Below, one piece after another: positions 1 to 64,000 of a stretch of 64,000 nucleotides of DNA. The stretch covers positions 5,725,412 through 5,789,411 of the forward strand of contig NC_087385.1 of the NCBI RefSeq assembly GCF_963675165.1. The letters run 5' to 3'. Made by a program: the position numbers and the translations under genes. A model generated the notes under the pieces. It saw nothing but the letters and a program-made list of their open reading frames with translations. It did no database searches and was not told the DNA's origin. This stretch comes from Halichondria panicea. Its lineage: Eukaryota > Porifera > Demospongiae > Suberitida > Halichondriidae. Each line of letters opens with the position of its first letter. Position 1 is the first letter of the stretch.

Positions 1-29
1 TTGTGCTGATCATTAACTCTCTGTTGCAG

Positions 30-2309
30 TGCTGACCAGCTCTCGTGTGGCGTGACCTTGCTATTGGACTCTAGGAGCTCAAAGACACATTCAGCTACCA
101 AAATCATTCTGGAGAAGATATCAGTGAGTACTTGTTTGTGTTCAAGTGATTAGTTTAACTGATGGTTGTTTTATCATGCAGGTCAACAAGTTCCCCGTGA
201 GTGTCCACATGGTGTACGTCTACATCAAGACAGGACTGTTCAGTCGTTCTAAAAACCTCGCCAGTCCAGACGTCATTGCTAAACTACATGTGAGTATCTA
301 GAGCATAGCCCACAATGATAAACCAATCCCATGCTGTACTTCTCTGCTCAGTACATGTAGGCTGTATGTATATACTTATGTACATGTATGTATTCTTTCA
401 GCACAAGACTTACTTTCCCTGCAGATGGCGTACCTGCCTGACCAAAAGTCCTTGTTGGATCAGTTTGAGCCTAGTAATGTTCCCGATGAGTTGGGTGGCT
501 CCCTCAAGTACGACCACAAGAGCTGGGTCTACAACAGACTAGTGAGTTTTGTCAATAGCTATTCAATATTATTGTACCTGTGCAATCTAACACCACTCTC
601 CTTACATAATTATAACTTCTGTCGAATATAGAATATATATACTGATACCAATACCACGCCGTTCCCTGATATTGTATTTGTCTAGTACAGTATATATTAT
701 CTCTAAGCTAATTTGATTTCTCCATCCTCAGGAATTTGAGAAGATGCAGCACCTATATCAGCGAGCCAAGACACGGTTCCCCGACGTGAGAGATGCTCTG
801 GACCTCGTCAAGGTGCCCACCTGTGTCAAAGAGGCGGAGCATATCATGACAGAGGATCTTAAACTGAAGGAGGGGCTTGTCAATCGTCTGGCCGAAGCAG
901 AGCTATCAATTGACAACTTCTTGGACGTGCTCAAACACCAGGTTGATCAAGGCTCTCTTGAGATCTCACTGGGGACTAAGGATTACATCACAATGATGTC
1001 AGCACTCAACGGAATGCTAGAGGATATTAGAAACACTATGAGTCAGTTTGACAAGTTCTGGGGTGTGCACAAAGCCCGGGTGGATCACATGATGCGCATG
1101 TGCCACTTTAATAGGAGTGCTGACAAGGTAATGTCTTGAATTAAGTTACAAATTAGCATATAATTATAAGTGGAGCGTTTGATAAACATCCTCCAACACT
1201 ATGCCAATTAATACCATTCACTGCTCTGTACGTTCTGGCTGCAGTCCAAACACTTGATGCAAGGACACATTGACGACCTCAAGAGTGGTGGACTTTTACT
1301 AGGAGACACTCTCGAGAGCTCGCTGGAGCTGGGAGAGAAACACGAAGCATTTGTCTCAAAATGCAAAAGTGTAAGTTCTCTGACCTAACAATTCCCCAAA
1401 AATCTCTTCCCATTTCTTCCCCACTATCTCCCACTATCTCCCACTCTCTCCCATTAAAGAAAAAATTTGGTACTATATCTATATAATTATGCTAGCTGTT
1501 TGATCAGCTGTGTATGCTGGTACTACTAGGTGATATTGTTGACCTGCCACTCCCCTCACAGACAATGGATGAACACATGGACCGTATCCGTGCCGACGCT
1601 AACATTCTCATTAACCCGACCTTTGAACCCAAGGAGACTGACGACACAATGCATTCGGCTACTAAGGAAGCCATCACATTAGTTCAGAACCAACTCGACA
1701 ACCTCACCACCACCTACCAGGAGCTCATGACTCTATGTCAACAAAAGAGAGACTTATTCATTGTCTGCGTCAAATTCCACATGACCACAAGACAAGTAGG
1801 ATAATTGTAGCACATTGCAATGTAGTAGTACAGTTGCTTGGAAGTAGTTTGAATGGTCCTACATGTAACACTGGAGTAAAGTATTCATTCTGAATGGTTG
1901 TTTTTGGTCCAAAATTGAAGACAGTCATAGTACCATGTTATGTCTCAGGGCTACAGCTAGAATACACCTTTTATTTAAGCTGACCTTCCGATTTTGAAAA
2001 GTGTAGTTACATTAGAATCATCAGTTTATGTTGATGTACATGTACATGTACGTACCGTACTGTTGTGATACAGCTGTTCCCACCCCCACACAGTGTCAGC
2101 AGTGGACACAGGATGCACTGGAGTTTATGGCATCTCAGCCGCTGGAGGAACCGTCAAGCAAGATAGCCACAGATCTGGTGCGTCAGATAGACGGGACACT
2201 CAACAGAGTCAACCCCAATCAGTTAACTGCTATGATAGACCTGGCAGCTGCATTACCACCGGAGAAACAGTACAGCAAGAATGCACACAAGACATCACAG
2301 AAGTGAGTG

Positions 2310-2355
<46 letters not shown>

Positions 2356-2361
2356 GTGCGT

Positions 2362-2399
<38 letters not shown>

Positions 2400-5300
2400 T
2401 GTGTGTGTGTGTGTGTGGTTTATGTGTACTCCAGCATTGTATGGCTAGAGGCATATGTGCATTGTTTGCAGAGCTCTGTGATGAGGATATCACTGTGTGT
2501 GATGTCTAACTAGTTGTGGACCTGTGGCTTTATGTATTGTCTGTTTATTCTATAGGTTTGAGCAAGCAAGAGAACTGCTCAACAATCGCAAGGGTTCCCT
2601 ACAGAAGATCTTATCAATTGCTGCTGTGCAAAGTAACTCTACCTCCAACAAAGCAAAATCATTCAAGAAAAACAAAATTACTCATGTGAGTCCCCATGCA
2701 ACTATAGTCTATATGACCTATACATATCGAGTAGTGTATGTAGCACAACACTTGCCCTACCTACGCAGAGTGAAATAGAGATCGTAAATGGAAACAACTC
2801 GGAGCCCCTTTCCATAACGTCCCCTGCGGCCCTGGACAACCCCGAGGCCAGTCTATATCTGGCCAAGACGATGGCCAGTGTGACAGAGGAGTACACAGAC
2901 GGTGAGAGCAGTGAGGCAGTGATCAAGAGTAGGAACAACGTGTACCGGGAGTTGGTGGAGACAGAGAAGGTGTATATCAAGGACATGCAGACGGTCATGG
3001 ACGTGAGTGTGGCGTACTGTAGTAGGTACAGCTGATATTTGAGGGGTGGAGTTTTGAATGTTCAGTCTCAGAAATAAGAAGAAATAAGATACATGTCAAA
3101 GGCTTTAAATCACATTGTCAAAGTTATAGCGTGTAATAAAAGTCATACAGCCCCTTCTGTGTTATTACACAGTCGCGTAGCCTCGAGGTATGATTTGGTA
3201 AGGGTCATCATGTTTTAAAACACATATAGCATGAGAAATTAATCCTTGTGTTTTATTCATATACAATTCGTTCTCGTGCTTGTGCCAGTATATTTCATAG
3301 TATCTACATTCATACTCGATATCATGTTATATCTGTTGCGCATAATTACGCTCATGTAATGGATTGACACTGTACATTGACGACTACTTGTACACCCCCC
3401 AGGCTTACTATGATGCTATGGACCCTGAGAGTGTGAGCATCCCACTGAGATTGCGGGGGAAGAGAGACGCTGTCTTTGGTAATATCCTCGACATCTACAA
3501 GTTCCATGACAGGTACACACAACCATGCTATTTAGCGTGTGCATTGTCAGCATACCAGAGTCTGGAGATGTGCAGCTAATCATGTGTTTGTCTTCTACAG
3601 TGTGTTCAGCAAGGCTTTGGATCGCTATGCCGACCAGCCAGAGAGAATGGGAGAGTGCTTCATTCAGTTTGTAAGTAGCACATTTCACGTGATGTACTTG
3701 TCTGTGGTACAAATGTGTGTTCTAGGCTGTTAAGTTTTGACTACGGGAGACATACTTGGCATACCCACGGGCCCAGCCCTCGCAGCTAGTGTCTGTGTAT
3801 ATATTGTACTGTCCTCATTGTCTGTACTGCCTTTACTTGTTCTTTCCTGCCTCCAGACCCAAGAGTTCCAGATGTACTCAGACTACTGCAAGAATCGCTC
3901 CAACTCTGAGACACTGGTTAACGAGGGGGCGGAGTGTCAGGCATTCTTCAAGGGCATACAGCGCAACCTTGCTCACGCTCTAGACCTCAACGCATATCTC
4001 CTCAGGCCGGTCCAGAGGATCACCAAATATCAGCTACTGCTCAAAGTAAGTTTAGCATAAAATCGTAGCATTTCGCTGTTGCTTAGCTCTGAAACACCAA
4101 AAACATATGAGGGGTGAGTAGTGCCAAAAGGAGGATGTTTTTAGGAGGGGGGTGTTTGTTTTGTTTGGTGGCGGCGGCTTAACCTCGAAGGTGGCGGCGG
4201 GTGTTTACTTGCTGGCGGCGGCTTAACTTCGAAGGTGGCGGCGGCTTAACCTCGAATGTGGCGGAGGCTGTTTCCTTCTTTATCTATGGTGGCGGCTGGT
4301 GTTTTTTGGTGGCGGCATGAGAGTGTAGAGACTCTATCTACGGTGGCGGCGGCTTAACCTCGAGGTTACGTCGGGTGTTTACTTGGTGGAGGCGGCTTAG
4401 CCTCGAATATAATTATTAATGTGGATGTGAATAAGATAATGTTGGACCACTTGACCTTTAACTAATTAAAGTTATCTTGGCAGACTACTTCTCAAGCTTG
4501 TTTTTAGTGTCTGGGAGGGATTGTGGAGTGGTCAAGACCAGTCCAGACAGTTGCTCTAGCGCTGACCTGATATCAGGCTGCTCATGGTCTCGAGGCTAGC
4601 TAGCACAGGAGCAACCCTCTGTTTCTCTACTATATTCACGGCTGGCCTTTACATTTTCGAGGCTAAGCCGCCGCCACCAACCACATTGCCGTCACCAACT
4701 GACACTCGCCGCCACCCTGGAGGTTAAGCCGCCGCCAACAACTGACACCTGCCGCCACCCTCGAGGTTAAGCCGCCGCCACAAAGTAAACACCGCCGCCT
4801 CCTAACACACCAAATTCGTTTTCTTTTGGCACTATTCACCTCTCATAAAAACATACTCTAAGGGAGCTTTCATTTATACTCATTCTGTAATATATTCCTG
4901 GCTTATCTATATTGTATTATTCCATCAGTGTACTGACTTATTGTTCATGCTTCTCTTCGTACCAATAACTACTGACTACCCCGCCCCCTCTAACTATACA
5001 CACTCTGTCACCCCCGCCCCCTCTAACTACATGCACACTCTGTCACCCCCGCCCCCTCTAACTATACACACTCTGTCACCCCCCGCCCCCTCTAACTACA
5101 CACTCTGTCACCCCCGCCCCCTCTAACTACACACTCTGTCACCCCCCACCCCCTCTAACTATACACACTCTGTCACAGGACATGATGAAGCATTCCAGCA
5201 ATGCCCCCAAGGCGTACTCTGACCTCCAGATGGCTCTGGACAGAATGCTCAAGGTCCTCAAGAATCTCAACGACTCTCTACATGTTGTCGGACTCAAAGG

Positions 5301-7851
5301 GTTTCCAGTAAGTTAATTAAAAAGATTTTGCACAAAAAGAGTCAAAAGTTCTACAACAACTCTCTCATGTTGTGATATTGAATAAAAGTTAATGCACAAA
5401 AAGATATTTCTTTACTGCTTGACAGCAATTGCTGTCAATTTCAGAGAAAATTTTACACCGAATGTGTAGTCTTGACTTTTCTCAATCGTATGCTTTTCGC
5501 ACTTATTGATTCTGAACTTTTTGGGGTTTTGAATGCCTGCACGATCGAGATCTACAAAAAACCGATAATCCCAATCTTTTCCAAACTTGCTGTCTTGATC
5601 AGTAGTGAACCCTTTCACCACTTTTCCTTGTGCAACTGTTTGAATAGTAGCCAATTTACTTCTAATAGGATCGTCTGCAGAAGGTTCAATCATATGCCCT
5701 CTTTGATTTGGTCCCAAGTATGATCCAGTAAATTCCTGACCTTCTAGTTCATTGTAGTACCTAGTTATCTTCTCCATTTGAGCATCTATTTCCATTTCAG
5801 CTGCCATCAATGCTATTTAGTGACCAACGTATGTCTTCTAAAGCTTTACAGTAAAGTTGTTGTACATACGTGTAAAGTTAATCTTAGACTGAAAGGTTAC
5901 ATAATTACTGCACGTGCTTACTGCTAGTCTATATTTGTATTCACTGTGTTAGTATTCACTAGCAAGGATAGCGTCAAACATTGTTCCTACATGTAGTGTT
6001 TACATGTACTTCGCGTGCTTATCATAATATTAGTTTAAGTGAACAATGTGATGTTTGCTTCCCCAGGGTGCTCTTGCTGAACAAGGAAGATTACTAGTTC
6101 ATGTAAGTGCTGTACCGACTTTCGTTAGGTCATGTGACAAATGGCCTCTTATAGGTATTGACTTATCAATATATCATGTGACTGTGTAGGATGCGTTCAA
6201 CGTGTGGGACAGTGGTGCCAGTGTCAGTCGCTCCCTTTTCTCCCGCGGCCATGAGAGACACGTCTTCCTCTTTGAGAAGGTCATCATCTTTAGCAAAAAG
6301 ATTGAAGCCTCTGAAGAGAAGAAGAGAGTCAGGAAATCGGACGCCTACCTCTACAAAGGTCACCTTGAGGTGAGTGCCTATACTCCCACCCCCTCTTATT
6401 CACCACACCCCCCTCACAGCTGACGGACATTGCACTGAAAGATTCCATCGACACTCAGCCTCTTCAGTTTATCTTAACGGTACATGGACAACAGAAAATA
6501 TACAAATTTCTGGTGAGTGCGATTGGGTAGCTTGTGTGTCATGTGATTAATAACCCCGCCCACAGGCCCAGACGAAGGTGATACACACCATGTGGACGAA
6601 TGAGATACGAAGATTGCTACAAGTCCAGTTCACACTCATGAAAGGTAGGGAGTGGTCTCTTGATGTTTGCTCGCTGTCATTATGGATACTCACACACACA
6701 CAGATAAGGTGATCAAGTCTGGGACTCTAGACAGAAAGAGTTACAAGGGGAAGACTAAGCTTTGTGAGTTTCTACCATTCTCCCCTTAATACAACAGTGT
6801 ACTCATCTGAACCTCCACAGCAACACATCAAAGAGACAGTCGGTTGTTTGCTTCCATCAAGGAAGAGTCCCCCAAGAAATCAATATCGTAAGTCGATCGA
6901 TACCCTCACCCCCCCCTCAGTTCATAACCTCCCCCTCCGTGTACAGTAACAGGTTCAACCTGTTCAAGCGAAACAAGAAGGGTGACCAGAAGAAGCCCCT
7001 TAAGTCCTCCACCAGTCTCTCAGGAAACCCAGAATCATCCCTCGTGGCTAGCTGCAGTGTCCCTCCCAGTCTCAAATACTCCATCGGTGGCAAGTCTAGT
7101 CGCAGAGCATCAAATGAGCAGGCCTCACTGTCCAAGTCCAGCATTGAGAGTGCCAGGAGCACCAACGGTGGGTTATTGTGTGTGTGTGTGGGTCACAGTA
7201 GTATTGTTTAATGTGTACATTGATATAGCTAGGTCCATCTGTTGACTGTAAGCACCCCCCCCTAATTATTCAGACACATGCAATAGAATACTTGTTTCAA
7301 TTGGTGTACACTCTCTCTCTATGCAGAGGAGAGCTCTAGTGAGGATGACATGTCCTATGATGAGGATGATGAGAGTGAAATGGGACAGACTGCAGATCAC
7401 TACGAGTCACTGGTGAGCCTATACCACACACTGCGTCAGGTTAACACACTCACTATGTATTAATTTTAGGTAATTGCCCTAATCTAATAATGGCGCTGTG
7501 TTGCTTTTGTAATGCTTCTGAACTGGCAAATTACGTTTACCGTGGCCCCCACACAATTTCGTCTGCACTGTGCACTATTCATTAAATACTCAACCCCACT
7601 CCCAGGCCCCTGGTGCTGCTCGCTACTACTACGCCATGGACGACTACAATTCTGGAGATTCCGATGGTGGTATCAGTCTCTGCAAGGAGCAACAAGTGGA
7701 GGTGCTGGGTATCAACCCCTACGGCTGGTGGTGGGTACGAGTGACCAACGACTGTAACGGGGAGTTAGAGGAAGGTTGGGTGCCAGCCAGTTATCTCAGA
7801 GTTATCGATGAGCTCAAGGAGGAAGGGACAAAATCAATAACTTGTGTATAG
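30..7851 (+). CDS. MCF2L/DBS-like Rho guanine nucleotide exchange factor, 3' portion (5' end outside window)
   Basis: Activates Rho-family GTPases at membranes by GDP/GTP exchange. I join 22 exons: 30-123, 182-289, 425-541, 732-1127, 1245-1370, 1562-1795, 2094-2302, 2556-2685, 2769-3002, 3403-3512, 3601-3670, 3857-4045, 5179-5307, 6067-6102, 6190-6369, 6420-6512, 6566-6644, 6704-6763, 6821-6887, 6947-7167, 7327-7412, 7606-7851. All phases agree, giving about 1,070 residues. Order seen: end of a Sec14/CRAL-TRIO domain (DELGGSLKYDHKSWV), spectrin-like helices, DH domain (YKFHD; LLRPVQRITKYQLLLK is the signature helix), PH domain (GHERHVFLFEKVIIFSKK), Ser/acidic linker, and a C-terminal SH3 (GWWWVRV, EGWVPASYL). 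This order matches MCF2L/DBS rather than Trio/Kalirin. The first exon starts inside the Sec14 domain, so the gene continues upstream of the window. Intron 12 carries a large transposon-like palindrome and intron 13 an antisense gene. Confidence 0.9.
2309..2418. repeat. (GT)n microsatellite in RhoGEF intron 7
   Basis: Nearly pure GT dinucleotide tract directly after the donor of the exon ending at 2302. The Cys/Val-rich and His/Thr-rich reading frames across it are artefacts of the repeat. Confidence 0.95.
4105..4855. mobile_element. MITE-like palindromic element with GC-rich internal minisatellite
   Basis: Lies in RhoGEF intron 12. Left end 4107-4130 (TGAGGGGTGAGTAGTGCCAA) is the imperfect inverse of 4829-4852. 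Inside each arm a unit of about 22 bp built on GGTGGCGGCGGCTTAACCTC is repeated several times, on the plus strand at about 4170-4400 and inverted at about 4655-4800, so the whole element could fold into a long hairpin. The paralogous intron at 8737-9124 lacks it: the flanks join directly there near 8785-8803. This gives a natural empty site. No transposase is encoded, so it is non-autonomous. Confidence 0.75.
4976..5178 (+). repeat. C-rich minisatellite forming the polypyrimidine tract of RhoGEF exon 13
   Basis: About seven units of 27-31 bp with core CCCCGCCCCCTCTAACTA followed by CACACTCTGTCAC. The last unit ends CTCTGTCACAG and is the acceptor of the exon starting at 5179. A second array occupies the equivalent place before the duplicate exon at 9125. 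Confidence 0.9.
5412..5810 (-). CDS. Antisense family member A, unrecognised, intact single exon (132 aa)
   Basis: I do not recognise this protein; it founds the nested family described here. It lies antisense in RhoGEF intron 13, about 100 bp after exon 13. A short charged N-terminal helix leads to a domain of about 115 residues with the landmarks LEGQEFTGSYLG, DDPIRSKLATIQTVAQGKV, KGFTTDQDS, DYRFFVDLD, and a C-terminal LKLTAIAV strand. No signal peptide or membrane segment is visible, so it is probably cytosolic. The closest relatives are copies B (9348-9803) and C (11851-12222). The start is ATG at 5810; a second ATG follows at once. Its upstream region has no perfect heat-shock-like motif, unlike B and C. 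Confidence 0.6.
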   Translation of the reverse strand: MMAAEMEIDAQMEKITRYYNELEGQEFTGSYLGPNQRGHMIEPSADDPIRSKLATIQTVAQGKVVKGFTTDQDSKFGKDWDYRFFVDLDRAGIQNPKKFRINKCEKHTIEKSQDYTFGVKFSLKLTAIAVKQ

Positions 7852-7984
7852 TTGCTCGTTTATTTGTTTGTGAACTTTGTGAGTGTTTATTTTTCTTAAT
7901 AGATTTGACTGTTGTATATTCACATTGACTTTTGATCCCACAATATTTTGATAATCTTATTTGATCTCATGGTGGTCTTGCATT

Positions 7985-8170
7985 TTGGAGGAGGGGCTAG
8001 TTTCTGTTTGCTGGACCATGTCCCATGTACAAGACAAGCTCTAGGACATGTAGGAGCTGTTCATTGCTAATTATCCTATGGCCATGAGCCTAAACTGTTG
8101 GAGTTTATGGTGAGACTCAAACCTAGAGCTAGAGCAATGGATATGGAGTCTCTGTCATGTCTGGTTTGAC
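7985..8170 (+). pseudogene. Decayed first exon of a TIR-NHL gene
   Basis: Closely similar to 19325-19510, the start and first exon of the TIR-NHL gene. Shared stretches include AGGAGCTGTTCATT, TGAGCCT(A/G)AACTGTTGGAG and TCTCTGTC. Small deletions and substitutions destroy the frame, and no second TIR exon or NHL exon follows. It sits about 130 bp after the RhoGEF stop, the same order as the second SH3 exon and intact TIR-NHL gene near 19 kb, so it was carried here in the same tandem duplication. Confidence 0.8.
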
Positions 8171-8300
8171 CATATATGGGGCTGAGAGTACTTCACATTC
8201 ACAATGTTCAGTTATAAAGCATTCATATGATATTTACCGTTGGTAGTCACTAAGTACTGTATATGTGGTGCAACTTTGTGTTCTGCACTGTTAGGTTTGT

Positions 8301-8412
8301 AATTTCGAGGGTGTAAACTTTCGCTTGTATAGACCACGAACATTTACTGAAAAACTATGATACTCCACGAACACTAAATGTTCTTTCCACAAAAGTTTAT
8401 ACCCTCGAAATA
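8301..8412. mobile_element. Short palindromic element (MITE-like)
   Basis: Inverted termini: AATTTCGAGGGTGTAAACTTT at 8301 faces AAAGTTTATACCCTCGAAAT ending near 8412, with about 70 bp between. No coding capacity. It lies close to the junction where the duplicated RhoGEF block begins (about 8455). Confidence 0.6.
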
Positions 8413-8454
8413 TACCCGCCTATACACTGTAATGTGACCCTCTCAAAAACATAG

Positions 8455-9244
8455 CTACTTGGCATACCCACGTGCCCAACCCTCGCTGCTAGAGTCTGAT
8501 ACTGTCCTCATTGTCTGTACTGCCTTTACTTGTTCTTTCCTGCCTCCAGACCCAAGAGTTCCAGATGTACTCAGACTACTGCAAGAATCGCTCCAACTCT
8601 GAGACACTGGTTAACGAGGGGGCAGAGTGTCAGGCATTCTTCAAGGGCATACAGCGCAATCTTGCTCACGCTCTAGACCTCAATGCATATCTCCTCAGGC
8701 CATCAAAGGATCACCAAATATCAGCTACTGCTCAAAGTAAGTTTAGCATAAAATCGTGGCATTTCAATATTGCTTAGCTCTTAACACCAAAACAGAACTA
8801 TTAAGGGAGCTTAGTTGTATGTACAGTACATCTCATCTATTCCTGACTTATCTATCTCATTCCATCCATGCATATACTAAATCTACTTCAGATCGAAATG
8901 TTCATATCGTGTTTCTATTACACTGACCCCCCCTGCCCCCTAACTACACACTCTGTCACCCCCGCCCCCTCTAACTATACACACTCTGTCACCCCCCCGC
9001 CCCCTCTAACTATACACACTCTGTCACCCCCGCCCCCTCTAACTACACACTCTGTCACCCCCCGCCTCCTCTAACTACACACTCTGTCACCCCCCGCCCC
9101 CTCTAACTACACACTCTGTCACAGGACATGATGAGCAATGCCCCCAAGGCGTACTCTGACCTCCAGATGGCTCTGGACAGAATGCTCAAGGTTCTCAAGA
9201 ATCTCAACGACTCTCTACACGTTGTCGGACTCAAAGGGTTTCCA
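8455..9244 (+). pseudogene. Duplicate of RhoGEF DH exons 12 and 13 (copy 2)
   Basis: The similarity begins in the intron at about 8455 (parent about 3750). Exon 12' (8550-8736) is nearly identical to 3857-4045 but has a small deletion just before the RITKYQ segment, which shifts the frame. Exon 13' (9125-9244) lacks nine bases in frame (residues HSS/KHS region) and is otherwise open. The C-rich minisatellite before exon 13 is duplicated too (about 8930-9124). Splice sites are kept. The frameshift argues against a functional DH domain. Confidence 0.85.
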
Positions 9245-9347
9245 GTAAGTTAATCAACGGAATAAAACATTTTGCACAAAAGGAGTCTAAAGTTCTACAA
9301 CAACTCTCAACATGTTGTGGCATTCAGAAAGGTTGCACAATAATAGG

Positions 9348-9803
9348 TTACACAATAGGAGGAGTAAAAGAAGGGATTGCTGTGACTTTCAGAGCAACCC
9401 CAACACCGAGTGCGTAGAGTGCATTTGGTGTTGTAAGTCTAAACGATTCGTAGCCATTGATTTTGAACTTGTCGGGGCTTGAAATTCCTGCAAAATCGAG
9501 ATCTACAAAAAAACGATCATTCCATTGTGGCCCGTACTCTCTGTCTTGATCAGTAGTAAACCCTCTCCACATTTTTCCTTGTGTAACTGTTCGAATAGCA
9601 GCCAATTTCTCTCCAATAGGATCGCCTACAGCAGGTTCAATCACATGCCATATTTTACCCTGATCAGACCATGTTCTCAAGTATACTCCAGTAAATTCCT
9701 GATCTTTCAGTGTTTTGTACTGTTTACGTATCTTCTTAAATTCTTTCTTTAATTCAGCTTCCCTTTCCACTTTAGCTTGCTTTTCCATTTCAGCTGCTAT
9801 CAA
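9348..9803 (-). CDS. Antisense family member B, unrecognised, intact single exon (151 aa)
   Basis: Same family as the 5412-5810 gene and in the same relation to the host exon: it begins about 100 bp after the 3' end of exon copy 13'. The N-terminal 30 residues are a highly charged helix (KQAKVEREAELKKEFKKIRK). The shared domain follows with LKDQEFTGVYL, GDPIGEKLAAIRTV, WRGFTTDQDREYG, DRFFVDLDFAGI and LKVTAI. No signal peptide, no introns. A perfect three-unit heat-shock-element-like motif lies about 130 bp upstream of the ATG (9933-9947). Function unknown; intact frame and conserved core suggest a working gene. Confidence 0.65.
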   Translation of the reverse strand: MIAAEMEKQAKVEREAELKKEFKKIRKQYKTLKDQEFTGVYLRTWSDQGKIWHVIEPAVGDPIGEKLAAIRTVTQGKMWRGFTTDQDREYGPQWNDRFFVDLDFAGISSPDKFKINGYESFRLTTPNALYALGVGVALKVTAIPSFTPPIV

Positions 9804-9932
9804 GCTATTTAGTGACCAAAGGTATGGCTTCTATAGCTTTAAAGTTGTTGCATGTACCTGTAAATTTGTTCTAGAAGGTCAAGTATATAATTATATGGAC
9901 AATGTCGTTACCATATTAGTATGTGTAGAGTT

Positions 9933-9947
9933 GTTCTAGAACATTCT
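9933..9947. promoter_or_regulatory. Heat-shock-element-like motif upstream of family member B
   Basis: GTTCTAGAACATTCT matches nTTCnnGAAnnTTCn exactly (three alternating HSF1 pentamers). It lies 130 bp upstream of the minus-strand ATG at 9803, embedded in a flank also found upstream of member C. Confidence 0.5.
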
Positions 9948-10261
9948 ATTGTTGATATATGCACGTGCAGTAAGCACGCTTATGTATTCATCAACCTCAG
10001 ACCTCGACAGGAAGCTACATATACATTAGAAATTCTACTAATGGATTGTCCGTACTTTCATGCCGCCCAGTTTGCATTTTATATCACAAAGTACACTTTG
10101 GGGAAAAGTGTACTGAAAACATTTTGTGAAAACATTGATGACTCCTCAAACTATGCCATCATACCATACCGCAACCAACATCTTTTTTGGTGTTTAAGTC
10201 AATTCTATACTTTCACCCATTTTTCCACAATAATATTATGTTTGAACTTGTTGTAAGATTT

Positions 10262-10276
10262 AGTCTAGAACATTCT
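10262..10276. promoter_or_regulatory. Degenerate heat-shock-element-like motif
   Basis: AGTCTAGAACATTCT matches the three-unit consensus with one mismatch in the first unit. It lies in a repeated flank that resembles 17540-17640. No gene starts close to it, so it may be only a duplicated relic. Confidence 0.3.
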
Positions 10277-10544
10277 ATTTGAATACACGCAACGCACGTG
10301 GTACTTCGATTATGTGACAAATGGTAAGTGTTATTGGTAATCAATCAGTGATTCGTGTAATCGGTGCCTGTAGCTTTAAAAGAAACACCCTCATTCTGTG
10401 CTTTAAAGGAGTATGTAATTCGTACCTGGCTTGTCTAATATCCGTGGACCGAATTGTTCATGCTTTTCTTTTGGTACTGAAGTATGATAATGACAACAGC
10501 GACTACGTACCCCCTGCCACCTCTAACCACGCACACTGTCACAG

Positions 10545-10664
10545 GACATGATGAAGCATTCCAGCAATGCCCCCAAGGCATACTCTGACCTTCAGATGGC
10601 TCTGGACAGAATTCCAAGGTCCTTAATGACTCTCTACACGTTGTCGGACTCAAAAGGGTTTCCG
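10545..10664 (+). pseudogene. Duplicate of RhoGEF exon 13 (copy 3), frameshifted
   Basis: Starts after CTGTCACAG like the parent and is nearly identical for the first 70 bases. Loss of bases in the DRMLKVLKNLN segment then shifts the frame. The acceptor and the GTGAGT donor survive. Followed on the minus strand by broken family member E. Confidence 0.8.
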
Positions 10665-10796
10665 GTGAGTGATTAACTACATAAAACTCGAATATATAAA
10701 ATCACCTCGAATATAAAATTACGCTAAAAGACGACAGACATGTAGACTGGCAGAATATGCCACTGCTGTAACCCCGTGGCTGGGCTTAATAGGAAA

Positions 10797-11523
10797 TTTT
10801 ATTACGAGTCCATATCCATATGAGTAATTGGTATTGGGATCTGAGGGATTCATAGGAATTGGAAATGTGTTAGTTAGTATCAGTGATCTCGTATTGACCT
10901 TCTGGTGAACTTTCGTTCACTATTTCTGCAAAGAAGCGGTAGTTGGTGTAGTACTTTGAGTCTTCAGGCCCAGTGAATCCTCTCCACACACGTCCGTTTG
11001 ATATATAGCAGGTGGATTGCTCTCAAGATGTTAATGATGTCAGTAGCTATAGAGCCATTATCCACTTCAATCACTTAATTCCCATGTTTTGTTTTGTCCG
11101 TTCCATTGTCCTTGGTGTGACATCCATTAAACACCTTGTACTTGAGCCAAGTGTAGAGTGCTCGTACTGCTGCTTTTAGAGTAGAGCGGGCTGCTTCTTC
11201 TTTTGCTTCTTGGATGCCTCTGAGTGTGCTTCTTCTATAATGATTTCTGCTTCTTCATTTACCTCTTCATTTGCTTCTTGAATCAATCCAGACGCTTCAT
11301 AGGGAGTGTTCTCAAAACTAGGCGCGTGATAAGTATTCGTCGTTAGTAGCTCGTAATAAGAATATACCCACGATTCCACTGTAGCCTTATAACTATAATT
11401 ATTGTAGTGGAATAGAAACTCCATGTTGACGGAAGCAACAGTTAGCTGTCTATTGTATGTATCCTTACTGCCAGTCCATAAACGGTAAATGTACATAATT
11501 ATGTATATAAATCCCACAAGCAC
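10797..11523 (-). pseudogene. Antisense family member E, broken
   Basis: On the minus strand the core is readable in pieces: WRGFTGPEDSKYYTNYRFFAE, then a GQYEI-type strand and the 3' end near 10797, close to members D and G. An insertion where others read CACACGTCCGTTTGCTATC (about 10990-11010), further indels and stops break the frame. Upstream at 11176-11280 there is a helical Glu-rich stretch (ANEEVNEEAEIIIEEAH) like the N-terminal region of member F. It follows exon-13 copy 3, keeping the exon-then-antisense-gene pattern. The 5' limit is uncertain. Confidence 0.6.
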
Positions 11524-11850
11524 CCGAGTGCTTAATGCCTCGACGTGTTTTGCTTCGGTCTAGAGTGTTATAGAAGAGGAGCTTAATGGTTATGGGAAAC
11601 AAAATTTATCTTGTATCCAGAGAACAAACAGTTATGAGCCCAAAATGTTATCAACAACGCAACATAACTTAGAAAATAAATGTACAATAATATTATACTT
11701 GTAAGTGCTGGTCTTAGGATGGCGCTGTAATTTGAAAAAAAAATAGGGTAATATCTGTTATTGGTACAGTTAAACAACTCTCTACATGCAGGAGCTCCTG
11801 CTACATGTTATAATTATACATGACTCTTAATAAAAATGAACCAGTTTTTA

Positions 11851-12222
11851 CTAAGTAGAAATTGTTGTGACTTTCAAAGAAAACCCAACACGAAGTTCGT
11901 AGGATCCACTAGTACTCATATCAAATCTATTGCAGTCGGTGATTCTGAACTTTGTGGGGTTTTGAATGCCTGCAAGATCGAGCCTTACAAAAAGACGATA
12001 ATTCCAACTATATCCACTGTCACTGTCTTGATGGTTAGTAAACCCTTTCCACACTTTTCCTTGTGCAACTGTTTGGATAACAGCCAATTTAGCTTCAAGA
12101 GGATCGCCTGCAGCAAGGTCAATCTCATCCCACTTTCCATCATTCCCCTTGTACCTTCCAGTAAATTCCTGACGAACTAATCCCTTGTAGAGCGCAGCTA
12201 TCTCTTCCTTTTGAGTTTCCAT
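11851..12222 (-). CDS. Antisense family member C, unrecognised, intact single exon (123 aa)
   Basis: Shortest intact member, of the A/B type: VRQEFTGRYKGN, GDPLEAKLAVIQTVAQGKVW, KGFTNHQDS, YRLFVRLDLAGIQNPTKFRI and a final LKVTTI strand. Starts at ATG 12222 with only a short helical lead. A perfect heat-shock-element-like motif is 111 bp upstream (12333-12347), in a flank almost identical to the one upstream of B. No signal peptide or membrane segment. Function unknown. Confidence 0.65.
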   Translation of the reverse strand: METQKEEIAALYKGLVRQEFTGRYKGNDGKWDEIDLAAGDPLEAKLAVIQTVAQGKVWKGFTNHQDSDSGYSWNYRLFVRLDLAGIQNPTKFRITDCNRFDMSTSGSYELRVGFSLKVTTIST

Positions 12223-12332
12223 CGATGCTGTAGTTGTGTCCTCTCTATTATTTAGCTTTTAATGAAAGTTGTTGTATGTATGTGGTATATATACGCATGT
12301 CATTACATGGTCCAATTAGTACGTGTAGAGTT

Positions 12333-12347
12333 GTTCTAGAACATTCT
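12333..12347. promoter_or_regulatory. Heat-shock-element-like motif upstream of family member C
   Basis: GTTCTAGAACATTCT, identical to the motif upstream of B and an exact match to nTTCnnGAAnnTTCn. Distance to the ATG of C is 111 bp. Confidence 0.5.
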
Positions 12348-12991
12348 ACTAGCTTATACTCAGTGTTCCATATAAATTATGCACTTGTACATGTATGCAT
12401 TCGCTATATATAGCAACAATGATGTCAAACGATATTCATAGACTTCATTCACAAGTGCATTCTATGGCCATAAGGCAAGCCAAACCTAACAATTAAAATT
12501 CAGTCACAATAAACCTGCATAATCACAATGTTTATGGAGGTATAATCCTCCACAGAAGTATAACCTCTGTGGGCCTCATATGCTAGATCTGTGCACAGAT
12601 TAAGTGCAGAATCCATTTGGATTTCCAGTTCCCAATGCAATCAAGTAGACACGCCCATGTGTTAGATCTATAGTATACATGCCCCCCAGCAGAACTAGAG
12701 GAGTCTGGTAGCTAGATTAGATCTATTCAATGGCAAACCAACACAAAGTAAATGTAGTTAAGGGCCAATAATTATTGATTGGGAGAGATTTTCAGCGATC
12801 TGTTATCATAACGTTTCCCCTTCACACACACACACACACACACAGCTGGTAAGACAACCGGTATGGAAGGGTTCCAAACAACCTGTATCAGCAACACTAC
12901 ACGGAATATACCTCTGTGGCACAATATGACGGAGGAATATACCCCCGTGAAGGTCGTGAAATATGCAGGTTTAGTGACAAGAATTTTGTTT

Positions 12992-13060
12992 GGTAGACCT
13001 CAACGCGAATCTCCTCAGGATCAGCCCAGTCAGAGGATCACCAATTGTCAGATTAGTCAG
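12992..13060 (+). pseudogene. Fragment of RhoGEF exon 12
   Basis: TAGACCTCAACGCGAATCTC and AGAGGATCACCAA match the LDLNAYLLRP-RITK segment of exon 12 with several changes. It is too short and altered to code. The stretch 12350-12990 before it holds a CA microsatellite (about 12824-12843) and no gene I can see. Confidence 0.6.
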
Positions 13061-13819
13061 AGGTACTGCCAAGTACGCGTAATCAACATCTGTATAATTA
13101 TGTATTCATACCTCAGACCTCAGACAGGATATAGCATTAGCTATTAGCTACACGTACGTCTGAATTGTTCGTACTTCAATGCCGCCCAGTTTGCATTTTA
13201 TCTATCACAAATCACAAAGTACTATTTAGGAAAAAGTATACTAAAAAAATGTTGTGAAAACATTGAGTTGACTCGGACTCGAACACCAAAAAGAACACAA
13301 GGGTTGGTGTTGGCTGTTTTATGGTTGATATAGTTATTGGTATGGTTCGAGTGAGATACAGCACTACATGCATGTACTTCTGCTTTTTGATTATCACTCT
13401 GATAATCAAACTACTGGCATATCATGATGATAGAAGATTAGGAGTACAGGGGTAAACAAATAATTAATTTTGCAATGACGCTATGATTTTACTTTGGTAT
13501 GCCCGCACCCACCTGTTTCTGCATTAAAGTTGAATTATTTACCTAGGATAAAAACAACCCATTGTATGTCCATGTATAACATCATCGAGTTGTAACAACT
13601 TAGTGCTGTACCTAGCTCATTCAAACCATGTTTTTCTAGTTATAGCAAGTTCAATTAGCACTCTCATTCTGTTTTTATTGTATGTCTGTAATTGTACTGG
13701 GTTTGTCTAATATCATTCTATCCTGTACTGAAGTGTTTATGCTCCATCATTGGGACTGAACTATAATAATGACAACAACTACTGGCTACGTACCCCCCTA
13801 AACACACACTCTGTCACAG

Positions 13820-13948
13820 GACATGATGAAGCATTTCAGCAATGCCCCCAAGGCGTACTTTGACCTCCAGATGGCTCTGAACAGAATGCTCAAGGTCCTC
13901 AAGAATTTCAACGACTCTCTACACGTTGTCAGATTCAAAAGGTTTCCA
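13820..13948 (+). pseudogene. Duplicate of RhoGEF exon 13 (copy 4), open but diverged
   Basis: Full-length copy of exon 13 with intact acceptor (CTGTCACAG), open frame and GTGAGT donor. It carries several amino-acid changes (for example KHFSN, YFDLQMALNR, RFKRFP). Because flanking DH exons are absent or broken it cannot make a DH domain alone. The upstream 13100-13800 is non-coding; 13090-13260 repeats a flank also seen near 9980 and 17100. Confidence 0.75.
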
Positions 13949-14159
13949 GTGAGTATATATAATTACAGGTTTCTGTTCCTTTTGATTATGTTGCATGCTG
14001 GCAAACAATCGTGTTTTGTGCGTGCAATAATATTAATGTAAGCAACGAAACCACAGCGTAGACGTCCGTAGGCGTAAACGTGTGTAATCTAATTAGCATA
14101 CTATGCAAACGAAACAGAAGCTTTAATTTGGCAGCTATGGCTACTGTCTGAATAGTATA

Positions 14160-14631
14160 ATTGGAGGGGTGACAGTACAAGCACCCGTAGGAAATTGTTA
14201 TTATGACTCTACGTTTATCTCTGTAATTGGGATTGTTAGGAATGTCAAATGGTTTACAATCCATGATCTTGTATTGACCTTGTGGTTGAGGTGAACTTGG
14301 ATTCACTAATTCTGCAAAGAAGCAGTAGTTGGTGTAGCTTTTTGAGTCTTCAGGCCCAGTGAATCCTTTCCACACACGTCCGTTTGCTATCAAGTGAATT
14401 GCTTTCAAGCTTTTAATGACGTCAGTAGATCGAGGTATTATCCACAAGAATCATATCCCAATATTTTTCTTCTCCTTCGGGTTTCAGATCTTTGATTTTA
14501 AATCGTTGTTTGTAAGTTCCCTTGAACATCTTTTGTTTTAGACCGTCATAGTATGATTTAATATCTGGCATTGGTACAGGCTGTACAGGTGGTAGTACAG
14601 CTGGCTCCATCATTGGGTGAAAGTAGTACAA
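14160..14631 (-). pseudogene. Antisense family member D, frameshifted
   Basis: Begins with ATG at 14631 and reads a Pro-rich lead, then LKQKMFKGTYKQ and DMILVDN. Near 14430 an insertion of about four bases shifts the frame; the continuation in another frame reads STDVIKSLKAI, WKGFTGPEDS, TNYCFFAELVN, FDIPNNPNY. Apart from this break it is well conserved with F and G, so the lesion looks recent, or is a sequencing error. It follows exon-13 copy 4 directly. Confidence 0.7.
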
Positions 14632-14808
14632 GCTTATAGCAATGATTTTAATATACTCTTCAACTTCAGTAAACTCTTTAAAGTTCTTGTAGGGAGATTA
14701 TTGTAGTATGTGTACTTAGTGTAGGAGTTGCTAAATATGCACGTGCTTAACGAATTCTTGTCCATATTTAGTAGTGGCAATGTCAACAGTCTTAATTATC
14801 CTTGCCCC

Positions 14809-15866
14809 AGTGATCCTGCTGAACAAAAAGGTTACAGTTCATGCCGTAAATGGTGTACATTGACGAATATTGGCCACTTAAATTGTTTAATATCAATATA
14901 TCATGTGACTGTGTAGGATGCGTTCAACGTGTGGGACAGTGGTGCCAGTGTCAGTCGCTCCCTCTTCTCCCGCGGCCATGAGAGACACGTCTTCCTCTTT
15001 GAGAAGATCATCATCTTTAGCAAAAAGATTGAAGAGAAGAAGAGAGTCAGGAAATCAGACGCCTACCTCTACAAAGGTCACCTTGAGGTGAGTGCCTATA
15101 CTCCCACCCCCTCTAACAGCTGACAGACATTGCACTGAAGGATTCCATCGACACTCAGCCTCTTCAGTTTATCTTAACGGTACACGGACAACAGAAAATA
15201 TACAAAATTCTGGTGAGTGCAACTGGAGCTTGTGTGTCATGTGATTAATAACCCCGCCCACGGGCCCAGACGAAGGTGATACAAACCATGTGGACGAATG
15301 AGATACGAAGATTGCTACAAGCTTAAGTGCAGTTCACACTCATGAAAGGTAGGGAGTGGTCTATTGATGTTTGCTCGCTATCATTATGGATACTCACACA
15401 CACACAGATAAGGTGATCAAGTCTGGGACTCTAGACAGAAAGAGTTACAAGGGGAAGACCAAGCTTTAATTGTGAGTTTCTACTATTCTTCCCTAATACA
15501 ACAGTGTACTCATCTGAACCTCCACAGCAACACATCAAAGAGACAGTCAGTTGTTTGCTTCCATCAAGGAAGAGTCCCCCAAGAAATCAATATCGTAAGT
15601 CGATCGATACCCTCACCCTCCCTCAGTTCATAACCTCCCCTCCGTGTACAGTGACAGATTCAACCTGTTCAATCGAAACAAGAAGGGTGACCAGAAGAAG
15701 CCCCTCAAGTCCTCCACCAGTCTCTCAGGAAACCCTGAGTCATCCCTCGTGGCAGTGTCCCTCCCAGTCTCAAGTACTCTATCGGTGGCAAGTCTGGTCG
15801 CAGAGCATCAAATGAGCAGGCCTCACTGTCCAAGTCCAGCATTGAGAGTGCCAGGAGCACCAACGG
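14809..15866 (+). pseudogene. Duplicate of RhoGEF exons 14-20 (PH domain block), broken
   Basis: Exon order is kept: a degenerate exon 14 (about 14809-14850), exon 15' (14917-15087, three codons deleted in frame), 16' (15120-15212), 17' (about 15268-15348), 18' (about 15408-15474), 19' (about 15528-15593) and 20' (about 15652-15866). Exon 17' contains an inserted CTTAAG giving an in-frame TAA, exon 18' gains TAAT, and exon 20' has lost bases. Intron sequences are also nearly identical to the parent at 6067-7167, so the duplication is fairly recent. Confidence 0.85.
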
Positions 15867-15956
15867 TGGGTTGTTGTGTGTGTGTGTGGGTCACAGTAGT
15901 ATTGTTTAATTTGTACATTGATATAGTAGCTGTTATACCGTATAGCGCGAAATTTT

Positions 15957-16149
15957 CGAATGTACTCAAATGTGCTCAGACTACTGCAAGAATCGCTCCA
16001 ACTCTGAGACACTGGTTAACGAGGGGGCGGAGTGTTAGGCATTCCTCAGGCATACAGCGCAACCTTGCTCACGCTCTAGACCTCAATGCATATCTCCTCA
16101 GGCCAGTTCAGAGGATCACCAAATATCATGCAGCTACTGCACGCTTAAA
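15957..16149 (+). pseudogene. Second duplicate of RhoGEF exon 12, broken
   Basis: Matches parent 3870-4045 but sits out of order, after the PH block. GAGTGTTAGGCATTC creates a stop and nearby deletions shift the frame. Its 5' side starts abruptly within the exon after a sequence like a palindromic element end (TATAGCGCGAAATTTTCG), so an element-mediated breakpoint is possible. Confidence 0.8.
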
Positions 16150-16343
16150 GTGAGTTATTGACATGAAAAACGTGGCATTTATAATTTTGAGCACCCGTAG
16201 CTTGAGTCAAAAACATGCTCTCATTCTGCGTTTTAATTAAACATAATTAATTATAGCTAATGTAATTAGTTCAAAGTAAACATTATACAGACTACACTAA
16301 TCTATTGTAACTCGTGGCCGCCTACGTAGTTTGGGTTGATTTC

Positions 16344-17000
16344 TTATATACACTTGGAAATTGTTATTTTGAATCCAGTTCCTTCTGGGTACTTGCTATT
16401 TGCAGGAAAATTAAACTCTTGAACATTATTGATCACGTGTTGACCTACTAGTTGTAAACGTTCATTATTTTCTGCAAAGAAGCGGTAGTTGGTGTAGTAT
16501 GTCGAGTCTTCAGGCCCAGTGAATCCTTTCCACACACGGCCGTTTACTATCGGGTGAATTGCTCTCAAGATCTGAATGATGTCAGTAGAGCCATTATCCA
16601 CATCAATCATTTCCCACTCTTTGCCATGTCCATTCCATTGTCCTTGGGGACGTCCCTTGAACACCTTTTGCTTGAGGCTACGGTAGAGTGCATGTACGTT
16701 ACCTTCATTACATAGACGTGCTTCTTTTTCTTCCTCTAAACGGTGGCATGCTTCCTCAAATTGATTCTGTATTTTTTCTTTTGCTTCATCAATACATTTG
16801 TGTGCTTCCAGCTCTTTGTCAACATGGAGTTGTACACACAGGTGTGCTTCTTCTGCCTTGTCCTCAATCATTTGGGATGCCTGGTTGTATTCACCCTTTT
16901 TTATAAGGTCTGCTGCTTCTTGAGGCCATTTAGAGACCTTTTCTTTTGCGCCCTGTACTATACCTATATTCGGTTCTTCATATTGTACTTCTTCATTCAT
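16344..17000 (-). CDS. Antisense family member F, longest intact member (218 aa)
   Basis: Unrecognised. Residues 1-105 are an acidic, helix-rich region with Ala/Glu/Lys heptad character (KEKVSKWPQEAADLIKKGEY, EACHRLEEEKEARLC), likely a coiled coil or helical bundle. Residues about 108-218 are the shared domain: YRSLKQKVFKG, WNGHGKEWEMIDVDNGSTD, IQILRAIHPIVNGRVW, KGFTGPEDS, TNYRFFAE, and a final KITIS strand. It belongs with D, E and G (FTGPEDS type). Intact, single exon, no signal peptide. It lies between duplicated exon 12'' and exon 13 copy 5, the equivalent of host intron 12. Confidence 0.65.
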   Translation of the reverse strand: MNEEVQYEEPNIGIVQGAKEKVSKWPQEAADLIKKGEYNQASQMIEDKAEEAHLCVQLHVDKELEAHKCIDEAKEKIQNQFEEACHRLEEEKEARLCNEGNVHALYRSLKQKVFKGRPQGQWNGHGKEWEMIDVDNGSTDIIQILRAIHPIVNGRVWKGFTGPEDSTYYTNYRFFAENNERLQLVGQHVINNVQEFNFPANSKYPEGTGFKITISKCI

Positions 17001-17573
17001 TTTAGCTTCACGTTCGTAGAATTTGATAAACTTAAGCTATATTGAATTTAAGTGCGGTAGCTAGTAAGTGCAAAGTGCGTGTAAATCAAATGTGTATGTA
17101 TTCATCAACCTCAGACCTCAGACAGGATATAGCTATTAGCAGGAGCACATATAGGTGCTCCTGCTATTAGCTACATGTATACATTAAAAATTCTATTAAT
17201 GGCCGGATTAATTGTTCGTACTTTCATGCCACCCAGTTTGCATTTTAGTACTATTTGGGAAAACAGCAATTTTTGTGTCAAGTGTTCAGGTAGTTTGCTG
17301 GTGATTCAGGATCATATATATAGAGGATATAGGAGTACAGGGATAAACAATATTTATAACATGTTGCAACGATTTACTTTGGTATGCCCTCCCCCTCCCC
17401 ACTTGAGCCTGCATTAAATTATTTACCCAGGATGTGTCATCAAAGCTGAAGGAGTAGTGCTGTCACTCAAACCATGCCATATAAAACAACGTACCAGCAC
17501 CAACCTATTGTTTGGTGTTTGGGGTCAACCCTATACTTTTATTTTTCCACAATTTAATAATGTTGTAAGATTT

Positions 17574-17588
17574 GTTCCAGAACAATCT
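17574..17588. promoter_or_regulatory. Degenerate heat-shock-element-like motif upstream of member F
   Basis: GTTCCAGAACAATCT matches nTTCnnGAAnnTTCn with one mismatch in the third unit. It lies 574 bp upstream of the ATG of F, within a flank that recurs near 10260. The stretch 17001-18030 otherwise shows no gene. Confidence 0.3.
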
Positions 17589-18038
17589 ATATTGAAGACA
17601 CGCAACGCACGTGGTACTTTGATCATGTGACAAATGGTCAAGTGTTGTTGAGTACCTTAAGGTGACATATTTTCACAGGTAGATTTGTTTGCGTTTTTAC
17701 ACACATTGTTTTTACAGTTTTGTACATTTTGCTGGTATAATTTTTTGCGAAATGTCGATCTGGATACATTAAACAAGAGGGCGGCCAATTATTTGCGAGT
17801 ACTAATTTTTGCGATTTTACTTTCATTCGCAGAAATAGCAGAAATAATCAGTGACTCGTGTAATCGGTGCCTGTAGCTTTAGTCTAAATTTAAAAAACAC
17901 CCTCATTCTGTACTTTAAAGGAGTATGTAAATTCGTACCTGGCTCGTCTAATATCATTCCATCCATGCACCGAATTGTTTATGCTCTTCTTGACTACCCC
18001 CTGCTCCTTGCCCCCTCTAACCACACACTCTGTCACAG

Positions 18039-18154
18039 GACATGGTGATGCCCTCAAGGCGTACTCTGACCTCCAGATGGCTCTGGACAGAATGCTCAAG
18101 GTCCTCAAAAATCTCAATGACTCTCTACACGTTGTCAGACTTAAAGGGTTTCCA
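18039..18154 (+). pseudogene. Duplicate of RhoGEF exon 13 (copy 5), frameshifted
   Basis: Acceptor CTGTCACAG and GTGAGT donor are kept. The 5' part has lost about 13 bases (GACATGGTGATGCCCTCAAG), which shifts the frame relative to the parent. The rest is nearly identical. Followed by antisense member G. Confidence 0.8.
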
Positions 18155-18314
18155 GTGAGTGTATTAATCACATAAAACTCGAATATATAAAACCAAACAC
18201 ATTAATTAAACAGGGGTGACTGACATTATTATACATACTGGCAGAATGTGCCATTATTTTAACCTCGAATACGCTAAGAACAACAGACATGTAGACAGCT
18301 GGCAGACTGTGCCA

Positions 18315-18737
18315 CTACTGTAAACCTGTGGCTGCATGGGCTAAACAGGAAATTGTTATTTCGACTCCATATCCATCTGAGTAATTGGGATTATTTGGAA
18401 TCGAAAATGGTTTAACATCAGTGATCATGTATTGACCTTCGAATTCTGATGAACTTTTGTTCACAATTTTTGCATAAAGGCGATAGTCGTTGTAGGAGTC
18501 TTCAGGCCCAGTGAATCCTTTCCACACAAGTCCGTTTGCTTTCGGGTGAATTTCTTTCAAGATTTTAATGATAGAGCGATCATTCACGTCAATCGTATCC
18601 CAGTCTGTGCCATGTCCGTTCCATGGTTTTTGTTCACATCCTATGAATATCTTGTGCTTGATACTTTGATTAAGGGATTTAAGTTCTTCAGATTTCCATG
18701 CCATCATTGAGTGAAAGTAGTCTACTAATCGTAACAA
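18315..18737 (-). CDS. Antisense family member G, unrecognised, intact single exon (140 aa)
   Basis: Same family, FTGPEDS type: NQSIKHKIFIG, WNGHGTDWDTIDVND, ILKEIHPKANGLVW, KGFTGPEDS, GQYMITDVKPFSIPNNPNY, GVEITIS. The C-terminal strand is followed by about ten unrelated residues. It starts at ATG 18737, with a second in-frame ATG at the MMAW segment. Sits about 160 bp after exon-13 copy 5. No motif for secretion. Function unknown. Confidence 0.65.
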   Translation of the reverse strand: MLRLVDYFHSMMAWKSEELKSLNQSIKHKIFIGCEQKPWNGHGTDWDTIDVNDRSIIKILKEIHPKANGLVWKGFTGPEDSYNDYRLYAKIVNKSSSEFEGQYMITDVKPFSIPNNPNYSDGYGVEITISCLAHAATGLQ

Positions 18738-18990
18738 GCAGCAATGATTTGAATAGTTATATTACTTGTCAGCCTGCTTTAATGTGTGTATGTACTTAGT
18801 GTTTGATATGCACATGCTTAACTGCATGCTTGTCCATTAGGATGAATAGTCAACCGTACATGTCATGATTGTTTCCTTTAGTGGGTTATATAATGGTATG
18901 TTTACCGTGGTGCCCACACAATTTTGTCCACACTCTGTACTATGCACTTTACTCACCGTCTCACCCATCCACACCTATACCCACTCCCAG

Positions 18991-19338
18991 GCCCCTGGTG
19001 CTGCTCGCTACTACTACGCCATGGAGGACTACAATCCTGGAGATTCCGATAGTGGTATCAGTCTCTGCAAGGAGCAACAAGTGGAGGTGCTGGGTATCAA
19101 CCCCTACGGCTGGTGGTGGGTACGAGTGACCAACGACTGTAACGGGGAGTTAGAGGAAGGTTGGGTGCCAGCCGGTTATCTCAGAGTTATCGATGAGCTC
19201 AAGGAGGAAGGGACAGCGTTGTGTATTTTTTGTGAACTTTGCATTGCGAGTGTTTATTTTGTATGGATAGATTTGACTGTTGTACAGTATTCACATTCCC
19301 ACAAAGATACAAGTTTTGCATTTGGGGGGAGGGGCTAG
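18991..19338 (+). pseudogene. Duplicate SH3 exon (RhoGEF exon 22')
   Basis: Nearly identical to 7606-7851 with intact acceptor and an open SH3 (GWWWVRV, EGWVPAGYL). The C-terminus differs after EEGT and runs on to a TAG at 19336-19338. No intact PH or DH exons precede it in frame, so it looks like the 3' end of the broken second RhoGEF. It could still be spliced to something upstream. Confidence 0.75.
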
Positions 19339-19370
19339 TCCCTGCATTCTGATACTAGACCACAAATAAG

Positions 19371-21041
19371 ATGGCTGAGGTTGAGGCAGAGTCAGTACAA
19401 GACCAGGAGCTGTTCATTAGCTATGGCCGTGAGCCTGAACTGTTGGAGTTTGTGGCGAGACTCAAGCTAGACCTAGAGAGCAATGGATTCTCTGTCTGGT
19501 TGGACATGAAGGTCAGTGAGTACAGTACTAGATCTTGCTCTATAGAATAGATCTAGCTATTAATTAAATATAGAAGTGTGGGTCTAGCTGATGAGTGCAA
19601 ATTGACTGCGAATTGACCACACTTTTGTTTCTTATCTAGGATATCCAATCTGGTAGCGATTGGCATGGGGCTATTGGAAAGGGACTGCACAAGTGTCGTG
19701 GCATCATTCCAATCATCACCTCTAAGTACCTCACCTCTCGATTTTGCATCAACGAGCTGTACACAGCTGACGGAGACAAGAAACTCATCTTTCCCATCAT
19801 CTTTGAAGATGTGGACTTCAACTCTAGTGACACGGCGATGGGAGTCAAGTTTGTGATAAGCAGCATCAATTGGGCATGGCTGCGACCTGAGGATGACTAC
19901 GACACCAACCTCTACAAGTTTATGGAGGGATTAAGGACCAAAGGTGTGCGGCGTGTATCTACCTATGAATGATTCTTTAGGCGTAATTAGTGTTGAAACT
20001 GCAACTTAGCATTGTTATGGTATCATCACAAAGATTCCCTCATTTTCCATTTTCTACCCTTATTTGGCAATTTACAAGTTTCCTGCTAGTACAAATAATT
20101 TAAGGGGCCCTTCATTCACTGCAGGTATAGGCAGTCCAAAGAGTGAGGGTGAAGATGGTTCCTTGGCCTCACACAACATTCCGCCAGCTCCCATCATTGG
20201 ACCAGAGAATACGTCAAAGCCTCTCTTTCGAATCCCTGATGTTGAGATGGTACAGGGCATCACCACTGGACCCGATGGAGAGATAATCTGCTCAATAGCG
20301 GCAAAACATGCAATTTTTGTGTTCAATCCAGATGGTGAGAAGATCCTCTCATTTGGATCGTGTGGCATTCAGCCAGAGGAACTGATGAGCCCAAGTGGAG
20401 TGGCTGTCAATGGCGATGGACATTTGCTTGTAGCCTGTCAGTACAGTATCAAGAAGTTCACACTTAAGGGTGAGCTGGTACAAGAGTACGGTGGAGCCAT
20501 GACACCTGATCCAGATGAACGCAAACTACAGGCTCCCAGTGCACTAGTCATCGCCCCGAATGGAAATGTCTACATTTCAGAGATACAGACCCACAAAGTC
20601 AAGATTTTTGACTCTGACCTGAATTTTATCTCATCGTTCACCAATGCTTGCCCTGACCTTGGATCCGGACATCTCAACATGCCGCAAGGACTTGCAGTGA
20701 ACTCAGAGGGGGAGGTGTACGTGGCTGACCAACTCAACGGTGTGATACAAGTGTTTTCAGGTGATGGAGACTTTCTCTTTAAGTTTGGAAAGCCTGGTGC
20801 AACTGCTGGAAGTACGACGACCCCTTGTAGTATTGCTATTGATGAAGGAGACAATGTGTACGTTGGCAGTGGGATGAGTATCGTGTCCATCTTCAAAAAG
20901 AATGGTGGTTTTGTTCGAAAATTTGGTGGTAATGGTGCTGAGCTGGGCAAATTCAATTATCCACGAGGACTGCATGTGGACAAGCAAGGACTAGTGTACG
21001 TTGGAGAATGGACAAACAATAGAATTCAGGTTTTCAAATGA
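19371..21041 (+). CDS. TIR domain-NHL beta-propeller fusion protein
   Basis: Three exons (19371-19511, 19640-19943, 20125-21041) join in phase to 453 residues. Residues 1-148 are a TIR domain: box 1 ELFISYGRE, then FSVWLDMKDIQSGSDW, IIPIITSKYL, and SRFCINELYTA, whose Glu sits where catalytic TIR NADases carry theirs. A linker (about 149-175) leads to six NHL-type blades (about 178-453), each with GxAVxxxGxVYVxD-like and IxVF-like strands. TIRs signal by assembly or NAD cleavage; NHL propellers bind RNA or protein in TRIM-NHL proteins. No signal peptide or membrane segment, so cytosolic. The start is the first ATG after an in-frame break and gives a TIR that begins as expected. A decayed exon 1 copy is at 7985-8170. 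An innate immune or cell-death role is inference. Confidence 0.85.
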
Positions 21042-21224
21042 TAAACATTTCATGTAGAAGAAAATTAGTTTTTTATGCGGTGTCGCTGTATTTTATAATT
21101 ATTGTACGTATATTGTTTAAAAAAAATATCAACATCAGATTAGAGATTACACTATTAAACTATAGTTCTACAAAGTAATGTCAACTACATGCATAAAAGT
21201 TCGTGTATACATTGTTCAGACGGT

Positions 21225-22875
21225 CTAGCATGAGTGGTTGCAAGGGTATGCACAGTCCACCTCCCGCCCACTGCCACTCCCACTCCCTTCATAGTACCAG
21301 GTGGCAAACGTCTCATTGGCCCGTTGCCCGTTGACCATGATGTTTGTCCACTCACCTCCCAGAGACTGACAGTGGTGCAAGCAGGAATCAAAGAAGAAAC
21401 CACGACTATCTCCAGCAATAAAGTCAGCTGCAGCTTCAAGAAACTCCTATAAGAGAGTGATAGCAATATACCGATATAGTTTCATAATTCTATACCTTGC
21501 CAAAATTTTCCAGTAGTTTCATTTGGTCAGGTGTACACTTGGGTGGGTTACAAGGCAGCTGTAGGATGTTGCCTAGCTGCCATGTGTCGTACTGAGAGTT
21601 AAGTCCAAAGAGCTTGTTTTTGATGTAAGGCTCCGTGTACTGAGGGAAGAAGCACTTCCACTCCTCACCCTTTGGGGAGAGATCCTTTACACAGTCCTGG
21701 TTCACTCCACCAGCGCAGTTCTGCATCTTGAACACTGCATGGGAAACAGGCTCAGCTAATTACACCGCATATGTAATTACAATTATACCTCAGTGACACA
21801 CAAACACCACACATTATCGCACACTAATGATTGAATGCCTAACATTGAGTATACGTACACAAAGTGAAACAACACTCACCATATTGGTACTCCTTTCTGA
21901 TAAGAGGTTCCCCGTTGACATTGTTAGCATCAATGAAATACCTATAATCAAAAGTATTAGCCAGCTTTCAACTATCTAGTTATTAATTTTTACTAACCCA
22001 GCATCAGCAATGGCGTGAAATGTAGCTCCAGGGAACTTGCTTGCCACATAATCAGTGTGGATGTACGTTGCCAGCCCACCAGCTGAGCAGCCTGTCAGAA
22101 TAACTTCCGAAAAGTTGGCGATAGATTTAACAGACTCAACTGCTAAATCGAGGATCCTGAACCCTCTGAAATGCAAGTCGGTGTCTTTCCAGTTGACTAC
22201 TTTGTCTCTGAGTGTGTTATGCATGACATTGTTGAGAGTTTTAGTCATAATTTAGCAGCTATCTGAATAAAATCATGCATAGTAGTACTACTCACACATT
22301 GCCTGCAAAAGATGCTCCATCACAGTACTTTAGAAAGACGAGCGTCCAGTTGTAGAAGAGTGGGTTGAGCTGTGGGTCATCAGAGAGGAAGCCATTGAAG
22401 CTGGCAGTTGGGCCCCAGTTTTTAGAAGATCCCAGATTGGTTTTACTGCGTCCAACACAGTCGTCCTCATTGTAACACCATCCCCCACCCTCCATGTGCA
22501 TAATCAGTTTGCTTCGACCGCTTCCACTGCCTGTATAAGAAATGGTGGCAAGAGTGGTAATAGCTTTTCACAATATTAACATTGTTTGCCTACCTGGCCT
22601 GAAGTAGTAACCTGGAGGGGTACCATCCAAGCACACAGCACCCTGCATAGCCACAAATTAGTTAGCTGCCAAGCAAACTGCTTTAGCTAGTACCAGTACA
22701 TGCATTGCTATACAACTATATAATAATTATAGCTATAAGGTCATAGTTTTGTATTTTAGTGTTTTTTTACCATGCTAATTCCATCTTTCATGAGGACCAG
22801 ATCTCCAGGCATAGCCCAGACTGCTGAAAGACAGCAGAGAACCACGAGAGAGGTAAGCACTTTAGTGGACATCAT
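21225..22875 (-). CDS. Secreted pectin acetylesterase/Notum-family carboxylesterase
   Basis: Seven exons (22771-22875, 22594-22642, 22296-22530, 21998-22207, 21880-21941, 21496-21734, 21225-21446) join to 373 residues. An N-terminal signal peptide (VLTSLVVLCCLSAVWA) indicates secretion. Family landmarks in order: MHMEGGGWCYNEDDC (oxyanion region), FLKYCDGASFAGN, LHFRGFRIL, TGCSAGGLATYIH with the nucleophile Ser in GCSAGG, AIADAGYF, and DSCLHHCQS, likely carrying the catalytic His. This is the alpha/beta-hydrolase family of plant pectin acetylesterases and animal Notum, which removes palmitoleate from Wnt. The CLHHCQ end resembles the plant-type branch, so Notum activity should not be assumed. 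Tail-to-tail with the TIR-NHL gene (183 bp apart). Confidence 0.85.
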
Positions 22876-23266
22876 GTTGTTGCAATTTGCAATAACCAGC
22901 CCCTCCCACCAATAGATAAGCAAATCCCTCCCCCATTCTCACGCCTGTTGCACATGCGCAACCATGCACATGCATGGTTTATAGTCTCGTGATACCCAGA
23001 GCCGATACCTAAAAACTGTTGGTACACAAGACTAGCGGCATACAATTTTATGCGCTCTCTAGCTCTTTGATTGCACAATTTGTCCAATAAAAAGTAAAAA
23101 AAGTAAACACACAACTTCACAAGACATAAACACACAAGACACAAGCCAACTATACAGACACATTGATGTACAAACATTGACGTGCAAACAATTCTATAAT
23201 TTGACAAAGACAACCTGACATTATATGATTAGCTTTAATGTGGGAAGAGCATACATGGGTTAAAAG

Positions 23267-24706
23267 TTAACTATCAAGTAAACTGTTGTTACTCTCCGTT
23301 GGTCTTGGGCCAGATGGTGGTGGTGGTGGCACAAACTTTGGTGGCCCACTATCCTTACGGGGTCTAGGAGGGGGCAGGTCCTTAATATCCACAGCTATTG
23401 TATTGCCAAGCACAGACAACGATACACTGCTATCTGATCCAGATGGAGATGTTGGGTTTAAGATATTTGGAGCATCAGCAAAAGTCACTTTGCTGTGTCT
23501 TTTTGGAATTGGTGGTGTAATGTCGCTTTCTGCAGTTTCTTTGACTCGTCTTGGTTTCGGTATAGGTCTATAATCACCAGATGTACTCTCACCAGAAGAT
23601 GAATCATACAATGCTTCCGTAGACCTACTGAAAGACTTGAGCTTTGATTTCAGTGATACACCATTGACGGGACTGATTTGCACTGCTCCAGCTTGGTGTC
23701 GAGCTCTATTTCTTGGCTGGGGACGAGGGTGATAAGATGCAGGTCGAGGTGGTGGACAGACTCTTTGAAGTTGCTTCTTTTCTGTGGGATTTTGTGTGGT
23801 AATACTGCCTGGTAGAGACTGTAGCCTCCAACTTGGTGATTCGCTGAGTGACTGGGTTCTTCTGCGGCCATGGAAGGTTGATACCAAGTTCAACTGACTA
23901 CTAGAGTTGGTTGATTCATCAGTTACAGCTACTACAGGAACAAATGTACTATTAGCTGGCATAGGAAGATTCCAAAGCTGAGTGTTCAACTGGGAATCAG
24001 GTGAAAGAAGAGGAGATATCATTCCAACACGGTCCAGAAAATCGGGAACACTGGTGGCTCGCGCAAATGTACTAACATCTTCAATTGGAGAGATAATATC
24101 AGAAGAGTCGTCTGGAGCACTCACTCTGATTCTATGCACATCTTGTAGAGAGGTGCAACGCTTGTGTTTGCCCTTCATGTCCCATGGAGTCATACTGATT
24201 CGATAGTTGAGTGGGCGAAGAGAAGGTTTGTAACCTCTTTGTGTTCCTGGAGCTTCAGGTGCCTTTCGTCTTTTCACTCCTGCAACAACTCTTCGATTAA
24301 GAATGTTAGAAGCACTGTAAATACTCTCATGCCATTTTCTTGCTTCAAAAGCAGTTGGAGCATACATGAAGTATGTCCTCTTTAGCACTGTGAACCAAAA
24401 GCAGCAACATCTTGGAGCAACCGTGGGGAATGAAATTCCACAGTTTTTAGTTCCTTGACGCACATCATAACATGTTCGACCAATATCAATTTCCCCCAGC
24501 ATCTTCTCTTTTTTGTCATTCTGATAGTACTGCAAGATACCATTGTCTAGCAGTTGAAACCATCGGTGGAGCCATCTTTTCATGGAGCGAGCTTTCTTGG
24601 TGAGGTATCCAGACATCACTACGAGAGGCCCAATCGATTTGGAGAGTTCTAAACTCCCTTCAGCCATTTCGACTGGTAGTATTTGCTTTGCTACTTTGGT
24701 TCTCAT
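23267..24706 (-). CDS. PH-domain protein with Ser/Pro-rich tail, single exon (479 aa)
   Basis: Residues about 29-135 form a pleckstrin homology domain: MSGYLTKKARSMKRWLHRWF with the typical N-terminal K/R pattern, QLLDNGILQYYQND, and the C-terminal Trp in ARKWHESIYSAS. The remaining 340 residues are low-complexity, Ser/Pro/Arg-rich, with several proline runs usable as SH3 or WW ligands (PPPRPASYHPRPQP, FVPPPPPSG). No other domain is seen. Probably a membrane-recruited adaptor; the exact family is not recognised. ATG choice is open: a second in-frame ATG lies 13 codons in. The 390 bp on its 3' side (22876-23266) hold nothing I recognise. Confidence 0.75.
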   Translation of the reverse strand: MRTKVAKQILPVEMAEGSLELSKSIGPLVVMSGYLTKKARSMKRWLHRWFQLLDNGILQYYQNDKKEKMLGEIDIGRTCYDVRQGTKNCGISFPTVAPRCCCFWFTVLKRTYFMYAPTAFEARKWHESIYSASNILNRRVVAGVKRRKAPEAPGTQRGYKPSLRPLNYRISMTPWDMKGKHKRCTSLQDVHRIRVSAPDDSSDIISPIEDVSTFARATSVPDFLDRVGMISPLLSPDSQLNTQLWNLPMPANSTFVPVVAVTDESTNSSSQLNLVSTFHGRRRTQSLSESPSWRLQSLPGSITTQNPTEKKQLQRVCPPPRPASYHPRPQPRNRARHQAGAVQISPVNGVSLKSKLKSFSRSTEALYDSSSGESTSGDYRPIPKPRRVKETAESDITPPIPKRHSKVTFADAPNILNPTSPSGSDSSVSLSVLGNTIAVDIKDLPPPRPRKDSGPPKFVPPPPPSGPRPTESNNSLLDS

Positions 24707-26362
24707 CGTACCTTATGGTATGGCACTACTTCTATCTGTATTCAACTATATGAGAACTATCTTCAACAGTGTTTTGACTAGGACTAGATGAGAACTGTCT
24801 TCAACAGTGTTTTGACTAGGACAGCTCCTTGGAGAATAACTAAGCACTGTAGTGTTGCCAAATGTTTCTTGCTACTCTAGCTACATAAATTGCTTGCCAA
24901 CAAATTGTCCAGAAACAAGAACTATATACAAAAGAATGCAATGTGTTGGTCATAGTGTGCAGTGCAACCTGGCCCGAACATGGGCTTCTCTAATTCAACA
25001 AGGCTTCTGAGGGCCAATAAATTGTGTCACACACACACACACCCATGTATCCAAGAATTAGAACTAAATTGCAAAACAGGAAAACCACTTTGTTGTCTAT
25101 TGCATGTGCCAAATGACACATGACTTATCCATTAATTTTATCATGACAGCTAGCACTTTACTATTATTAACTCAATGAACCCTGGGGATTTTCTTATACT
25201 ACTCTAAATAGAAACGCTGAAACAGTTTGCTTTCACTATAACATTATCATAACCCATGGTCCATGGTCCATGGCCCCAACGAAAATAAATTGGATCAATG
25301 TGATACTAAATTTATGGCTGTTGACTACCCCCTCCCCGTTTAATCGATGGCTCTTCAGTCATTGAATTCTGTGGATCCAATTTCATATATTTTATGAAAG
25401 CTTATATAGAATGAGACCTTTCAAATGATGTCATCAATGTCATATTGCCAAATACCATGGCCATGGTCGAAGAAGTGATAAATTTTGGCCCCTAACAATT
25501 TAGTAATCAACACGCAAGAGGCAGAAAGTATTACAATATATAGCTCACACTCAGTCATGCAGTTGGTTCTTGTACTGAAAGTACGTACATACACGTACAT
25601 ACAGATCTACAAGCTCCCTTCCTAAAACCTACTGTGAGCTACATATGATTGTGTACTTATACCACACCTACGAGGAGGATATGCACCCATATATCCTCTG
25701 CTACCGTGGTTACTTCGAGGCGATACCTTATTTTTGATGACGACCGGGGTGAGTGTGGAGCAGCATCAAGCATGTAGCGTGCCCTCTCTCAAGACGTTAT
25801 CTCCTAATCCTGATCGATTTATTGGCCTCGCAGCTGCAAGAGTGGACCCGGGAACATAATGATGTTATAGAAGGGATCATTTTCATGCAGCAGATGTCAA
25901 TGTTCAATGATATACAAGCAGCCTCAATGATGGAGGCATATCTTATGTAGGACATGCATTCCATTATCAAATATGGTAGCTAAATTGCATACCCTGCAAG
26001 AATTGCCTCTTAGGATATGCTGTGTTTGTACAGTCAGATTTATGGTACCAAGATCAAAACTAATATGGGTTTAGCCATTTCTTAAGGGTGAAAAAGGCCC
26101 TGAGGGTGCCTTGGATTTGGATGCCATACTCATCCTTGTTCTAGCCTCATGAATTCTAATGATATTATGTTTTTTTGAGCAGTATATTATATACTTCCAA
26201 GTATGTAGCTATAAGAGGGGTGGGGCTGATCTGAGGTTGACAGCAGCTTTTTCCTATAGATGATTCTTACCTAACTTTCACGCTAAATGAATTTCTCTGC
26301 CACGTGGATACCTAGCTAGTAAAGTCGCGAGAAAAGTACATGTTAAAGAGCTAGAGATATAT
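24707..26362. other. Intergenic stretch without recognisable gene
   Basis: Contains a 38-bp direct repeat (24751-24783 and 24789-24822, unit with TTCAACAGTGTTTTGACTAG) just upstream of the PH gene, a short CA tract near 25030, and a palindromic element (about 25252-25495). The rest is AT-rich with no coding signature on either strand. Confidence 0.6.
25252..25495. mobile_element. Palindromic element, CCATGG-ended family
   Basis: Ends are CCATGGTCCATGGCCCC and CATGGCCATGGTCG. Internal blocks ATTGGATC, ATTCTGTGGATCCAAT and CCTTTCAAATGATGTCATCA recur, in part inverted, in the elements at 57520-58190, so these belong to one dispersed family. Confidence 0.55.
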
Positions 26363-29300
26363 ATGGAAGTGCTGAGAGAGGTCAAGAAGGTCCTGTCACG
26401 TCTTTCGTCCACAGAGAGTCAGCTAGAGAATGCAGCACAACGCCTGGCTATGCTCCTGTGCAGCAGCTCCTCCACCAACGACACTTTATCACAGCTACAA
26501 GAACAAGCATTTCAAATGTCTCTTGTGAAGGCATTACTGGGGATTGTGGGCTCCTCTGATAGCCCAAGTCTTTTGGCAGAGTGTGTGCGGTGTCTGGCTC
26601 TACTGGTGCATGGCAATGATGAAGCTCGAGCATGGCTAGGAGAGTTCGGAGCAGTGTCACTACTCATTGATCTTCTGTCCCCTCGTTCTCTTCGAGGATC
26701 TGAGAAACGCTGGCATCATGAGTGGGTACCGGTGTATGCACAAGTTTTAATAGCTCTTCGTAAGCTCACCTACCTTAACGAAGACAACCAGCAGAAGTTG
26801 GCAGTGATTGGAGGAATCAAGCTGATTCTATCTATAGTGAAAGATGAGAACATACTCACTAACTTTAAAGAGTTTCCAGTAAAAGCTAAATCAGACTTGG
26901 AGTCACTTGTCCTCGAACAGACGCTAGTCAGTCGGGTACAGCCAGCTACTGATGCTCAAAAACTGTCAATAACGAGTTACTTCAGTGCCTTCAGTCACAA
27001 AGACTCCATCTCAGCCTCTTACTACCCCGTCTTCAATATCGTCCCTCTTGACTCACAGAACAATCCAATATCTAACACCCTCCTTGACAAAGGAGTGGTT
27101 TGGCGTCATCCTTTCCTCTCTCCCCCGGAGACCAAGCTCACTCGTGTGCGAGTCACATGTGTGGAGGATGGTGGTCATCTTTGGTGCCAGTTTCTATCTA
27201 AGAAGCAGAAAGAGGTCTCAACTATCATCAGTGACACCCTCACTGCAATAGTAAGTGTTTGGTTTGCGTACTTCTATTCTCAGTATTCCTTTCAATATTT
27301 TCTAGATTCTACAACTGATGATAATGTATGGTGGTATACGGTGTATTGTATGTCTAACGAGGTCCATCCTCCCCTCCACCCGCAGCCTCCTCCGACTCAA
27401 GACCTGCCCTCACACCCCCTCCTCCTCACCCCTGGAGATGTGTACGTAGCGTATGTCGACCCTGGACAGTGGATCCGGGCCAGACTGCTCTCATTGGAGG
27501 CTCCAAATGACAAGGCGTCGACCAATGCAACAGTGCTGTCTGTCGACTACGGCTATTCCGTTACTATCCCAACCAATTACCTGCAGGGACTTCCTTCTAA
27601 GTGTAGGGGAATTCCCCCACAGGTAACGGCCTCCAGAATGATGATGTTATTTTTTGTGTCTAACAACTATTTTTCTTCAAGGCCATCCCATGCAAGATAT
27701 TAGGAGTGCGGCCCCCTCCTGCTAGTCTGGTGATGCTGGAGAATGCTGCAGGTAGGAGACAGTCAGTCAGTGCTTTCATGGTTATTGTGTTCCCTGTTTA
27801 GCTGTTCTGAGGAATGTAGCATTTGAAATGCTCGTCTTCCGGAAGGAAATAATGAACTTTCAAGGAATAGAAACCTTGCTTAAGGTAAACATGGCGCATT
27901 ACATAAACAAACAATAAACGTATGTGTACTTCCCCCCCGCCCCCACAGATGGTACGATACCCCCACAAACCTACTGTAATTCAAGCACTGGGAGCACTGC
28001 TCAACATGTCAGTATCTGCTGAGCTGAGGGAGGCAATGGGGCGACGAGGAGCAGTAAAGACACTTCTAGGTAAGTGTGTACGTACACGTATTAATTTATG
28101 TGCAATACAACCATAGAAATGTGCAGCGAGGTCAACGAATGTGATGCTGAGATACTGCAGCAAGTGATTTGCTGTTTGTACAATGTTGTGCTCGATTGTG
28201 CCAGTAATGTGTTGTTGCTCCTGGAGACAGGAGGAGGGCGTGTGCTGGCCGACCTACTTTCAAAACAGCTCCCACACAAAGTCAGCCAATGCTTGATCAA
28301 GCTTGTTCAAACACTGCCCTCCAGCAAGTAAGTGTTTCTTTTCGTTCGTTCGTTTGGTATAGATTAATAACGGCCTCTTTGTAGGAGTGGTACGGTTGCT
28401 AATGGCATGCCCTCACACTGGACAGCACGACAAGAGTGAGAGCATTAAAACACTCTTCTTTTAGTTGTTCCTGTATGTTTTTCTACTTGTGCAGTTCTGC
28501 TCGTGAAATGAAGAGCCGTTTGAATGGAAACAAGACTCACTCACGTGCTGTGTGTCAGGTTCTGGACTCAGACGAGGGCAGTGATTTTGAGGAGGCGGAC
28601 TCTGAACCTTGTGTGGAGGGTGGGCAAAGTGATGATGTGAGTGTGCATGTGTATCATAACTGTGCATGACATTACATACAGAATGTAGAAACCATTAATA
28701 CATGGACACCCTCTCAACTCCCTCCAGTCGAAGGTGTACTCTGTGAACAAGCCATTACCTGCGTGTCCTGAGGAGAGCAGTACTCGGTCATTTGTCAGCG
28801 TGGACTCTATAGACGACATCACCATTTCACTCCTGCGTCGCACTGTGTGTGCATTTGTCAACACTGGCAAAGAATGCACCGTCCACATCGGAGTGGAGAG
28901 AGGGGGAACAGTCAGAGGGGTCAAGGTGCAGAGAAAACAGGTAAGGGTCCATTATTCCATTGTTGAGTGTCTGTTCTTTACGCTCTGATTGTCTTTGCAG
29001 AGAGATCTTTTGTCGATTGCTATTGACCAGCTGATGTCAAACTTCACTCCTGGGATCTACCATAGTCAATACAGCGTTCAGTTTGTGCCTGTCGTCAGCG
29101 CAGGGCAAAGGTCAGTTCAGTACACACATACATTGATCTTACTGAGCTGAGTGTGTGTGTCGTTTACTGCACATGACATTTACGTACATGCCTGCTGAAT
29201 GTAGAAACCATTATGCATTGACACCCTCTCTTTACAGAGCTATATAATCACATGACTGTATAGTAACTAATTGTAGTGTCACTGTTTTGTTGTTCCCTTG

Positions 29301-29855
29301 CAGGAGGGGCCTGGATGATGTGTTTGTGTTGGAGTTGACAGTAAAGAAGTCAGCATATCACCAGGTCTACACTATGAAGGAGAAGAACGAACATGGTGAC
29401 TCTGTAGACAGGTGAGGAGAGGGAGAGGTGTGGCCTCTGTAGACAGGTGAGGAGAGGGAGAGGTGTGGCCTCTGTAGACAGGTGAGGAGAGGGAGAGGTG
29501 TGGCCTCTGTAGACAGGTGAGGAGAGGAAGAGGTGTGGCCTCTGTAGACAGGTGAGGAGAGGGAGAGGTGTGGCCTCTGTTGCAGTCATTCACAATCTAT
29601 TTCATCTATTTCAGTCCCAACTTTTAGGTTATATTTCCCACAATTTATATTTTGTAATTAAATTTGATTTCTGATTCCCCCCTCCCCCCATACAGGTGCT
29701 ACTATCGTTTTGGCCCATTCAACGAGACGCTCTCATGCCAGGAGCTGAGGGACACAGTCGCCAGACAAGAGGCAGACAGATTCAAGGCAGAGTTGGAGGC
29801 TCTCGATAGAAACATCCTAAGACTTAAAACTGCTGTCAAAGCACATGATCAGTAG
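26363..29855 (+). CDS. ARM-repeat, Tudor and Schlafen/AlbA-domain protein
   Basis: Twelve exons (26363-27250, 27386-27622, 27682-27751, 27802-27884, 27949-28069, 28117-28327, 28385-28435, 28495-28636, 28728-28940, 29001-29110, 29304-29411, 29696-29855) join to 797 residues with every phase consistent. Residues 1-200 and about 410-560 are armadillo-like helices (SLLAECVRCLALLVHGNDEA, VIQALGALLNMSVSAELREA). Between them, about 235-400, lies a Tudor domain: PGDVYVAYVDPGQWIRARLL, VLSVDYGYSVTIP. Residues about 605-730 match the Schlafen AlbA_2 fold (RRTVCAFVNTG, VHIGVERGGTVRGVKV). The usual acidic E...EFK motif before that helix is not evident. The C-terminus is a helix. Tudor domains bind dimethylarginine, often on Piwi proteins, and Schlafen folds can be RNases; a piRNA-pathway role is inference. 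Confidence 0.8.
29401..29575 (+). repeat. 35-bp minisatellite that repeats a splice donor
   Basis: Five tandem copies starting at 29401, 29436, 29471, 29506 and 29541, followed by a partial one. Each unit contains CTGTAGACAGGTGAGGAGAG, that is the last coding bases and the donor of exon 11 of the Tudor-Schlafen gene. Confidence 0.95.
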
Positions 29856-30066
29856 AGAATACACCATGTTATGTCATGTATATAGCTCGTTCAGTGTCAA
29901 TTGTCAATGAACAGGTATTTATCACATTGATGCATCATTTATTCATCATTCCAAGTTTGTTTATATACAACTGTTTCACATTTCAATGTTTTATAAAATT
30001 CAAAGACGTGATTCACAGACAACAGTGCATGGTAGACATACAAAACAACACAGTTAATGGGTGGAG

Positions 30067-33000
30067 TCATTGGTGGTCATTGGTGACAGGCCAGCTGATG
30101 ATCTCAAACCCCTCATCATCAAAGTCCTCCTCCTGTGGTGACACCTCCTGTGGTGATATACCATCCGTCTCGTCCACCAATAGGAACGCTGTGTGTGTGT
30201 GTGTGTGTGTGTGCGCGGACACATAGAAATGTGTACATACAGTGATTCCAGCACAATAATTATTTCTACACTGCAATAATTGCCTGTTGTGCTGATATAT
30301 AATGGCTCACGTTCTCTGAGGCTCTGGAAGGAAGCGGTCTCCAGGGGACCCCAGTACGATGGCCTCTTCTCAGCCAGTTCAAACATGCTGTAGCACCCTC
30401 CCAAAGGAAGTACCTCCTGAGTGTGGTTCAATGGGGTACGTGTCAAAGTTAGCTCTGAAAACAGGCCTGATTCAGAAAAAACACCCACACTTTTTTCAGC
30501 AAATGAACAATTTGGGCCCTAAAATATGTCTGATCTAAACACGCCATACCAAACAGCTACTAACATAGTTTTGAAATTGGACGTTCCTAACTCACGTTAT
30601 TGGCCATGAAAGTTAGCTCCAAAAACAGGCCTGATTCTGAAAAAACACCCACTAATAGCCCACGCTTTTTTTCAGAAAATGGACAATTTGGGGCCTAAAA
30701 AATGTCTGATCTAAACACGCCATATTGTAGCACTACCAAACAGCTACTAACTACATGTTTTAGTTTTGAAATTGGACGTTCCTAACTCACATTATGGAGT
30801 AAATTATCTTAAAATTTAGTTCTTAGAGATATTTTTAATTACGATAGAACTGGTGGGTATTATGCGAATGAGCCATTTGAACCGACTTGGCGATTTTTAA
30901 TTTGGCGTCTCGGGCGTGGCTACTACAGCAATGACGTCGTATCTACCTGAACATTTTTATTTGACGGTTTTTAATTAGGCAATCTTCGGTAAAATCCGCC
31001 AAATCGCCAAATTAAAACACCCACCAATTCCAGTTATGCGGTAATTGATAGGCCATGTATATGCCAAGATAAATATACAAGTGGTTACAAAACAGAAAAC
31101 TCTTTCTTATAATTATTTATATCTACCGGCATACCTTTTTGAGGCGGGAGCAAAGGTCATCAATATCGGCCTCGTCCCTACACACGAACCCCAACGCCAC
31201 GGAGGGATCCAACTCACTCATGGGCATGCGGTCAGCTCGGGAGCAGTGGTAGGTGGAGTCTGGGATCACATGAGGATCACATGGCACTACTGTGGGCTGG
31301 GTGGTGTGCGGGTCCAAGTACCATAGGTAGTCATCTGCGTGGGTGTGATATAAAGATCAATGACGATCAATGCTTAGTGGTAGCATACGCAATTGATGAG
31401 GGAGGGCATACCGTGATAACCGATAAAGTACTGGGCGTGTCTAGGTCTTCCACCAATGAACCCCACGGACTGGGGCAGCGAGAGACATTTCTGCAAACAC
31501 ACAACAATCAACAATAATTATAGCAAATTAACAAACAAATAAATAGAAGTACCGAAAAGTTTCAGACTAGAGTAGCTTGTTTATACTTTAGCTAAGGAAA
31601 TTGTACCTAACTATTGTATAGTTCAAGAGCTAAAGGAATATGCTACATTCAATGTAAATGATAATTACGTACGCTGACTATTACTGTGACTGACCTTTAG
31701 TGGAGTAGCATACTCCATGTTGAATGTCTCCTGTCCTAGCCTCAATGGAATGAAGAGTAGGAGCGGCCGAAAGCTTCCACTGTTTACACTCCCAACACCT
31801 GCCACGCCCACTTCCTCCCTCACACCAGTCACACCATCCATACCTTCTTTAGGACTCAGATTCTTAGGGAGGGAAGAGAAAACGTGGCCCTCTCCAACTT
31901 CAGGCTTGTCGAGAAAGCTAAAGTCAGCTGGACTCTTATTTCCAAGTGCCTTTGTGAACTTGTCGTGAAGGCTTCTCTGTCGAGTCATTCTAGACATAGC
32001 GGCTGTAGTCACGCCAATGGATTGCTCGCTACTGACGTCAACTGTTGGGGGTGTTTTGATAGGTAAATTGGCTATAGGGATTCTCCGAATTGGTTGTGGA
32101 CACGAGTTCTGGTGTCTTAGAGTGGGTGGGACATCACTTTTGGCTCTCATTCGTTTGTCCAGATCATCTCGTTCGCTGTATAGGTCACCTGACTCCTTGG
32201 TTACAGACACATCGCCAGGCACAGTGAATTGTTGCTGACAGAGCAATTCTGCAACAATTAAATCATAATTTTGTATGGTTAGCAAAAATAGTAACTTACT
32301 GATGTCCTCGACCACCACCACCATATCCATGGCAACGTGTACTGCTAACTCGGTCCACTTATCATGTACAGAGAGCTTTCTGTAGAGATTGAAAAAAGAG
32401 TCAAAAGATCTGTCTAATACCTTTTTAATATCGTTTCACATTACTGTACATGCATCATCAGGTATTAGTGTTCCTAATGTATGCAGTATAATTGCATTTC
32501 CATGGTGATCAACATAGCTTTAAAGTGCTCTATTGTGGAATCTGCAAAAGCTGTCAATGAACTCATATCCCACTTACTTGATGGCTTGTGCCACGTTGTT
32601 AGGTCCGAGCCATTGTCCAGCTGGCCGTCCAAAATCAGCCCCCTGCAGTGCGATCATCTGGAGGGAGTATTCACTGTCCCTGTCATCAAGGAACTTCCTC
32701 AGGATCTTCATGTACCTGTGGTTCACCTTCCCACGCTCCCATCGCCACTCTGAGGGGGACGGGGCATGTACGTGTGGAGAAGCAGTGTTCATCGAAGTAA
32801 CTTGGTTCAATTTTATTATATAGCTCTTGCTATGCCTCAAAAACCACATTTAGATGGGGAAAACTTTAAAGTTTGTGGGTTAAAAATGTCATCTGAATGA
32901 GTTAACTGTGAGATAACACTAATAGATCTCAAGTTATTCAAGTTAATTAATATAGATGGACGGACATTTCCATATATGGAATAATTATGCTGCACTGTAA

Positions 33001-33365
33001 TTACTCACGTCTGCCGAGATGCTTGATAACGAGTGCCTGAGCAACGAGCATCTGTCCACACCTCAGCGTGCAGCCCCACCCACTGTCCGAGGTCAGACTG
33101 GTACCTCCTGTAGTAAGGGCAGTGTCAAATTGTACAACTCTGGTAGATACCCAGCAAACTACACAAGTAGCGAGATGTGTCGGTTAATACATACACGTGT
33201 ACCTATTGCTCTGAAGTTCCTTCGGTATGTCATCCACAATCGACTGTTGACATCGGAAAGGAACTTTTGATACTCTGCAGAGTATGGATCAAATATTGAG
33301 ACGCTACTAGATGATAGATTGATAACTGACCCTGTGGTAGATTGTAGTATTTCCCCAGTAGACAT
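30067..33365 (-). CDS. ATG4: ATG4 cysteine protease (autophagin)
   Basis: Processes and delipidates ATG8/LC3 during autophagy. Nine exons (33203-33365, 33009-33107, 32578-32749, 32300-32379, 31695-32248, 31412-31490, 31135-31334, 30311-30416, 30067-30188) join to 524 residues. Landmarks: FLSDVNSRLWMTYRRNF; LTSDSGWGCTLRCGQMLVAQ with the catalytic Cys in GWGC; WRWE; GRPAGQWLGPN; SVGFIGGRPRHAQYFIGY; YLWYLDPHTTQP with catalytic Asp and His. Exon 5 adds a Ser/Pro-rich insertion of about 150 residues between the Cys and Asp/His parts, which makes the protein longer than human ATG4s. The C-terminus DDEGFEIISW has an acidic LC3-interacting-type motif (FEII), as in ATG4B. Start ATG 33365 is the first after an in-frame stop; an upstream non-coding exon is possible. 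Divergent from NUFIP1, 280 bp apart. Confidence 0.92.
30438..31035. repeat. Direct repeat and MITE-like palindrome in ATG4 intron
   Basis: Two direct copies of a block of 160-195 bp (30438-30600 and 30603-30797) share AACAGGCCTGATTC, GTCTGATCTAAACACGCCAT and GAAATTGGACGTTCCTAACT. Next, 30850-31035 has inverted ends (AACTGGTGGGTATTA against ACACCCACCAATTCC) and inner TTGGCGATTT/AAATCGCCAA arms. Confidence 0.7.
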
Positions 33366-33645
33366 GTTCTCCCTTTCAGAGGTGGTGGAGCAACTTCTGG
33401 AAATGCACCAACGTCCATTAGGGCATCACATACCAGAGTATCCATCTCCTGAGCCATCAACACCTGTTACAGAGATGTAAAGAGGTCAATAAATCTTGCT
33501 ATGAATATCGAATATCGCTGTCACAGATGATCTTTTTCTTTGCAAAATACATTGGGTAACGCCCATTTCCTTAATTTAGAGAGACCCACGTGGACTGACT
33601 TAATTAATATTCCAAGTGCATCCACTAAGACTCTCTGCACGACCA
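33366..33645. promoter_or_regulatory. Divergent promoter region between ATG4 and NUFIP1
   Basis: The two start codons are 280 bp apart and point away from each other, so both promoters must lie here or overlap the first transcribed bases. No TATA box or named site can be singled out. The spacing is inferred from the chosen starts. Confidence 0.4.
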
Positions 33646-35057
33646 ATGGCTGCCTACCCTCCACCTCCATTTCTTCCTCCTGGTGGTTACCATCCACCTC
33701 ATTATGGTAGTTACCCCTCTAGTGGGTATGCTCCTCCCCAAGTCAACTATTCTCAGCCCTGGACTCATCCGAACACCCCCTATTATCCGCAACTCCCTCA
33801 ACACCCTCAATTCAATGGTCCACAATCCCATCTTCCTCATTGGCAGCCTCCAAGGAGAGGTGGACAACCGTGGCGAGGAGGAAGAGGGGGTAGTCAAAGG
33901 CCAGGGAGGAATACGAGTGCGTCATCGTTTGAATGCAAGCCATGCAACAAACAGTACAAGTCAGAGGGGACTTACAATACTCACATACAGTCTCATGTCA
34001 AGGTACATGTATGCTAGTTATGCTATATGTGCACTGATTGTTTGGTCAGTAATTAGCAGTAATGTATACAATAGATGTGAGCTTTTGTTATATCTCTGTG
34101 CAGTGTACCAGCTGTGCTTTTGAGGGCTCTGGCAAAGCTCTGAAAGATCACGAGTTGATGCATATTCTACCAGACGAGCTAAAGTTTACTAGTGATGAAG
34201 ACATTCACAAGTGGAGGGAGCAGAGGAAGAGGTACAGTTTAGACAAAATTGAGGATATTCTGCATCTTTAATTTCTTTTAGGAAGTTCCCCACTTCTGAG
34301 AACGTTGCAAGGAAGAGGCAGCTGGAAGCAGATAAGAGTGAGCGTGGAGAGTCAGCCGTGACTCCACTTCACAAGTAATTGTAGGATGCTATATACGAAG
34401 TCGTATGTGTTGATTTGTGGTTAGGTACATTCAGCATCTGATTGGTGAGGACAAGCACTCTCGTGGGAGAAGAGGGGGTAGGGGATCTCGTAGAGGCAGG
34501 GGTCGCCCCTTTAATCAAAGAGGTAATCAAAAGCAGTTGCTTGAGTCGAGACAAGACGCGGGGAATGTGAGTCAGGTAGAAAAAAACGGAGATGACACTG
34601 AGACGCAGGAAAATATTATCGGAGCCATACTAGCAGACTGTAATGCAGACGTAGACGAAGGGGACTCCCCTAGTCCAAAGAAGAAGTGCCGGGAAGGGCC
34701 CCAGAAGGAGAAGTGGACTAGCAGGAGACAGAAAAAAAGAATTAAGGTTGTCTTTATAGCCTATCAAAATTCATATAATTTTCTGTATTTTGCAGGCTTC
34801 ATCGACTGGACTGCAGGGTGTTTGTAGCAGCAGAAAACCAACACTTTTAGAGAAGGTGATATAATTACAATCAATTCTAGTACCATTCCTTTACTTGTTC
34901 TCCCTTACAGCTACTTGCCCCAGAAATTTGTCATGAAGAAAACACCTTGCTACAGTGCATTCGTCACATCACATTGAGTAATTTCTTCACTGCTCAAGTA
35001 CCAAGTGAACCAATTGCAAGTAGCGCTGAATCTTCTATAGCTCAAAACTCCTTGTGA
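33646..35057 (+). CDS. NUFIP1: NUFIP1 homologue, zinc-finger RNA-binding factor
   Basis: In animals NUFIP1 helps assemble box C/D snoRNPs and acts as a ribophagy receptor. Six exons (33646-34002, 34104-34231, 34282-34374, 34425-34746, 34796-34855, 34911-35057) join to 368 residues. The N-terminal 95 residues are Pro/Tyr/Gly-rich, then RGG-like (RRGGQPWRGGRGG). A C2H2-type finger follows (FECKPCNKQY, H-x3-H in YNTHIQSH) with a second CTSCAF...H unit. The NUFIP1 signature comes next: FTSDEDIHKWREQRKRKFPT. A second RG-rich tract and a basic, nuclear-type stretch (SPKKKCREG, RRQKKRIK) precede the C-terminal part. The start is the ATG opening the Pro-rich segment. Converges on BCOR, 170 bp away. 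Confidence 0.88.
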
Positions 35058-35226
35058 TTAATGTTACATTAAATTTTTACATGTGACTGCCAATCTTTAT
35101 AATCATTATTCCTGTCATGGTACGTTGAAATTCTTGCATATATATATCCCTGTTTGATAATTATTGTGCATACAAAACTAATGATAATACGGAATTCATA
35201 AATTTAAAGAAGACAAATAATTATTA

Positions 35227-38200
35227 CTAATCATCAAGATTAACAATCTGAATGTCCAACAATTGCCGTAGTTGTGAACAAACTGGCAACAACTTGATCT
35301 TGGTATTTTGGGGCATTGCCATGATACTAGCAGGAGTATGGACATAAACAGACTTCTGCACATGTGCTGAAAAATCCCCCGCTGTCATCTCAAGAGCGGA
35401 AATTTCCGAACAGTGTTGTCTCAGTTGTGATTCACTCATACCTAGTGCGTCTAGTAGCTCAGGGAGTAGGTAGAAGTTGTGCCTCCTTGGGTTACTGCAC
35501 CCCACAACTATCTCAAAGTTGTAGACTGTCAGCATGGGGGCATCTGACAGCTCCAGAATAGGACATATGTACACTAGAGGGAAATCAAGTTCTTTGCCAA
35601 AGCTTGCAGAATCTGAGGGTTGGTAAATTTCAATAAAATGCACAATCAATGCTGTAAACGGTTATAAAGCTCACTTTTGTCGTAGCCGTTGATTGGTAGA
35701 GTGAGCAGATCGTCATCACATTGGGCCTGTGTATAAGAGCATATGCAAGTAGTTCATATAGCAACTGACTAACCTCGACTGAGTGTTTGATCACTGTTTT
35801 AGCGGACTTCGTAGACGGAGCAACACTGGATGCCATCTGCAGTGCTTTCCTACGAGCCTGGTAGTCATTGACAATGGCTGCAATACAAACACATGTAAGT
35901 TAAAAACACAAAGCGGGTTTCATTTGGAAATGCACTAGCTCCAGGGATGGTGAAAACAACAAATTTGGGTCTTAAAGCAAAATGGTGGGGTATTTTAATT
36001 GATACACACTAGCTAGCTAGCTGTTAGTGTGATTGGGCGGATCATTGCATTGTGCATGGCTTACGCAGAAGGTAGTCATAGATCTGTGGATGATTAGTAG
36101 TTTTGGCTAGGTACAGAGGGGTCTTGTCACCCAGCTCAGCAGTAGGGTCAGCTCCATGTTGAACAAGAGACTCGACTATGTCCAGAGCACCAATATCAAT
36201 AGCATCATGAATTGGCCTACAGTGCATGTATAAAAATAATGAAACTAAATGAATGGTTTGTGTAAATAAAGAAAGGTTGTTCTCTGTACCTTGTCCCATC
36301 TCTGGCACTAGCATTAGCATCAGCTCCACTCTTTAGCAGGTAATTGGCAATTACAAGACGATTGTTACTGCAGGCCTCGTGGAGAGGGGTCCATCCAGCG
36401 TTGTCTGCTACATTGGGGTCTGTCTTCATGTAGAACAGGAGACAGCGCACCATGTCCTACAGTGAAAGATTAAACTCTTAGTTACTTATAATTATGTACA
36501 AAGTGTGTACCTGCATGCACGTACATTACACAATTGTATCGCAATTAACAAATAATGTTCAAATGTTCTGGCATTTACTCAGAAAATTTACCATTTTTCC
36601 TCTGCGGCAGACTTTGTGGAGAGGAGTGTCTCCAGAGCTTTTGTCATGTGCGATCTTCTTGCAGCGCGCAACAACTTCTGCAGTACATACACTAGAGCGT
36701 AATAAGGTACACTAAAATTATACACAACATACCAGGAGGAAATTCGTCCAACAAACTATCTGAGCTCAACACTGAAATGGTGTCCTGCACCGAAGAGTCA
36801 AGGTCTTGCAATCCAGAGTCCAGGTCATGTGATGACGACCCTTGGTCTAGAGATATACTTTGAGAGCTGCTTGTTGTCATAGCAGCAGAATACTCACTAC
36901 TCGTGTCCTAATACAAGAGAAAAACATTGAAAAAAGTGTTAAAAAGTATGATTATAATGACTTACTGTTGTGCAATTCAAATTGAGCACACCATTTGGTA
37001 CACCAGAATCGTCAGTGTCCGTGCCCTTCCTGGCAGTTTGAATACGCTCTCTCTCGTGTACTTCAATCTCTTTCTCCATTACCTCACGTCGGGCAAGGGC
37101 AAAGGATTCAGCACGGCTACGAGATGTCAGGATCTCAGGAGTGAAGTCCTACAGAGGCAAAAACAACATAATGCATTACCAAAACAGAACCAGTAGTGAA
37201 AACAAAGCACATGGATGGTAGTGCGCATGTGCATGCAGGAGTTTGATGCCTTGAATCAAATCGTGTGTAAGTGCTTTTGCTCGCTTCTATTCGACAACAT
37301 TATGAGAAAATCTGCCCACTTTAACTTGTTGTGTTGAGGCTACCACTTAGGCATCCATATGAGCAGACTCAGATCTAGAATCACAAACAAACACACACAC
37401 ATGCAGGCTACTATAAACCCGTGGCGCCATGGTACGCCTCACCACACTCACTCCAGACAGAAGGAGCTTGATTTCAGCCGGTACACCATTATTCATAGAA
37501 CTTTTTTGATTCTGATTCTTTTTCTACAGAAAAGATATCTTTTCAATGTTGCCCTAAATAAACCTTTATTGCTACCTTTTTGTCAATTTTTGCTGTGAAC
37601 CTTCTTTTTACTCTCCGCTTATACTTTTTCTTCACCTCACTCTGTTGCTTTTTATCCAAGTTCCCAATTCTCATAGGCTGAACTTGTTGATTAACGATTG
37701 GTTTTTCTTGGCTCTGTACGTCGTCCTCTTGAGGATGCTCTAGAATTTTGTTAAGTACTGGAGATAACCTCCAACATCCACTTGGCAAGTGAAAAGGCTT
37801 TCTTACAGCAGGTACTATTTCTTCTGTCGTGACATCAGCTTTAACCTTTCTCTCCTCGTCAGTGGCACTATCGACACCAGAGTCAATATCTTCTCCTAGG
37901 TCCATTGCAAAGTTTTCAACAGAGTGATTGCTTACAACAGGCCAGTGTGATATTCTGACAGGAAGCTGAACTTTTACAGGTTTTGGAGTGGTAACTTGAC
38001 GAGGTGGTGATGGTTCAGAGGCCTGTCTCAAAATCTTCTTTGGAACAACACTAAGAAGTGTTCGTGGCAATGTCGACTCACACTCCATACATGTACTGTT
38101 CCTGCCCCCTGTTGAAGTTTTATCACAGTAGGAATGCTCTCTATATATCTGAAACAAGAGACTCTGATATTGAGACTTAAACTGATTACTTGCGCCATCG

Positions 38201-39277
38201 CTAACACTTTTCCGATTCATTCTAGGATCTCGAAATGAGTGGGGTGGTAGTGCCAGGTTCTGTTGAGGAATTGGATAATAATTTCCACCGTTGTAACCAT
38301 GATGATGCTCAGGTCCAGTGATCACAGGAGGGGGTAGAATGGGACTACGATGATGCTCAGATCCAGTGAGCACCGGAGAGGAGAGAATGGGACCTCTGTT
38401 TCTCTCATCATAAACATATGGCTGTCTTCTCTCTCTGTACCATGCATATGGTACATTGTTGTGGGAGTGTCTGTGTCGAGGCAGAGGCCTATGACAAGAC
38501 ATATTAACATGGGTGTTCAGTTATACCTATTAGCAAACCTTTGCAGAGGTAATAAAGAGGATCTTTGCGGAGGGTGTCCATTGTAGTGATACTTAGCTCG
38601 CTCAGATGGATAATATTGTCCCCTCTCTGGTGGTGGTGATGAGGAGTAGCGGTAGTGTCTGTCTCCATGACTCCTGTTATAGTTGTTTGGAGGAGAGTCT
38701 CTATCGTGGAACTGTAATGGATTAATATAATTATATTAAAGTCATGGCTATATACTGTGTAACAGTATAGTTAGTTTTGCTACTCACATCTTTCATATGC
38801 CCACGACCATTCTGTCTTACTCCAAAGTCTCCACTTCCTTCTGGCCTGTAGGGACATTTATTACAATAAGGCACTCCTACCCTTTCCATAGACTCTAGTA
38901 AGGATAGACTCATCATTATTGCTTCAGCTATAATAATAAAGAAATAATTAGGTCACCAGCATATTAGCCAATGAGTAAACTAAAACTAATTCAATTGATG
39001 CAATGCTTCACGACACAATTCATTTGTCTCTTCTTATCAATAGATAGATCAGTGCCCATAATCAGGCTAGGGATTACCTCGATTCCCGGTCCTTTAATTA
39101 CCATTAATTTTAATATTGATTTGATTTCTCAATTGATGGCATGGCATTCTTATGCAGCTACGAGAATTCACACCCTTTCTATAACTATCTTCATGCACTG
39201 ACAATTCACTGTTATTTTTATCTACATTGTATTCTCATTCTTAGAATGTATTGATAATCACCTTCTTTCCACCTCAT
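35227..39277 (-). CDS. BCOR: BCOR-like corepressor (ankyrin repeats and PUFD domain), PRC1.1 subunit
   Basis: BCOR scaffolds the variant Polycomb complex PRC1.1 through its PUFD domain, which binds PCGF1. Twelve exons (39262-39277, 38788-38927, 38539-38711, 37576-38488, 36966-37148, 36733-36907, 36592-36677, 36290-36456, 36065-36216, 35774-35877, 35675-35726, 35227-35612) join to 848 residues. The first 500 residues are disordered (His/Pro/Arg/Ser-rich). Ankyrin repeats occupy about 530-690: GDTPLHKVCRRG, GWTPLHEACSNNRLVIANYL, SARDGTRPIHDAIDIGALDI, DKTPLYLAKTTNHP. The 160 C-terminal residues match PUFD: ILELSDAPMLTVYNFEI, FYLLPELLDALGMS, IKLLPVCSQLRQLLD. The ankyrin-plus-PUFD pair is specific to BCOR/BCORL1. 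The tiny first exon (MRWKE) is a guess; ATG 38916 is the alternative start. Confidence 0.85.
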
Positions 39278-39597
39278 GAGAGCCCCTGGGATCTCCTGTA
39301 TATACAGCAGAGCCATTTGCAGACCAACCCTGAGATGTGTACGCACTCATTGATGATGGATCTACTGAATGATGACTGCTACCCTTTATACTCTCGAGCT
39401 AGTAGCTACATCCACCCCATTTCTAAAGCACATGCTTCTTATGGGTGTGGCTACAGGTTAGCAAAACACATTACTCATCACGGGCACTCATTCATGAATA
39501 TCACAGCTAGCTCACATGACTAAACCATAAACTGATGAAATTTCTTCTTGGCTCAGAAAAAGACGTAGACAGAGACGAAGTCTAAAGTAGAAAAATC

Positions 39598-42316
39598 ATG
39601 GCAAGGACTACTGTTTCCAAGCTTTTTATCTCACTAGCTATCCTTGGTAAGGTCTAAAGCTTTGTCATAGAGTTTATTATTGTAGATCTATGCCTAAAAG
39701 TTAGCAATGTATTTCACTACAGGAATCCTGGGTTGCATGAGTGTGGATTTCACTGGAGAATGGCAAATCAACATCAAGGCTTCAGTGAGTTAACAGAACC
39801 TGCACTGTGGGGTATCATATTATCATAACCTTTACCATGTAGCCGTCAGGTGGATCACGGTTCTATGTGCTTCACGATTGGCAGAACACGTACAGCAATG
39901 CTGAGGTATCCCCCTTCCCAGCAACTGACCTCTCGGACATTATGCTCAAGACCATGGGAATTCTCAAGGTAACGCATGCGTTATCAACACAGTATGGCAT
40001 TGTTGTGTGATACGTGCGGCTTATTTGTACAGGATGGTATCAACTGGGCAGGAGTTGTCATGGGTAACCTATTCAGCAGACCAAGTGCTACAGCTCTGTT
40101 TGTTATCGATGGGTTGTCTTCCAGTGAGTTTATTTATTGTGAATTTTTTTACATTTGTGTGAATTTTTATGCATATTTTGCAGAGACATCAATAGAATCT
40201 TTGTCGGAGATGTCATTTGATGTAGATCAGGTATGTTCTTCCCTTTTCCCTGTTATTAGTCCATTAACGACCTTCCGTCACCCAGAACGGACTCACCGGG
40301 TGCACCTGCGAAGACATGAAGAGGATGTTTGAGGGAGACAATGTGGCCACTCACCTCAGCGGCTTGTTTGATCACTCTTCACAAACCCACAGTGTCTCGG
40401 CCAATACTCATGTGAGTCAGTGTGTAATGTGCAGCATTGTGTTAGTGTGTTATGTGCATCAGTACGGTTGTTTTGCCAGCTTACTGTGGGCTCTCACAGC
40501 ACTATCAAATCTTTAAACTTGTCTCTCCCCCTTTACCCGCTATAGGCCGCGGAGGCAGCTGCTGCTCAGGACTCCTTTACAACAGAGAGTCAGTTGGAGG
40601 ATTTGGTGAGATATTATATCCGTTAGAAGTTGGACCATTAGCAGTCAATGGAAAGAGCATTTCATCACCTTGTACTGGCTACTCATACCATTGTGTTCAA
40701 CTCTATGGAGTATATACAACACTGTCTATTGTGTGTGATATGAATGTCCCATTGTTCAGGTCCAGGCCGTACAGCAGTCACATATCTCCCTGGCTGATTA
40801 TGGTCTAGAGGAAGCGGCAGCAAAACTGGACATCTCCAATAAGGTGTGTACAACGCTGTTATTGACCTCTCAATGACCTTCAACCTCTTACTTTAGGTGG
40901 ATGCCCACTTTATTGCTGAGCTGGTGTTAGTCCGTCAAGCAGTTCAACAGGTGAGCCTAGTGTCTCTTGTCTCTAGTGTTTGACCTCCCTCCCCCCCCCT
41001 CAGCTTGAAGAACTCAAGAGCTATGTGAGAGACGGTGCTCCTGACGTCTATGTATTCACCATCTCAACTCTCAGGGTAAGTCTTTCAATCTCATAAATGA
41101 ACCAGAAGCTACAGCCTTGGACTTGAGGCATTTCTGTTAATAAGTATAACTTTAAAATGAAATCTACATTGTATTGAAAGCAGCCCTTTTCTGCCCCTGG
41201 CTACATACTGTACATGGACTGTACATGTACTGTATCTATATTGTTTGGTTGCTCCCCCAGAACGTAGAGTCTCGATATGGTGCTGGGTCAAGCAAGGCCA
41301 AACTGGCAGCTAAACTAGTGAAAGACACGATTTTCAAGGCCTCCCAGCAGCTGGTCTCTCTCTACAACCAGAGGATCCTCGTCCAAGCTCTTGTGCTCGA
41401 GTGGGACTACCCGTAAGTCGTGTGTTTATCATGTGTAGAGCGTATGATTATGTGATTAATCTCTGTAGAGAGCTTTCTGGAGATTCTGCTGAACTTAGCG
41501 CTGCCTATGAGGTGCTTCAACCTCATCTAGATGGACAGGTAGTCTATTTATTACACACGTAGTTAATGACTGTACATTAAATTTACTCCATTTTCAGAGC
41601 AAAGAGTCTTTCCTGGCTGGACTTCCAAAGGTTTCTATTGACACAGTGAGTTAATGTGCAGAGGAGGTACGACAGGTGCTGTGCAGCTCAAGCAATAATT
41701 ATCCGCCCACATCGTTTGCTGAGGCTAATTGCTTGAGCTGCACCACGCCTGTCAGACCTCCTCTGGTTAATGTGTGTACAGCACGTCATGTGACCGTATT
41801 CATGGTGATACTTTCTCCACCCAGGGCTCATTTGCTGATATGGCACTGTGTTCCAAGCTGACCTCTGCTTTGAGAGAGAGCAGCTATCTCGCTCATTGTC
41901 CCACCCCCACACCTCTACTATCCTCACAAAGTCACACCCTTTACAAGTCCCGGAACTTGAGACAGGCTGCCCCCGTGAGTCTAGTGTGAATAGTGTGTAC
42001 CTATTATACAATTGGCGAGTTATATCCAAGTGCTGTCAGTAGCTAATGATTATCACAGTGTAATGATTTCAGTTGTGTTCCTTCCTGTATATAGGAGGAG
42101 GTGCTAGGCAACGTCACTGTGGCCAGTAATTCTCTGGTGGAGGGTCGTTCTGACAATTTTGCGGCCATTTTCCTCATCACTCTCTTCATCATGGTCAGTA
42201 TGGGCCTCGCTCTGTTTGCCACCAGCTGGGCTATGTGGACCATGGACCCTGGGAGGGACTCCATCATCTATCGACAAGTGTCCGACCCTACAGGCGATGG
42301 CATTCAAATGAAATAG
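39598..42316 (+). CDS. ATP6AP2: ATP6AP2 ((pro)renin receptor), V-ATPase accessory protein 2
   Basis: Single-pass membrane protein needed for V-ATPase assembly and Wnt signalling in animals. Fifteen exons (39598-39646, 39723-39784, 39843-39968, 40033-40123, 40184-40230, 40286-40411, 40546-40605, 40760-40843, 40897-40950, 41004-41075, 41261-41412, 41469-41538, 41598-41645, 41825-41974, 42095-42316) join to 470 residues, against about 350 in mammals. A signal peptide (LFISLAILGILGCMS) starts a long lumenal domain. Near the C-terminus a membrane segment (FAAIFLITLFIMVSMGLALF) is followed by the family hallmark MWTMDPGRDSIIYR and a short tail. The extra length lies in the lumenal part. The last intron but one carries a palindromic element. 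Divergent from BCOR (320 bp). Confidence 0.88.
41659..41765. mobile_element. Palindromic element with GAGGAGGT ends (copy 1)
   Basis: Left arm CAGAGGAGGTACGACAGGTG and inner GCAGCTCAAGCAAT are inverted on the right as ATTGCTTGAGCTGC and GCCTGTCAGACCTCCTCTG. It lies in an ATP6AP2 intron. Termini are shared with the element at 56589-56741. Confidence 0.7.
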
Positions 42317-42553
42317 CAGCGGCTACTCTGGGACTTAAACTGAACTGAACTGAACTGTGTATAATTAAGGGTGTGTGTAGCTTGGAATATTAATATTCTC
42401 TTTACAGTAGCTATGTACAATTGAATTGTAGTTTCATTTACTGAAGTTGGTTATTCACAGTAGTAATGAATCGAAGTCACTAAAAACAACAATGTGCTGA
42501 ACTATATTGAATGTAATGACAGATGGTAGACATAAACAAGTCGTATAAACAGA

Positions 42554-44096
42554 CTAGCTAAGGTAGTGGTTCAGACTCTTTCCCATGGCACCACTCCATA
42601 TTCTGTCCACCTCAGCTTTGGTAGTGCTCAGTAACAACTCGATAACCTTCCATCTTGGTTCTATCGATGAGACTAGGTAATCGTTCCACGGTTCATTCTT
42701 GTACTGCACCTCGGAAACCATCGCTACCTGACAACACCTAGCCATCACTGCATAGTAGAGAAAGCCCATTTCTTCTTTGCTTAACTCAAACTCTTGTGAA
42801 TAACCTGAAATAAGCGGTGAAACCAGTTCAAATGGGTTAGTTTGGGGGTTAGAAAATTCAGCAATCACATCTGTCACTAAAACAGCCAGTTCAAACAAGT
42901 AACACGAGTTCACTGCGTCGTCGAAATCAATAAAGGCTGCAAATTTGTACTGCTCTTTACTTGCTTGCACGATAATGTTTGTTGTGTGAGCATCATTGTA
43001 CAGAATACCTCTCTTAAAGGTCGGAATTCGTGGAGCAACATGTGTCGTGAATTCAACAAAGACTTGCTCAGCCATTTTCTTTCTATATGGATCTTCAACA
43101 CTTGAAATGAACTCTGGGAACATGTCCTGAAAGTGCATTTGGTCAAAGTTGGCCAGTACCCTAGTGGAGATTGCTTCGTTGGTAAAACCATCCTAAAAAA
43201 CACACATAAAGATTGTACACACAACTTGCTGTCAATAACTCACATTCAGAGAGGTATCGATTTTCCCAAGAAACTGGCCAACTTCAAATAGCAATGTGGG
43301 TGTGATGCACTCCTTGCTGATAGCGTCCATTGTTTCACCGGGCACAAACCTAACCACTCGAATACAGTAAGTGTAACCATCCATCACATCACAGTCAACC
43401 CCCACCACTCTCCTCAGCTCCTGGCCAGTAACCATGGAAATGGTACCTCCATCTCTGTTGGTCACCTGATCGAATTGAAAACATACCACCAGTGCATACA
43501 TAATTAACATGTACCCATTGCACCATCTAGGTTCATGGCAAGAGTAAGTACGGTGCGTTTAACACATGTAACATTTATATTGATACAATGGGATGGAATT
43601 ATGAAAAACCTTACTCCGCCTGCCATGCATCTACCCAGGAGCAATAATTTGCTCCTGCATCTACTCATGTATACGATATAGACTCGCAAGTCCTCACTTT
43701 TTCATGGCCATGTGTTTAGCCTCGTTCCCAGGCAGAGATAACTCGGCCTAGGGACGAGGCTAGGCCATGTTATGAGATTATTGCGTACAGACGTATACAG
43801 ATACGTTTCCCCACCTGACTCGTGCCCTGGAACCCTCGGCTGTGAAGATGGCTCATGAGTGCAGACACTCCACACACCACCTCCGGGAGATTGTTCAAAC
43901 AATTGTACATCTTAAACACAAACTCTGACGTGTCTCCATCTTCCAGATGGGCTACGAAATAGTAGTTGCGGTCATCGTAACTAACCAACTGCTTGGGGGA
44001 ATCTAAATCGATGAATCGGTACGGGTAAAAATGGCGAATGAGCTTCACGAGTGAGAGATTGCAGAGATCAGGGGGACGCCCGGTGAGAGAAGACAT
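42554..44096 (-). CDS. HYKK: Hydroxylysine kinase (aminoglycoside-phosphotransferase fold)
   Basis: Phosphorylates 5-hydroxylysine in lysine/collagen breakdown, using GTP in mammals. Three exons (43815-44096, 43244-43465, 42554-43192) join to 380 residues, close to the vertebrate length of about 373. Landmarks: SEFVFKMYNCLNN with the nucleotide-binding Lys; GYTYCIRVVRFVPGETM (hinge); the catalytic loop GILYNDAHTTNIIV; and the metal-binding AAFIDFDDAV. The N-terminal MSSLTGRPPDL start is supported by the divergent-free upstream spacing to TMEM33. Another APH-fold kinase cannot be wholly excluded. Converges on ATP6AP2 (238 bp). Confidence 0.82.
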
Positions 44097-44425
44097 TTAA
44101 TGGCTTTTATATCTCGTAAGAGTAGACTCGTATCTACTTGATCTCGTAAACACCATCCAGCCTGAGGGGAAATCATTCACTTTGGTTTATTAGTGTATCA
44201 GTGCACAAACCCTACCAGTTAAATGCTTATGATAGCATGCAAGTTAAGTTACCTTTCTACATACAGTACATGAGTAATGATATCCCCTCAGGCCCTGACA
44301 GCAGTCTTTCACCTCAGAATAACACATTAATTGGGCAAAGAGTATTTCACAAATAAACAGCAATCCAATGCCAATAAATTATACAGCATGTAGCAGTACA
44401 TAAATTCCTAAAGTTCTCTTTTGCA

Positions 44426-44577
44426 TCAAGCCTCTCTCCTCATGTGCTGTGAAGGAGCTAATGCACTAATAAAAGAAACAATTTTTCGTAGAATAGTTGA
44501 CACGAATTGAGGACATTTTGGGTGTGCAGCCAAGTACTCCATTGCCACTCGGAGGTCCGAAAACGCCACCCTATATA

Positions 44578-44620
<43 letters not shown>

Positions 44621-45313
44621 GGGGGGGGTGAGTGTGTGTGTGTGTGTGTGTGTGTGGGGGGGGGGGGTGAATATACTAGAGTGGAGTGATGTGAGGAGTC
44701 GGTTGTGATGTTAGTGTGTCTAGTACCTACTATCACATAAGTTTGCAAGCTCCTACGGGACTTAAATTTAGCCAACAATGTTAAAAAGGACGGTGGAGTG
44801 AAAAAGACGGCTTAGGGTACACTACTTATGAGGAGATTCCATACCTGACTGACGGGTTCCTAAGAGACTGGTAGCGCCACTTGAGGAAGTTGTAGTGAAA
44901 CAACGGAGCTAAGAAGAACATCTGTCCACTCAGCACGTTGGAGATCACCACAAACACCATGAAGACCTCAGCATACGCTATGTACCGCCTCAGGTCCTGC
45001 TGCTTCTGAGCAATCAGGTCATTCAACCGACTCAAAACTCTGTGTGTGTGTGTGAGCGAGAAAAAGTGTTTTAATTCAGACCACGACCAAAGCGACAGTA
45101 ATGACAACAAGCTCACCTTTGTAGAGAGGCTGGCAGAAACTGGAGAAAGAGATAAACACAGTTCACTTCAATAGTCAAAACACAGACAGCCACAACACAG
45201 GATATGCAACCATCATTGTTATAATTGTTCTACAATAATATGTTGAATCTGGGAAAGCTATTTGGAAGGGCAAAGAGTACTCATTTCCCACACTTGAAGT
45301 TACCCACCAATCA

Positions 45314-45386
<73 letters not shown>

Positions 45387-46237
45387 GACTGACTGGGATT
45401 AGGCCGTTGGTGTAGGTGACTGTGAACATGATAGCGTAGAGGAAGGGAGGTATGAGGTAGACTGGAGGGGGGAGAGAGAGCCAATATTAGAGATGAAAAT
45501 AGTACAACCAACGACAATGTCATTGTGTGTTTGTGGACGGGAATAATCGCTTAACTACTGTTCACAGTGGAGTGTATGGAGGGTGTTATTGTATGTACTG
45601 TTACAGTACAGCATTCAACTCACTGGACATAGGTGCTTGGTTGTAGTAGAACAAGGTGTAGATCATGTAGTGACCACTGTCCTCGCTACCAGCCAGTAGG
45701 TACATCTGCTTGCTAAAGAAGGAAATCTGCAGCACGATTTTTATGTCATAATGATGTCACATGTGCTGCATCAATAGCGGCTCACCCCCTGCTGATTCTT
45801 TCTTTGATAAAGTCGTACGCTAAATGTGAGGAATGCTGTCAGAAAGGCATTGAGATAGCAGCTGTAAGCAAAGCCTACACCAATCAACCTGTGTGTGTGT
45901 GTTGTGGGTGTGTGTGTGTGTGTGTGTGTGGAGGGGGAGTCGATTTAAGAGCACAAAATCAACCAAAAATGGTACAATGGCAGTTTGAGTGAGAGAGATG
46001 TGTAGAGAACGCACCCAAAAGTTGAGAGTAGGTATATGAAGGCGCACACAATAGTGATGAGCCTCAAGTTGAACAATGTCGTGGCAACCATATCAGATGT
46101 AATGTAACTCTGTGTAAACAATGGCAGCATGAATATGAACCACGATTATACTAACATGTGTGGCAGATCACCTTCAGCGTGAGTTGAGGGCTACTGGTCT
46201 CTTGACCTGGCGACGGTTCCGTCTGTGGAGTTGCCAT
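44426..46237 (-). CDS. TMEM33: TMEM33/Kr-h2 family ER membrane protein
   Basis: ER and nuclear-envelope protein that shapes reticulon-rich membrane and takes part in the unfolded protein response in animals and yeast (Pom33). Exons: 46172-46237, 46015-46109, 45786-45888, 45624-45726, about 45382-45461, 45117-45139 (23 bp), 44845-45039, 44426-44570. Membrane segments: LITIVCAFIYLLSTFGLIGV, FLIPP-type PPFLYAIMFTVTYTN, and VFMVFVVISNVLSGQMFFL. Family landmarks: EDSGHYMIYTLFYYNQAPMS, KWRYQSLRNPSVR, and a C-terminal YLAAHPKCPQFV. The exon 5 donor is uncertain because it abuts a CA/GT repeat; the neighbouring microexon restores phase. The stop at 44426 lies beyond a GT/G-rich repeat in the last intron. 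Confidence 0.85.
44581..44667. repeat. GT/poly-G simple repeat in TMEM33 last intron
   Basis: Two (GT)n runs each ending in a long G run (about 44581-44629 and 44634-44667), starting 10 bp from the acceptor of the last TMEM33 exon. On the transcribed strand this is a C-rich plus CA pyrimidine/purine tract. Confidence 0.95.
45317..45381. repeat. (CA)n microsatellite at a TMEM33 exon-intron boundary
   Basis: About 32 CA units. In transcript sense it is (GT)n directly after the last bases of exon 5, so several GT dinucleotides could act as donor. Confidence 0.95.
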
Positions 46238-46277
46238 GTTTACCACTTATCCCTAAAGGAAGAAAATTGATTATTTA

Positions 46278-46663
46278 TTATTCATTCTTTCTTGGTACTG
46301 GAAGAGAAATAGATTCATTAGTTCCTGGAATAATGCTGTATACCTGAGCAGTAGGCTGAGTGTTGAAGGACTTGAGGACTGAGTTTCTTACAGCAAGCTC
46401 GTAGACTATCGATCTCCGCACCACACTTGCTCTCCTGGTAGTGGTTAGCTGGGGAGGATCAGAAGTGTGAGGTGAGTGTATATAAGACCATACCAATACA
46501 CGTCATGTCAGAGTTCATGTGCTATGTGTTGATCGAACCATCTTGTGAGATCTGACCCAATTAGATTACACAGGTGTATAAAAACACCTTGCAAGCAGTA
46601 CTGTATCCTGCAGGCTTTATCTTTGCACAGCTTTTCTGCAAGTTTCTTGTACTCTTGTTCCAT
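46278..46663 (-). CDS. CMC4: CMC4 homologue, twin CX9C mitochondrial protein (66 aa)
   Basis: Small protein of the mitochondrial intermembrane space folded by the MIA40 disulfide relay. Three exons (46588-46663, 46344-46448, 46278-46297) join to 66 residues; human CMC4 has 68. The twin CX9C pattern is present: CKDKACRIQYC and CGAEIDSLRAC, linked by LQANHYQESK, with extra cysteines in KACR, RACCKK and SAYCS as in CMC4/p8. The short last exon ends VPRKNE. Start at ATG 46663 (MEQEYKKL) gives the family length; the frame stays open upstream to 46786 without similarity. The TMEM33 start codon is only 40 bp beyond its stop, and UTX diverges 157 bp upstream. Confidence 0.85.
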
Positions 46664-46820
46664 GAAATCTCCGTAGACTAAAGCTGTTCTCAGTATACTT
46701 TCAATGTTTTCTCCGTTCACTTTCAGCTGGACACGCCCACAAGAAGTAGTAAAGCTAGCTTTGTGAGAAAGCTTTATAAACGTCATCGCGCTTCACTGAG
46801 AAAGAAAAGAAAAAAAGGAA
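46664..46820. promoter_or_regulatory. Compact bidirectional promoter between CMC4 and UTX
   Basis: Start codons of CMC4 (-) and UTX/KDM6 (+) are 157 bp apart, so promoters and 5' UTRs of both must overlap or share this segment. It has a purine-rich run (GAGAAAGAAAAGAAAAAAAG) just before the UTX ATG. No TATA box is evident. Confidence 0.45.
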
Positions 46821-49800
46821 ATGTCGGTTACACCAGATCAGCCTGTTTTTGAGCAGATTGGACCTCCTCCTAACGTGGTCCCCAGTGATGATCCCTCTCC
46901 ACGCGCTATGGAGGTCATCAGAAGCTTGGATAGGTGAGGATCTACTCACTTGTGCTGCACCAAATAAAATAATGACAGTGGATTAACATGTGGTTTATAA
47001 TAGCTTCATGGAAACTAGTACACAGTTGTCTTAATTAATAAGCATAAATGCTAGGTAGAGAGATTGATTTTGTATTTCATTGGTACCGCTAGTAGAGTTT
47101 ATAGTGTGTCTTCTCATGAGTGCCGATAGCAACACGCAAATCATTAGAGAGAGAGAGGCAGCTGTGCATTGTTTACTATACTGGGATTTCCCCTCATATC
47201 CTATGTTACATTCTGTTGGCTTGTTGTTTTTTCTGCACACAGTGGGCCCAATATACAACAAAATCGTCTTGGCACAAGAGCATTAGAAACCATTTCACAT
47301 TTGCACACACCTTTCACACAATTGCGCATTTGGCACATGATTACTAGTGATTTCAACCCTCACTTCCGTGCATGCACACTTGACAGTCGATCGTTTGGGT
47401 TCCTGGATTTCCAAACCCCCTCCCCCCACCCCACCTCCAATGGCAGCCCAAGCTCGACAAGCTTCCTCTCTAAGGAATTTGTACAGCAGGTAATAATGCG
47501 TTGACAGCAAAGCTAGCTAGCTGTGAGGATGACTATCTCTCTACTTCTTTGGGGAGTCCTCATTAACACTAGGAGTGTACATTGTATATAGATGGATAGG
47601 GACAGATTAGATCTCACCCAGAGTTAATCAATGCATGCATTCTCCCACAGGGCATTGCCAGGCTCTGTAGGGACCTGACTGTTGGTCCCCTGTCAGACGC
47701 ACTCAGAGCAGAGCTCTTCTGTCAACTAGGTCATCTGCACCTCCTACTGGAGCAGTACACTGATGGTATATAGTTCACATTTCGTAATGATTATGTTTAA
47801 TGAGTTTGAAGTAATTGCTAAGGATTAACTGTTAAGGAGATAATAGATAGGCCATTATTTTAATGTTTAATACCTGCTTGAATGTTTGAATGCAGAGTCT
47901 GATAATAACCTCAATATATACCATACCCCCCTCCAAACACACACATCCTACCCCCCACAGCTCTCTCGGCCTATCAGCAGTACCAGTATCTGTGCCCCCT
48001 GGAGAGCAGCAGGAACGCTAACATGCAATATGGTCTGGGACTCATCTACTTCGGCATCAACTCCTACGACTGGTGAGTTCACAATAATTATTAGGTCACT
48101 CTGGAGTACCATATCGGCTGTTGCAGAGGTTAAATAAATCTTAGCTTTGTTGCATGGTGATCCGAGAAGTAATTACATAATGGAAAAAGCCACACACAAG
48201 CAAGCTTGAGACGAGAGCAGCCTTTGCAGAGCTTTTTGTATGCTAGTGATCTAACTAGATATTATATAAGCCAAAAGACAAGCAGTATTTGATGTGTTTC
48301 CTGACTACCTCTATTGTGTGCTACCTCTCTAGGGCTATGGAGTCATTCAAACAAGTGTTGACGTTGGCTCCAGAGTTTGCAAGACGAGGAGAGATCCACC
48401 TCCGGCTGGGGGTCATGTTCAAGACAAAGGGAGAATACAACAGCAGCACTCATCACTTCAAGCAGGCCTCCCACTTGAGTGGACCAGCTAGCTTCTCAAA
48501 ATTGGAAAGTGAGTGTGTTTTAAAACAATTCCCTGTTTCCTGTTTCTGGGAATACTACTTATTAGCTCACAATTAATTCCCCACTATAACAATGATTATT
48601 AGCCTGTAGGTGGGTCTGTAGGATAATGCCAGTGTAGAGGGTCTGTGTTTTATGTATGGCAGTCTGTGTCCAGCTGCTGTGTGCAGGTGTACAGGTGTGA
48701 GGGCTTTCATTAACACAGTACCTCTAAGTAATGCACCTTGCTGTGCTCCAAGGTCAACACCCAGACAGCGTTAACTAGACTCTTGACACCTTAGCATTGT
48801 TACAGGATATGCCTATATGGCTTTGGCTGTTCCCCCCACGCAGTGTACCAGAGAGGGAAGTCTGTTATTTTCATACCGTCCCCCACACAGTGTACCAGAG
48901 AGGGGAGCCTGTTATTTTCATACCATCCCCCACACAGTGTACCAGAGAGGGGAGCCTGTTATTTTCATGCCATAAGATGTAGTGTTCTCATATTATAAAC
49001 CCTCAGTTTTGGCCCATACACTAGTTTACAATAGTAGGTGTTAGAGATTTATTTGTTGAATCATTCATGAATCGTTTCTCCCCACAGTTCAGTTCCATCT
49101 TGGTCACATCCACCACTTGCAAGGTCACTTCATTGCTGCCAAGGAGACCTTTGAGGGCATTCTCGCTAAAAAGAACGTCCCTAACTCTGTCAAGGCCATG
49201 GCTCTCAGACAGCTAGGTAATTACTGTTATCATAACAACAACAACTCATTAGACTCGTGTAGATTGCACGTGCTTGTCTTTTAGCACAGTTTTGATAGTA
49301 CTGGCACTCTAACTACCTCCTCCACTGCAGGATGGCTGTATCACAGTGTACCCGAGGTTGCCATCATGTGTGAAAACCCCACAGCAAAGGCAGTGGACCT
49401 CCTCAAACTGGCCGTGGGTGCAGACTACGCCTCCTCTCAGGCCTGGTATTTCCTCGGCCGTTGCCATGCCTCCCAGGGGCGGGCACGGGATGCATTCCTA
49501 GCGTATCAGCAAGCTGTCAACAAGTCCACCGACAACCAGGCAGAGATATGGTGCTCCATTGGGTGAGAGTGGCACGAATACCTAAAACTATATACCTTGT
49601 CATAAAATAACTATTGTTTGTGATGGGGCTTGCTGATTAAAGACATCAGAGGCTACTGTTTTCACTAGGGAAGTAGTACTACCCGTGTGCTGTTAATTGT
49701 GGTACATGCAAGAGTTCATTGGTTCATTCCAATGCACTTAGTCTGCACAGTTGCACACAGAAACCCTACACTGGAATGACATTGTTAGTACTTCACTCTC

Positions 49801-52800
49801 CCTTTTTCTCACAGGATACTTTACCACAACATGGGTCAGGCTAAGGACAGTCTACAGTCATACGTCTGTGCCGTGTACCTTGACCCCGGACGGCACGAGG
49901 CATGGACGGACATGGGCTGTCTCTATGAGTCAGTCTCTCAGCCAATGTAAGTGCATTGTCTGCAAACGTGAGAAATATAGTAGGTTTGTGGGAAACCCCG
50001 AACCTTTGTTGATGTACACGTTTGACAATGAATCTCATTATGTTGTGATACTGTTCTTCCACCTGCAGAGATGCACTCATCACTTATAAGAATTCCATCT
50101 TCATCAGATCAGCAGAGCAAATCAATGGTGAGGGGAGCTTCTCATTCTCAACATAATTATTGTGTGCATTTCCTTTGTCGTTGCATTCCTTTTGTGTCTT
50201 TTTGTGTATACACAATCATGTATTCCTGTCATCCAACTTATGATATATAAAGACAAGAGTTGTTACTTCTCTACCTCCCCCCACAGCTGACAAGACTGGA
50301 CAGTACTTGTTCTCCCGAGTTGCGAACCTGGAGCAGTACATTACAATGGTTGGCCCCACCATTCTCCAGACTCAGCCGCACACCCTACCCACACTCAAGG
50401 AGGCGTGGCACACACTAGTCCCCTCCCACGTACGAAGCTCGCCCAAGAGCTCTGGATCAACTTATAGCCCACTACTGGTGAGCACACAAATGTCAAACTA
50501 TCGTACTTTTCGAAAGGTACCCACCTGTACAGCATTGAATAATATGCATACATTACTGTAAGTACTACAATGTACCTGTACTACAAAGTATAAGCCTGTA
50601 CTTGTCAAGCCGCTGCTATTGTGATTAACCCAATGTTCCATCCCTTCAGGATCTCTCTTCACTGGAAATATCAACGAGTCCTCTCACCTCTCTACCCAAC
50701 TTCTCCCCTTCGTTTTGTTCCCCTAGAAATACTGTACACCAAGGGCCGGTCCCAAAGAAGCAGCGCACAAATCGTCACAACAACGAACCAATCGTTATCC
50801 GCAACATGGGAGACACCTGGCATCCCAGCCTGTCCCTCCGGTGTCTGGACCAGACTGCAGGGGGCCAAGTCCACACGGGGGGTCATATCAACACCGGGGG
50901 TCCTGTCAATGTGGGAGGTCCTACTCTAGGGGAGCACGATATTCTGGCTCAGCCAAATGCCTTCTCAACTTCTGATGTTTTCTCTGGGTTTACTGCTGAC
51001 ACTCGGCCGACTAGTTTGGGCATCAAAAAAACTCATTGCGATTCGAACTCGTCTGCACCTACATGTACAACTGGATTATCTTCATTTCATTCTAACTCAA
51101 GCCCTGGCTCTGCAGCCGGCTCATGCTTTACTCCAATTTCACTTCACTCTGTCAATGGACATAACCCCTTCACCACTGATTATATGAGCTCTTCAACTGC
51201 TCCAACACCTTACTACCCTAGCCACGCCCCCACTACTGCCACGGCAATTTCCTCCCTCCCTGGTGACCTCTCCTCCCTCTCACCCCTCCCCGATGTGAAA
51301 CTCAGCGAGGAAGATTTCCACGAGTACTTACAGACAAGCGGTAGCCAAGAGAGTGTCCTGACTCAGTCCATCGTCAATCTTCTCAAGTCTCCCACCATTG
51401 AACGAAAATACAAATCGCAAACGGCCATGTGTTGGAATGAGCTTGATGGTATGGAACAGAGACAACCACCTCCCACAAGGAACGGAGACAGTGCTACCAG
51501 TATGACCTCAACTGAAGCCATACTCGTTGCTGAGGAGCATTCACTTCCGGCCAAATCCACTCGATCGTGTGAGGTTAATTCCGACTCGTCTAGCGGTGTG
51601 TCTTCAGCCGATACTAATCTCCAACTGGACTCCAACTCTCCTCTCCTCAGTCCGAATGCCCTACTACTGCACAGCCCATACGAGTTGGACGATTTATTGG
51701 ACCCAATTCACGAACCATTTCCCTCACTAGCCGACGATGGAGAGTACATGAAGCGTGACCCCGATCTGACCCCCACTGACCCTCCAGCGGAGGAGGAAGT
51801 CGTGGATCTCCGCCCAGAAGTACCTGTGTTTGAGGTGAGAGACTGACACTTCCCTTGTGTTATTCTTAAGGTCTACTCAGTCATGAGTGCATGTGCTCGC
51901 AAAACATTATAATGTGTACGATAATTATGATGTGATGTACATTAGACATTTGTAGCTGTTAATGGAGCAAGAAATTTCTAGTACAATATGCTTATTATGG
52001 CATTGTGATAAAGTGCACTGGTACACTCGTGTTTATTCCTCCTGGCAGGTGTCTACTCAAGAGGAGGCGCTCTCCGAGACCCTCCATGGACTCTGCTGTA
52101 ACCCCAACACCCCCGTCTGCATGATTCGTGGACTCTGTCCGCTGGTGAACCTTAACCTCCAGCTTTTCTCCTCCAAGAGTATCGTAAAGACCTGCCCCGA
52201 CCACGAGATGGAGGTTCGAGAGCAGGTGGGTAAATTGTGTGTAGTTATAGCTTGTCTTATTCATAGTTTATTTTTTTTGCTAACTTTGATAGGTCATAGT
52301 TTTGACTTGTGATTGTTTTCTCTTATAAATCCACTGCCAATGCTATGTCTGTTATTTATTTACTGCCAGTGTACATTTTATTTTCTATGCAGGTACAACA
52401 AGCAGCTGATGAGAACACTGAGCTCAACGGGCATAAGCAGGTGTGGAGATACGAGAGTCAGCGGACCTACACAACCGTCAAGGAGTACGCCAAGTACCAA
52501 AAGCAAATGCTGCAGAAAAAGGTGTCTTATAATTATGTTCCTATCTAGTGTGTGCATGTTGCGCATAGCATTCGCAATAGCATGACACTTTATGCATTTC
52601 AGCACTGTAGAGTATAGATCTCACTGTGTGAAAAACAACTTTTGTGTTGACTGTCAATTGCAAATATTTAAAGCCTTGATTGTGTCTCTCCAGAAGTCAA
52701 GTAGTGGTGAATTCAAGTCTTCCAACAAGAAGTTGATTCGTTTTGGCACCAACGTGGACCTGTCTGACTGGGAAAAGTGGGGTAGGCAGCTGGAGGAGCT

Positions 52801-53157
52801 TGAGAAACTGCCAAAGTTCCTCAGGGTAACTGACATTCACTCACCCACCTTTACACTGTACAATGTATAAGATTTCAGGTGGTTTGAGAAACTGCCAAAG
52901 TTCCTCAGGGTAACTGACATTCACTCACCCACCTTTACACTGTACAATGTATAAGGTTTCAGGTGGTTTTGATAGGTTTACCTTTGATAGTATGTAGTGT
53001 ATTCAGTTTTGACCCCAAGACCTTGCTCATTGCACACCTCCTCATTACTATAGTTTCAGGAAGTTCAGGTCCCTTTGAGTTCAAATTTACTGCAAAATGA
53101 TCACTCATGACTACGTTGTAGCTCTGCACACATCACACACACATATCACATCACACA

Positions 53158-53220
<63 letters not shown>

Positions 53221-54772
53221 CACTTCAGGTTAACTGCCCTGAGGCCAACCTTCTCGCACACATTGGCTACTCTATCCTCGGTGTGAACTCCGCCCAGCTG
53301 TACATGAAGGTCCCGGGTTCACGTACTCCCGGACACCAGGAGAACCACAATCTCTGCTCTGTGAACATCAACATTGGCCCTGGAGGGTGCGAGTGGTTCT
53401 CTGTGCACAACAAGTACTGGGGCATCTTCCACAAGCTCTGTGACAAGTGAGTCATTAGGTGTCATTATAAGTACAAAATATTACTACAACGTTTAAAATG
53501 AACTAAATCAGCAGAAATTTTGCCAATTAAAGTAACTACAGGCTACAGTACATTATTAGCAAACTTGGCAGTCGATCATTACCACTTAACTTAACCCCTC
53601 CTCCAGACACAAGTTGTGCTTCCTCACCGGGTCATGGTGGCCTATCTTGGAGGAGCTAGAGGAGATGAGGGTTCCGGTCTACCGGTTCACTCAACAGCCT
53701 GGGGACATTGTTTGGCTCAACCCCGGAACAGTACACTGGGTTCAAGCTAATGTGAGTTAGTTCTCAATTACTGGCCGCCTTTATATACCTAATTGTAGTT
53801 TCAGTGTTGTACCTTATATTGTACTGGATCACAATACGTACGTGTATGTACTGTACATGCATTGTTACTGGTTGCTGAGTGAGTAAGATGGTTCTCTCTC
53901 CTCCCTCCTGCAGACTGTATGCAACAACATAGCGTGGAATGTCGGCCCCATCACTGCTCACCAGTTCAGAATGGCCTGGGAGAGATACATGTGGAACAAA
54001 ATGCGCAGTAAGTCTCCCCTCCTTTCTCTGCGTGCTTCTTTAGGTGTACGTTCTATAGTTGTTGTTTACGTTACATTTGCACCCTATAACTGTTGTCTTG
54101 GTTGTTATGGCTCTGTGTACTGCAGACGTACGCAGCATTGTTCCAATGATCCATCTCTCTTGGAGCTTGGCCAGGAAAATCAAGATTGTGGATGAAGCTC
54201 TCTACCTGCAACTGAGGTACACATACATACGTACAGCACATTGTTACACACTTACATTATTATGCTGCTTGTACATATACTCATATAATTTTGGCTCATC
54301 ACATGCGTAGGAGTCTGCTTGAGAGCTCTCTGGCACAGACCCACAGACTCGCAGCTCATCTGGCCGAAGCGTCAATTCCCTTCACCCCCCACCCTCGTAT
54401 GGAAAATGAGACTGCCCCCTGTTGCAACAACTGTCTGGACGAGGTCTTCAACATGCTGTTTGTCCTCAGTCACAAGGGAGAGTACCTGGTCTACTGTCAC
54501 AAGTGTGCCATGGCTATGGAGAAATCGTTCACAGTACTCAGACAGGTGAGTATGTCTAACAAACGAGTGTGTACCAGTTGTGCTGAGTATGTTAATTATC
54601 ACCATGTGGATAGAGGCTATTGGTTTAATTTGTCATATTTGTGCCGTATTATCATGTGACATATGCTACCCCCCCCCTACAGTTTGACACGGGGGAGTTG
54701 CAACAGACACTGGACAACTTTAAGCTCCACCCACCACCTGTCTACAGTCCCGTTCCTCAAGCTGCCCACTAA
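46821..54772 (+). CDS. KDM6A: UTX/KDM6 H3K27 demethylase (TPR and JmjC)
   Basis: Removes di/trimethyl marks from H3K27, usually inside MLL3/4 complexes. Twenty exons: 46821-46933, 47387-47489, 47651-47765, 47961-48072, 48333-48508, 49088-49216, 49331-49562, 49815-49946, 50069-50127, 50287-50477, 50650-51834, 52049-52225, 52393-52521, 52694-52825, 53229-53446, 53607-53751, 53914-54007, 54126-54216, 54311-54545, 54683-54772; in phase, 1,285 residues. Residues about 75-430 are TPRs ([27 protein letters not shown]). A disordered Ser/Thr/Pro-rich middle is encoded mainly by the 1.2-kb exon 11. The JmjC domain (about 960-1130) has the iron ligands H-x-E in [18 protein letters not shown] and the distal His in [12 protein letters not shown]-terminal helical and zinc-binding part follows (CCNNC...CHKC). 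Active-site residues are intact. Confidence 0.95.
48835..48972. repeat. 47-bp minisatellite in UTX intron 5
   Basis: Three tandem units (CAGTGTACCAGAGAGG...CTGTTATTTTCATACC) beginning at 48841, 48888 and 48935. Intronic; no coding. Confidence 0.9.
52801..52968 (+). repeat. 84-bp tandem duplication covering the UTX exon 14 donor
   Basis: 52801-52884 and 52885-52968 are almost identical and both contain the last 25 coding bases of exon 14 (CTGCCAAAGTTCCTCAGG) plus the GTAACT donor. Using the second donor would add intron sequence with an in-frame TAA (52868-52870). Confidence 0.92.
53150..53218. repeat. (CA)n microsatellite before UTX exon 15
   Basis: About 30 CA units ending 10 bp before the acceptor of the exon starting at 53229. 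It takes the place of a normal pyrimidine tract. Confidence 0.95.
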
Positions 54773-55073
54773 ACACCTGCGCAGTGTTTTTAAACCTTGT
54801 TCCTTTTCCGAATACATGAAACTATTATTTTGACTCAACACTTTACTTGAAACTACTGGCTTATCACATGTACATGACTGTATTATACTGTTTCTGGCTT
54901 TGTGGAACAGAGCATATAATTATTTGTGTAGATATTTTGTTCTTTTGTTTTAATATTGTGTTATAAGTACTTGACCACCACCATTTTGATTCTTGTTTTT
55001 GTGTAACATGTGAAATGTGATCTTTGTAAAATTAAAAGAAACCATTGTTATTGTTGGTATAATATATTATGTA

Positions 55074-55110
55074 TCAAGGGCGTATAAAGGATATATTTAT
55101 ACGCCCTTGA
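55074..55110. other. Perfect inverted repeat between UTX and GALE 3' ends
   Basis: TCAAGGGCGTATAAA and TTTATACGCCCTTGA are perfect 15-bp arms around a 7-bp loop. It lies between two convergent genes (54773-55235). It could be a small mobile remnant or a transcript-end hairpin. Nothing else is seen in the interval except AT-rich sequence with an AATAAA near 55198. Confidence 0.6.
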
Positions 55111-55235
55111 CGATATATAAATTGTCATTCCACAATCTATTAAATATAATTATGATCGATCGACAGGAGCGATCCTACATACAGATAATCAGCTATTCAA
55201 TAAATATCTAAACCCTAAAAATCATAACAGTTAGA

Positions 55236-56291
55236 CTATTCTTTGCTGTTGTATCCTTGAGGGTTGTTGCTCTGCCATCTCCAGGTATCCTCACACATTT
55301 GGGCCAAGTCTCGAGTGGCCTTCCATTGCAGCTCTCTCTCCGCCAGACTTGGATCAGCATAGCATGTTGCTATGTCGCCCTCTCTTCGTCCAACAATCTT
55401 CCGTGGTATCGGCTTGCCCACAGTTTCCCCGAGGGCATCGGCTAGTTCCATCACTGACACTCCCTTCCCAGTTCCGAGGTTGTACACCTTGAGTCCACAG
55501 TTACTGTCGATCTGTCTCAGTGTTGCCACATGCCCTAGGGCAAGGTCAACGATATGGATGTAGTCTCGCACGCCAGTCCCATCAGGTGTGTTATAGTCGC
55601 TTCCAAACACTAGTAGTTCCGGTCTGGTGCCAACAGCTACTTGAGATACAAACGGCATGAGGTTGTTTGGAACACCTCGAGGGTCTTCTCCGATCATGCC
55701 CGACTTGTGGGCTCCAACAGGGTTAAAGTAGCGCAGTAGGACAATGTTCCAATCTGTGTTCGATTTGTGGTAGTCGGCGAGAATCTCTTCAACAAAGTAT
55801 TTTGTTTTGCCGTAGGGATTGGAGCAGTTACCAGTGGGGTGCTTCTCGTCAATGGGCAGGTATTGAGGGTCACCGTACACAGTCGCTGATGAGGAAAAGA
55901 TGAAGTTTCGAACTTCGAATTCTTCCATTGTCTCGATCAGATTGAGAGCAATTTCAATGTTAATACGATAGTAACGCAAAGGTAGACGCACTGATTCTCC
56001 GACAGCTTTCAGTCCAGCGAAATGAATAACAGCGTAAAATTTGTATTTCATAAAAAGTTCCTTGAGCTTCACACGATCTAAGAGATCGAATGTGTGAACG
56101 TCAACTTTCTTTCCAGTGAGAGTCTCAACCCTCCTAATGCTCTCAGTGGAGGAGTTGCCAAGATTGTCCACCACGACTGGTTGATAGTCCCCAGCTTGGA
56201 GAAGCTCCAATACTGTATGACTTCCCACATAACCAGCCCCTCCAGTTACCAGGATGAACTTGTCACTATTCCCTTTCGTTGATTCGGCCAT
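55236..56291 (-). CDS. GALE: UDP-glucose 4-epimerase, single exon (351 aa)
   Basis: Interconverts UDP-glucose and UDP-galactose (Leloir pathway) in the cytosol with bound NAD. Length 351 residues, against 348 in human. Rossmann glycine motif TGGAGYVGSH at about residue 16; FAGLKAVGESV; FSSSATVYGDP with the catalytic Ser/Thr; active-site YGKTK (Tyr-x3-Lys) near 160; LRYFNPVGAH; RDYIHIVDLA. All catalytic residues are present. Unusually for this window it has no intron. Start is ATG 56291; the next codons form a short polar lead before the Rossmann strand. A perfect palindrome lies 60 bp upstream. Confidence 0.95.
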   Translation of the reverse strand: MAESTKGNSDKFILVTGGAGYVGSHTVLELLQAGDYQPVVVDNLGNSSTESIRRVETLTGKKVDVHTFDLLDRVKLKELFMKYKFYAVIHFAGLKAVGESVRLPLRYYRINIEIALNLIETMEEFEVRNFIFSSSATVYGDPQYLPIDEKHPTGNCSNPYGKTKYFVEEILADYHKSNTDWNIVLLRYFNPVGAHKSGMIGEDPRGVPNNLMPFVSQVAVGTRPELLVFGSDYNTPDGTGVRDYIHIVDLALGHVATLRQIDSNCGLKVYNLGTGKGVSVMELADALGETVGKPIPRKIVGRREGDIATCYADPSLAERELQWKATRDLAQMCEDTWRWQSNNPQGYNSKE

Positions 56292-56354
56292 AGTAATGTA
56301 TACGTACGTAGCTAGCTACCGATAGCTGATCTTTAAAAGTACAGTAGGATTGGG

Positions 56355-56416
56355 TAGTTGGGCGTGGCTCGACCGTCTCCTGACGGGGAGGGAGAGGATC
56401 GGGCCACGCCCAACTA
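56355..56416. repeat. Inverted repeat upstream of GALE
   Basis: Perfect 14-bp arms TAGTTGGGCGTGGC and GCCACGCCCAACTA around 34 bp that themselves contain CGTCTCCTGACG. Possible promoter element or small MITE remnant; position 60-125 bp upstream of the ATG. Confidence 0.65.
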
Positions 56417-56588
56417 AGGATTGGGCGTGTGTCTTGTTTCTTTGTGGATATTGAGGTCATTGTAGAACAATACATTGGAATGTTAATTGTCAAAACCAGA
56501 AAAGGTCAAGATACTAAAAGTGGTCAGATGATATTGATGCTTCCCTTTTAAGGTGCAGCTGATTCATGAGCTCGCTCCCATGTTTTGG

Positions 56589-56741
56589 TACCGCGGTACC
56601 AGAGGAGGTCTGACATGTGTGCACGAATCACTACAAGTTCAGTGCATTTGGCCTGTACATTGTCACGTGACCGCAATGACATCAATGCACTGAACTTGTA
56701 GTGATTCGTGCACGCATGTCGGACCTCCTCTGCCGCGGTAC
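56589..56741. mobile_element. Palindromic element with GAGGAGGT ends (copy 2)
   Basis: Near-perfect arms of about 60 bp: left TACCGCGGTACCAGAGGAGG, then GTGCACGAATCACTACAAGT; right has the inverse ending CCTCCTCTGCCGCGGTA. Ends match those of the element at 41659-41765. No coding capacity: a non-autonomous MITE-type copy. Confidence 0.75.
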
Positions 56742-56810
56742 ACATGCACGCAGGGTTGCTAAAACTGTAATCACATTCCACACATTCTACACATTCCCAT
56801 CCTTGTAATT

Positions 56811-56914
56811 TATAGCGCAAAATTTTCTACGTTGAATAAATTTTGTGGGGGATTAGCTGCTTATCGAAAGCATTCCCAGGCCATGCTTAAGCCCCTCGAA
56901 AATTTCATGCTATA
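56811..56914. mobile_element. Short palindromic element, TATAGCGCAAAATTTTC ends
   Basis: TATAGCGCAAAATTTTC (56811) is inverted as GAAAATTTCATGCTATA (to 56914). A similar end is seen at 15940-15956. Confidence 0.55.
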
Positions 56915-57033
56915 AGGTACAAGTGTCATTTACTGCAGTACTTTTTAATAAATCATCACAAAAAGGAAAAGTATGGTTGAAATGACTGTTTGTACATTTA
57001 AAAAGTAAAGGGTATGGTATATACCAGAGTCGT

Positions 57034-58458
57034 CTATGCTTGAAGCTTCTCAGCAGACTGTGAGGAGATTGTCACAATGTGCTTGTTGGCTATCTTTCCT
57101 CTGCGGGAAAAAAACGTAGTTTTTAATTTTCAGGTTTCACACTGCCATGAGTTACACATGCACTTGCAAACACCTGTGCATTACATAGGGAGTAGCAGAA
57201 TCAAGTCCTTATGGTATACTAGTGCTGCTACAGGGGACAACCTCTCTACACTTATATAAGTAAAGAACGTGACTCTGAATAACTATATAGAGAATTCATT
57301 AGGAGCATGCCCTACACCACATGCACTAGCTATGATTATGGGGAATGATCACTCACATTATCTTCTGCATGTGTAATGGTAGATGGACAAACGACACGTC
57401 CTTTTTAATAATTGCCTCCAGGCACAACTGCTCGAGGGATGGTACTGCAGATAATATACATCACCATGATTTCACATAAGACTATACAAAATTTGCTAGT
57501 CCTAGCTAATACATATACGACTTTGAATTGGCAAATAGTTTTATCGCGCTCAAATATAAACTTTGATGACCCCATTTGAAAGGTCTTTTTCTAAGCTTTC
57601 AGAAAATCATAAAATCATTGAAATTCGATTCATGGAATCCAAGTTATGGCAGCTGAAACAGTCCCTGAACCATTGATTAAACCGGGGAGGGGGGGGGGGG
57701 GGGTTCAACAGCCAGTAACTTAAGTACCGTTGATCCAATGTAAACATTTTTCTGATTTTCTGAAAGCTTAGAAAGAGATTTTTCAAATTATGCGTTTCAA
57801 TCCAAAATTTCATCAGGGCCATAATTTGTCATTTTTCGGCCTTGGACCATGGGCTATTATCCATGATGTGGCCAAATTGGCAAATAGTTTTATCGCTCAA
57901 ATATAAACTTTTGATGACACCATTTGAAAGATCGCTTTCTAAGCTTTCAGAAAATCAGAAATTGGATCTACGGAATTCAAGTTATGCCAGCTGAAAGATT
58001 CCCTGAACCATACTAAAGATAGTACATGTTCTTTGATTCAACATGCAGAGGGAGGTATTTGAAAAACTTTCAACAGCCATAACTTTAGTACCATTGATCC
58101 ATTCTCAACGTTTTATGATTTTTCTGAAAGCTTAGAAAGAGACCTGTCAAATGATGTGGTGTTTAACGAGGTCATACTTTGGTCTTATGGTCATGAGAAG
58201 AGACAGGGATTTTTGTAGATGTACATGTAGGTACACACCAACAATATTAACTTACAAACAATAATAACTTACAAAGCTGCAGAATGTACATTTCGTTGTT
58301 GTCATGAAGAATCTCCATCTCTTTACCATCCTTGAGTATTTTAACAGGGCTCGTTCCTCCGCACACGAGCACCTCTGTTCCAATCAATGCACATCCCACT
58401 CGTCTTCGAGGGGCAGGACCATCACCAAATGGACGGAGCTCTTGTATATGCCACGTAT
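57034..58458 (-). pseudogene. 3' exons of a KLHDC3-like kelch gene; 5' part not found
   Basis: Three exons join in phase: 58273-58458 (TWHIQELRPFGDGPAPRRRV, GTEVLVCGGTSP, NEMYIL), 57357-57444 (PSLEQLCLEAIIKK) and 57034-57100 (KIANKHIVTISSQ, stop). This matches the last kelch repeat and C-terminal tail of KLHDC3, a substrate receptor of cullin-2 ubiquitin ligases. The earlier kelch repeats are expected upstream at >58458, but 58459-58992 shows nothing like them and a plus-strand gene follows. Either it is a truncated copy, or upstream exons lie beyond the MATH genes. The three exons themselves show no lesions. Confidence 0.6.
57520..58190. mobile_element. Two copies of a palindromic element in a kelch-gene intron
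   Basis: Block 1 (about 57520-57860) and block 2 (about 57870-58190) each contain TTGGCAAATAGTTTTATCGC, CATTTGAAAGRTC and TTCTAAGCTTTCAGAAAATC, followed by their inverse (TTTCTGAAAGCTTAGAAAGA). A G-rich run (57685-57703) sits at the centre of block 1. Related to the element at 25252-25495. Confidence 0.65.
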
Positions 58459-58992
58459 CTGCCAAAAAAGTATAAAGTACTATATAAATATGTGACACAA
58501 TTACCATTACATTTACTTATGTTACTACTTGTAGTAACGAGGACCATGCTCACAACGGTGTGTCCATGCAACCGCTACTGGAGGTATACACATTGATAAA
58601 AGACACTTACACACTCATATTGAGCAGTTGAGAAGTTTAACAGTGAATTGCCTTGCAAAAATGGTGGCATGGGGCTCATATTTTATACATTTTGGTAAAA
58701 AACAGGCAGCCAAGTGCCACACCTTTTTTTGTGGGACAGTGCATGCATGGCTTCAATACATATCCTATCAGGGCCAGGCAAGTATGTACCTAGCTAGCAG
58801 AGTTTCAGTTCTCCTGTACTATATTAGAAGACAGGCAGTTTAAGCGAGCATTAGTACAGTGAATATATCAATGATCTATACTGTAGACACTAGATAGTTC
58901 AACTGAATGCAAATCCTTGTGGGTTTTATGCAATTACTAATATTATCAGAGTTTTAGCAACCTATCCAACAATCTACTGATGTACAGTGAAG
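58459..58992. other. Intergenic stretch without recognisable gene
   Basis: Between the kelch exons and the first MATH gene. AT-rich, no conserved reading frame on either strand, and no kelch motifs. Confidence 0.6.
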
Positions 58993-60730
58993 ATGGCCAG
59001 CCCAGAGAAGGCTAAGTGGAAATTATCAAAGAAGCTACAGCATTGGTGCAAGACCTCTCTATGCTACTGTTATACGCTTCGCAAAACTGACTCCACAGGT
59101 GAATTTCAGCACTAATTAAGAGTGTAAAATTGATATTAAGCAGCTGTTACGTAACTATAAACTGCAATTAGGATAAAATACAATGAATTAATGCATTGTA
59201 CCTTGTACCCTGCTAATACAATGTTATTGCTATATTATTCACCGCAAATACAGACCCGGGAGATATTCCACCCTCGGTTACAGAACGAAGGGAATCACAT
59301 GAGAGTCACCTGACAGACCACTCGGAAAGTGCCCAGAGTCAAGCTAACAGCCCAGTCAGAAGGAACTCTAAGACAGTGACATGGCAGCCAGTGATGGCAG
59401 CGAGTGAGGAAGAGGATAAATTACCGCCCATCCCTTTATCTGCATCACCATTGCCAGGTAATGGCACTTACACGTATAGAACTTACTGGTTTCTCTAAGA
59501 TGATTTATCAAAGAACACTTAATTCTATGCAAAGCGGTTTTCTAGTAGAATTCATAACTTGCATGGGTGCAATTTGACAACAAAGCCCTGCACTGCTACT
59601 ATCTATACTCATCCTCCTCCTTTTCCAGAAACTGCCAGTACCCGAGGCAGACTAACAACACAGAGTACTATGGACTCAATAATTGAAGAGTTACCGGCAC
59701 ATTTGAGGTTGTGTACACATGTACACATGCACTCAACGCTATGCTAATCTGTACACCAAAATCACAAATTCCACCTATCAAATGTTTTGCGCATGCATAT
59801 ACCAACAATTTTAAGCTATGTCACAGGTAGTGTACACTTCATATCTGCTAGTAATATAGACTAGACACAGCAATACGTTTTTATTGAGCTCCTAAACTAT
59901 AATTATTTATTGTGACTTTACATCAATTTCCCAGATCGTTGGAGGATAGAATGACTGCTCTGTTTGGCACCGCATTCTTCAAGACAGTAGACGAGTATGA
60001 GGGTGATGAAGAGATGGGGGAGGGCAGCTATTACGAGGGGGAAACCGACTGGGGAGCAATGGAGATCAAACTACAGGTACACAAACATCGCTACTTTAAC
60101 TTACTAATTGCACAACAAGTAATGTGGCACAAGTATACATGTGCAATTATACAAAAGCAAAGCCACTTACAGAAATGTTTTCATTAGCTTTCCGAGCAAC
60201 ATCTCAAAGCAAAGATATCTGAAGTAGAAGAGATGGCGGAGAATGTTCGACTTAGTGTAAAAGACAAGTTTGCTAACGGAGGATTCATGCCGTTTGATTT
60301 CGAAGTCCCTCAAGCCAGATCTCTCAGACACCGTAAGGCGACTTTCAGGAGCCCCCCAATCTACACACACTCTGGGGGATATCGATTCATGGTTGAAGTG
60401 TCCCCCGGAGGTGAAGGAATGGCTGAAGGAACACATCTGAGCGTGAACATAGTCTCCCTAAAAGGAGATTATGATAGTATTTTACAATTTCCGGCCACTT
60501 TCACCCTAACAATTAGAATTATGAACAGCTATGCAGAAAGAAGCGGCCATTTCACAAGAGAACTTGAGTGTGTGTATGAGAAGCCTGTACCTTCAATAGA
60601 GATAGGTGGAGAATTTGAATTCATCTTGCTTAAGCAATTGTCTTGGAATGAAGAAAAACAGACACAGTATTTAAACAATGACAAGATTGACTTTCGAATA
60701 ATGAGAGTTGTGTTCACAAGTAAGAAGTAA
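58993..60730 (+). CDS. MATH (TRAF-C type) domain protein 1
   Basis: Five exons (58993-59098, 59254-59457, 59629-59707, 59935-60076, 60188-60730) join to 357 residues. The N-terminus is basic with clustered Cys (KKLQHWCKTSLCYCYTL), perhaps for membrane or zinc contact. A polar, Ser/Glu-rich linker and a helix (about 175-210) follow. Residues about 215-355 are a MATH domain: FRSPPIYTHSGGYRFMVEVS, HLSVNIVSLKGDYDSILQFP, FEFILLKQLSW, KIDFRIMRVVF. MATH domains bind receptor tails or adaptors in TRAF signalling. No RING or zinc fingers are present, so it is not a full TRAF. First of three tandem plus-strand genes. Confidence 0.82.
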
Positions 60731-61658
60731 GCTAGTGAAAACAAATTAATGTTTTAATTGTGTATTGCTCATCTCAATAAGCTATACATGTACACGTGAT
60801 TAAACAGTTTGTGTGGGCCAGCAATGTTGCACCGGAGTGAGTATTGCTGGTGCAGATCAGGTACATCAAATAATTATATGCATGATATTAGAAGTACAAA
60901 CAATCCAAGTCATGCATGTATAGCAATTAAGGCACTGACAAAGAATGCATAACAGTATTTAGCAACGTCTACTCACTAACATGTGTATTCGATTAGAAAT
61001 GTGAGATGTGATATACTAGAGGGTTTTTATACATATTCTAGTATCATATTGAGTGCAATTCATTAGCCATGCACATATAGCCCTGAGAGAAATTGCTTTG
61101 AACTGAACAGTCCTAAAAATGAGAGTATATACACGAAAATTAGATGACCAGCCTGCATCTAAAACGTACATAAAAGGATAGTTAGCATGCATGGGTATAT
61201 GCCCCTTGCAGTTTTACAGCTGTATAGGTGTTGGAGTGGTACAGTGGTTTGACCCAATGACCATGCAAGGGCCAATGTTTCCCACAGAATAGGTACAGGA
61301 CCACGCTAAGGGCCAACGCTTCCCACAGAAATAGGTATACAAGACTATGCTAAGGGCCAACGCTTCCCACAGAAATAGGTATACAAGACTATGCTAAGGG
61401 CCAACGCTTCCCACAGAAATGTAATTTCCTGCATGCATTTTATGGGTGTGTCTATTTCCTACAACTACCTTCAGTCAACCCAAACAATTATGCATGAACA
61501 TTGTAAATTATAGTTCATGCAGCAACCTATGTAGTTCAAATTGGCAGTCACAAGAGAACAAATTATCTAGCACCTATTAAACAAAGAACCAGCTGATCCA
61601 CTGAAGCAGCAGGCATTTGACAATCTATCATCTCTACGCTATATCACGTTCTTGCAAA
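60731..61658. other. Intergenic stretch between MATH genes, with minisatellite
   Basis: No gene seen. A minisatellite at about 61258-61422 has four units of 41-44 bp (GGGCCAACGCTTCCCACAGA, AATAGGTATACAAGACTATG). The rest is AT-rich. Confidence 0.7.
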
Positions 61659-62656
61659 ATGGCAGACACTACAGAAGACAAGGACTCTGGAGACAGTCCT
61701 CTCACCCACAAGGAACGCTGTAAAGAGGAGTGCAAAAAAGCTCTTGGCATGTGTTTCTGGAATAAGGTAGTAGAGAGCTTTAAAGCCAGGGATAAGAAAA
61801 GAAACGAACAAGGTATACATAGCCAATTATATAAGTAAAGAAAAGCTACGTACCACATTGAATACAAAAATACTATAACAAAGCTTATATAAAATGCCTA
61901 ATACCAATGCACTACCCAATAATAACTATATTTGTATACTGGACTAATTACTCAAATTCAACAGATCCCGAGGATAAAGAGGCCGAGATACAACAAGAGA
62001 AGGAAGAGCTCGAAGAACAACTCGAACTGATTAGGGAGAACTCAAAGGCTGACAAAGAAAACTACCTTGAGCAAATAACAATCCAAAAAGAAGCATATGA
62101 GCAGCAATTGTACGATCAACAGCAAAGCTACGACGGACAAATCCAGCAGCTCCAACTTGACCTGGAGAAACGCTCCCTGGCAATCCAGAATGTCAGTGAC
62201 ATGGTCCAACAGTACGAATTCTTGGTTCCCGAGTATAGCAGGCTCAAGAGAGACAGGGCGGAATATATAACACCTCCAATTTACTCCAAGCCAGGTGGTT
62301 ACAAGTTTGTGATTAAGGTGCTGGTAGTTGGTTCTAGGACTGGATTGGGTTCTCATGTGTCGATACAAGGTTTGAGTCAACTGGGAGAGTATGATGCCAA
62401 CTTATCCTACCCGGTGAACAACATGTCTGTGACGCTGCAGATTTTGAACCAGCAGAACAAGAAAGAGAGCTATGAGAAGCAAGTGCATTTCACTTATACC
62501 CGGAGCAATAATGGTGAAACCCTTGGGTCTGATTTCCAGTTCATAAGCCATCAACAGCTTGAGGAAAATGCAGCAATCTATCTCAAGAACGACACGCTCT
62601 GGTTCAGGATAACGAAGATCCAAATCGAGACTGCAAATCCAGGAAGTAAGAAGTAG
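61659..62656 (+). CDS. Coiled-coil MATH domain protein 2
   Basis: Two exons (61659-61812, 61965-62656) join to 281 residues. The N-terminus has Cys-containing helices (KERCKEECKKALGMCFW). Residues about 55-135 form a strong coiled coil (KEELEEQLELIRENSKADKE, QQLYDQQQSYDGQIQQLQLD). Residues about 145-278 are a MATH domain (YITPPIYSKPGGYKFVIKVL, HVSIQGLSQLGEYDANLSYP, FQFISHQQLEENAAIYLKND, LWFRITKIQIE). Coiled coil plus MATH is the C-terminal half of a TRAF, which suggests a trimeric adaptor without ubiquitin-ligase RING. Paralogue of the gene at 58993 from its domain sequence. Confidence 0.85.
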
Positions 62657-63000
62657 AAGATGGAACGAGTGATACATAATTATATAAACAGAAACATTGA
62701 CTATTTTAGATAGAGCTTATAATAATGGATGCTAAACTATAGTGTACGATTACAATGACTTCATCCTATCTGAAGGCAATACCTCCATTCAGCTTTGAAA
62801 AAATTGACACAATATCCTATACAGGAATGTTATCATGTATATACAGACCTTGCATACAAACATTAATTTTACTGGCTATTTATATGTACGACATTTCCTG
62901 ACCTATCATCAAGAGTATAAGCCCCCGCATAGTGTATGTCTAACACGCCCACTGATATACAGAGCAGATAAGTTTAAATGTTGAAAGACAAGCTAGAGCA

Positions 63001-63721
63001 ATGGCCTTTCAATCACAGAAAGAACAGGCTGTCAAAAGTGAAGAATCTGAAGGTCGCAAGCTTTCGCAGAGACTATCTACATGGTTTGAGCAGTACTGTG
63101 CAAATTGCTATCGTCACAATAAGGAGAAAGTTACTAGTAAGCTAATCATTAATGTACTCTATATTTCTTGTAACATGAGACTAATTACATGCATAGTTAA
63201 CCGGAACATTGAGCAGCTGTGCACATGTACACACACATGCACACACACACACATTAAATCTAAATTGGTTCATTCCACATCGCCAGTTCTGCTTACCAAA
63301 AATAGCCCACTAGGAACCCCGGTATTCAATGCCTGACTTCCATTAAGCAAGCCATATACACTGTACCAAGAAATGTACAAGTACATGCAACCATACATGC
63401 ACACACACATGCACACACACACATAAGTCTACCGAGAAATGTACACGTACAACCATACACATGCACACACAAACAGAAGAGGAAGAACAGGAAAAGAAAG
63501 AGCTAGCTGAGCAAGAGTTAGGATTACAGAAAGCTAAACACCTGGAAGAGTTAAATAGTCCACAGCCGATTGAGCAAGAGGAGGTGATCTATGATGCTGT
63601 TCCCACGTGTGACGATGACGATGACAGCGATGACTATGAGGAGATACCACCAATTCCAGAGAGAATGCATAAAGTGACTGAGAGCGAGAAGGAAAGACGG
63701 GGGCCAAAAAAGCAGACATGA
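63001..63721 (+). CDS. Short acidic protein, third tandem member (126 aa)
   Basis: Two exons (63001-63136, 63477-63721) join in phase to 126 residues. The N-terminus (LSQRLSTWFEQYCANCYRHN) resembles the Cys-containing start of its two neighbours in character. A charged helix (EEQEKKELAEQELGLQKAKH) follows, then an acidic stretch with two Tyr motifs, IYDAVP and DYEEIPPIP, which could be phosphotyrosine or SH2/SH3 docking sites. No MATH domain is present before the stop. Not recognised as a named family. It may be a truncated paralogue. The 343 bp before it and the 279 bp after it show no gene. Confidence 0.6.
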
Positions 63722-64000
63722 AAGTTCTCTAAACTCATCCTAGCAAAACAATGCTTGTCATTAATTATTATTAATAATGTATTAACGTTCACTTCTATAC
63801 TGACAACAATCATGCCATGAAAAAATTATTATTATGAGACTATAATTATTTTCTCACATTATCATGTTTGCCGATACTATTGTCTGAGCTATTATTGCAC
63901 ACCGGTAGTGCTTGAAAGCCCTACTAATCTGAGTTATAACAGCAGGTGATTCAACTAAAGGAACTGCTAACATATACACACTGTAAACACACGTACAATG

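Follow-up and report, generated by a model that had tools for sequence, protein, structure and literature searches.

In the window, the whole 64,000-nt stretch of Halichondria panicea DNA that was analyzed, a minus-strand domain is repeated among the exons of a RhoGEF gene and their duplicated remnants. Our preferred explanation, to which we give roughly even credence, is that these copies represent one lineage-restricted family at a single locus, five of its members open and two dead, encoding small and probably cytosolic proteins; the family would have multiplied together with a RhoGEF segment and would now be diversifying. The family occupies one locus, has open frames, near and distant relatives and a confident structure prediction, and site models detect positive selection that spares a fixed VWKGFT...D core. 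The features are collected in Table 1.

Table 1. Nested antisense genes, host exons, and upstream elements in the window.
Feature	Position	Strand	Remarks
Host copy 1	3403..7851	+	exons a-m, one open frame; splice sites picked by eye
Exon d copy d1	5179..5307	+	129 nt, in frame, AG and GT present
Gene A	5412..5807	-	131 aa, open; within intron d-e of host copy 1
Remnant	8052..8142	+	matches 19405-19488, start of TIR-NHL gene
Second copy of exon c	8550..8736	+	frame broken by 2-nt loss
Exon copy d2	9125..9244	+	9-nt in-frame deletion; AG and GT retained
Gene B	9348..9788	-	146 aa, open; exon copy d2 at 103 bp
Perfect heat-shock-element-type site TTCTAGAACATTC	9934..9946		146-158 bp upstream of B ATG
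Exon copy d3	10545..10664	+	frameshift inside exon
Copy E	10797..11330 (ends approximate)	-	F-type pseudogene, spread across three frames
Gene C	11851..12222	-	123 aa, open; no directly adjoining exon d copy
Second, identical heat-shock-element-type site	12334..12346		112-124 bp upstream of C ATG
Exon copy d4	13820..13948	+	129 nt, in frame, AG and GT present
Copy D	14160..14613 (ends approximate)	-	FTGPEDS subtype; split by a frameshift within 14422-14450
Second copies of exons f-k	14917..15865	+	h: TAA-bearing insert, AG lost
Third copy of exon c	15967..16140	+	TAG plus indels
Gene F	16344..17000	-	218 aa, open; leader of ~100 aa, then domain
Exon copy d5	18039..18154	+	116 nt, frameshifted
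Gene G	18315..18707	-	130 aa, open; exon copy d5 at 160 bp
Second copy of SH3 exon m	18991..19215	+	225/243 bases matched, 98.2% identical

A first-pass annotation had reported seven minus-strand copies of one domain, five of them intact, and both counts were borne out: A, B, C, F, and G run open from ATG to stop, with 1-22 stops in the other five frames of each, and copy E carries stops across its three frames together with an F-like leader. No introns were seen in the nested genes, which appear intronless, and no signal peptide was recognized by eye in their products. Both proposed subtypes are visible, but the FTTDQDS motif is exact in A only (FTTDQDR in B, FTNHQDS in C). The proposed location in RhoGEF introns or duplicated remnants needs to be divided: gene A, a complete opposite-strand ORF in intron 5308-6066 of the intact host frame (exons a-m), is the only copy that is intronic in an apparently working gene, and B to G lie among duplicated remnants. 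Five copies (A, B, D, E, and G) do lie near exon d, at spacings of ~103-211 bp rather than 35-210 bp; neither C nor F is directly adjoined by an exon d copy. The placement of A, antisense in an intron of the intact exon series and 104 bp from exon d of copy 1, would fit a role of the nested genes mainly as antisense regulators, in which their transcription, or pairing of their RNA, close to exon d would tune DBS. We regard this as improbable, given that the protein motifs are conserved with between-subtype pN/pS mostly below 1, that the relatives are conserved at the protein level, and that B, D, E, and G adjoin duplicated, non-working exons.

Host copy 1 encodes most of a RhoGEF domain, a PH domain, and an SH3 domain and is DBS/MCF2L-like. 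All five reported copies of the DH exon, here called exon d, were found. Their description as mostly broken fails for exon d itself (d1, d2, and d4 are in frame) and holds for the other copied exons, c and h, whose breakage was judged partly by eye. Exons d1 and d2 are identical at 118/120 positions, and at 190/212 when 100 bp of flank is included; by this identity, A/d1 and B/d2 are clearly one duplicated unit. Exons d3 and d5, beside E and G, are closest only with flanks included (155/205). The reading of E/d3 and G/d5 as one unit was not borne out, the exon alone making them the least alike pair (87/106). Joint expansion of the genes with host exons, as first proposed, thus stands for A/d1 with B/d2, and for E/d3 with G/d5 by the flank-inclusive count only; overall, the comparisons support the view that the family multiplied together with host DNA. 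The remnant downstream of host copy 1 matches the start of the TIR-NHL gene and therefore marks the end of the duplicated segment. The TIR-NHL gene adjoins the cluster, and animal-type domains are present in the window. Selection could instead have favored the exon d copies, serving as alternative DH exons, while the antisense genes were carried along as passengers; three of the five copies retain both frame and splice sites, and d1 and d2 are nearly identical. This is quite unlikely, however: d2 to d5 are all located past the first SH3 exon, the c and h copies are broken, and open frames are not expected of passengers. Under our preferred explanation, an intronless antisense gene would have arisen close to exon d in a DBS-type RhoGEF, a duplicated segment reaching from mid-DBS into the next TIR-NHL gene would have multiplied the nested genes, exon d and nested genes would have been copied additionally, and most other host exon copies would afterwards have decayed.

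Five protein queries were searched against the whole 131-Mb assembly, and all matches at E<=0.001 fell inside this cluster. A profile search returned 34 proteins, the weakest at 1.5e-7. Each open copy paired with its own database protein at 99-100 bootstrap support, with identities of 117/131 (A and P0003), 118/146 (B and P0009), 103/123 (C and P0002), 195/216 (F and P0014), and 129/130 (G and P0013); A, C, and G are each matched in length by their close relatives, and the relative P0033 appears truncated. When 31 members were scanned against Pfam (E<=1), NCBIfam, and PHROGs (both E<=0.1), no curated family was matched by more than two, in agreement with the earlier impression of an unrecognized family. 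Curated-family matches of P0023 and P0014 fall in the leader, where positions are given; weak single-member matches, such as PF22433 (0.0012), are unplaced along the protein, and P0023 carries a precomputed label, PF28068, from outside the model library scanned. PDB sequence profiles gave weak matches only (best E 1.8 in one search and 0.6 in another), and no paper in the library searched by full text contained VWKGFT. These results support a real, otherwise unnamed protein family, as judged by sequence comparison. Mobile or viral element ORFs, or a spreading repeat, might also be apparently intronless, multicopy, and fast evolving. Such an origin is highly unlikely, as the family has one locus only in the assembly, searches with one motif pattern each turned up 6 prokaryote-genome and 19 viral-contig matches with no relative confirmed among them, and A and B, at least, moved with a host exon.

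The structure model of gene C (pLDDT 93.4) is a small, five-stranded prediction. In one VIA-align comparison over Foldseek-ranked chains, the best matches were phage Enc34 SSB, RNase R, and CusF; the 19 best rows aligned over 58-104 residues and gave no clear fold match, which in a single comparison of this kind does not constitute evidence for a new fold. We take these three to be OB-fold proteins, which the predicted model would resemble in being small and five-stranded. The R-S-E triad of ADP-ribosyltransferases has a catalytic Glu; no Glu occupies an invariant or nearly invariant column among 31 sequences of the family. The VWKGFT...D core may be a binding or catalytic site. The leader of F has a helical look by eye and coiled-coil-type matches in relatives, and could be an oligomerizing coiled coil.

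The low dN/dS hoped for by the first-pass annotation did not materialize, the values being ~0.9-1.8 among open close paralogues, which under that annotation's own rule would suggest a decaying repeat. Among the six within-subtype pairs, a value of 1 is excluded by A-B alone (1.06-2.38). Tests of gene-wide dN/dS against 1 gave 2dlnL of 3.2 for A-B, 4.2 for F-D, and 0.0-1.1 for the other four pairs, with 1.8 for A, B, and C together and 0.1 for F, G, and D, so that a gene-wide excess over 1 is marginal on these alignments. Site models gave 2dlnL of 28.1 for ABC (24.2 after masking gap-adjacent columns), 17.1 for FGD, and 25.3 for ABCFG, on three to five sequences and with naive posteriors; gene conversion or multi-base mutations could mislead these models. 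None of 60 ABC null simulations reached 28.1 (maximum 9.2), and the 20 sites flagged in ABC all fall outside residues 55-66; the lower class of the masked ABC model is only mildly constrained (w0 0.71). A greater divergence of coding DNA than of flanks was considered and rejected, A-B identity being 291/396 in the CDS and 81/100 and 70/94 in the flanks. The five frames are open despite ~30% divergence, each with a close relative elsewhere, and in a simulation of neutral evolution the probabilities of the five frames remaining open multiply to 1.2e-4 to 2.3e-8, which supports maintenance of the reading frames. Between subtypes, pN/pS is below 1 in 6/9 pairs (e.g., 0.53-0.81 for C-F). We concluded that the open frames, the between-subtype ratios, and the significant positive-selection class together point to diversification rather than to a decaying repeat; selection seems to be altering the proteins, in a manner often seen in defense and recognition proteins.

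The same family under relaxed constraint after duplication, with the high dN/dS reflecting ongoing decay and D and E furthest along, is the possible but less probable reading of these data. It would account for the two dead copies out of seven, for the gene-wide ratios of most pairs not being clearly different from 1, for the similar coding and flanking divergence, and for the truncated look of P0033; yet neutrality makes five open frames improbable, nearly neutral evolution is rejected by the site models, and the close relatives of A, C, and G are equal in length.

A 24-base block holding the heat-shock-type element occurs before B and C only (3 mismatches allowed), and no such element lies within 250 bp upstream of A, F, or G; its presence before both B and C may reflect common descent. 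The 400 bp lying 3' of each of A, B, C, and G contain neither AATAAA nor ATTAAA, and F has one ATTAAA in that range. B and C might be stress-induced through the element, which would fit intronless genes. If diversification is the correct reading, the variable helix and loops could contact a changing partner such as a pathogen, symbiont, or non-self product, and a defense or recognition role is suggested by analogy. We offer more tentatively, and consider rather doubtful, the fuller proposal of an undescribed intracellular recognition or effector family, in which a small alpha+beta domain, its VWKGFT...D site fixed and its loops hypervariable, would gain new specificities whenever part of a RhoGEF gene is duplicated along with the antisense gene it contains, at a polymorphic, stress- or microbe-induced locus.

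Animals that lack antibodies depend on diversifying other proteins for defense and self-recognition, and to our knowledge little is understood of the cytosolic side of such diversification in simple animals. The domain described here has no name, its structure is confidently predicted, its detected copies all lie at one mapped locus, and selection shows signs of acting outside its fixed core; it is a directly testable candidate. The locus also illustrates how a nested gene may multiply with host exons, the broken host exons being a misleading trail. Tandem, rapidly diversifying defense or recognition gene clusters exist as a general class, and the locus resembles them in its tandem copies, dead among open, in site-specific positive selection around a fixed core, and in the neighboring TIR-NHL gene; it differs in lacking a known immune domain and, by eye, a signal peptide, and in the antisense placement of its copies in host remnants. 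With the known class of intronless heat-shock genes the family shares the lack of visible introns and the perfect TTCnnGAAnnTTC upstream of B and C, but its products are not chaperones, and A, F, and G lack the element within 250 bp. In sponges, one report describes glassin as a single-exon gene nested in another gene, and gives nested-gene counts of 2432 for Aphrocallistes vastus and 3358 for Amphimedon queenslandica (PMC10282587). The likeness to such nested intronic genes is a single-exon gene within a host intron; the difference is that here seven copies of one unnamed domain lie at one locus and have spread with duplicated host exons.

The seven minus-strand copies of one domain described in the first-pass annotation were all found between 5412 and about 18.7 kb of the window, which lies at 5,725,412-5,789,411 on contig C9 of an assembly of 131 Mb and 39 contigs. 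Its count of five intact members also held: A, B, C, F, and G are open from ATG to stop, with 1 to 22 stops in each gene's five remaining frames; a frameshift divides the reading frame of copy D, and copy E is an F-like pseudogene scattered across three frames. Among the matches listed in whole-assembly searches (queries C, F, and the database relatives P0026, P0034, and P0023), all at E<=0.001 fell inside the cluster. In the assembly the VWKGFT codon pattern of the shared core occurred 4 times (C, D, F, G) versus once for the reversed control. We concluded that the cluster represents a genuine gene family that has no name and for which a single locus was detected; the function of the antisense family's proteins is one that we infer.

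Features of the window and their positions
Feature	Position	Strand	Remark
Host exons a-m	3403-7851	+	
Repeated GGTGGCGGCGGCTTAACCTCGAAGG-like units	4130-4800		intron c-d; incl. opposite-strand versions (by eye)
Minisatellite	4979-5169		unit roughly 33 bp (CCCCGCCCCCTCTAACTA...); reaches exon d splice acceptor in d1
Minisatellite	8927-9117		same unit; reaches exon d splice acceptor in d2
A	5412	-	131 codons
B	9348	-	146 codons
E	10797	-	
C	11851	-	123 codons
D	14160	-	
F	16344	-	218 codons
G	18315	-	130 codons
Imperfect TTCTAGAACATTC-type site	10263		475 bp upstream of B ATG
Imperfect TTCTAGAACATTC-type site	17575		575 bp upstream of F ATG
TIR domain piece, then NHL repeats	19376-21041	+	directly behind cluster; putatively a single gene
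ORF with TRAF-like MATH domain	60188-60730	+	adjacent to next
ORF with TRAF-like MATH domain	61862-62656	+	

No Pfam, NCBIfam, or PHROGs family matched more than 2 of the 31 members scanned, in agreement with the earlier description of the domain as unrecognised; wherever match positions were given, curated-family matches lay in the leader, the N-terminal stretch before the domain. The profile search proposed at first pass returned 34 unnamed proteins, of which P0001 and P0008 are the window's own C and B. The residues F20, L46, G60, F61, and T62 are invariant in the family alignment. A tree was built from 34 sequences, 28 of them database proteins and the rest six copies of the window; a further six that were own, short, or truncated were omitted. 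It paired A with P0003 (identity 117/131), B with P0009 (118/146), C with P0002 (103/123), and G with P0013 (129/130), each at support 100, and F with P0014 (195/216) at 99. Each open copy pairs with its own database relative, and thus the copies predate the split from the organisms or individuals that the relatives' contigs come from; G and P0013 may well come from the same species. The F relative P0023 (292 aa, 29-kb contig) has a leader with four 33-residue repeats (starts 37, 70, 103, and 136) that match Pfam DivIVA.

Exons a-m of the host form a single open frame once joined (from exon a on, splice sites picked by eye) and encode RhoGEF (profile position 38 onward), PH, and SH3 domains; the nearest solved structure by sequence is DBS (E 4.8e-61). 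Gene A lies within intron d-e. Downstream there are two further copies and a fragment of exon c, four further copies and a fragment of exon d, one further copy of exons f-k, and, once, most of exon m; a, b, e, and l had no further copies downstream at E<=1e-3. The duplicated segment would extend from the intron preceding exon c into the TIR gene, because a remnant past the first SH3 exon (8052-8142) matches the start (19405-19488) of the gene in which TIR and NHL matches follow farther on, and the DNA preceding the second exon c matches that preceding the first from 3753 onward. The start of the TIR-NHL gene was thus caught up in the duplication, and exon d was copied further inside the segment. 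Exon copies d1 and d2 are identical at 118/120 positions (190/212 with 100 bp flank), and d1/d2 together with A/B are plainly one duplicated unit. Copies d3 and d5, with E and G, are mutually closest only when the flank is counted (155/205); by exon alone they are the least similar of ten pairs (87/106). The antisense family multiplied together with host DNA, as had been claimed. Genes C and F have no directly adjoining exon d.

An exact TTCTAGAACATTC site, which we take to be a heat-shock element, lies 146-158 bp before the B ATG and 112-124 bp before the C ATG. Intronless genes are suited to stress. The 24-base context of the site occurs nowhere else in the assembly with 3 mismatches allowed, and B and C agree at 33/34 positions of this stretch (our count on the alignment) versus 153/299 over the entire upstream DNA. 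The 250 bp upstream of each of A, F, and G held no perfect site, and one-mismatch sites in the window were not commoner than in shuffles (18 vs 15.2). By eye, the two imperfect sites precede exon copies d3 and d5 and lie within another repeated stretch.

There is good evidence that the frames of the family are maintained. Neutral evolution was simulated from present sequences, with independent branches and without indels; multiplying the chances of each frame remaining open gave, for all five, 1.2e-4 at 0.1 and 2.3e-8 at 0.25 substitutions per site. Bootstrap intervals of within-subtype pN/pS (Nei-Gojobori) were 1.06-2.38 for A-B, 0.84-1.99 for A-C, 0.75-1.60 for B-C, 0.63-1.31 for F-G, 0.92-2.63 for F-D, and 0.66-1.74 for G-D. 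Between subtypes the intervals stayed below 1 for A-G, B-F, B-G, C-F, C-G, and C-D and reached 1 for A-F, A-D, and B-D; low ratios are favoured here because the pairs were aligned as proteins. Within-subtype maximum likelihood omega ranged from 0.92 (F-G) to 2.62 (F-D), with B-C 0.98, G-D 1.13, A-C 1.37, and A-B 1.78; 2dlnL passed 3.84 for F-D alone (4.19, using a piece of the broken D) and was 3.19 for A-B. Site models, with few sequences and gene conversion as a possible confounder, favoured M2a over M1a with 2dlnL of 28.1 for ABC (24.2 without gap-adjacent columns), 17.1 for FGD, and 25.3 for ABCFG; 0/60 null simulations for ABC reached 28.1 (maximum 9.2). The 20 ABC sites flagged at a naive posterior above 0.9 fall in helix 1 (four), strand 1 (three), the next loop (one), helix 2 (one), the loop before strand 3 (three), strand 4 (three), the loop after it (four), and the C-terminus (one), and none in residues 55-66. 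Counting against positive selection, A-B identity is similar in coding DNA (291/396) and flanks (81/100 and 70/94). We consider the evidence for positive selection on the family moderate.

The core-motif letters VWKGFT had no occurrence in a full-text literature search. Nested genes as such are common among sponges (PMC10282587).
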